DNA of 34,661 bases from an uncultured Clostridia bacterium (GTDB taxonomy: Bacteria > Bacillota > Clostridia > Oscillospirales > Acutalibacteraceae): NCBI GenBank assembly GCA_947593615.1, contig CANQDR010000025.1:1-34661 (forward strand), written 5' to 3'. The notes under the pieces are model-generated. The model was not told where the DNA came from, searched no databases, and saw only the letters and a list, made by a program, of their open reading frames with translations. Below are positions 1 to 34,661 of this stretch, one piece after another. Every line of letters starts with the position of its first letter. Positions within the stretch are counted from its first letter, which is position 1. The translations under genes were made by a program, and so were the position numbers.

Positions 1-22
1 CTGCTGCAGGGGTTAAGCCTGT

Positions 23-42
23 AAAAACCCCTTACAGGGGTT
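23..42 (-). terminator. Intrinsic terminator after the sseB-like gene
   Basis: Read on the minus strand, a 6-bp stem (AACCCC/GGGGTT) with a 5-nt loop is followed by five T. A second perfect hairpin (48-58 with 60-70) lies between it and the gene, so termination probably involves both. Confidence 0.6.
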
Positions 43-74
43 GTGCAAACCACCCGTTCAACGGGTGGTTTTGA

Positions 75-896
75 TTACTGCTCCTGTTTTTTATAAAACG
101 GTTCAACGCCTTTCACGGCAGTTTTGCCGAATTCCATTGAATACGGCATCATTGAAAGCTGGATTTCATCATCTAAAAACGGCTTTGCAACCTTGCCTAT
201 TGCCTCAAAAGTTTCCTCCATATTTCCGTAAAAATCAACAACTATAAGATAGCTTTTCTGACCGTTCTGCTCCATCATTCTGAGATATGCCGCATTTACG
301 GTTTCTTCGGTGCTGAAGTGATTTATCAGAGCCGCCATAAGGTCAATCGGATATTCCTTTGGTTCGCCGAGCTGAACCTGTGTGCCCGGTTCAATTTTAT
401 TGTTGTTCATTCTGACATAATCCCTCTGTTGTTTAATGGATATTACCATAGGCTTAGGGAAAGTCACGCTTTTGCCGAAAGGATTGATTACAAATCCAAG
501 CACGCCCGCTTTAGGGTCCATTACCATCTGAGCAAGGCTGTCAAAATCAGTTACAACCTTATTAGCCGATTGAGTACCGTTCCATTTAAAAAGCTCGTCG
601 GTATCTGTGAACACCCCGAAAAACTTTTCTTTATTCTGGTTTTCAAGAAGTCTGAACTGCACCTGAGTTGACTGCTCCATTATTGTTTGTCCGTTATTCG
701 TGCGGGCTCTTGTTGTAGGAGTAACGTTTGCCGGCAAAATGAATTTTGCCTCCACTACTTGATTTATCATAGCGTCAATATTTTCCTTGCTTCCGTCCTG
801 CTGCATTTTTTCAATTGCAGATACGAGTTCGGGATTTTTAATTTTTTCGGCAGGAACTTTGCTGCCCTCCATTTTTACATTTTTTAAATCACTCAT
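75..896 (-). CDS. SseB-family protein
   Basis: A 273-aa soluble protein resembling the SseB family (enhanced serine sensitivity protein), with an N-terminal SseB-like domain (about residues 25-150) and a C-terminal SseB_C-like domain (about 165-265). The family's biochemical role is unclear; many Clostridia carry copies, often beside unrelated genes. No signal peptide or membrane segment is visible. It starts 17 bp after the amylase gene, so the two are probably co-transcribed. Paired hairpins follow the stop. The family call comes from overall sequence pattern, not a catalytic motif. Confidence 0.7.
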   Translation of the reverse strand: MSDLKNVKMEGSKVPAEKIKNPELVSAIEKMQQDGSKENIDAMINQVVEAKFILPANVTPTTRARTNNGQTIMEQSTQVQFRLLENQNKEKFFGVFTDTDELFKWNGTQSANKVVTDFDSLAQMVMDPKAGVLGFVINPFGKSVTFPKPMVISIKQQRDYVRMNNNKIEPGTQVQLGEPKEYPIDLMAALINHFSTEETVNAAYLRMMEQNGQKSYLIVVDFYGNMEETFEAIGKVAKPFLDDEIQLSMMPYSMEFGKTAVKGVEPFYKKQEQ

Positions 897-913
897 TATA
901 AGGCCTCCATTAA

Positions 914-2914
914 TTAATCTACAGTATAAGTTTTGTCAGGAACAACTTCAAGTCCCTGCCCTTCGGGATACTGAACACTGTCAGAAGCGTATCCGTCATT
1001 GAAAATAATGTAAGGCGTATTCCAGTCACTGTCAAAAGTGTAGCTGTATTTTCCGTCCGATTCCTTTGTCATTGGAAGTCCCGGCCATGCATCATTTTCA
1101 TTTACGTTATCGTCATATACATATGCATATATTTCATCTGCCCATTCGTCAGTGTCAGGCTTTTCAAAATAAACCTTTGTTCCTTTGGCAACTGCATAGG
1201 TATTCTTGTGCGTAAATTCAACTCTTTCATATGTCTTTATGCCCTGCTCATTTGAAGCCCTGAGTTCAAGTACAGAAACGTCATTATCACCGTCTGTTTT
1301 TACTGTAATTTTATCTTCGTCCTCAAATGAAACAGCTTTTCCGCCGTTTAAGGAATAAGTTGCCTCTTTCGCATTTTTAAGCGTAAGCGTAACATCAACA
1401 GAGTCTCCCTCAAATGCAAACTGCGTATCTTCTGCTACGCCGACCTCTGCACAATCAGCATACTTGGTGTAATCCTCGTTATAAAGCACTACAACGGAAT
1501 TTTCGGCAATAGGAGTTTCACAAGTGATTTTGCCGTCCTTAACAATATATTCTGTTTTATTGTCAACACGGTCAACATATGTTCCGTCAGCCAGATTAGT
1601 TTCAAAATCGACCTTAAGCTCATCTGTTGTATTTACAATTACTATTCCCTTTTTACCGCGTTCAATAACAAGTGCAGTTGAATCAAGATTTGGATTAACA
1701 AGATTTTCTTCTTCGCCTTTCATAGCTGTGCGGAAAAAATTCACGGCAGATACTCTTTTGTCTTTATACATATCGCTTCCCTGAGTGCCGATTCTGTTCA
1801 TGCCCCATTCATTATCCATTGTAGCATTGTATGGGCGGTCAAAGAACAGCGGAGTTCCGTCCTTGCGCGCAGTTATTATTGCCCAGCCAAGAAGTATCTG
1901 CTCATCTGTAAGCTGATACCAAGTACCGTCATTGATGTAATTATCATGAGATTCAACCCACGTTACCATATTAAGCGGTGCGTCTCCAAGCCAGTAATCT
2001 GTTACAGCGCTGGTATCTATCATATTGTTAATTAGAGCCGAACGGATTTTGCTTCCGTAGGTGCTCGATGTTGTTCTGCCTATCGCCTTGATATAATCTG
2101 CTAATCTGTCATTATTTCCCTGCAAAACCTCACCGTATATAAACATTTGATCGGCGTTGTCAATTTCGGTAGTAACGCGTTCCCAAAAATTGTTTGTAAA
2201 GCCGTCGTCCTCTTTCGGATCGTCTGGCAGTCCTATGTGCTTTGCGGTATCGTATCGGAAACCGTCCGCTCCGCAGGCTATACAGTCGTTTACATATTTA
2301 AGAAAATAATCCTGAAAAGATGTTCTTTCGGTATTGATGTCAGGAAGTCCGCCCATTTTGTATGTTGTACAGGCGAGTCTTTCACTGTAATCGGTAATGT
2401 CTTTATCATTGTTTTTGTGATAGAGTGTTTCAAGACTTCCGCCGCCTGCCTTAATCAAGTCCTCACTTACAGCATCAGTTTCGGGAGTGGTATGGTTTGC
2501 AATTATGTCAACAATAACTTTGATACCGTATTTATCGGCTTCCTCACACATAGCCTTGAACTCGTCACGTGTTCCAAGCTGATAATTGCCTATTTTAAAG
2601 TCAGTCGGCTGATAGTGATAATACCACTTTCCGTTGCCGTAAAGCTCCATTCCGCCGCCTTCACCCTCAAGACATTCGTTAATCGGGGAGGTCTGAACAG
2701 CTGTAAATCCGGCCGCCGCAATATCTGCCATTGATTCTTTAATTGTATTGAAATCCCAGCAAAATGCCTGCAAAATTGCGCCGTCCTCAACCTTATCGGC
2801 TGTTTTGAAGTCAACAGAAGCCGTTTGATTGTTCAGCGAACAGCCTGAAAAGGCACCTGCCGCACCTGTAATAATAATCGCGGACAAAAGTCCCGCCATT
2901 ATTCTTTTTAACAT
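914..2914 (-). CDS. GH13 alpha-amylase lipoprotein with C-terminal starch-binding module
   Basis: A secreted, lipid-anchored alpha-amylase that hydrolyses alpha-1,4 links in starch. Counting from a possible GTG at 2923, it has a lipobox ending in Cys28, beta-strand region I (DIIANH, 139-144), nucleophile Asp225 in GFRYDTAKH, acid/base Glu265 in YGEVLQG and the transition-state His-Asp 326-327. All catalytic residues are intact. A beta-rich region follows, then a CBM26-like module (about 575-669; aromatic-rich YVYDD, WPG, IIFNDG). The ATG at 2914 is preferred because GGTG lies 6 nt upstream, while the GTG at 2923 falls inside that site. The lipoprotein layout resembles starch-degrading Ruminococcus enzymes. 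A weak promoter is placed at 2974-3002. Confidence 0.93.
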   Translation of the reverse strand: MLKRIMAGLLSAIIITGAAGAFSGCSLNNQTASVDFKTADKVEDGAILQAFCWDFNTIKESMADIAAAGFTAVQTSPINECLEGEGGGMELYGNGKWYYHYQPTDFKIGNYQLGTRDEFKAMCEEADKYGIKVIVDIIANHTTPETDAVSEDLIKAGGGSLETLYHKNNDKDITDYSERLACTTYKMGGLPDINTERTSFQDYFLKYVNDCIACGADGFRYDTAKHIGLPDDPKEDDGFTNNFWERVTTEIDNADQMFIYGEVLQGNNDRLADYIKAIGRTTSSTYGSKIRSALINNMIDTSAVTDYWLGDAPLNMVTWVESHDNYINDGTWYQLTDEQILLGWAIITARKDGTPLFFDRPYNATMDNEWGMNRIGTQGSDMYKDKRVSAVNFFRTAMKGEEENLVNPNLDSTALVIERGKKGIVIVNTTDELKVDFETNLADGTYVDRVDNKTEYIVKDGKITCETPIAENSVVVLYNEDYTKYADCAEVGVAEDTQFAFEGDSVDVTLTLKNAKEATYSLNGGKAVSFEDEDKITVKTDGDNDVSVLELRASNEQGIKTYERVEFTHKNTYAVAKGTKVYFEKPDTDEWADEIYAYVYDDNVNENDAWPGLPMTKESDGKYSYTFDSDWNTPYIIFNDGYASDSVQYPEGQGLEVVPDKTYTVD

Positions 2915-2973
2915 ATTAATCACCGTCTTTCACTTTTTTGAGATATTATTTTGCAAAATTTGTGTTAAAATAT

Positions 2974-3002
2974 ATTATAACATTATTTTCTTCTATTTTA
3001 AA
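2974..3002 (-). promoter_or_regulatory. Possible amylase promoter
   Basis: Minus strand TATAAT (2974-2979) lies 17 bp from a weak -35, TTTAAA (2997-3002). The rest of 2924-3088 is very AT-rich. Upstream, ATTCGACA occurs twice (3037-3044 and 3066-3073), a possible binding site for an unknown regulator. Confidence 0.35.
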
Positions 3003-3088
3003 TAGTTTTTTAGTATTTTTATACATATTTTTATAATTCGACAAATTATATGTAAATATAAAATTATTCGACATTATATTATGGCATT

Positions 3089-3120
3089 ATATAAGGCTGT
3101 TCATATGAACAGCCTTATAT
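3089..3120 (-). terminator. 32-bp perfect palindrome after yitT
   Basis: A perfect inverted repeat centred between 3104 and 3105 lies 11 bp past the yitT stop. It gives a 14-16-bp stem but has no long T-run on either strand. It separates the obg group from the amylase group. Confidence 0.55.
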
Positions 3121-3131
3121 CTATACAATAA

Positions 3132-4028
3132 TTACTCATCTTTTCGTGCAAATCCCTCTCCCCTTATTGTTCCTGCCGTAGTAACAATAATAAATGCATT
3201 GCGGTCAATTTTCTTCACAGCTGAAGTTATCCTAAAAACCTGCTGAGGACGAACCGCACACATTATGATGCGTTTCTTTTCGCCGCTGTATGCTCCTTCG
3301 CCGTCAAGCAGGGTAACTCCCCTTTCAAGATCTTTCATTATCCCATTGCTTATCTCTTGATAATTGTTTGTTATTATGAACATCAGCTTGCCGTTTCCTC
3401 TTGACGTGCCGTAAGAAATTGTATCGATTACTTTTATGCTTACAAAAATAGTGATAACTGCGTAGAGAACGCTTTCAAGGCTGTTGTAAACAAAAAATAC
3501 CATTATGAGTATTACTATGTCGGCAAGCAGTATTATATTTCCTGTTGAAATATGAGGCATACGCTTGTGAATGTTCAAAGCTATTATGTCTGTTCCGCCG
3601 GTAGAGCCTCCGCGGTAAAATATAAATCCAAGTCCTGCTCCGTTCAGAATTCCTCCGAATATAGAAGCAAGGATTGTATCTCCCGTATAGGCAGGCAAAA
3701 CAGGCGATAACGCATCTATTGCAACAGATATAAACGCTGTCCCTATAATCGTCTTTGTAAGAAAAGAAAGCCCGTTTTCTATTGCTCCCCAAACAAAAAG
3801 CGGAATATTCAATATAAAAATAAAAGCACCAATAGGCACGGAAAACATATAATTGAGCATTGTCGAAATTCCCGTGAGTCCTCCCGGAGCAATATTATTC
3901 GGCGACGTAAAAATAACAACCGACAAAGCATATATTACTGAACCGCCTGCAATTACAAAGTAATCAAAAGCAGCCGAACGTACTGACGCTAATGTCGGTT
4001 TGGTAAATTTTAATTTTGAACTTTTCAT
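3132..4028 (-). CDS. YitT-family membrane protein
   Basis: A 298-aa integral membrane protein of the YitT family (YitT membrane domain plus C-terminal DUF2179). About five to six hydrophobic segments span residues 22-210; the conserved glycine-rich loop YRGGSTGGTD is at 138-147; the soluble DUF2179 domain is about 225-285 and may bind a small ligand. Substrate and function are not established for the family. It lies 17 bp after mrnC and so probably ends the obg-mrnC-yitT transcript. Confidence 0.88.
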   Translation of the reverse strand: MKSSKLKFTKPTLASVRSAAFDYFVIAGGSVIYALSVVIFTSPNNIAPGGLTGISTMLNYMFSVPIGAFIFILNIPLFVWGAIENGLSFLTKTIIGTAFISVAIDALSPVLPAYTGDTILASIFGGILNGAGLGFIFYRGGSTGGTDIIALNIHKRMPHISTGNIILLADIVILIMVFFVYNSLESVLYAVITIFVSIKVIDTISYGTSRGNGKLMFIITNNYQEISNGIMKDLERGVTLLDGEGAYSGEKKRIIMCAVRPQQVFRITSAVKKIDRNAFIIVTTAGTIRGEGFARKDE

Positions 4029-4045
4029 TTAATCACTATCCAATT

Positions 4046-4444
4046 TTAAAATGCATTATGTAAAATTAAATTGAAAAGCTCGTTTAATCTGTCGGTTTCA
4101 CCATTTAAATGAAGATATCCGAATAAACATTCAAGACCTGTTGCACTGTGATAATCGGCAACCGTGCCGTTTTTTGGAGTACATTTAGGTGCGGCGTTCC
4201 TGCCGCGCTTATAAATTGCGGCTTCCTTTTCCGTAAGGCTCGGCATTATCTGTTTTGCAAATGAAGCCTGGCTCTTGCAGTTAACAAGCGAAACCTTGAT
4301 TTTATTAAGCTCTCCCACAGGCTGATTTGCTCTGCGGACAAGGTATTCTCTTACCAGCAGATCATAAACTCCGTCACCTACAAATGCCAATGTAAGCGGT
4401 GAATATTCATCTGTTTTATTATGCACAGGCGCTGTGTTTTCCAT
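4046..4444 (-). CDS. mrnC: Mini-ribonuclease III
   Basis: A 132-aa RNase III-domain protein without a double-stranded-RNA-binding domain, as in Mini-III, which matures 23S rRNA in Firmicutes. The signature FVGDGVYD (Asp24, Asp28) and the second acidic motif TGLECLFGYLHL give the two metal-binding faces. The ATG at 4444 is chosen because GGAG sits 8 nt upstream; a GTG at 4453 lies inside that ribosome-binding site. It is 22 bp downstream of obg, so ribosome-related functions are clustered. Confidence 0.9.
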   Translation of the reverse strand: MENTAPVHNKTDEYSPLTLAFVGDGVYDLLVREYLVRRANQPVGELNKIKVSLVNCKSQASFAKQIMPSLTEKEAAIYKRGRNAAPKCTPKNGTVADYHSATGLECLFGYLHLNGETDRLNELFNLILHNAF

Positions 4445-4475
4445 AAATAGCACTCCGTATTATTTTAAAATAGTA

Positions 4476-5747
4476 TTAATCCATAAAATCAAATTCAACA
4501 TCATAAATTGAAACCGTATCTCCGTCGGTACAGCCCTTTTGACGAAGAGCCTCTATTACACCGCCGTTGATAAGCACTTTCTGAAAGTAGTTAAGGCTTT
4601 CATAGTCGTCAAAATTAATGCCTTTCATCACCTGTAACAGCCAATCAGCCTCAACAGTGAAAATGCCGTTGACATTTTTGATCGTAACAGAATGGTCATC
4701 AAAATCTTCTACATTTACAACAGGCGCCGGTTCTGCCTCATAGCGGGTAATCGGAGGGAGTTTTGAGAGCATTTCCTGTATCTTTTTCAGCAATGGATCA
4801 ACATCATAGCGAATTGCCGCCATAATCGGGAAAAAGTCGTAACCCTTGCTTTCAACATACTGTTTAAACTCCTCAATCTGCTCATCTGTCGCCATATCAC
4901 ACTTGTTGCCTGCAACGACCATAGGACGCTGTGCCAGCTCAGGATTGAATTTTGTAAGCTCTGCATTTATTGTTTCAAAATCTTCAATAGGATTTCTGCC
5001 CTCGCTGCCCGATACATCTACAATATGCACCAACATACGGCAGCGTTCCACATGTCTTAAAAACTGATGACCAAGTCCCGTTCCCTGCCATGCACCCTCA
5101 ATAAGGCCGGGAATATCTGCCATTACAAACGACGAACCCTCGCCCATTGATACAACGCCGAGAACAGGTGTTATTGTTGTAAAGTGATAGTTTGCTATTT
5201 CAGGCTTTGCCTGCGATACAACAGTCACAAGAGTGCTTTTACCTACATTGGGGAAGCCTACAAGACCGACATCGGCAAGCAATTTGAGTTCGAGAACGAC
5301 ATCGAACTCCTCACCGGGCAAACCTGGCTTTGCAAATCGGGGTACCTGACGTACGGGAGTCGCAAAATGAGGATTTCCCCATCCGCCTTTGCCTCCTTTG
5401 GCTACAATGCAAGGCTCTTTTGTTGAAACATCAGCAAGAATTCGACCTGTGCTCTCCTCTTTGACAAGAGTACCTATAGGAACGCGGATTATTAAATCTT
5501 CGGCATTTTTGCCTTTACAGCGGCCTCCGCGTCCGTTTTCGCCCTTCGCCGCAACATATTTTCGTTTATATCTGAAATCAGCGAGAGTTGAAAGATTTGA
5601 GTCTGCAACAAAAACCACGTTTCCGCCTCGTCCTCCGTCACCGCCGTCGGGACCTCCTGCCGCTACATATTTTTCACGGTGAAAGGAAACCGCCCCGTCG
5701 CCTCCGTCACCTGCTTTTATCTTGATTTTAGCCGTATCTACAAACAT
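4476..5747 (-). CDS. obgE: GTPase Obg (ribosome assembly)
   Basis: A 423-aa Obg/CgtA GTPase needed for 50S subunit assembly and stress signalling. It has the glycine-rich Obg fold (1-158), G1 GFPNVGKST (164-172), G3 DIPG, G4 NKCD and a C-terminal OCT domain (about 340-423). AAGGGG lies 5 nt before the ATG. A terminator separates it from rpmA, so obg has its own promoter in 5750-5840, where only weak boxes are visible. It leads the obg-mrnC-yitT group. Confidence 0.97.
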   Translation of the reverse strand: MFVDTAKIKIKAGDGGDGAVSFHREKYVAAGGPDGGDGGRGGNVVFVADSNLSTLADFRYKRKYVAAKGENGRGGRCKGKNAEDLIIRVPIGTLVKEESTGRILADVSTKEPCIVAKGGKGGWGNPHFATPVRQVPRFAKPGLPGEEFDVVLELKLLADVGLVGFPNVGKSTLVTVVSQAKPEIANYHFTTITPVLGVVSMGEGSSFVMADIPGLIEGAWQGTGLGHQFLRHVERCRMLVHIVDVSGSEGRNPIEDFETINAELTKFNPELAQRPMVVAGNKCDMATDEQIEEFKQYVESKGYDFFPIMAAIRYDVDPLLKKIQEMLSKLPPITRYEAEPAPVVNVEDFDDHSVTIKNVNGIFTVEADWLLQVMKGINFDDYESLNYFQKVLINGGVIEALRQKGCTDGDTVSIYDVEFDFMD

Positions 5748-5840
5748 ATTTACCCCTTATATGATATACTTTCTGCATATTCAGTAATATTCCCGTTTTC
5801 ATCTTTAATATTATGATAAACAGTCATTCTTTTATCGATT

Positions 5841-5869
5841 AAAAAATAAGGGCGGAGTAAAATCCGCCC
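5841..5869 (-). terminator. Intrinsic terminator after rpmA
   Basis: Minus strand stem GGGCGGA/TCCGCCC with a 6-nt loop followed by a T-rich tail. It ends the rplU-prp-rpmA transcript before obg. Confidence 0.85.
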
Positions 5870-5884
5870 TCAGTTTACTATAAA

Positions 5885-6169
5885 TTACTGCTCAACAGGA
5901 TAAACGCTTGCACGCTTTCTGTTTTTGCCGACACGCTCAAATCTGAGAACACCGTCAACCTTTGCAAACAGTGTATCGTCAGAGCCTTTGCCTACATTTT
6001 CACCCGGATGAATATGTGTGCCTCTCTGCTTTACAAGGATGTTGCCTGCAAGAACCTTCTGTCCGTCTGCACGCTTAACGCCAAGACGTTTTGATTCACT
6101 GTCACGGCCGTTTTTTGTAGAACCCATACCTTTTTTATGAGCGAATAACTGAATGTTTATTTTAAGCAT
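5885..6169 (-). CDS. rpmA: 50S ribosomal protein L27 with cleavable N-terminal extension
   Basis: A 94-aa L27 at the peptidyl-transferase centre. The N-terminal MLKINIQLF precedes the mature AHKKGMGS start. This is the Firmicutes-type extension removed by the protease Prp, whose gene is directly upstream. GGAGG lies 9 nt before the ATG. It is the last gene of rplU-prp-rpmA. Confidence 0.98.
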
Positions 6170-6173
6170 TACC

Positions 6174-6491
6174 TTACACCTCCGAAAATTTAACTATTAT
6201 ATAATTTTTGTATTGCTCTGAAAGAGCAGTTAAGTGAAGCCTTAATCCGTTAAGAATAACTGCGGCTTTTTCGGCTTCGTCTGATGACAGCTTTAAGTCA
6301 AGAAGTCCGTCATCACAGGTAACTTCTGCTTTTAAATGCTGAATTTCGGTAATTGTGTTTGCCGTCATAAGCACTGCGGAACTTACCGCTGCGCAAACTA
6401 TGTCAGAACCCTCTTCGGCATAACCCGAATGTCCGCTGACATTGACACCGCAAATTAAATTATCCGAACAAATAAAAGTTACCTTAATCAT
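6174..6491 (-). CDS. prp: Ribosomal-processing cysteine protease Prp
   Basis: A 105-aa protease that removes the N-terminal extension of L27. The catalytic pair is His21 (SGHSGYAE) and Cys33 (DIVCAAVS). The gene sits between rplU and rpmA with 2-bp and 4-bp gaps, the standard arrangement. There is little ribosome-binding sequence before the ATG, so translation is probably coupled to rplU. Confidence 0.95.
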
Positions 6492-6493
6492 AC

Positions 6494-6802
6494 TTAGGCT
6501 TCGATTGAAGTAATCTTAACCTGTGTGTAAGGCTGTCTGTGACCCTTTGCTCTCTTCTCACCCTTTTTAGGCTTGTAAGTAGCAACTCTGATTTTTTTGC
6601 CTTTACCGTTCTTTAATACTTCACCTGTAACCTTTGCACCCTCTACTAAAGGTGTGCCGACCTTGATGCCGTCATCTGTGCCAACGGCTACAACGTCAAA
6701 TGTTACTGTGTCCTGAGCTTCGGCGTTAAGCTTCTCAATAAAGATAACTTCGTCATTTGTTACCTTGTACTGCTTGCCGCCTGTCTGAATAACTGCGTAC
6801 AT
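6494..6802 (-). CDS. rplU: 50S ribosomal protein L21
   Basis: A 102-aa L21 with the typical [14 protein letters not shown] start and the basic C-terminal motif [17 protein letters not shown] that contacts 23S rRNA. It is first in the rplU-prp-rpmA operon, read from a consensus promoter about 100 bp upstream. Confidence 0.98.
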
Positions 6803-6910
6803 TTTTGTACCATCCTTTTCATTGGGCTCGCTATCTGCAGGTGGAACAAGTCACTTATAACCCACAATATGCGGCTTATATACTATAACACAAAGCAAAT
6901 ATGTTGTCAA
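6803..6910 (-). promoter_or_regulatory. rplU promoter and ~70-nt leader
   Basis: On the minus strand TTGACA (6905-6910) and TATAGT (6882-6887) are spaced by exactly 17 bp. The leader from about 6875 to 6803 has short self-complementary parts and ends in AAGGA before the ATG. Firmicutes rplU operons often have an L21 leader RNA; whether this is one cannot be decided by eye. Confidence 0.8.
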
Positions 6911-6940
6911 CGGTTTTGTTACAAAAATTTACACGTTATT

Positions 6941-7792
6941 TTACACGTTATTTTGTATCTTCGCAGCCTTAAGAGTATTTTTCATAAGAGTTGCAACAGT
7001 CATAGGTCCTACGCCGCCGGGAACAGGTGTTATGTAGGAACACTTATCCTTGACATTTTCAAAATCAACATCACCGCAAAGCTTACCGTTTTCATCTCTG
7101 TCCATACCCACGTCGATTACTACTGCACCCTCTTTGACCATATCGGCAGTTACAAATTTCGGCTTGCCGACTGCCGCCACAAGAATGTCTGCCTTTGAGC
7201 AAATCTCTGCAAGATTCTGAGTACGGCTGTGGCAGATTGTTACGGTTCCGTTTTCGTGAAGAAGAAGCATTGACATAGGCTTGCCGACAATATTGCTGCG
7301 TCCGATCACAACGCAGTTTTTGCTGTTTACTGGAATATTGTATGAATGAAGCATTTCCATTACGCCTGCCGGTGTGCAGGGCATGAAATCATATTCGCCG
7401 AGCATTATTTTGCCTACATTTACTGCGTGAAAAGCATCAACATCCTTGAGCGGATCAATAGCCTCTATTACTGCCTTATCATCAAGATGTTCAGGCAGAG
7501 GCAGCTGAACAAGAATACCATTGATGTCCTTTTTCTCATTTAAAGTTTTAACAAGATTTAAAAGCTCCTCCTGTGTTGTTTCAGCAGGCAGAGAGAATTC
7601 CTCTGACTTGAATCCTACAAACTCGCAAGCCTTTTTCTTATTGTTTACATAAACTCGGGAAGCCGGGTCGTCGCCGACTATTACAACAGCAAGTCCCGGA
7701 GTTATTCCGTACTGCTCTTTTAATTCAAGCGTTTGCTTTTTTACTTCTTCCTTTACCTGTGCCGATACCTTTTTTCCGTCTATAATCTGCAT
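6941..7792 (-). CDS. folD: Bifunctional methylenetetrahydrofolate dehydrogenase/cyclohydrolase
   Basis: A 283-aa FolD interconverting 5,10-methylene- and 10-formyl-tetrahydrofolate. Visible are YVNNKKKACE with the catalytic lysine, the QLPLPEH motif, the NADP-binding loop VVIGRSNIVGKPMSMLLL and the C-terminal PVPGGVGPMTVATLM. The ATG at 7792 has AGGAGG 9 nt upstream, inside the 3' end of lgt, so the two genes overlap by 68 bp. The stop lies 31 bp before the rplU -35 box, with no terminator between. Confidence 0.97.
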   Translation of the reverse strand: MQIIDGKKVSAQVKEEVKKQTLELKEQYGITPGLAVVIVGDDPASRVYVNNKKKACEFVGFKSEEFSLPAETTQEELLNLVKTLNEKKDINGILVQLPLPEHLDDKAVIEAIDPLKDVDAFHAVNVGKIMLGEYDFMPCTPAGVMEMLHSYNIPVNSKNCVVIGRSNIVGKPMSMLLLHENGTVTICHSRTQNLAEICSKADILVAAVGKPKFVTADMVKEGAVVIDVGMDRDENGKLCGDVDFENVKDKCSYITPVPGGVGPMTVATLMKNTLKAAKIQNNV

Positions 7793-8591
7793 AGAAAGGA
7801 TCCTCCTTTTTTCTGTTTATAATTAATAATACTATTCCTGTTACAAAAATTGCAAATGAGAGCAGCTGTGAAACACGAATTCCTGTTTCGAAAAGATAAA
7901 GGCTGTCGGTTCTCAGTCCCTCAACCAACATTCTCTCAAATCCGTACCACACAAGATACATAAAGAAGATTTGTCCCGAATACTTCTGCCTGTACTTTCC
8001 GTAAAAATGAAGCAGTACAAATCCCAGCAGGCACCAAAGCGACTCATATAAAAAGCACGGATGAACAGCTATATTATGCGTTCCCTCGCTTACCATTCTC
8101 CAAGGCAAATCAGTGGGTGTTCCGTATGCCTCCTGATTCATAAAATTGCCCCATCTGCCTATTCCCTGTCCGAGCAAAAATCCCATCATTGCTATATCAA
8201 GAATCGGCAGAATCTTCATTTTCTGAATTTTTGCCACAACAAGTCCTCCGAGCAGAGCCCCTATTATGCCGCCGTAGATTGCAAGTCCTCCGTTATTTAT
8301 GTAGAGGATTTCAATGGGATGCTTGCTGTAGTAGCTGTCCCATTGAAAAATGCAAAAATAAAGTCTTGCTCCGATTATTCCCGTTACTATTCCGACAAGC
8401 ACGCAGTTTATCAGCTTGTTGCCGTTAACATTGTAACGCGGCGCGCTTTTGTAAGCATACAAAACTGCAAGCATCAAGCCTGCGGCTATTATTATTCCGT
8501 ACCAGTATATATGGTAAGTTCCTATTGAAAATGCTATGGGGCTGATTGAAAATTCAAGACCCAAGCCAGGAAAGCTGACATTATAATTCAT
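7725..8591 (-). CDS. lgt: Prolipoprotein diacylglyceryl transferase
   Basis: A 288-aa membrane enzyme that moves diacylglycerol from phosphatidylglycerol to the lipobox cysteine of prolipoproteins. Several hydrophobic helices are present, with the signature GRWGNFMNQEAYG containing the essential Arg and Asn, and NNGGLAIYGG as the second loop, where Tyr replaces His as in many Firmicutes. The Lys-rich C-terminus (about 22 residues) is encoded in the overlap with folD. GAGG lies 6 nt before the start, overlapping the ymfH stop. It would modify the amylase and the repeat lipoprotein in this window. Confidence 0.96.
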   Translation of the reverse strand: MNYNVSFPGLGLEFSISPIAFSIGTYHIYWYGIIIAAGLMLAVLYAYKSAPRYNVNGNKLINCVLVGIVTGIIGARLYFCIFQWDSYYSKHPIEILYINNGGLAIYGGIIGALLGGLVVAKIQKMKILPILDIAMMGFLLGQGIGRWGNFMNQEAYGTPTDLPWRMVSEGTHNIAVHPCFLYESLWCLLGFVLLHFYGKYRQKYSGQIFFMYLVWYGFERMLVEGLRTDSLYLFETGIRVSQLLSFAIFVTGIVLLIINRKKEDPFYADYRRKKGIGTGKGRSKKANA

Positions 8592-8592
8592 A

Positions 8593-9873
8593 TTAAACCT
8601 CGTTTTCAGCTTGCTTTACAACAGAAAGAGTGCAGTTGTTCACATCAAGCATTTCGCTTAATCTTTTGCTTACATCATCAAATGTCGTCTTGGAAACGGC
8701 GTCTATATAAGAAAACAGCTCGTTTCCGCAAAAATGGTAATCTGCAATTGTATTGGAAATTGAGTTTACGGAATTGAGTGACGAAACTATATCGCCGTAA
8801 ACTGCCTTTTGCGCAATTTCAAAATCACTTTTTTCAAGTCCGTCTGCTTTGATTTTACAAACATACTGTTTTATCATTTCAGCCGCCTGTTTCGGTGCGC
8901 GTGATTCTCCGCCGAATATTACCGAGCAATAACCGGGTCCCTCAAAAAGTTCATAGGAAAACGTACTGTTGATGAGGTTTGCGTCCATAAGACTGCGGTA
9001 CAGCGTACTTGTCTGTGACGCAATCATTGAAAGCAGAATATCAGTCTGCGCAAGTTTTTCTACATTTAGAATTTCATCTGCCCTTTCCTTAAATCCGAGA
9101 TTGAACAAGGGCATTGAAACAGGAAAGTTCTGTTCAACGTATGGCTCGCAGATTTCATAAGGCTCGTCCTTAAAATAATTTGTAATTTCGTGTTTTTCAC
9201 TTGTTTTAAGCATCTTATCGGCAGTTTTAATTACCTGTTCCACAGTTACGTTTCCAGAAACGCAGAGTACCATATTATTCAGATTGTAGAATACATTGTA
9301 GATTTCATACAGCTTTTCGGCTGTGATTTGCGCAATGCTTTCAACTGTTCCTGCTATATCAATTTTTACAGGATGATTTTTATACATTCCCCCAAGCATA
9401 TTGAACATTACGCGCCAATCGGGAGAATCGTCATACATCTTGATTTCCTGCCCTATTATCCCCTGTTCCTTTGCAACAGTCTGAGCTGTAAAATACGGCT
9501 CCTGAACAAAGTCAAGAAGAATTTCAAGGCTTTCGTCAAACTTGTCCGTACATGAAAAAAGATAGCAGGTTTTTTCAAAGCTTGTATAAGCGTTTGCATT
9601 CGCGCCTGTCTTTGCGTAACGCACAAAGGCGTCGCCGTCCTCACTCTCGAACAGTTTATGCTCAAGATAATGTGCAATGCCGTCCGGTACGGTTATTTTT
9701 TCGCCTTCGTCAACAGAAAAGCAGGTGTTAATACTTCCGTATTTTGTACCGAAAATCGCATATGACGATTTATAGCCCTCTTTGGGATAAACATATATTG
9801 TAAGTCCCGACGGATGATTGATTTTAAAATAACTGTCGCCGATTAATTCCGATTTGATTTCTGTTATATTCAT
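8593..9873 (-). CDS. ymfH: M16 zinc peptidase, YmfH type
   Basis: A 426-aa pitrilysin-family peptidase with the inverted zinc motif HYLEH (His68, Glu71, His72) and the downstream glutamate region typical of active M16 subunits. It pairs with the next upstream gene, which lacks this motif. In Firmicutes these YmfF/YmfH pairs are annotated as linked to EF-P modification; their substrate is not settled. It is 11 bp after ymfF and ends 1 bp before lgt, so the four genes form one operon. AGAGG precedes the ATG. Confidence 0.9.
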   Translation of the reverse strand: MNITEIKSELIGDSYFKINHPSGLTIYVYPKEGYKSSYAIFGTKYGSINTCFSVDEGEKITVPDGIAHYLEHKLFESEDGDAFVRYAKTGANANAYTSFEKTCYLFSCTDKFDESLEILLDFVQEPYFTAQTVAKEQGIIGQEIKMYDDSPDWRVMFNMLGGMYKNHPVKIDIAGTVESIAQITAEKLYEIYNVFYNLNNMVLCVSGNVTVEQVIKTADKMLKTSEKHEITNYFKDEPYEICEPYVEQNFPVSMPLFNLGFKERADEILNVEKLAQTDILLSMIASQTSTLYRSLMDANLINSTFSYELFEGPGYCSVIFGGESRAPKQAAEMIKQYVCKIKADGLEKSDFEIAQKAVYGDIVSSLNSVNSISNTIADYHFCGNELFSYIDAVSKTTFDDVSKRLSEMLDVNNCTLSVVKQAENEV

Positions 9874-9884
9874 TTAACTACCTC

Positions 9885-11150
9885 TTACTTGTTTTTTAAT
9901 ACATATACCGTGTCAAGAGTAAGCTTTTGCGCCGCCTTAATTATATCTTCCCTGCTTACTGCATTTATTTTCGCAGAAAGCTCTTCTATAGTTTTAAACG
10001 AGCCGTCAAAAAGCTGGCTTGCATACCATGTTTCTATTCCGCTGACAGTATCATTCGTCGTGTAGAATGAATTAACAACCGCCATTTTTGTTGCTTCTAT
10101 TTCAAAATCGGTTATTACTCCGTTTTTCATATCTTCAATCTCTTTTAATATTCCTTCTTCTGCTTTTTCAATATTTTCACCCTCAACGCCGCTGTCAACT
10201 GTAAGAATACCCTTTTGTCTGTCATATCGCGACGCGCAATAATAGCAAAGACTCTGCTTTTCACGCACATTGCAGAATAGCTTTGAATTGGCTGTTCCTC
10301 CGAGAATTGCACACATCAGACGGGTTGCATTTACTTCTTTATCGGGAATTGCCACACCCGTTCTGAATCCCATAACAAGCTTTGACTGGGAAAGCTCCAT
10401 CTCCTCAGAAATATGCTTTACATCTTCTGCCCTGCGGACGACCTCAGTTTTAATTTCTGACGGAGCACGCTCAACATTAGAGAAAGCATTGCTAAACACT
10501 TCTTTTGCTTTTTCAGAAGAGCTGTCACCAATATACATAATCTCAAAGGTTGCAGTTTTCAGAAGATTTTGCCACGTCTTATACAATGAGGCAGGTGTAA
10601 TTTCTTTTATTTTATCGGCAGTGCCGTAGCGTTTCATACCGAAAACCTCGTCAGCACACATATATTTTATGAGCTGTCCGTTTGCATAAATACGCTTGTC
10701 ATTAAATTCAGAATCAATTAAATCGAGAAGCTGTCTGCGTTCCTGCTCGACCTCGCTTTCAATAAAAGCGCTGTCATTGAGATTAGGCTCAAAAATAACG
10801 CTGCACAGCAAAAGCGAAAGTTCGCGGGCAATACTCTCTCCTGAAAACGCATATCTGTCATCAAGTCCAGAAGCAGATATACTGAGGAGCTGACAATCGC
10901 CTGCCTTGCGAATTGAAGCGTCAAGGTCTGCTCCGTAAAGAGAACTGAGTTTTTTGCTCAGCTGTGTAAAATCAGGATACGCTTTACACGAACGTGAAAG
11001 AACTCCGCATAAAAGTGCGTTTGCGGAAGCAGTTTCCTCTGACAACGGAACTATTATATTTGCACTTATTTTCATAGTTTTAAAACGACTGTCCTTAATA
11101 CTGCTGAAAAAAACGCCGTCTGCAATTTCATATCTGTTTATGAAATTCAA
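9885..11150 (-). CDS. ymfF: M16-like partner peptidase subunit, YmfF type
   Basis: A 421-aa M16-fold protein without the HxxEH zinc motif, so probably the non-catalytic partner of YmfH. The R/Y-rich segment near residues 270-300 (KLFCNVREKQSLCYYCAS) matches the C-terminal half of M16 proteins. It starts with TTG at 11150, supported by GGAG 9 nt upstream. First gene of ymfF-ymfH-lgt-folD. The promoter is probably in AT-rich 11160-11230, but no clear boxes were found. Confidence 0.87.
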   Translation of the reverse strand: MNFINRYEIADGVFFSSIKDSRFKTMKISANIIVPLSEETASANALLCGVLSRSCKAYPDFTQLSKKLSSLYGADLDASIRKAGDCQLLSISASGLDDRYAFSGESIARELSLLLCSVIFEPNLNDSAFIESEVEQERRQLLDLIDSEFNDKRIYANGQLIKYMCADEVFGMKRYGTADKIKEITPASLYKTWQNLLKTATFEIMYIGDSSSEKAKEVFSNAFSNVERAPSEIKTEVVRRAEDVKHISEEMELSQSKLVMGFRTGVAIPDKEVNATRLMCAILGGTANSKLFCNVREKQSLCYYCASRYDRQKGILTVDSGVEGENIEKAEEGILKEIEDMKNGVITDFEIEATKMAVVNSFYTTNDTVSGIETWYASQLFDGSFKTIEELSAKINAVSREDIIKAAQKLTLDTVYVLKNK

Positions 11151-11230
11151 TTATATCAACTCCAATACATATTCATTTTATAGTATATCATAATTCATTA
11201 ATTTATAAAAGTATTTTTCCAAAAATAAGA

Positions 11231-11257
11231 AAAAAAGCTGTGCATTTATGCACAGCT
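11231..11257 (-). terminator. Intrinsic terminator after the DUF2935 gene
   Basis: Minus strand stem AGCTGTGCAT/ATGCACAGCT with a 2-nt loop followed by at least six T. It isolates the DUF2935 gene from ymfF. Confidence 0.85.
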
Positions 11258-11322
11258 CAGAATATTTGTATATTATTCAGTTGGAGTAAATATCGGTGTA
11301 AATATAATAAAATCTATTATAA

Positions 11323-12216
11323 TTAATATTTCAGCAATCTTATATAATGATTTGCCTCACGCAAAACATGATCTGCAAGCAGAGGTAAAATAATTGAACG
11401 AATCTTGCAGTCTTCTATGCCCTTTGTACCCTCAGCTTTGAAATTCCTGAATTTTTCGGTTTCCTCCAGAGAAGAAATATTCAGAGTTCTGCTATGCGCG
11501 TTATTGCAGGATTCCAACAAAGCAGAATAATCCTTGGCAAATCCGTCAGCAGAATGAAACAGCTCGGTTTCCGTCGGATCAAGCAGACCACGTATAAACA
11601 AAGCATGTTCCATCATTATGCGATTCCAGAAACACTCGATTTCTTTCATTGAGCGGCAGGGCAAATCTCCCTCATTTTCAAGTGCAAGAACATATTCACA
11701 ATACAGCTTTGCCTCTCTTATTATGTGCTCTATCAGCAAAGGATAATTTGCTGTAAACATATCACACTGTAAAACATTTCTCAAAACAGTTTCCTTAAAT
11801 GAAATTAATCCATCAATAAGTTTTAATGCCCTTTGATTTAACATTTTAACCTGTCGGTATAAATTGGGATTACTTCTGCCTTTAGGACAGCCTACTTGTA
11901 AATGCAATTCCCTTTCGGTTATTGATTTATTTATTGAAATGCCCGTAAAACGTTCAGTCTGCCTTTCTGCCAAAGCCGTAAACTCGGTTACTACTTCACC
12001 CGAACACAAAACATCTTCGCTCACTTTTCCGTTGCTGAGAGATACCGCCTGAGAAAGTAATTTTTCAAATTCTCTTTTGAAAAACTCTGCCCTCTCTGAA
12101 AATGAAGGATTTGCCGGAGTAAAACCAGCCCTTAGAAACAGAGAATGTTCTTTCATTATTCTGCCGAAAAACAAATGAAGCTCCAAGGATTTTGCAGTAT
12201 AATTATCCGTGTTCAT
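11323..12216 (-). CDS. DUF2935 protein (two helical repeats)
   Basis: A 297-aa protein of the DUF2935 family, common in Clostridia. It has two halves of about 140 residues, each beginning with a helix containing EHxLFxRxG (KEHSLFLRAGF near 22; MEHALFIRGLLDPTE near 207). The repeated His and Glu in long helices suggest a ferritin- or hemerythrin-like metal-binding bundle, but the function is unknown. GGAGG lies 5 nt before the ATG. Transcribed alone: two dyads overlap its likely promoter and a strong terminator follows. Confidence 0.85.
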   Translation of the reverse strand: MNTDNYTAKSLELHLFFGRIMKEHSLFLRAGFTPANPSFSERAEFFKREFEKLLSQAVSLSNGKVSEDVLCSGEVVTEFTALAERQTERFTGISINKSITERELHLQVGCPKGRSNPNLYRQVKMLNQRALKLIDGLISFKETVLRNVLQCDMFTANYPLLIEHIIREAKLYCEYVLALENEGDLPCRSMKEIECFWNRIMMEHALFIRGLLDPTETELFHSADGFAKDYSALLESCNNAHSRTLNISSLEETEKFRNFKAEGTKGIEDCKIRSIILPLLADHVLREANHYIRLLKY

Positions 12217-12248
12217 ATTTCCCTCCGTAACAATATAAGTAAATCATA

Positions 12249-12288
12249 CATACTCTATACAGAGTATGCGTGCAACATACCGTATGTT
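12249..12288 (-). promoter_or_regulatory. Promoter with two CATAC/GTATG dyads before the DUF2935 gene
   Basis: Minus strand TTGCAC and TATGTA are spaced by 17 bp. The dyad CATACTC-N6-GAGTATG (12249-12268) covers the spacer and -10 region, and a second dyad AACATAC-N-GTATGTT (12274-12288) lies just upstream. Both share a CATAC/GTATG core, suggesting a dimeric repressor that binds twice. Confidence 0.45.
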
Positions 12289-12338
12289 ACTTCTGCGGAA
12301 ATATTTCAACATCTATTTTTTAGCTGCAAAAAATACTT

Positions 12339-12926
12339 TTACAGCTTTATCGGAGTAATTCTGTCATCATCGGTAATTTTACGCATAACTTTGCACGGAC
12401 TTCCAACAGCAATCACTCCTGGCGGAATATCCTTTGTTACAACACTGCCTGCTCCTATTATACTGCCTTTACCTATAGTTACGCCTCCCAGAACCGTTGC
12501 ATTTGCACCTATCCACACATCTTCCTCAATTGTTATCGGTGCAGACGTTCCAATAGCCTCTGCTCTTTGTTCGGGCAAAATAGCATGACCTGCGCAGGCC
12601 AAACATACGCCGGGTGCAATGAATACGTTTGCGCCTATATTTACAGGAGAAGTGTCAAGAATAACACAGTTGTAGTTTACAAGGACAAAACCGTGCAGAT
12701 GAATGTTAAATCCATAGTCACAGTGAAAAGACGGTTCAATAATAGCAAACTCATTGCTTGTTCCAAGCAACTTTGATAGAATTTCATTTCTTTTGTTGAC
12801 TTCATCCGGCGCAGTGTGATTATATTCAAAACATAGTTTTTTTGAATTAATTTGGAGGTGATTTGGCATATCAAAATCACAGGTAGCATAAGGTTTGTTT
12901 TTTTTCATTAGTTCAAGGTAGTCCAT
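12339..12926 (-). CDS. Sugar O-acetyltransferase (maltose/galactoside acetyltransferase family)
   Basis: A 195-aa left-handed beta-helix acetyltransferase of the Maa/LacA type, using acetyl-CoA. An N-terminal helical cap (1-60) precedes hexapeptide repeats (about 75-185: VNIGANVFIAPG, IGANATVLGGVTIGKG, IGAGSVVTKDIPPG), with the catalytic His in CAGHAI. Its exact sugar cannot be told. GGTG lies 5 nt before the ATG. It is not clearly linked to its neighbours. Confidence 0.9.
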   Translation of the reverse strand: MDYLELMKKNKPYATCDFDMPNHLQINSKKLCFEYNHTAPDEVNKRNEILSKLLGTSNEFAIIEPSFHCDYGFNIHLHGFVLVNYNCVILDTSPVNIGANVFIAPGVCLACAGHAILPEQRAEAIGTSAPITIEEDVWIGANATVLGGVTIGKGSIIGAGSVVTKDIPPGVIAVGSPCKVMRKITDDDRITPIKL

Positions 12927-13066
12927 ATTATCACCACATATTTCACAAGAATTATATCAATAAAATCCGATTACCAGATAGCCTTATAATAATATATAAT
13001 ATAATAGTCAGTAATTTTTATTCCTGTATGGAAATATAAAAAATTATTAAAAATCAAAATTTGATA

Positions 13067-13095
13067 TTGACATCTTAAATATGCTATGGTATAAT
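13067..13095 (+). promoter_or_regulatory. Promoter of the tRNA-Leu gene
   Basis: Perfect consensus TTGACA (13067-13072) and TATAAT (13090-13095) with 17-bp spacing, about 40 bp upstream of the tRNA. Confidence 0.92.
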
Positions 13096-13136
13096 ATCAC
13101 TCGTTGAGTTGAGAAACTAAACAGAATTTGAAATTT

Positions 13137-13221
13137 GCGAGTGTGCTGGAATAGGCAGACAGGCACGTTTGAGGGGCGTGTGTTTTACGACGTACGGGTT
13201 CAAGTCCCGTCACTCGCACCA
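13137..13221 (+). tRNA. tRNA-Leu (anticodon GAG)
   Basis: The acceptor stem GCGAGTG/CACTCGC, a long variable arm, T arm ACGGG-TTCAAGT-CCCGT and an encoded CCA are all present. The anticodon stem CACGT/GCGTG encloses the loop TTGAGGG, giving GAG, which reads CTC and CTT leucine codons. The 3' part is the attachment core of the element downstream; the insertion leaves the tRNA intact. Confidence 0.96.
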
Positions 13222-13224
13222 AAA
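13193..13224 (+). repeat. attL: 32-bp direct repeat within the tRNA-Leu 3' end
   Basis: Begins TACGGGTTCAAG and ends CTCGCACCAAAA, covering the T arm, acceptor 3' strand, CCA and two further bases. Identical to 22974-23005. Confidence 0.95.
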
Positions 13225-13230
13225 TTTAAA

Positions 13231-13275
13231 CCTTAGAAATGGCTTAGATATGCGATTTCTAAGGATTTTCTTTTT
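13231..13275 (+). terminator. Element-supplied terminator for tRNA-Leu
   Basis: Stem CCTTAGAAAT (13231-13240) with ATTTCTAAGG (13255-13264), followed by ATTTTCTTTTT. It lies inside the element, 10 bp after the tRNA, and replaces the chromosomal terminator now at 23011-23065. Confidence 0.85.
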
Positions 13276-13290
13276 GCATAAAATACTCTT

Positions 13291-13312
13291 TTGGGGCTTA
13301 TTTGGGGCTTAT
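13291..13312 (+). repeat. Left arm-type integrase sites
   Basis: Two exact tandem copies of the 11-mer TTGGGGCTTAT (13291-13301, 13302-13312), between attL and the integrase. Matching copies sit at the other end of the element. Confidence 0.7.
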
Positions 13313-13348
13313 TGCTTTGAATAAGCCTATTTTTTGTGCTATATATTT

Positions 13349-14539
13349 CTATTTTAGAATAAAAGCACTCCCTACAGCTTCAACCCTTTTTGCTTTTTCT
13401 TCCTCAAATGAATGAGCATAGATATTTAATGTAGTTGATGTTTGGCTATGTCCTAAAATATCTGCCGCTGTTCGTGGATCTGTACCGTCCGATATAATGA
13501 CAGACGCAAATAAATGTCGTTGACTATGAATACATACTTTTCTAAAATTGTGAGCTTCACAAAATTTATTTAACCAATTTAGCGGTGTGTTTCCACTCAT
13601 TGGCGATCCGTCCCACGTTGTGAATAGCCTGTCTGTTTCTTTCCATAAGTCGCCTACTTTGATTTTTTCTTTATCCTGAAAGTCCTTATATCTTTTCAGC
13701 TCTTGAATTACCGCCTTGTTTAATTTGATACTTCTGTATGATTTATGGCTTTTAGGTGTGTCTACTTCCATTTTGCCATTTTTGTATAATGATGTTCTAT
13801 TTACAGTAATTACACCTGTTTCAAAATCAATGTCTTTCAATTCAAAGCCCAATAACTCGCCACGTCTAAACCCACCAAATATAGCCAGAAGAAAAAATAT
13901 CTTATATTTAGGCGGGGCTTCCTCTATTAGTACATTTAAAAATTCCTGTGCTTCCTCTAATGTAAATACTTCCCTTTCTTTAGGTGGAATTTTTACGGTG
14001 TTAACATTTCTACAAGGGTTATCCGTTACAATTCCACACTTTATCGCATAGTTGAAAACGTCCGATATTAAATTCAGGTGGTGTGCCTGTGACTTAGTAG
14101 ATAAAGCCCCGCCCGTTCTTTTGTTCGTCCCTGTTTTAGCAAGGTTATTTATAAACTTCTGTATTTGCCTTGTGCAAATCTCGTGTATATACAGATGTCC
14201 GAACTCCTTATACACACGCTCTCTACAGCCTTTAAGTCTATTAAGTGATAATTCTTTCATATTCCTTGTAATTTCTTCTTGATTAAACCACTCTTCAGAA
14301 AGCTACTGAAATTTTATTTTCTTATCCGTAAATTTTCCGCTTTTCACTTCTTCTTCAAATAACGTGCGTTGCTTTATAAGCTCCTTTACCAACTGCTTTT
14401 CTGTGTAATTCCTGTCGGGCTTCCACGTCCTTGTATGCTTTATCTGCTTTCCCTCTAACGTATAACCACTATATACTATTAGGCGATAGGAATTACCCCT
14501 TTTTTCAACTCCGTTTATTTTAGTCATCATAAGTTTCAC
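13349..14539 (-). pseudogene. int: Tyrosine integrase interrupted by an in-frame TAG
   Basis: A site-specific recombinase of the Tn916/phage type that would insert and excise the element at tRNA-Leu. An AP2-like arm-binding N-terminus (about 78 codons, to 14306) is followed by TAG (14303-14305), then the same frame runs on through the core-binding and catalytic domains to 13349. The catalytic set is complete: Arg in FGGFRRGELLG, Lys in TPKSHKSYRS, HSQRH, GHSQTSTT and Tyr in NIYAHSF. The stop stands in KIKFQ-*-LSEEWF, where relatives usually have an acidic residue. Initiation is probably ATG at 14530 or 14527. A restart at ATG 14260 would lack arm binding. Confidence 0.9.
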
Positions 14540-14664
14540 CGTATTTTAAACATTTCATTATAAGGCTTTAATTGCTTGTCGTCAGTTCCGCAACCACGAT
14601 ATACACGGATCAGAAAAGCTATTAACTTGCCATCTATGTTGCGTTTTTCTCTAATGTTAGCCAT
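14536..14664 (-). CDS. 42-aa AP2-like small protein between repressor and integrase
   Basis: A 42-residue frame starting MANIREKRNIDGKL and continuing IRVYRG..KQLKPY. It resembles the first strands of the AP2-like arm-binding domain of phage integrases. The ATG has GGAG 9 nt upstream and overlaps the repressor stop; its own stop overlaps the integrase start region. This tight coupling (repressor, small protein, integrase) argues that it is translated. It may be a detached second arm-binding domain or a vestige of a longer integrase N-terminus. Confidence 0.6.
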   Translation of the reverse strand: MANIREKRNIDGKLIAFLIRVYRGCGTDDKQLKPYNEMFKIR

Positions 14665-15256
14665 TGTCTATATCTCCGTTTTTTACAAGTACATTCAATA
14701 TCTCGAAAAATTCTTTTGATAATTTAAACTCTTTTAACTCTATTATATCCTTGCGTGCGTCTGCTTGTAATTCTATGCTTTCTAATAGTTGTTCGTCTTT
14801 CTCACGCTCGCTACATTCAGCCAAAAAATAATAATGCTTAGCTGCAACTTCATATTCAACAATATGTGAGATGAAAAACGATAATTTAATAATTCCGTTT
14901 TTATCTACTCCAATGCTATTTAGAATATGGGCGAGATTATATGGGGTATTTCCCTTGTTATAAAACAAGGACTTAATTACGGTATCACTCAAACCCGTGT
15001 ATTTACAAACTGCTTGCATATCGTCATCAATATCCCTCCCCTTAGATGATCCAAGCAAATAATCTGCTGAAACATTAAAAAATTCCGATATTCTTTTTAA
15101 CTGTTCTATATTTGGTATGCGCAAGCCACTACAAAAATAAGACACAACATTATCCTTTACCCCTAAATATTGCGCTAAATCTTTCTGTTTAAGCTCTTTT
15201 TCTGCAAGCAATCCGTTTATTCTTTGTCCTACAATTTTGCTTAATTTGTTATCCAT
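14657..15256 (-). CDS. CI-like XRE repressor of the element
   Basis: A 199-aa protein with an N-terminal Cro/CI-type helix-turn-helix (residues 8-62: LKQKDLAQYLGVKDNVVSYF...ISEFFNVSADYLLG) and a helical C-terminal half with no S24 peptidase motif. By position it is the lysogeny repressor: leftward, divergent from the early promoter, leading the repressor-small protein-int transcript. Lack of a LexA-like peptidase domain suggests release by an antirepressor or other partner rather than RecA-driven self-cleavage. Confidence 0.85.
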   Translation of the reverse strand: MDNKLSKIVGQRINGLLAEKELKQKDLAQYLGVKDNVVSYFCSGLRIPNIEQLKRISEFFNVSADYLLGSSKGRDIDDDMQAVCKYTGLSDTVIKSLFYNKGNTPYNLAHILNSIGVDKNGIIKLSFFISHIVEYEVAAKHYYFLAECSEREKDEQLLESIELQADARKDIIELKEFKLSKEFFEILNVLVKNGDIDNG

Positions 15257-15276
15257 ACTTTCGCCCCTTTGTGTTG

Positions 15277-15371
15277 CATAACTTAATTGTTATGTTGTAA
15301 AAAAACATAACAAATACTATTGACTTATGGTTGTTGTTAAGTTATAATCAAATCATAACATAAAAGTTATA
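15277..15371. promoter_or_regulatory. Divergent control region: early promoter and two repressor operators
   Basis: The rightward promoter is TTGACT (15320-15325) and TATAAT (15343-15348), 17-bp spacing. Two dyads share one design: CATAAC-N6-GTTATG (15277-15294) and CATAAC-N6-GTTATA (15354-15371), with further half-sites at 15306-15311 and 15341-15346. The second dyad lies just past the -10. This is the expected layout for a CI/Cro switch. Confidence 0.78.
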
Positions 15372-15404
15372 TAATGTCAACAACAAATGAAAGGAAGATC
15401 AGAA

Positions 15405-15599
15405 ATGAAATCAAACAATGACATTAGACAGTATGCAAAATCAAAGGGCGTTCTTTTATGGGAAATTGCTGAAAAGCTTAATATTTACGACGGTAATTTC
15501 TCCCGCAAGCTCCGAAAAGAGTTACCCGACAATGAAAAAACAAAGGTTATCGGCATTATTGACAACATAGCAAAAAGTAAAGCCGCTGCAGCGGAATAA
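15405..15599 (+). CDS. Small Cro-like DNA-binding protein
   Basis: A 64-aa protein, MKSNNDIRQYAKSKGVLLWEI at its N-terminus, with a helix-turn-helix-like pattern (VLLWEIAEKLNIYDGNFSRKLR). Similar short proteins follow the early promoter in clostridial phages and conjugative elements. The ATG at 15405 has AAGGAAG 7 nt upstream; an earlier in-frame ATG at 15387 overlaps that site. First gene of the rightward operon. Confidence 0.75.
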   Translation: MKSNNDIRQYAKSKGVLLWEIAEKLNIYDGNFSRKLRKELPDNEKTKVIGIIDNIAKSKAAAAE

Positions 15600-15618
15600 T
15601 TAACAGGAGGTACATAAA

Positions 15619-15819
15619 ATGAATGAACCACGAATGAGGACGGCAACACAAGCAATTGAATATATTAAAAGAGCTGATCCTGATACGGCTTTTACATTGT
15701 CAGCACTTAAGAGGATGATGAGGAAGGGTGAAATCCCTGTTGTTCACGTTGAAAGTAAACGGCTTGTAAATCTTAATGACGTTTTAACCTTTCTTTCAGG
15801 GAAAAATTTGAATGAATAG
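15619..15819 (+). CDS. Excisionase-like helix-turn-helix protein
   Basis: A 66-aa basic protein resembling phage Xis/MerR-type winged-helix proteins: RTATQAIEYIKRADPDTAFTL..LKRMMRKGEIPVVHVESKRLVNLNDVLTFL, with the typical IPVxxxxxRxLxNLxDVxxFL ending. It would direct excision with the integrase, or act as an early regulator. AGGAGG lies 8 nt before the ATG. It lies 19 bp after the Cro-like gene. Confidence 0.75.
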   Translation: MNEPRMRTATQAIEYIKRADPDTAFTLSALKRMMRKGEIPVVHVESKRLVNLNDVLTFLSGKNLNE

Positions 15820-15821
15820 CT

Positions 15822-16655
15822 ATGCTAATAGCAATATCAGGCGAATTGTCTAAGGCGGTGGGAGTATTGGGAAATCACAGAATGTTTACAAACACTATTG
15901 TTGATAGTGATAAATTTTTAGAAATGCCATTATCTACACAAGCTCTTTATTTTCATTTAGGTATGAGAGCAGATGACGAGGGCTTTATTGGAAGCCCTAA
16001 AAAGATTATCCGAGCCGTAAATTGCACAGAAGATGACTTAAAACTTCTTATTGCAAAAGGCTTTGTAATATGTTTTGAAAGCGGAATAATTGTTATTACT
16101 CACTGGAATTTACATAACACAATACGGAAAGACCGCAAAAAAGATACATTTTTTCAGACAGAAAAAGCCTTGTTGAGCTTGAATGAAAGTAATATTTATT
16201 CTATTGACAACCAAATGACAACCATTTGTCAACCAAGTGGCAACCAAATGACCGCACAAGGTAAGTTAAGTAAAGATAAGTTAAGTAAAGATAATATAAG
16301 TGATAATGTATCAACTTCCGTTGACGGCCGAACCGCTTTTGATTATCAATCTGTTATAAATTCTTTTAATTCCATTTGTCAAAGCCTGCCAAAGGTGCAG
16401 AAATTAACCGACACACGAAGAAAGAAAATCAAAAGCACATCAAGGCTGTTAGGTAAAATGACCTTTGAAGAAGTATTTTACAAGGTTGAAAGCTCTGACT
16501 TTCTGTCAGGTCGTAACGGCAAATGGACAGCGTGCTGTTTTGATTGGATATTAAACCCGCCTAATTTAACAAAAATTATTGAGGGGAATTATAATAATAA
16601 GCAATCGCAACAACAGAGTACATCACAATACAAGCAAGGAGTTGATTACTTTTAA
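15822..16655 (+). CDS. Phage-type replisome organizer
   Basis: A 277-aa replication initiator. The N-terminal winged-helix region (about 20-120: HRMFTNTIVDSDKFLEMPL..QALYFHLGMRADDEGFI) is typical of phage replisome organizers. A polar linker encodes repeats (KLSKDKLSKDN). The C-terminal motif FLSGRNGKWTACCFDWILN..NLTKIIEGNY, shared with DnaD-like phage proteins, probably contacts the helicase loader. The first ATG (15822) lacks a ribosome-binding site; TTG at 15867 has GGTGG 5 nt upstream and starts nearer the family's usual N-terminus, so it may be the real start. Its stop overlaps the start of the loader gene. Confidence 0.88.
   Translation: MLIAISGELSKAVGVLGNHRMFTNTIVDSDKFLEMPLSTQALYFHLGMRADDEGFIGSPKKIIRAVNCTEDDLKLLIAKGFVICFESGIIVITHWNLHNTIRKDRKKDTFFQTEKALLSLNESNIYSIDNQMTTICQPSGNQMTAQGKLSKDKLSKDNISDNVSTSVDGRTAFDYQSVINSFNSICQSLPKVQKLTDTRRKKIKSTSRLLGKMTFEEVFYKVESSDFLSGRNGKWTACCFDWILNPPNLTKIIEGNYNNKQSQQQSTSQYKQGVDYF
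16206..16310 (+). repeat. Iterons and AT-rich repeats inside the replisome organizer gene (candidate origin)
   Basis: Four tandem 11-bp units: GACAACCAAAT (16206), GACAACCATTT (16217), GTCAACCAAGT (16228) and GGCAACCAAAT (16239). Two tandem copies of the 15-mer AAGTTAAGTAAAGAT (16263 and 16278) follow, then AT-rich DNA. Iterons beside an AT-rich unwinding region within the initiator gene are the usual design of phage origins. Confidence 0.75.
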
Positions 16656-17500
16656 TGAATGAATTATTACAGCAAATTGCAGAACGCTCTATAAAATCAA
16701 TTCCAATGAATGAGGGCGATTATGTAAAAGACGGCTTGCTGTATTGTGGCAAATGTAACACACCAAAACAAGGGAAATTTGTTGTTAGCGGCGGAAAAAT
16801 TATAATGCCCCGTATTCTTTGTGATTGTGAAACCGCAAAAAGGGATAGGGAAGAAGCAGAAGCGAAACGTCAAAAGCAACTGCAATACATAGAGGATTTA
16901 CGAAAAACAGGCATACAGGATAGTAAACTATTGAGTTGTTCGTTTGATTGCGATAACAACCCACAAAGTAAACATTCACAGGCTTTCAGGCAATATTGCG
17001 ACAAGTGGGAAGAAATGAGCAGAAAAAATATCGGCTTGATTTTCTTTGGCGGCGTCGGTACAGGAAAGAGCTTTTACAGCGGTTGCATTGCCAATGAAAT
17101 TATAAAACGTTATTTAATGCCCGTTATTGTTACATCAATTCCAAGAATATTAAATCAATTATTTAGTACAAAAAATAAAAACGAGTATATTAAAGAACTT
17201 GTTAATATACCGCTGCTTGTAATTGATGATTTAGGCGCAGAACGTGAAACCGACTATGCGCTTGAACAAGTTTACACAGTCATAGACGAACGGTATAAAG
17301 CAGAAAAACCACTTATCGTAACAACCAATTTAAGTTATGATGAGTTAAAAAATCCTGCAGACATAAGGCTTAAACGAATTTATGACCGTGTGATAGAAAT
17401 GTGTGTGCCTTTTAATATATCGGGTGTATCACGCCGAGAACAAAAAGCAAAGGAAAAGGCACAGAATGTAAAAGCATTATTGCTTGATGATAAATTTTAA
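16655..17500 (+). CDS. DnaC-type helicase loader (AAA+ ATPase)
   Basis: A 281-aa ATPase that would load the host replicative helicase at the element's origin. The N-terminus has a zinc-binding cluster (YCGKCNTP...ILCDCE, residues 25-54); Walker A is GGVGTGKS (about 131-138), Walker B LLVIDDLGAE, followed by the sensor region IVTTNLS and an arginine-finger region (RIYDRVIEMC). AAGGAG lies 13 nt before the ATG. It overlaps the replisome organizer stop, so the two are coupled. Confidence 0.93.
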   Translation: MNELLQQIAERSIKSIPMNEGDYVKDGLLYCGKCNTPKQGKFVVSGGKIIMPRILCDCETAKRDREEAEAKRQKQLQYIEDLRKTGIQDSKLLSCSFDCDNNPQSKHSQAFRQYCDKWEEMSRKNIGLIFFGGVGTGKSFYSGCIANEIIKRYLMPVIVTSIPRILNQLFSTKNKNEYIKELVNIPLLVIDDLGAERETDYALEQVYTVIDERYKAEKPLIVTTNLSYDELKNPADIRLKRIYDRVIEMCVPFNISGVSRREQKAKEKAQNVKALLLDDKF

Positions 17501-17512
17501 GGAGGTTTGATA

Positions 17513-17812
17513 ATGGCTAATTTCAAAACTTATGAAAGCGTTGTATTTAATATTCTTAAATCGTTTCCTTTGGCAAGGTTAGACGATTATTTTCTTATGA
17601 GTAAAGTATGTGAACAGCTTAACCCTGATTTGTGTGGTAAACCTTTTAAATAAGTTATGCAAGAACATAAAAAATCAGGTTTACCAAATTGGGAAACTGT
17701 CAGCCGTTGCAGGCGCAAGGTGCAGGAGAAACACCCTGAATTAAAAAATCCTGAAACAGCCCGTATAAAAGCAATTGAGCAAGAGAACTACAAGGGTTAT
17801 GCACACACATAA
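17513..17812 (+). pseudogene. Conserved clostridial phage early protein split by TAA
   Basis: A 100-codon frame with GGAGG upstream of the ATG. Codons 1-46 read MANFKTYESVVFNIL...GKPFK, then TAA (17651-17653), then VMQEHKKSGLPNWETVSRCRRKVQEKHPEL to the natural stop. The two halves form one recognisable small phage protein found near replication genes in clostridial prophages; function unknown. Relatives appear, from memory, to have an acidic residue at the stop position, consistent with a single GAA to TAA change. Confidence 0.75.
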
Positions 17813-17814
17813 TC

Positions 17815-17934
17815 ATAAAAAGACAAGTATTCGGTTATTTCGGCTATTTTGGTACCTTAAAAAAGAGCAATGAAGTAAAAGTATCTGTAGATTTCGCAGT
17901 CCCTAAAAAAGGGTACGTAAAACTTGTGAGGTGA
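17815..17934 (+). CDS. Possible 39-aa ORF with ATA in start position
   Basis: An open frame beginning ATA AAA AGA and reading IKRQVFGYFGYFGTLKK..VKVSVDFAVPKKGYVKLVR, stop at 17932-17934. The composition and repeated GYF look protein-like, but there is no ATG, GTG or TTG near the beginning and no clear ribosome-binding site. It fills the gap between two phage genes. Function unknown. Confidence 0.35.
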   Translation: MKRQVFGYFGYFGTLKKSNEVKVSVDFAVPKKGYVKLVR

Positions 17935-17940
17935 GCAACG

Positions 17941-18357
17941 ATAAAAGAACTTGAACAGCTATTAGAACTTAACAAAGACATTGACGCATTATTTGAAAAA
18001 TTGGCTATACGCAGATGTAGTGCTATTGATCCTAAAAGACCGATTATATCCGATCTGCCAAAAGGTAGCGGTTACAGAATTAGTGCAACAGAGAGCTACA
18101 TAATAAATGCCGAAATACTGCAAAACAAATTAAAACGGTTGTCTGAAACACTAAAAATCAAGTGGTTAATATTCCTCAATAACTACGGAGAAGAAAATTT
18201 AACTGTTCAGGAAAGAGATTTGTTACAGCTGCGATTTGTACGTGGTAAAAAGTGGAAAACTTGTGCAAAACAAATGAATACTCTTTACCCTAATGAGGGG
18301 TGGAACGATAACAAGGTATTTCGGACATATAGAAACATTATGAAGAAAATAGGGTAA
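17941..18357 (+). CDS. ArpU/DUF1492-like phage late regulator, apparent ATA start
   Basis: A 138-aa protein: an N-terminal coiled coil (IKELEQLLELNKDIDALFEKL), a central linker (SDLPKGSG), and a C-terminal sigma-region-4-like helix-turn-helix (LTVQERDLLQLRFVRGKKWKTCAKQMN). It resembles the RinA/ArpU/DUF1492 group, which activates late or packaging genes of Gram-positive phages and satellites. GAGGTGA sits 6 nt before ATA AAA GAA, exactly where ATG is expected. The next possible start, TTG at 18001, would remove the coiled coil. It is the last gene of the rightward run. Confidence 0.65.
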   Translation: MKELEQLLELNKDIDALFEKLAIRRCSAIDPKRPIISDLPKGSGYRISATESYIINAEILQNKLKRLSETLKIKWLIFLNNYGEENLTVQERDLLQLRFVRGKKWKTCAKQMNTLYPNEGWNDNKVFRTYRNIMKKIG

Positions 18358-18664
18358 AGCGATAATTAACAAGCAATTCAAGAAATACCGCTAATTTCGT
18401 CAGAAATGGGGTAAATTTTGATTTTTATATTCAGTCATAGAATTACCCTACCACTACCGCAAAAGCCCTAAAAGCCTAACGTAGCTAACGATTTTCGACA
18501 AAGAAAGCGTATTCAAACAATTTTAGATAAAACATAACGCCCCTTACAAGCTGTTTTTGAGCAAGTATGGAGCATTATTTATTAAAGGCTTAAACGGATT
18601 GATAAACGAAAATAGCAACACGACAAAATCACGACAAATAATATTTATCCTGACATTTCTTACA

Positions 18665-18787
18665 CCCTAAAAAAGAGAAAAAGTATTGTCCAATTTGTAA
18701 GTCCCTAAAAAATAAAAGTATTTCCCCATTTTACACACCCTAAAAAAAGGAGTATATAGCTCTTTTAGCTGCCCTAAAAAAGAGTAT
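18665..18787 (+). repeat. Cluster of CCCTAAAAAA direct repeats
   Basis: Four same-strand copies at 18665, 18713, 18738 and 18772, most continuing into a purine run and AGTA or AGTAT. Further copies lie at 17901 and 19073, and a near match (CCTTAAAAAAGAG) at 17855. None lies in a gene that would explain it by codon use, apart from 17855 and 17901 within the 39-aa frame. Confidence 0.7.
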
Positions 18788-19296
18788 TTAGAGATTTTAG
18801 CGCCGTGTAAAACAACGGTACAAAAACGATACAAAAAACAGCTGAAAAATCACCGTTACTATAAGATTTTTACCTTGCATTGCCGCTGCAAATTTAATTT
18901 ATAGCGAGAAAAAAGCGAGAAATTATTTTAAATACACCTTAAAACAATTGACAAAGTGAGGTTTTATAAATATGCCGTTGTTATCGTCAGAAACAGGGTT
19001 ATTTCGATTTTAAGGTAAAATCCATAAGAACATTTACAGATTGGAAAAGTAGATTTTCTTCCATTTCTTCCGCCCTAAAAAAAGGGAAAGAAGTTGTTGA
19101 CCGTCAGGTTGAAAACGCATTATAAGTGTTTTCATATCTTCAATAAAAATTGCATACAGCGGAAATACAGGCAAATATAGAAGCGTTTATTAACTATAGT
19201 CTTTCAAAACGATTGAAAATAAAGTATCCATTAAATAACAGCCGTTATTTTCTGTATGCTTGCGAAATTCCCTGATAGAAACTAAGAAAAACTACA

Positions 19297-19385
19297 TAAC
19301 AAATACGTAACAAATACGTAACAAAAACGGCATAAATTAGCACGATAAAACAAGGGGACAAAATAGACACAAAATAGACACAAAA
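19297..19385 (+). repeat. Tandem 11-bp iteron-like repeats with phased A-runs
   Basis: TAACAAATACG twice plus TAACAAAAACG (19297-19329), then ACAAAATAGAC twice and a partial copy (19358-19385). Similar 11-bp doublets occur at 18619-18640 (CACGACAAAAT, CACGACAAATA) and 18815-18836 (ACGGTACAAAA, ACGATACAAAA). All are on the same strand. Confidence 0.75.
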
Positions 19386-19540
19386 AACCGCCGAAAAAAT
19401 TGCAGAAAATAAGCATATAATTGCGACAAAAAATAATGAAAATTCTGTTGCAAATTCAAATGAGAGTGATACAATAATGGTAGGATTATCAATTAACATT
19501 CAATTGTTCGCAAAGGAAAGTTAGGAAAGAAGCTAATAAA

Positions 19541-19777
19541 ATGACATTAAATCAATATACTAAAGATAAATCATTATCGCCAACAACTCTTTTGCTGATA
19601 GATAAGTTAAAGTTGTTTTGGGAGAATGACGAAGAATTTATAATCGGCGTTTTGGCGGATTTAGAAACAGATTTAGAAAGGCAACAGGTAATAGACTACA
19701 TAGACAGTGGGGAGAATGTAACATATGAAAGCATTATCTTGTTAGCTTTGGAGTTGGAACAAAGTAGAAACAAATAA
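19541..19777 (+). CDS. 78-aa acidic hypothetical protein
   Basis: Not recognised. A 78-residue acidic, helical protein (MTLNQYTKDKSLSPTTLLL at the N-terminus; LADLETDLERQQVIDYIDSG in the middle). No signal peptide or membrane segment. GGAAAG lies 11 nt before the ATG. Its size, charge and place beside phage early genes would suit a small anti-host or immunity-type protein, but nothing in the sequence shows this. Confidence 0.6.
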   Translation: MTLNQYTKDKSLSPTTLLLIDKLKLFWENDEEFIIGVLADLETDLERQQVIDYIDSGENVTYESIILLALELEQSRNK

Positions 19778-19804
19778 AATTGTTATTGTATATGGAGTAT
19801 AATT

Positions 19805-20011
19805 TTAAACGAAAAGAATTTTGGTAAAGCATAAGAAAAATACAAGGCGTTATTTAATGATTATTTTTCGACTTTTAAATTTTCTTACTTGTCGCCAAAA
19901 GAAATGATAGATGTGATAAATGAGTGTGTCGAAAAGCAATAGAATATTTGTCAATTAGGGTATCTTAATTTAGAGGAAGATATTATTTACTTAAAAATAC
20001 TAAAAGTATAA
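19805..20011 (+). pseudogene. Remnant of a small gene with two in-frame stops
   Basis: One frame reads EKYKALFNDYFSTFKFSYLS, PKEMIDVINECVEKQ, TAG (19940-19942), NICQLGYLNLEEDIIYLKILKV, natural stop 20009-20011. Another stop, TAA (19832-19834), precedes it. The composition looks protein-like and differs from surrounding noncoding DNA, but no start or family was recognised. Confidence 0.35.
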
Positions 20012-20195
20012 TTTTGTGCTAATTAAAATCGCTTTATACGATCTGTATTGATTTTTTGAGCGTAAATGTAAAATAATTCATTGATATCTTAAAAAAATGC
20101 GATACACGCCAATTCTCGGCAAGTATGGGGTATATTGAGTGTCATTCTATTTGGTTCGTCTGTATTTACCATTTGCACCTTGTGTAATTGGTAGC

Positions 20196-20235
20196 CGTCC
20201 TATCCTGTTGGCGCAGGGTAGGACGTTTTTATTTT
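20196..20235 (+). terminator. Rho-independent terminator
   Basis: Stem CGTCCTATCCTG with CAGGGTAGGACG (20214-20225), 6-nt loop, then TTTTTATTTT. It ends rightward transcription before the leftward early genes. A second hairpin at 20244-20266 (TGTCAG/CTGACA) may serve the leftward transcript. Confidence 0.88.
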
Positions 20236-20281
20236 ACAAGGTTGTCAGAATTGCCGCCCTGACAGCCATATTTTAATTACA

Positions 20282-20548
20282 TCAATCGGGCTTGTTTTCT
20301 GCAAGACATTTCCGCAATCTTGCTATAGTTTCGGGTAAATTTTCCCTGTCAGCGTATTTTTCGGGGTGTTTTAATCTATCTTCAAGACAGCGTTTTTGCC
20401 AAGTGTAGTCGCTCATTAAAGGAATATTTATAATTGGCATAGCTCCTATTGTAGTAGGCGTAACTGCTCTTAGGTTACCTGCTTCGTCTGCTTTTACATA
20501 TCCTTGAACGTCATATGCTATGCCACTGACTGCAACAGTATTACTCAT
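20282..20548 (-). CDS. 88-aa hypothetical phage protein
   Basis: Not recognised at family level. An 88-aa protein whose first half is beta-rich with glycines (VAVSGIAYDVQGYVKADEAGNLRAVTP) and whose second half is a charged helix (WQKRCLEDRLKHPEKYADRENL). GAGG lies 7 nt before the ATG, which overlaps the preceding gene's stop by 4 bp. It is the last gene of a four-gene leftward early operon. Confidence 0.7.
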   Translation of the reverse strand: MSNTVAVSGIAYDVQGYVKADEAGNLRAVTPTTIGAMPIINIPLMSDYTWQKRCLEDRLKHPEKYADRENLPETIARLRKCLAENKPD

Positions 20549-20751
20549 TTATTTACCTCGCTTTCTTTGCCTGCCTTGTAAAATGTGCCTAATAGAAGAA
20601 TGGTAAAAGCAGCGGAATTGCTTTCTTTTAACCCGATATGTTTCTTTTCAAAGTCAGGTACAATTTTTACTAAATCGCTTGAAAAACCTATGGGTATATC
20701 GTTTTCAGCTAATAATTTTTCGATTGTTTCCCATTTTTTATTGTCAATCAT
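20545..20751 (-). CDS. 68-aa hypothetical phage protein
   Basis: Function unknown. A 68-aa protein, MIDNKKWETIEKLLAENDIP at the start, with a short hydrophobic stretch near the C-terminus (AAFTILLLGTFYKAG) that could be a single membrane or packing helix. The ATG at 20751 is chosen because AAAGGAG lies 9 nt upstream; an earlier in-frame start at 20811 has no such site. Coupled to the following gene by a 4-bp overlap. Confidence 0.65.
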   Translation of the reverse strand: MIDNKKWETIEKLLAENDIPIGFSSDLVKIVPDFEKKHIGLKESNSAAFTILLLGTFYKAGKESEVNK

Positions 20752-20853
20752 TTTGTTTTGCTCCTTTGTATTGATTTTTGGGAGCAGATAGGCTATAATT
20801 AACTTATCCACTCCGATAGGGTGTGTTTTGCTCTTGCATTTGCTTTGGTCGGC

Positions 20854-21087
20854 TTACTGCAAGGGCTTTTCTTTTGCGTTAATTATGGGGCTTTGAGGGG
20901 TTTTTAGCGACAAAGTCCTTTTGGTAATGAAATTATATTCCTGCGTACCTTTTTTTGGTTTATGACCGCTTTTATAGGGGTATAAAGGACAAGTTTTAGT
21001 TGTACACTCCCTGACCTCTAAAGCACTACCACAACAGCAGTCAAGGCATTTAGCCCTTATTGCTTTCATAGGTGTTAATTTACGCAT
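20854..21087 (-). CDS. Cys-rich conserved phage protein (KAIRAKCLDCC family)
   Basis: A 77-aa protein with the well-conserved block MKAIRAKCLDCCCGSALEVR followed by CTTKTCPLYPYKSGHKP. The cysteines probably bind one zinc ion. Short proteins of this kind occur in many clostridial prophages near early genes; their role is unknown. AGAGAGATGA precedes the ATG. Confidence 0.8.
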   Translation of the reverse strand: MRKLTPMKAIRAKCLDCCCGSALEVRECTTKTCPLYPYKSGHKPKKGTQEYNFITKRTLSLKTPQSPIINAKEKPLQ

Positions 21088-21101
21088 TGCTTCATCTCTC
21101 T

Positions 21102-21377
21102 TTATGCCACGCTAAAACGGCGGCTTGTGGTCTGCTTAATGTACTGATTATACAAGTCAAGATGATGTTTCTTGAATGTAGCAGTATCAAAGCGGTTGCT
21201 TATTACAGATGTAAAACGGATTTTAAAAGCTCCTGCTTTCATTTCTTCGAGGTTTTGTGTTGTCATCTCTGCCTTTAATTCGTCTTGTATGGCGGTAATT
21301 TCGCTTTGCAGTTCCTCTGCTTTAGCCTGTAATCTTTTAAGTTTTCTTACTTTTGCGGTTAATTCGTTTGTACTCAT
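21102..21377 (-). CDS. Coiled-coil phage early protein
   Basis: A 91-aa protein: an N-terminal coiled coil (residues 5-42, LTAKVRKLKRLQAKAEELQS and following) and a compact C-terminus (FKIRFTSVISNRFDTATFKKHHLDLYNQYI) seen in many clostridial phages. The layout faintly resembles phage nuclease-inhibitor-type proteins, but this is not established. AAGGAGAG lies before the ATG. First gene of the leftward early operon. Confidence 0.72.
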   Translation of the reverse strand: MSTNELTAKVRKLKRLQAKAEELQSEITAIQDELKAEMTTQNLEEMKAGAFKIRFTSVISNRFDTATFKKHHLDLYNQYIKQTTSRRFSVA

Positions 21378-21506
21378 TTTGGTACTCTCCTTTAATATTT
21401 ATTTGGGCTGTGTGCCATTCCCAGTCTTACGCCCTATCGGTTTGTCGTAACTGCACATTAACGAGCCGTTTGTCTACGGGTGTACGCTGTCCCTCTCACT
21501 GTCTAC

Positions 21507-21612
21507 ATTATAATACTTGTACAACTATATTTCAATAGGCAGAATACACAAACTTGTACAAGTATTTTTGTACATAATTATACTTGTACAACATAAGATT
21601 GTATGCTATAAT
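21507..21612. promoter_or_regulatory. Divergent promoters with ACTTGTACAAGT operators
   Basis: Leftward: TTGAAA (21530-21535) and TATAAT (21507-21512), 17-bp spacing. Rightward: TTGTAC (21584-21589) and TATAAT (21607-21612), 17-bp spacing. The palindrome ACTTGTACAAGT is perfect at 21552-21563. Near copies sit in the leftward spacer (21515-21526) and over the rightward -35 (21582-21593), with a partial copy near 21567. One repressor could control both operons. Confidence 0.82.
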
Positions 21613-21640
21613 AAGATTAAAGAAAGAGGGTAATATATTT

Positions 21641-21901
21641 ATGCCGACAATATGTATGTTCAGAGGAATAAAAATCTATATAAATTGGCGTGACCATATG
21701 CCGCCACATTTTCACGCTAAATACGGTGACAGCGAGGTAATTGTTTCAATTAACGATATTGAAGTATTAGAGGGCACAATGCCGAATAAACAATTAAAAA
21801 TGCTTTTAGGTTGGGCGGCATTCCACCAAGAGGAATTAAAAGAAAATTGGGAGCTTGCCGCTGCACAACAAGAATTATTTTCTATTGAGCCTTTAAAATA
21901 A
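21641..21901 (+). CDS. DUF4160 protein
   Basis: An 86-aa DUF4160 protein: MPTICMFRGIKIYINWRDHM, PPHFHAKYGDSEVIVSINDI and LPLKMLLGW-like KQLKMLLGWAAFHQEELKENW. The family is often paired with DUF2442, as here, and the pair has been suggested to act as a toxin-antitoxin-like unit; this is not proven. ATG at 21641 follows GAGGG by 10 nt. First gene of the four-gene rightward cargo operon. Confidence 0.88.
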   Translation: MPTICMFRGIKIYINWRDHMPPHFHAKYGDSEVIVSINDIEVLEGTMPNKQLKMLLGWAAFHQEELKENWELAAAQQELFSIEPLK

Positions 21902-21913
21902 GGGAGTGATATT

Positions 21914-22282
21914 ATGCCGAATACAGTTGAATATTATCTTTCAAAAGGTTTTGACCGTCCAATTGCGGAATACTTTGCAGGAGGTAGGAAGAAACTTATT
22001 GCCGTTGCCCCGCAACACGATTTTACACTTCTGTTGACCTATGAAAGCGGAGAAAAGCGTGTACTTGATATGAAGCCCACACTTGAAATGGGCGGCGTTT
22101 TTGCTTCGTTCAGAGATTATGAAAATTTCAAGCGTGTATATGTGGACGATTGCCACGATATAGCGTGGGATATTGACCCGAATGTTGACAGTAATGTTGT
22201 TTGGAATAATAAGGTTGACCTTTGCCCCGATACCTGTTATGTTGATAGCATACCGCTGTCAGAATACAAGGCGGTGATATAG
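21914..22282 (+). CDS. DUF2442 protein
   Basis: A 122-aa protein with an N-terminal segment (VEYYLSKGFDRPIAEYFAGG) and a DUF2442 domain (IAVAPQHDFTLLLTYESGEK, FKRVYVDDCHDIAWD). It lies 12 bp after the DUF4160 gene, with GGGAGTG before the ATG, and its stop overlaps the GTG start of the next gene. Probable partner of DUF4160. Confidence 0.85.
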   Translation: MPNTVEYYLSKGFDRPIAEYFAGGRKKLIAVAPQHDFTLLLTYESGEKRVLDMKPTLEMGGVFASFRDYENFKRVYVDDCHDIAWDIDPNVDSNVVWNNKVDLCPDTCYVDSIPLSEYKAVI

Positions 22283-22482
22283 TGGAAGAAACAAAGGGAA
22301 CGCCACAAACAAGAGCGAAAAATAAATATAATGCAAAGGCTTATGACAGCCTGCGAATTGTTGTAAAAAAAGGTAAAAAAGATAAAATAAAAACCTACGC
22401 TGATAGCAAAGGCGAAAGCATAAACGGCTTTGTAAACCGTGCCATTGATGAAGCTATGGAGCGTGACAACTCAGCGGAATGA
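22282..22482 (+). CDS. Ribbon-helix-helix (Arc/MetJ-like) protein
   Basis: A 66-aa basic protein with the ribbon-helix-helix pattern YDSLRIVVKKGKKDKIKTYA and GESINGFVNRAIDEAMERD, typical of antitoxins and copy-control repressors. It starts with GTG, overlapping the preceding stop by one base. It is a candidate autorepressor for the palindromic operators upstream of the operon. Confidence 0.82.
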   Translation: MEETKGTPQTRAKNKYNAKAYDSLRIVVKKGKKDKIKTYADSKGESINGFVNRAIDEAMERDNSAE

Positions 22483-22497
22483 TGGAGGTCGATTTTT

Positions 22498-22731
22498 ATA
22501 TCAGATAAAACAAATCAAATAGCAGAAATGCTTGATATGTTACCCGAACAAGAACAAAATCTTGCTTGTGAGATGTTAAAGAGAATTGTGCTTGCGTGGG
22601 ATCCTGATTTCACAAAAGTGACAGCAGAAGAAGCAAAACAACTTGAAGAAGCAGAACAAAGCGGCTTTATATCCGAAGATAATATTGATTGGGATAACCT
22701 TTCACAATACGCACAACAAGGCAAACTCTGA
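22498..22731 (+). CDS. Acidic antitoxin-like protein, apparent ATA start
   Basis: A 77-aa protein from ATA at 22498: ISDKTNQIAEMLDMLPEQEQ, then ACEMLKRIVLAWDPDFTKVT, and the C-terminal IDWDNLSQYA. Proteins of this kind are widespread beside toxin-like or phage genes in Firmicutes and normally begin MSDKTNQI. GGAGG lies 9 nt before the ATA. An ATG at 22528 is possible but has no ribosome-binding site and drops ten conserved residues. A terminator overlaps the 3' end. Confidence 0.7.
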   Translation: MSDKTNQIAEMLDMLPEQEQNLACEMLKRIVLAWDPDFTKVTAEEAKQLEEAEQSGFISEDNIDWDNLSQYAQQGKL

Positions 22732-22755
22732 ATATGGGTTTGCCTTTTCTCCTTT
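22720..22755 (+). terminator. Terminator of the cargo operon
   Basis: Stem GGCAAAC (22720-22726) with GTTTGCC (22738-22744), then TTTTCTCCTTTCTTT. The 5' arm lies in the last codons of the preceding gene. Confidence 0.8.
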
Positions 22756-22841
22756 CTTTATTGCAGCGGCAAGACTTGTATTTCCGCTGCACATTGATTA
22801 TTATTCCTGTAACTGATAGAATGAATTTTCATTTACTAAAA

Positions 22842-22882
22842 TTGGGGTTTATTTGGGGCTTATTTTTATGAATGGGGCTTAT
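22842..22882 (+). repeat. Right arm-type integrase sites
   Basis: TTGGGGTTTAT (22842-22852), TTGGGGCTTAT (22853-22863) and ATGGGGCTTAT (22872-22882), in the same orientation as the two copies at the left end. Confidence 0.7.
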
Positions 22883-22973
22883 GACTTGTAAACAGTTATG
22901 TCATATCGTGAACGCAAAAACCGCATAAAATAGAGCATTATTAAACTTTATGCATTTTTATAAATAGCACTTT

Positions 22974-23005
22974 TACGGGTTCAAGTCCCGTCACTCGCAC
23001 CAAAA
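22974..23005 (+). repeat. attR: 32-bp copy of the tRNA-Leu 3' end
   Basis: Identical to 13193-13224. No tRNA body precedes it, so this is the displaced chromosomal end. Confidence 0.95.
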
Positions 23006-23010
23006 AGCAA

Positions 23011-23065
23011 AAATACGATAAATAAGCCAACTTACTAAAAACGGCTTGTTTATCGTATTTTTTAT
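23011..23065 (+). terminator. Original chromosomal tRNA-Leu terminator
   Basis: An 18-bp stem with one G-U pair (23011-23028 with 23043-23060), 14-nt loop, then TTTTTATT. It lies 6 bp beyond attR, where the tRNA would end in an empty site. Confidence 0.88.
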
Positions 23066-23196
23066 TATAAATAATCTTAATCACAATTAAAAATATTTTA
23101 AAAAAAATATACGTTTTTAAAATAAATGCAACACGAATATAAATGACATACCTAACTTCTTTCTCATAAATAAATCAAAACCACCCATTGATGAAG

Positions 23197-23857
23197 TGAC
23201 CCCCAAAGTTTAGACAAAAGTAAATATTAAATTGCAAGAGAATGAGTTCGGTATTGCACCGGGCTCATTTTCAGTTTAGATACAATTCGTTCGTTGTTGT
23301 AGTAATCAATGTACAGTTTCAAACAGTTGATGAATTCATCAACTGTTTGAAAGTGCTCGCCGTAAAACATTTCGACTTTCAGTCTGCCAAAGAAGTTTTC
23401 CATCGCCCCGTTATCCATACAGTTTCCCTTGCGTGACATACTTTGCGTAATATTATGTTCAGCAAGTAGGCGTTGATATTCTGAATGTTGATATTGCCAG
23501 CCTTGGTCCGAATGGAAAATTGGTCTTGCATCTTCAGGCAATTTCTTAAATAAACCATTCAGCATATCTCTGATTTGCTGTAAATCAGGACTTAAAGAAA
23601 TTGAATAAGATATAATTTCACGATTAAACAAATCAAGAACAGGCGATAAATATACTTTCTCGTTGCAGACATTAAACTGTGTAACATCTGTCGCAAGCTT
23701 TTCAAACGGCTTGTTTGCTTTAAAATCTCTTTTGATGATGTTATCAGCAACCTTACCAACTGTACCTTTGTATGAATGATATTTTCCGTTTTTGCTTTGT
23801 TTGGCTTTCAAACCAAGCTCTCTCATTAGCTTTTGTACAGTTTTATGATTGATTGGA
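23197..23857 (-). mobile_element. IS3-family (IS150-like) fragment, 3' part
   Basis: Contains the right-end repeat TGACCCCCAAAGTTTAGACA (23197-23216) and most of orfB. Its 5' part, including orfA, is replaced at about 23857 by another IS end in opposite orientation. Confidence 0.8.
23227..23856 (-). pseudogene. IS3-family transposase OrfB, N-terminally truncated
   Basis: The DDE integrase domain of an IS150-type transposase: NHKTVQKLMRELGLKAKQ, first Asp in LATDVTQFNV, second in IFHSDQGWQYQH and Glu in NGAMENFFGRLK, then the usual YIDYYNNERI and PVQYR ending. The catalytic triad is present, but the N-terminal part and OrfA are missing; upstream codons belong to the neighbouring IS end read backwards. 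Not expected to transpose on its own. Confidence 0.88.
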
Positions 23858-24050
23858 TGTATACTAAAAAAGTAGACAAGTATGATATAATAAAAACAAT
23901 AAAAAATATACAGGTAAGGAGAGAAAAGAATGTCAGGGAAAACAACAAAATACACCTTAGAATTCAAGCAAACAATTGTCAATTTGTATCACTCAGGAAA
24001 GACATACACACAGATAAATCAAGAATATGGAATATCCCATAGCTTTAGAA
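23858..24050 (+). mobile_element. IS3-family fragment, 5' part
   Basis: Begins with a left-end repeat, TGTATACTAAAAAAGTAGACA-like (23858-23878), sharing the TAGACA end with the other fragment, and runs into orfA before breaking off near 24040-24050. It abuts the orfB fragment tail to tail. Confidence 0.7.
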
Positions 24051-24055
24051 GCTAA
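23930..24055 (+). pseudogene. IS3-family OrfA fragment
   Basis: The first 35 or so codons of an IS150-type OrfA: MSGKTTKYTLEFKQTIVNLY and HSGKTYTQINQEYGISHS, the start of its helix-turn-helix. The frame then leaves the family and stops at 24053. AAGGAGAG precedes the ATG. Confidence 0.78.
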
Positions 24056-24320
24056 TTTTCCTTATGAAAATTCTTTATGTCGTATTCCTGCTGGACGACT
24101 TAGACCATTCCGTGTTGTTATTGAAAAATTACACCTTGATAATGAACATTTAGCACAAAAAATATTTTATGTGATTTCACAGTTAGAACACAAACAGTTA
24201 TTTTTTACAAATAATGAGTGTGTAGAAATTATAATATCCGAGCTCAACGAAAATATAAAACGACTTAATGAGATTTATACACAAGCAGAATTTAGATATA
24301 GGACAAAGTTTAAACAATAA
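24027..24320 (+). CDS. Unrecognised ORF spanning the IS junction
   Basis: A 97-codon frame whose first codons overlap the OrfA remnant in another frame. The rest reads RPFRVVIEKLHLDNEHLAQK and is helical and charged. It has no ribosome-binding site and is probably the 3' part of a gene whose start was lost at the IS junction. No family recognised. A further open fragment (about 24343-24523, SEIKPTSLATSLQITEEQIY) follows without a start. Confidence 0.35.
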   Translation: MEYPIALEANFPYENSLCRIPAGRLRPFRVVIEKLHLDNEHLAQKIFYVISQLEHKQLFFTNNECVEIIISELNENIKRLNEIYTQAEFRYRTKFKQ

Positions 24321-24558
24321 CAAAAAAACAACCAAACGGTTAAAAAATAAGACTACCAGAGTGTCGACTCTCATAGACTTTCAGAAATAAAACCGACCTC
24401 ACTTGCAACATCATTACAAATAACAGAAGAACAAATATACAATCATTTTGAATTTTTTATAAAGCAAAAAGGTGAAATTAAAAGCAAAATTTTAAACAAA
24501 TTATTTTTGTATATTTTATCGTGATTTCACAAAATATGCACATAAAATTGCGAAATAG

Positions 24559-24622
24559 TTGCATTTTCATTTTAAATAGCTTATTATATAATTAGCTGAC
24601 AAAATATGTAATTTTATGTCGG
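24559..24622 (+). promoter_or_regulatory. Promoter and dyad before the repeat lipoprotein
   Basis: TTGCAT (24559-24564) and TATTAT (24582-24587) with 17-bp spacing. Just downstream, GCTGACA and TGTCGGC form an imperfect inverted repeat around an AT-rich 15-nt centre (24594-24622), a possible operator or 5' hairpin. Confidence 0.55.
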
Positions 24623-24652
24623 CAAATTAATTATATTTTGGAGGAATACAAA

Positions 24653-25414
24653 ATGAAAAAAACTTTTGCTTTACTGCTATCGTTTTCTTTGATGCTATCG
24701 CTTACAGCTTGTGGAGGAGAAACGACACCAATTAATTCAGACAATTCACCCGCTACTTCCCAAAGCGAAGAAAGCAAGAACAATACGACGGATAACACTG
24801 AAGGTGCGACTGGGCTTGATGAACTCAATGAAATTGTTTCAAAAGATGTAGAAAATACGATTGATGCTCTCAAAGCAGTGTATGAAAATGTGGTAACAGA
24901 CATTGATACATACGACAAATATCTTGAAAACACAGATGAAATTGAAACCTTTTATGCAAAAGTCCTTGCGGATACTGAAGCCATGTGCATTAACATGCGT
25001 GAGTATAGCGTTAAATATGCTGAAATAATTTTATCTTCTGACAAATCCAATGATGATAAATATGATGATTTTGATGAATTATATGACTGCATATATGACG
25101 ACTCAGGCGACGAAATATATAACGAAATATATAAAGGCATACTTGACGATATGTATGACACTTTCTACGACGGAATTTTAGATGATGCGTACGATGATGC
25201 TCCTTATGATGAGTGGTCTGACGCGCGTTCTGACGAATATGATCGGTGGTCTGATACGCGCTCCGATGTTTATGATGAATTGTCTGACTTTCGCTCTGAT
25301 GTTTATGATTTTTGGTCTGACATGAGAAGCAAATTATGGAATCATGATATTGAAAAAGCAGAGAACAAACTAAAGGACTTCAAAGAAGATATAGAAAAGC
25401 AAAAAAAGGCGTAG
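24653..25414 (+). CDS. Acidic lipoprotein with four 11-residue repeats
   Basis: A 253-aa predicted lipoprotein: signal peptide with lipobox LTAC (Cys20), Ser/Thr/Glu-rich linker (22-55), a helical domain (56-130), a very Asp/Tyr-rich segment (135-184), then four tandem 11-residue units (185-228) of form YDxWSDxRSDx, and a charged helix at the C-terminus. The 11-residue period suggests a right-handed coiled coil; the Asp density suggests cation binding. The ATG at 24653 has GGAGG 8 nt upstream. Similar repeat lipoproteins seem to exist in gut Clostridia, but no function is known. A hairpin terminator (about 25438-25465) follows. Confidence 0.82.
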   Translation: MKKTFALLLSFSLMLSLTACGGETTPINSDNSPATSQSEESKNNTTDNTEGATGLDELNEIVSKDVENTIDALKAVYENVVTDIDTYDKYLENTDEIETFYAKVLADTEAMCINMREYSVKYAEIILSSDKSNDDKYDDFDELYDCIYDDSGDEIYNEIYKGILDDMYDTFYDGILDDAYDDAPYDEWSDARSDEYDRWSDTRSDVYDELSDFRSDVYDFWSDMRSKLWNHDIEKAENKLKDFKEDIEKQKKA

Positions 25415-25436
25415 TAATTCGCTAAATATAAAAAGC

Positions 25437-25534
25437 ACCGCCCGTTACTGCGAATAACGGACGGCAATAAATAAATGTGAGAATATTGCACTCCTCAAAT
25501 AATATATTACAATATGTGATAATATTTGTCAATA
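25437..25534 (+). repeat. Structured repeat, copy A (left of the RexA-like cassette)
   Basis: Starts ACCGCCC, forms a GC hairpin (CCGTTA/TAACGG), then TGAGAA...CTCAA, then TAATA-rich DNA and TTGTCAATA. The same order and spacing occur at 27126-27227. It also holds the likely promoter of the next gene: TTGCAC (25486-25491) and TACAAT (25508-25513), 16-bp spacing. Confidence 0.65.
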
Positions 25535-25549
25535 AAGGAGTAAAATATT

Positions 25550-26401
25550 ATGTCATTGGATTGTGTAAAAAAGAGTATTTATTTTTACAAAACTTTGCCT
25601 GAGAATAGTTTATTTTGTTCTCAAGGTAACGATTCAGAAAATCTAAAATTTATGCTTAATAAAAGATTTCCCAAATTAACTATCTATCAATCTAAAGATG
25701 GAAAATATAATATAGAAATAAAATCCTTTGATTCAGAACATATTTTTGGAATGTTTTGTAAAAAAGACGAAAACATAAATAAATTCATGAGGTTAAAATC
25801 AGTTAAGAATGATACCCCTCAAGAAATAGATGCTGAACAGGAAAAGATAATTTTAGAATACTACTCATTTTTTTACATTGATATCAACAGAAAAATGACT
25901 GCATTTATTTCAAATAAACAATCGGGAAAATTTACCGATATATTAAACGAGCTTTTATTTGAAGAAAATTATCATATCAACTTTATTCCCTATTCAATAG
26001 AGTCACTTGAAAAAGCAGTAAGCAAATTCAAACGAATAAAAAATATTGAAGCTACATACTGTAAAAAATCATCTCAAGAAAGATTTCAAAAAATCTCTGA
26101 ATACCCTGGTGAAAATTCATTAGTTATTGAATCCCTAAAAATCATACTAAAAGTAAGTAGTACAGGAAAACAATTTGTTAATGATTTAAGAAAGATAGAA
26201 AATCAGAATAAAAAATATGAGAAATATAAAATAGTTGGCGAATCAGATGATGGAATTGAACAGGTGTTCGATATTATCAAGCGATTGTTCTATAGAAACG
26301 CTAAAATTGAAATTCAAGGTAATCCACAAAAGAATCTTGATTTTATAAAAACAAGATTAAAAGATGAATTACAATTAATTTATCTTGAAGAAAACTCATA
26401 G
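25550..26401 (+). CDS. RexA-like soluble protein (candidate phage-defence sensor)
   Basis: A 283-aa soluble protein with no clear family. A beta-rich N-terminal domain (1-170) ends in YYSFFYIDINRKMTAFISNK, GKFTDILNELLFEE, INFIPYS, resembling by eye the order of elements in lambda RexA (279 aa). The C-terminal half (180-283) is basic and helical and could bind nucleic acid. AAAGGAG lies 9 nt before the ATG. Its 3' end overlaps by 6 bp the convergent gene for a four-helix membrane protein the size of RexB. KwaB-type (DUF4868) proteins are an alternative. Similarity is inferred from layout, not a search. Confidence 0.5.
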   Translation: MSLDCVKKSIYFYKTLPENSLFCSQGNDSENLKFMLNKRFPKLTIYQSKDGKYNIEIKSFDSEHIFGMFCKKDENINKFMRLKSVKNDTPQEIDAEQEKIILEYYSFFYIDINRKMTAFISNKQSGKFTDILNELLFEENYHINFIPYSIESLEKAVSKFKRIKNIEATYCKKSSQERFQKISEYPGENSLVIESLKIILKVSSTGKQFVNDLRKIENQNKKYEKYKIVGESDDGIEQVFDIIKRLFYRNAKIEIQGNPQKNLDFIKTRLKDELQLIYLEENS

Positions 26402-26848
26402 TTGATTTTTTACAGTTAGATAATAAAGGTAATATATTGCTCCTGCGACCTCTAAGCATCCAGCAATAAAACTATAAAGGCCCAAAATATAGTAATCATC
26501 AATTCCTATTATCCATGTAGCTATAGGAATGAAGAAAAAAACCGTCCCCAACAATATTATTCTTATAAAAATCTTATGATGACCATTTTCTATAAACCAT
26601 TTTTTAAAATCACTTTTATTTGGTATGGAAAAATACACTGTTGCAATAGTAAGTAAAAAGCCAATAAACGTACCTGACATAATTGCCAAATTACAAACAT
26701 TGGAATTGTTTTCTATAAAACAAGCAAATACATTTTGGCTTTTATCAAAAAAATAAATTAGTACAACAATCATTAACACAGAAAAATATAAATACTTATA
26801 AATTAATACTTTAAAAAATTGTTTAATCTTTTTCGTGATTATCGCCAC
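26396..26848 (-). CDS. RexB-like four-helix membrane protein
   Basis: A 150-aa membrane protein with four hydrophobic helices (about 14-34, 54-74, 93-114, 119-144), a short charged loop after helix 2 and a basic N-terminus. Length and topology match lambda RexB (144 aa, four helices), and MSGTFIGFLLTIATVYF parallels RexB's second helix. KwaA of the Kiwa system is another four-helix possibility. The start is unclear: GTG at 26848 lies within the ribosome-binding site AAAGGTGG, and the codons after it include ATA and ACG where ATG might be expected. It is convergent with the RexA-like gene, unlike lambda. Confidence 0.55.
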   Translation of the reverse strand: MAIITKKIKQFFKVLIYKYLYFSVLMIVVLIYFFDKSQNVFACFIENNSNVCNLAIMSGTFIGFLLTIATVYFSIPNKSDFKKWFIENGHHKIFIRIILLGTVFFFIPIATWIIGIDDYYILGLYSFIAGCLEVAGAIYYLYYLTVKNQL

Positions 26849-26925
26849 CTTTAATTTAATTATATCATATTTAGCTTAATAAGAAAACATAATTCACATA
26901 AAACGAACATTAAATGGAGGTTATT

Positions 26926-27120
26926 ATGCCTTTTTCTACTAATATGCGTGAACTCCGTAAAAAACATGAACTTACACAAACCGAATTAGCCCAAAAGTTG
27001 CATTTAAGCAGAACAGCTATTTCTAATTACGAAAAAGGTAAAATGCAACCATCAATCGAAACTATAATTCAGATATCTGAAATTTTTAATATTTCAATAG
27101 ATAAATTACTTAAACAATAA
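26926..27120 (+). CDS. Small XRE-family regulator
   Basis: A 64-aa helix-turn-helix protein: MRELRKKHELTQTELAQKLH, LSRTAISNYEKGKMQPSIET, then ISEIFNISIDKLL. It contains only the DNA-binding domain. GGAGG lies 5 nt before the ATG. It is divergent from the RexB-like gene and probably controls it or the whole cassette from the 77-bp gap. A hairpin (in repeat copy B) follows the stop. Confidence 0.9.
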   Translation: MPFSTNMRELRKKHELTQTELAQKLHLSRTAISNYEKGKMQPSIETIIQISEIFNISIDKLLKQ

Positions 27121-27125
27121 TAAAA

Positions 27126-27227
27126 ACCGCCCACTATTGAGGTAGTGAGCGGTTCGGGAATAGGTATCTGAGAAACAAAAATGTTTCTCAAGTAATATTT
27201 TATTATATCTAACAAATTTTGTCAATA
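27126..27227 (+). repeat. Structured repeat, copy B (right of the cassette)
   Basis: Begins ACCGCCC with a hairpin (ACCGCCCACTA with TAGTGAGCGGT), then a perfect hairpin TGAGAAACA/TGTTTCTCA, then TAATATTTTATTATAT and TTGTCAATA. The first hairpin could also terminate the XRE gene. Confidence 0.65.
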
Positions 27228-27284
27228 TATTTTATAAACTTATGCTTTATTTTATGATGTAAAACTAAGAAAGCGTGATAAATT

Positions 27285-28724
27285 ATAAATACCGAACTAA
27301 AAATTGCTGCTGCTTATATACGAGTAAGTACTGATAATCAAACTGAGCTGTCACCTGACAGTCAGATTAAGGTTGTTCAACAGTATGCAAAACAACACGG
27401 TTATATCATTCCAAAGGAATATATTTTTCGTGATGACGGCGTTTCAGGCAGACACGCAGATAAACGTCCTCAATTTAACGAGATGATTGCTACTGCAAAA
27501 CAAAAGCCCTCCCCTTTCTCTGCCGTTCTTCTTTGGAAATTTTCACGTTTTGCACGTAATCAGGAAGAAAGTATTTTCTATAAATCAATGCTTCGTAAAA
27601 ACGGTGTTGAAGTTGTCAGCGTTTCTGAACCTATGGTTGAAGGTCCGTTTGGAACTTTGATAGAACGCATAATAGAATGGTCTGATGAATACTACTCCAT
27701 TAGATTATCAGGTGAAGTAAAAAGGGGCATGACTGAAAAGGTCGAGCGCGGAGGAGCCGTTACTATTCCCTCATTCGGATACAGCATTGAAAATAAAAAG
27801 TACATCGTTAATCCCGATACTGCACCAATAGTCCGCAAGATTTTTTCAGATTATCTTAACGGCATAGGCTCAATGAAAATTGCTCGGAAACTTAATGCCC
27901 TTAGAATTAAAACTACTCGAGGAAATCTATGGGAAAACAGAACGGTTAATTATATTCTGCAAAATCCTGTTTACATAGGCAAAATTCGCTGGAATCCAAA
28001 ACGCAGGACACAACTAAATTATAATGACCCAGATATAATGATTGTTGAGGGTCAACATGAACCTATTATTGATGAAGAAACTTTCAACAAAGTTCAGGAG
28101 CTGATTGCTGAAAACAAAAAGAAACATCTTTCATACACTCATTCAAAAATCAATGAAGAATATATGCTGCACGGACTTGTAAAATGCTCTAACTGTGGTG
28201 CAAGCCTTGCGATGGCTGTAAAAGGTTCATCATTGCAGTGCGTAAAATACATTCATGGAAAATGCGATATATCTCATTCTATATCAATACGAAAAATAAA
28301 TGCAATGGTAATTATTGCAATTGAGCAAGCTTTTAAAACAGAAATCTTTAACCTTTCTGTAAAAGATGTATCGCAATCATCTGACAACGAAATTGATATT
28401 AACAACCTGATTGAAAAAGAAAAGCAAAAACTTAGAAGAATTAAAGAAGCGTTTGAGGACGGAGTTTATACATTATCTGAATATAAGGAAAGCAAACAGA
28501 TAATTGAAACACAAATTTCAAATCTTGAGAGCCGTCAAATTAAACCGCAAAACAGTGAAAAGGAGTTACGCAGAAAGCTCATTGAAAAAAATAAAAATGT
28601 TATTCAGCAGCTCAGAAGTCCAAATCTAAGTGAGTATGAAAAAAACGATATACTTCGCAGCTTTGTAGATAAAATCGTCTTTAATCGCACCACTTCAAGC
28701 ATTGATATATTTTTTTACATCTAA
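27285..28724 (+). CDS. Large serine recombinase, apparent ATA start
   Basis: A 479-aa site-specific recombinase: catalytic domain (1-140) with nucleophile Ser in AAAYIRVST, DDGVSGRHADKRP and the Arg motif KFSRFARNQEES; recombinase domain (about 150-260, YLNGIGSMKIARKLNALRIK); zinc ribbon (CSNCGAS...LQCVKYIHGKCD); and a C-terminal coiled coil. The frame opens with a stop, ATT, then ATA AAT ACC (27285), where ATG is expected. The first ATG (27483) would lose the catalytic serine. The gene ends directly beside a cotJC fragment, its probable integration site. No matching left end is visible. Confidence 0.85.
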   Translation: MNTELKIAAAYIRVSTDNQTELSPDSQIKVVQQYAKQHGYIIPKEYIFRDDGVSGRHADKRPQFNEMIATAKQKPSPFSAVLLWKFSRFARNQEESIFYKSMLRKNGVEVVSVSEPMVEGPFGTLIERIIEWSDEYYSIRLSGEVKRGMTEKVERGGAVTIPSFGYSIENKKYIVNPDTAPIVRKIFSDYLNGIGSMKIARKLNALRIKTTRGNLWENRTVNYILQNPVYIGKIRWNPKRRTQLNYNDPDIMIVEGQHEPIIDEETFNKVQELIAENKKKHLSYTHSKINEEYMLHGLVKCSNCGASLAMAVKGSSLQCVKYIHGKCDISHSISIRKINAMVIIAIEQAFKTEIFNLSVKDVSQSSDNEIDINNLIEKEKQKLRRIKEAFEDGVYTLSEYKESKQIIETQISNLESRQIKPQNSEKELRRKLIEKNKNVIQQLRSPNLSEYEKNDILRSFVDKIVFNRTTSSIDIFFYI

Positions 28725-29094
28725 TCTATCACCTTTTGCAGTACGGAGGTCCAGACGGAGAACTTGGCGCGTCACTAAGATATTTAAGTCAACGTTTTAC
28801 AATGCCCTTACCGGAATTAAAAGGTACACTTACTGATATAGGTACCGAGGAACTGGGTCATCTTGAGATGATTGGCGCCATCGTTTATCAGCTGACAAAA
28901 AATCTTACTGAAGACGAAATAAAGAAAGCCGGATTCGAAGATTATTTTGTTGACCATACAACAGGTATATATCCTCAGGCTGCCGCAGGTTTCCCCTATA
29001 CCGCTGCATCAATGCAGGTAAAAGGCGACGCCATAACAGACCTTCACGAAGATATGGCAGCAGATGGCACGACCGTGCAAGTGCAACATTTATG
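28725..29094 (+). pseudogene. cotJC: CotJC-type manganese catalase, truncated at both ends
   Basis: Reads QYGGPDGELGASLRYLSQRF, TDIGTEELGHLEMIGAIVYQ, FVDHTTGIYPQ and GDAITDLHEDMAAD, the core of CotJC/manganese-catalase proteins with the metal-binding Glu and His of EELGHLEM. The first ~30 codons are missing at the recombinase junction. After MAAD the frame is disturbed by small insertions, including a doubled GTGCAA, and stops early. The intact protein is a spore-coat component in Bacillus. No cotJA or cotJB is present. Confidence 0.85.
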
Positions 29095-29113
29095 ATGAAA
29101 TCGGATAAAACCC

Positions 29114-29287
29114 GCATAAACACTGCGTTTTTTAAAATTATAAGGTTGTACAAGCTATTTTTATGCTACGATTGCATAAGTACAACTTAAATTATTATAT
29201 CTTCTAAAGACAGCATAAATACTGGGTTTTAGAACATCAAAAGGTTGTACAAGCCTTTTCCTTAGCATAATTGTATAAGCACAATAA
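29114..29287 (+). repeat. Two diverged tandem repeats
   Basis: Units starting GCATAAACACTG (29114) and GCATAAATACTG (29213), period 99 bp, both continuing to GGTTGTACAAGC and ending GTACAAC or GCACAA. Each can fold back on itself (TTGTAC with GTACAA). No gene lies here. Confidence 0.6.
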
Positions 29288-29323
29288 AAAATAAATTTAT
29301 GATAAATCGACTTTCCGCAGACA

Positions 29324-29353
29324 AAATCCCGAGTTTTTTAATACTCGGGATTT
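29324..29353. terminator. Bidirectional terminator
   Basis: Stem AAATCCCGAGT (29324-29334) with ACTCGGGATTT (29343-29353). T-rich tail on the plus strand and a shorter one on the minus strand. It ends the leftward esterase gene. Confidence 0.82.
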
Positions 29354-29392
29354 GATTTTTTAGAACTCTTGAATTAGAGTAATACTGTATTT

Positions 29393-30361
29393 TCACAATT
29401 CGATACATTCATTTTTACGATTTATCCATTGTGTGGATGCGTCCATTGCTGTACGACATGCATTTGTTTTATCAAGTGAATTCAGCATAACAAAGTCATG
29501 AATAATTCCCTGAACTCTCAATGCTGTTACTTCAACACCAGCACAACGAAGCTTTTCTCCAAAAGCTTCACCCTCACTTCTTAAAACATCTGCCTGACCA
29601 TTAATAATCATTGCTTCTGGTAATCCTCTTAAGCAATCCACACTAGCACGAAGCGGAGAAGCCGTTAATTGATTTCTGTCTGCTTCACATGAAGTATACT
29701 GTCGCCAAAACCATTTCATACCTGCTCTATATAAATAATAATTTTCTGCAAATTGCAGATAAGTAGGTGTGTTAAAGCAAGCGTTTGTTACAGGATAATA
29801 CAAAAGTTGTTTGTGTATTTTTATACCGTTTCTATTTTTTGACATCAAAGTCATGGCAATTGCCATATTACCGCCAACGCTGTCTCCTGCAACCGTTAAA
29901 GTATCACGGTTGATATTAGGAAAGGTATTGCCGATGATTTCCCATAAATGCGAAAGTATAAAATAGCATTGCTCAATAGCTACAGGATATTTAACCTCGG
30001 GAGAACGAGTGTATTCAGGAAATACAACCAGAGAATTTGTTCTTGCCGCAAGTTCCCTTATGAGTTTTTCATGCGTATGGAAACTTCCGAATACCCATCC
30101 TGCACCATGAATATAAAAAATAACATTACGGATTGAAGCAGTATCTTTTGGCATAACAAAATAAACAGGAATTGTACCCCATTTTCCTGTATTTATTTCT
30201 TTTACTGAAATATAAGCAGGATATTTATATACAGGTGTGTCCTGTGTTTTTTCCAGAATTTCTCGTCCTTGTTTTGGTGGCAGTTGAAAAATCAAAGGAG
30301 GTACAGAACTTTGATTACATACAGCTTCCGCCTCTGCTTCTAAAGGTACACATCGTTTCAT
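29393..30361 (-). CDS. Acetyl esterase/lipase, HSL-type alpha/beta-hydrolase
   Basis: A 322-aa cytoplasmic carboxylesterase of the hormone-sensitive-lipase (alpha/beta-hydrolase fold-3) group. Oxyanion-hole motif HGAGW (85-89), nucleophile Ser161 in GDSVGG, Asp258 and His288 complete the triad. It would remove acetyl or other short acyl groups, possibly from plant polysaccharide fragments. AAGGAG lies 7 nt before the ATG. Flanked by terminators, so transcribed alone. Confidence 0.93.
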   Translation of the reverse strand: MKRCVPLEAEAEAVCNQSSVPPLIFQLPPKQGREILEKTQDTPVYKYPAYISVKEINTGKWGTIPVYFVMPKDTASIRNVIFYIHGAGWVFGSFHTHEKLIRELAARTNSLVVFPEYTRSPEVKYPVAIEQCYFILSHLWEIIGNTFPNINRDTLTVAGDSVGGNMAIAMTLMSKNRNGIKIHKQLLYYPVTNACFNTPTYLQFAENYYLYRAGMKWFWRQYTSCEADRNQLTASPLRASVDCLRGLPEAMIINGQADVLRSEGEAFGEKLRCAGVEVTALRVQGIIHDFVMLNSLDKTNACRTAMDASTQWINRKNECIEL

Positions 30362-30461
30362 GAAATTTCTCCTTTCTTTGCATACTCTCTTATTAAATTA
30401 TTCATAACAAATGAAAAAGTAACATTTTTTCAATCAAGATATTCTAAATTTTTAGAAAACA

Positions 30462-30496
30462 AAAATCTTCCCTGATTTCTGGTCAAGGAAGATTTT
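30462..30496 (-). terminator. Terminator of the zinc-ribbon gene
   Basis: Stem AAAATCTTCC with GGAAGATTTT (30487-30496) around a 14-nt loop, followed on the minus strand by TTTTTGTTTTC. Confidence 0.8.
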
Positions 30497-30592
30497 GTCT
30501 TTTGTTCATATTCAATTAAGAAGAATAATAAACGTGTTTGCATTCGAAATTTTTGTAGGTACCACTATTCAACCTCCAAATCACTTAAATAT

Positions 30593-31054
30593 TTATTTCC
30601 TATAGTAAACCTGAGTATCTTCATCATCTGTATTAAAATCTTTGTGTCTTGACAGAAACAATTTATTGCCTTTAACTTCATAATATGTAACACTTCCAGA
30701 AGGATAATGATAACTGTCATAGAATCTTATCTTTCCATTTTCACCTGCTTCATAGTATGGACCTAGTCCGTTGTCACATGTGCCGTCCTCATAAAACGAA
30801 AATTTAATATTACCGTCTGAATCCGCCCATGAGCCAACAATTGAATTATTGCTGTTTTGGCTAATTGCAAACCCTATTCCTATGATAATCACTATCAAAA
30901 AAATTGAGCAAATTATAGCAATAGCCTTTTTATTCTTGAATATTTTCCTTTTAGTAAGCTATGTATCTGCTACAATATTATTTAATTTGTTTCCGCAGTT
31001 TTGGCAAAAAGCTACATTATTTTGAACTTCTGTTCCGCATTTTTCACAATACAT
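30593..31054 (-). pseudogene. Zinc-ribbon membrane protein interrupted by TAG
   Basis: A 153-codon frame. Codons 1-31 form a zinc ribbon (MYCEKCGTEVQNNVAFCQNC), codon 32 is TAG (30959-30961), and the same frame continues LTKRKIFKNKK, one transmembrane helix (AIAIICSIFLIVIIIGIGFAI) and an external small beta-barrel-like domain (NSIVGSWADSDGNIKFSFYE...YYEVKGNKLFL). Zinc ribbon, helix and GSW domain is a common architecture in Clostridia. AAGGAG lies 7 nt before ATG 31054. Either a nonsense mutation or two separate products. Confidence 0.82.
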
Positions 31055-31244
31055 ATAAATTCTCCTTATAATAATTTTCTATAATCATTTTATTTAATAT
31101 TTATCATAAGTAAAGCTGTTGTACCTGTCAGAAAAACAATTATTTCACAAATTATTATTTTTAATGTCTTATTATATTACATTACTCGACTTTTCAATAA
31201 AGAAATATTAAGCGATATTCCTTTTCGCAAAATAATTTATTAAA

Positions 31245-34172
31245 TTATTCGTAAAATCTCTTTTTTCTTATGCTTATAATATGTGTAATAGTCATAATTC
31301 CTAAAGATAGCAACGCTACAACAATAGGCAAAATTATACCTAACGAATCACTTCCAGTATTAGGACTTGTAATACTTTTACTTGTATTAACATAGTCAGT
31401 ATCTGATTTTTTAGTTGAATTATCTTGTGCATTTGACGCTGTGGATGTATACTCCTGTCGAGAACGTGTAATTATCACTGTATAAGTAGTGCTCTCTAAA
31501 TCATTAGCTGACACAACAATTTTAATTGTGTTCTTTCCGACTTTCAAATCAACTGACTGTCTACAGCTAAAATCAACAGGTGTTTGATTATTAACCGAAA
31601 TCGTTGCTGTTGCACCGTTTTGCAATGTAGGTATTAATGCAACTTTAGATACAGAATAATCAACAGAAGAAGTATAATCCCGAATAGCGGAAGCAAAAAC
31701 AGGTGACAATGTAAAGTTTTCAGTTTCAAGATTTTTTAATTCAGCAGATTTTTTAGAACTTTTGCTATCCGCAATTACAGTTTCATAAGTTCCATCTTTA
31801 TCTTCGTCAATTGAAACAGTTAATTAATTATCATTTTCACTGATTAATACCTTGTCTTCCGTTGTTGTAAAGGTTAATTCTTTTGTTTCTGCATCATTAG
31901 TGTCCGTTATAGTTATACTATCCATATTATCGCCCTCAAAAACAAAGCCTTGTTCTGTTGGTCTTAATGTAGGATTAGTTGTTTTGTTCCCGGATACGCT
32001 TATTGTATACCACTGAATCGGTCCATTGTTTACAGTAGAGGAAATCAAATAATCTTCTTTATTATTTGTCAATCCGACTTGACCATTGTAGTTAAATTTT
32101 ACATTATCAGCAATAGTAGCCTTTGCGGATAAAAACGATTTACCTCTATAATTAAGATCATAATCTAGTACATCATTTTTATTAACATTTTCAATTGTGT
32201 AATCTAAATTATTTGGCATATCAATTTGCGGAGCAGAAGAACCTCCTGGCAAAGCATAACTTAAAAAACCGTTTATTCTACCTTTATAAATATCATCTGA
32301 ATCGTAGGTTCCATTTTTATTTTTTAATATAAAATGCGTTTTGCTATTTGCTTGTAAAGTTGCTTCATAATTTGAAGTCGACGTATCGTAATCTTTTGTA
32401 CTTAATAATTCAAGACTATTTGTAACTAAATTTAGTTCGCCGCCATAAGAATATGAATTAGCCAAGTCGTATAATGGAAATGTCCAATCACCTGTACTTG
32501 TATTGATATATAAACATATATCATCATTAAAAACATCACCACTTTCACCGTAAAGTGGATTACTATCATATATTAAAATTCTTCCGTTATAGTCACGATT
32601 ATAATAACTATATGTGCCTTGCTGATAGGCATAACCTACAACTGCGTGTGCTTCTTTATCATTAAAATTAACACTTCCATCATCATTATGCTTTTGATAA
32701 CTAAACCAAATAACAAAAGGAGAACCACCATTTTTGACATTATTTGATTTAGCAATTAAATCCTGTATTTTTTCTAAATTTGATTGTTCATTATACATAT
32801 CTACCTCCTCTCGAATTCTATCTAATGATGTCGTAAGTTGATAAAATGTAATAAGCGATTCAATATTACTGTTGTCTGTTGGATTCATTGTTATATCGTG
32901 CAGGCAATTTGTTCCGCTCTGTCGCAAACAAGGATTTATTATTCCCATTTTTGACAATACTGTTGTAACCGACATTCCCCAGCAATGACCACCTTGAATA
33001 TCTGAATAATTCCGAGATTTTTCTATTCTTTCGTCAATATATGCTTTTTCATTATCTTTTAAATTTAAAAGCAACGCCCCTTTATCTTCTTTAGACATAT
33101 ATAGTGGGCCACCAAAATTTCCGAAACTCCATACATCTCGATTAAAATCTAATTCATTATTATTTTTGTTATAATCATCGTCATCTTCAATAATAATTTT
33201 ATCAGAAGATGTAATATTAACAGTATTATCAGATGAAGCGGTTACATAATAAACATCATACATGGTAACACCTAAAACAACCATAGGCATTTCGATGTTC
33301 CAAGCAAGCGTTTTTGTCTCACCTGCACCTAATGTACCGACTTCAATAGTTTGATTGCTTCCCGATGATAATGTCATACTTTGACCTAAATCTATTGATA
33401 CTTTTACATTATTGGCTTGTTTGGAATTTCCGTTTATGATTTCCGCAGTTATTTTGTACTTATATGTATAACTTCCCGGATTTTGCACATTCTCACTTTT
33501 TTCCGGATCTCCATGAGAAAGTTTAATTGTAAACGGATTTAAAATATCTGTTGCAATCTTTACAAATTCATCAATTAAAGCATCAACATCATTTGCTTCG
33601 TAGTAACCGCAGTTTTGAATACTCTTCAAAAGATTTTTTGCACCTCCATTTTCGTATTCAAAAAAGCCAATGGAATACATATTGTATTTTGAAAAAAGTG
33701 CTGTTGCTGCCTGTACAGTTTCGCTATCGTCCCAGGGCTCTCCATCTGCCATGGTAACTATACTTTTTACATAGCCTTCATTTAATGTGTCCTTTTGCAA
33801 CAGCGTGTCGGCAGATTGAATGGCATCAGCCATTTCAGTGCCGCCGCTTGCTGAAACATCTTGTATTGTACGTGCTAATTCTGTTAAATTACTTGTAAAA
33901 TTGTTAACATTACTACTATCAGAAAATGTAACAATTGCAATTTGATTTTTAGGGTCAGCACCAATAATTTTATTACAAAATTCAAGAGCGGCTTTTTTTA
34001 AATTAGTGACTGGTTTTCCATACATACTACCTGATGTATCTAATACCAGCACTATAGCTTGGTGGTCTGTTATTGATCCATCTCTGGCAAATACTGTACC
34101 CATGCTAAAACAAGATAGCATACATACCAGAGCAAGAAATAACGAAATGGCTTTTTTTAATGTTCTTTTCAT
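31245..34172 (-). pseudogene. Secreted VWA plus papain-like surface protein with internal TAA
   Basis: A 975-codon frame cut by TAA at 31824-31826 (codon 783). Signal peptide (1-29); VWA domain with intact metal site (DTSGSM 45-50, Thr in GGTEMAD, Asp in MADGEP); beta-sandwich region (210-330); papain-like domain with Cys397 in QGGHCWGMS, His509 in EAHAVVGYAY and Asp536/Asn538 in IYDSNP; linker to 782. Beyond the stop: a cadherin-like beta-sandwich (FTLSPVFASA...TTYTVIITRS), a Ser/Thr spacer, SPNTG, a transmembrane helix and RKKRFYE, i.e. a sortase-type anchor. Without readthrough the first 782 residues would be released. AGGAGG precedes the ATG. Confidence 0.85.
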
Positions 34173-34273
34173 TTTAGTTTTCCTCCTAAAATATTTTATA
34201 ATTTTCTAAAAATCGGGTAAAATAATGTAAGAAATTTAAATATAAGTTCTTGAAGTTTGCTAATAACAGATTT

Positions 34274-34319
34274 ACACCGCGAAAATCCAATTATAAAAGG
34301 ATTTTCGCGGTGTCTTTTT
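34274..34319 (+). terminator. Strong plus-strand terminator without an obvious gene
   Basis: A perfect 15-bp stem, 34274-34288 with 34299-34313, 10-nt loop, then TCTTTTT. The upstream plus strand holds no ORF; 34173-34273 is only the region before the minus-strand VWA gene. Confidence 0.75.
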
Positions 34320-34440
34320 ATGCGTAAAAAATATGAAAAATAAAAATTTTGGGAAAATTGCGTATTATAATACAATTTTTTGGGTTTTATAGGTATAGAT
34401 GAAGGAATATATAAAAATTATGTCTTTGATTTAAAAATGA

Positions 34441-34556
34441 CGCAAAAAATCCTCAAGTAAGATACTTGAGGAAAAATTTTATCGATTTTTCAGTTTATTT
34501 TATACATATAATCTTATTATGTGATATATTGTAACATAGAGTTCTTGTAATGTCAA
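34441..34556 (-). ncRNA. Candidate ~80-nt small RNA unit (promoter plus terminator)
   Basis: On the minus strand TTGACA (34551-34556) and TACAAT (34528-34533) are spaced by 17 bp. About 50 nt after the expected start is the hairpin CCTCAAGTA/TACTTGAGG (34451-34471) followed by TTTTTT. Only a five-codon ORF fits between. It may be a small RNA or a terminated leader of the VWA gene. Confidence 0.5.
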
Positions 34557-34661
34557 CAAAATATTATAGATATCAAAAAAGCGACATGTAGGATTACAAT
34601 AGATGTGTTACAAAAAAATGAGAGTGAACCGTGGAATTGAGGAAAACTGCAAGCAGTTTAC

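What the first reader, a model, noticed from the sequence alone, without database searches (positions are those of the whole stretch)
25437..27227. Candidate new defence cassette: RexA-like plus RexB-like proteins with an XRE regulator, bracketed by structured repeats
A 283-aa soluble protein and a 150-aa four-helix membrane protein match lambda RexA (279 aa) and RexB (144 aa) in size, topology and order of elements by eye, but the genes are convergent with a 6-bp overlap rather than co-directional. A small XRE regulator is divergent from the membrane gene. Two similar ~100-bp repeats flank the cassette. It sits in mosaic DNA between IS fragments and a recombinase, where defence genes collect. 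Function is inferred.
Basis: partly seen in the sequence, partly recalled or inferred. Interest (0 to 1): 0.75.

Follow-up and report, generated by a model that had tools for sequence, protein, structure and literature searches.

The report
Rex-like pair beside an integrase
Beside the integrase gene of a mobile element sit a gene whose protein is predicted to fold like phage lambda's RexA and a gene for a predicted four-helix membrane protein; together they would likely stop infection by other phages, as lambda's RexA and RexB do.

The parts
25550..26401 (+). 283-aa soluble protein, RexA/RdgC-type fold predicted
   Evidence: ORF; homologues; structure; no Pfam or PADLOC row, one chance-level row each in PHROGs (E 2.7) and NCBIfam (E 0.095)
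26396..26848 (-). 150-aa membrane protein, four hydrophobic segments, basic loop between segments 2 and 3 (5 K/R, 2 D/E)
26914..27120 (+). 68-aa XRE (Cro/CI-type) regulator, divergent from the membrane gene
25428..25532 (-). left repeat: promoter-like TTGACA-17-TAATAT, ~75-nt structured stretch, terminator-like hairpin; its promoter end is 18 bp from the 283-aa gene's start
27117..27225 (-). right repeat: promoter-like TTGACA-17-TAAAAT, two hairpins, terminator-like
27282..28724 (+). large serine recombinase; frame open from 27282 but first ATG at 27483 (no ATG/GTG/TTG before the conserved N-terminus)
   Evidence: Pfam Recombinase 7.4e-28 and Resolvase 2e-9 on 27483-28721; frame read
28738..28750 (+). 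GCAGTACGGAGGT, shared with contig C37 (L010:5225-5237): junction of the recombinase element with the manganese-catalase gene
24638..25414 (+). lipoprotein-like ORF just upstream of the left unit (by eye; no Pfam family above cut-off)

Best explanation
The cassette encodes a soluble protein predicted to have a RexA/RdgC-type fold and a predicted four-helix membrane protein, and the two likely form a Rex-type exclusion pair carried by an integrated element. Inferred steps: the soluble protein would sit as a dimer on DNA and respond to replication or early proteins of an incoming phage; it would then open the membrane protein, probably through the basic loop between helices 2 and 3, so that the membrane leaks and the infected cell stops growing before phage is released. 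Unlike lambda, the two genes converge, so their dose would be set separately: the soluble gene from the region of the left unit, the membrane gene from the 65-bp divergent region shared with the XRE gene, whose product would repress it. Shown directly: gene layout, the four hydrophobic segments, the units and their copies, and the neighbouring recombinase at its junction with the catalase gene. Predicted: fold and membrane topology. Untested: DNA binding, interaction, depolarisation, defence.
Confidence: 0.45

Rival explanations
1. Two independent cargo genes that happen to be neighbours: a stand-alone RexA/RdgC-like DNA-binding protein with its own promoter region, and a separate membrane protein controlled by the XRE repressor.
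For: Convergent layout with separate control regions; P0079 membrane protein on 29 contigs without a comparable soluble partner cluster; orphan RexA homologues without RexB are reported (PMC11077077 discussion passage).
Against: Both proteins seem to recur together at about 55% identity (P0066/P0080, from equal contig lengths), which chance neighbours rarely do.
Confidence: 0.3
2. Butters-type variant: the soluble protein is the effector and the membrane protein holds it inactive at the membrane.
For: Reported for mycobacteriophage Butters gp30/gp31 (PMC7542560 passages; PMC12894663 discussion); separate promoters would suit an inhibitor.
Against: The other four described Rex-like pairs use the membrane protein as effector; nothing in the sequence distinguishes the two. 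The window's central loop is basic, as in RexB, whereas Butters gp31's is acidic.
Confidence: 0.15
3. Membrane toxin with the XRE protein as repressor (addiction-type module), with the 283-aa protein unrelated to defence.
For: The XRE gene is divergent from the membrane gene with 65 bp between them; several antitoxin families are among the XRE protein's weak hits.
Against: All 25 NCBIfam rows shown (of 32) for the XRE protein are below their cut-offs; the four-segment layout with a basic central loop resembles RexB.
Confidence: 0.1

Closest known systems
Lambda RexA/RexB (PF15969, PF15968)
   Same: Protein sizes, four membrane segments with a basic loop between 2 and 3, RdgC-type fold resemblance, place in an integrated element next to a Cro/CI-type regulator gene
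   Different: No sequence or profile match; genes converge instead of lying in tandem behind cI; serine recombinase nearby
RexAB of Pseudomonas putida prophage P1 (PP_5643/PP_5644)
   Same: Soluble partner tied to RexA by remote methods, unclassified 4-TM partner, prophage-borne
   Different: Operonic; HHpred there gave RexA at 98% probability, here profile comparison finds nothing
CarolAnn gp44/gp43, Sbash gp30/gp31, Butters gp30/gp31
   Same: Soluble + 4-TM pair of temperate phages; CarolAnn's lies close to a serine integrase and repressor
   Different: Actinobacteriophage proteins of about 370-400 aa, co-directional, no detectable sequence relation (CarolAnn and Butters tested)
RdgC and CENP-N/CHL4
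   Same: Best structural matches of the modelled N-terminal domain
   Different: Recombination-associated and kinetochore proteins; match limited to about 100 residues
Ltp superinfection-exclusion lipoproteins (PF07553)
   Same: An Ltp-type gene in this genome (contig C2) starts 43 bp from the promoter end of another copy of the unit, as the RexA-like gene does
   Different: Different protein and, as recalled, a block of DNA injection (PMC3952083 seen in search listing only)

Membership tests
RexA (PF15969) | Match to the RexA profile | tested here: not met
   No Pfam family for the window protein at E <= 1 and no RexA row for 16 family members at E <= 10; lambda RexA itself scores 1e-97
RexA (PF15969) | Two-domain fold, globular domain split around a dimerisation domain, RdgC-like | tested here: inconclusive
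RexA (PF15969) | Dimeric, non-specific DNA binding | not testable with these tools
   Needs purified protein and EMSA
RexB (PF15968) | Match to the RexB profile | tested here: not met
   Only FAM176 and TauE at E 0.24 and 0.39, below cut-off; RexB itself 8.5e-92; hhalign 0.2%
RexB (PF15968) | Four membrane segments, as in the described RexB-like proteins | tested here: met
   Hydropathy only (no trained predictor), side by side with RexB, CarolAnn gp43 and Butters gp31. The basic central loop is shared with RexB (5/1) and, less so, CarolAnn (5/3), not with Butters (4/7)
RexAB system | Soluble and membrane genes co-directional (in lambda and CarolAnn behind the lysogeny repressor) | tested here: not met
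   Convergent, 6-bp overlap
RexAB system | Pair conserved together across genomes | tested here: inconclusive
   Two further pairs inferred from equal contig lengths; P0079 without a comparable partner; neighbourhoods could not be read
RexAB system | Phage exclusion by membrane leakage | not testable with these tools
   Phage challenge and depolarisation assays needed
Kiwa (KwaA/KwaB) | KwaA and KwaB profiles | tested here: not met
   No PADLOC family at E <= 10 for either window protein and no KwaB row for the 16 soluble members
HEC-01 | HEC-01B protein beside an ATPase gene | tested here: not met
   Window protein has no HEC-01B match; 9 of 16 members match weakly, best E 1e-4, over part of the profile; the HEC-01B matches in 6 of 299 other genomes each lie beside a P-loop ATPase-like ORF (by eye), absent here

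The most novel reading that the evidence does not exclude
A Rex-type exclusion pair that has lost all sequence resemblance to lambda Rex and is wired convergently, in a lineage near the gut clostridia (the commonest homologue is named from a Ruminococcus MAG), far from the proteobacterial and actinobacterial hosts of the described systems. It sits in a cargo slot marked by a previously undescribed promoter-RNA-terminator unit that precedes, in opposite orientation, exclusion and restriction genes of temperate elements of this bacterial family and may control them or help exchange them.
Probability: 0.35. Interest if true: 0.7.

Novelty: new variant of a known kind. Interest (0 to 1): 0.55.

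Why it matters
PMC12894663 counts only five described RexAB-like systems. A convergent, sequence-unrelated pair would show that the Rex design is broader than profile searches reveal. Separate control of the two genes would also make directly testable how their dose matters, an old question for lambda Rex. The shared unit offers a sequence handle for finding unannotated exclusion genes in temperate elements of this family: in the loci read here it precedes an Ltp-type lipoprotein, an HsdR_N protein and the RexA-like gene.

Tried and rejected
HEC-01B: weak PADLOC hit in 9 of 16 members (best E 1e-4). The HEC-01B matches found in 6 of 299 other genomes are 183-231-aa ORFs beside ATPase-like ORFs; set aside as chance.

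RexA sequence homology: hhalign in four modes and a decoy-controlled profile alignment gave nothing. A by-eye match of stretches to RexA that I noted is therefore not used as evidence.

First structure model (A1, 15 of the 76 homologues plus the window protein): mean pLDDT 47.5; its matches are reported but weak. The second alignment (A4) held 75 of the 76 homologues, P0073 left out, plus the window protein. In the better model's lists, lambda RexA is not among the 50 rows shown; this does not exclude it.

Soluble-protein relatives elsewhere: one GTDB-contig scan, three IMG/VR scans, phages and plasmids, 398 family genomes and 394 order genomes gave none beyond the window's own. Membrane protein: one GTDB-contig scan and one IMG/VR scan gave none; 394 order genomes gave the window's own and 8 places at E 0.003-0.008, one of them in the own genome, taken as noise.

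Rfam: no match in the window at gathering score. The plain promoter and terminator scans of 24000-29200 are not above chance in number (30 found against 26.8 +- 4.6; 3 against 2.4 +- 1.6); the case for the units rests on their conserved copies.

Full report
What is there. The 283-aa ORF (25550-26401, +) and the 150-aa ORF (26396-26848, -) converge with a 6-bp overlap, and a 68-aa XRE gene (26914-27120, +) starts 65 bp from the membrane gene, divergently. The XRE protein is ordinary (HTH_3, 1.3e-19). Neither other protein matches a curated family: no Pfam row above cut-off, no PADLOC row, and no PHROG or NCBIfam row better than an unknown PHROG family at E 0.0012 for the membrane protein.

Relatives. 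The soluble protein has 76 homologous clusters, one at 91% identity and the rest at 46-56%; an alignment search returned the same 76. They are few in lineage terms: of 75 rows compared with P0045 in alignment A4, 64 are 96-100% identical to it. 19 of the 76 clusters have a longest contig of 31-40 kb, and P0045 carries a 'MAG TPA' name beside a Ruminococcus MAG name; I read this as phage genomes, which is an inference. Species-level collections lack it, as do IMG/VR, phage and plasmid records, so it looks like rare accessory DNA. The taxon of the window's own genome was not determined. The membrane protein has 4 clusters, one of which (P0078) is a shorter reading of the window's own protein. 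P0001 and P0077 share a longest contig of 5830 bp and P0066 and P0080 one of 11666 bp, so the pair probably recurs twice, once with both proteins at about 55% identity. P0079 (86% identical, 29 contigs) has no soluble cluster of comparable closeness, so the pairing is not strict. Soluble clusters without a known membrane partner say little, because that search reached only close relatives of the membrane protein.

Membrane protein. Four hydrophobic segments, matching RexB segment by segment; the loop between segments 2 and 3 has 5 K/R and 2 D/E here and 5 and 1 in RexB, 5 and 3 in CarolAnn gp43, but 4 and 7 in Butters gp31. In Sbash gp31, two substitutions in that loop abolish defence (PMC6426596 passages). 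There is no sequence match to RexB.

Setting. The gene at 27282-28724 is a large serine recombinase (Recombinase 7.4e-28). Directly after it lies an interior piece of a manganese-catalase gene (28739-29068, profile 28-151); a 5' piece is on contig C37 (profile 1-32) and a 3' piece on C10 (147-217). C37 and the window share GCAGTACGGAGGT at the junction, so the recombinase's element sits in the catalase gene and the window holds its recombinase end. On C37 the sequence beyond the junction holds ORFs that by eye look like tail-type pectate-lyase and SGNH proteins (not profiled). The C10 piece lies beside another serine-recombinase-like ORF (by eye), so two elements probably use this gene. In C. 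difficile a gene deleted beside a prophage is also a CotJC-like catalase homologue (PMC11222575, one passage).

The structured repeats. On the minus strand each is a promoter-like TTGACA-17-TAATAT/TAAAAT, a hairpin stretch and a terminator-like hairpin; the plain site scans are not above chance in number, so the case rests on conservation. Three further copies in the genome align over the whole ~105 bp. The consensus has 21 pairs, 4 with changes on both sides, all in the terminator stem, from only five copies. A covariance model finds 7 copies in this genome (5 of them the training set) and 8 in 7 of the 199 other genomes of the family that were searched, with filters that lose weak matches. 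By one rule, 9 of the first 12 units have an ORF of at least 60 aa starting within 115 bp of the unit's promoter end in the opposite direction, against 1881 of 5368 (35%) random intergenic placements in the same nine loci. Adding one small ORF and three more loci by hand gives 13 of 15. The 115-bp limit was set after seeing the distances. Exceptions are C5 and the right unit of the window, which faces the recombinase. By eye, of the 12 loci 7 have both an integrase and an XRE or ImmA gene near the unit, 1 (C2) has XRE and ImmA genes, 2 (C5, G154) have integrase-like ORFs only and 2 (C63, G025) neither. Ten ORFs near the units were profiled: one is an Ltp-type lipoprotein (PF07553, 2e-27) and one an HsdR_N protein (4.4e-14); the others are zinc-ribbon, SWIM, Ada-type, nucleotidyltransferase, DUF2085 or unassigned proteins. 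Ltp is the prototype superinfection-exclusion lipoprotein (PMC3952083, start of abstract in search listing). The RexA-like gene thus occupies a kind of slot that also carries exclusion and restriction genes.

Mechanism. Taken together, the most likely reading is a Rex-type pair. In four of the five described systems the soluble protein triggers the membrane protein and membrane integrity is lost; Butters reverses the roles (PMC12894663: abstract and sections 8 and 12 seen). Convergent genes with separate control would let the element keep the two proteins in the right ratio, which lambda and P. putida Rex need. All functional steps are inferred.

Membership. It fails the RexA and RexB profiles and the co-directional layout, so I do not file it as a RexAB member; it likely works like one. 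Paper searches (0 papers; 20 of 27 listed; 20 of 120; 20 of 53) listed no convergent Rex-like pair, judged from titles and abstract starts only; no search was made for the RNA unit. Novelty: a new variant of a known kind, with an accompanying transcription-unit family, unmatched in Rfam for the two window copies, as the more unusual part.

Noticed in passing
window 25428-25532 and 27117-27225 (-); L082:2625-2733, L082:3034-3141 (+); L083:2373-2485 (-); G000 C10:4454-4561, C63:1024-1132 and 8 places in 7 other genomes: Family of ~105-bp promoter-RNA-terminator-like units (the two window copies have no Rfam match at gathering score), 13 of 15 divergent from and within 115 bp of an ORF start.
   Followed up: partly
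window 28739-29068; G000 C37:19144-19239; G000 C10:46174-46386: Manganese-catalase (CotJC-like) gene in three pieces on three contigs, with two different serine recombinases beside the breaks; a fourth, longer match lies on C1:86438-87064.
   Followed up: partly
window 13137-22700: tRNA-Leu with a phage-type integrase (13349-14260), XRE repressor-like gene, replication and DnaC-like ORFs: a second integrated element or remnant, read by eye.
   Followed up: no
window 23227-23982 against C37: A transposase-like ORF lies between the tRNA-Leu element and the recombinase element. The window joins housekeeping genes to the recombinase end while the other end of that element is on C37, so a rearrangement or an assembly join at the IS is likely.
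   Followed up: no
L096:2567-3895 (G119): Two units bracket an HsdR_N protein gene between a serine-integrase-like ORF and an XRE gene, a plan like the window's cassette.
   Followed up: yes
L104:1145-3256 (G007): A unit between an Ada-type zinc-domain protein and a nucleotidyltransferase with its substrate-binding domain, near an addiction-module-like pair and an integrase-like ORF.
   Followed up: partly
L103:966-2415 (G025): One unit lies near an ORF that by eye resembles the CotJB-type protein also seen before the catalase piece on C37; not profiled.
   Followed up: no
BFVD A0A8S5MSR5, A0A8S5S8L2, A0A8S5QGP5: Uncharacterised 277-314-aa phage proteins that match the modelled fold (E 8e-9 to 9e-5): possible further relatives.
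   Followed up: no
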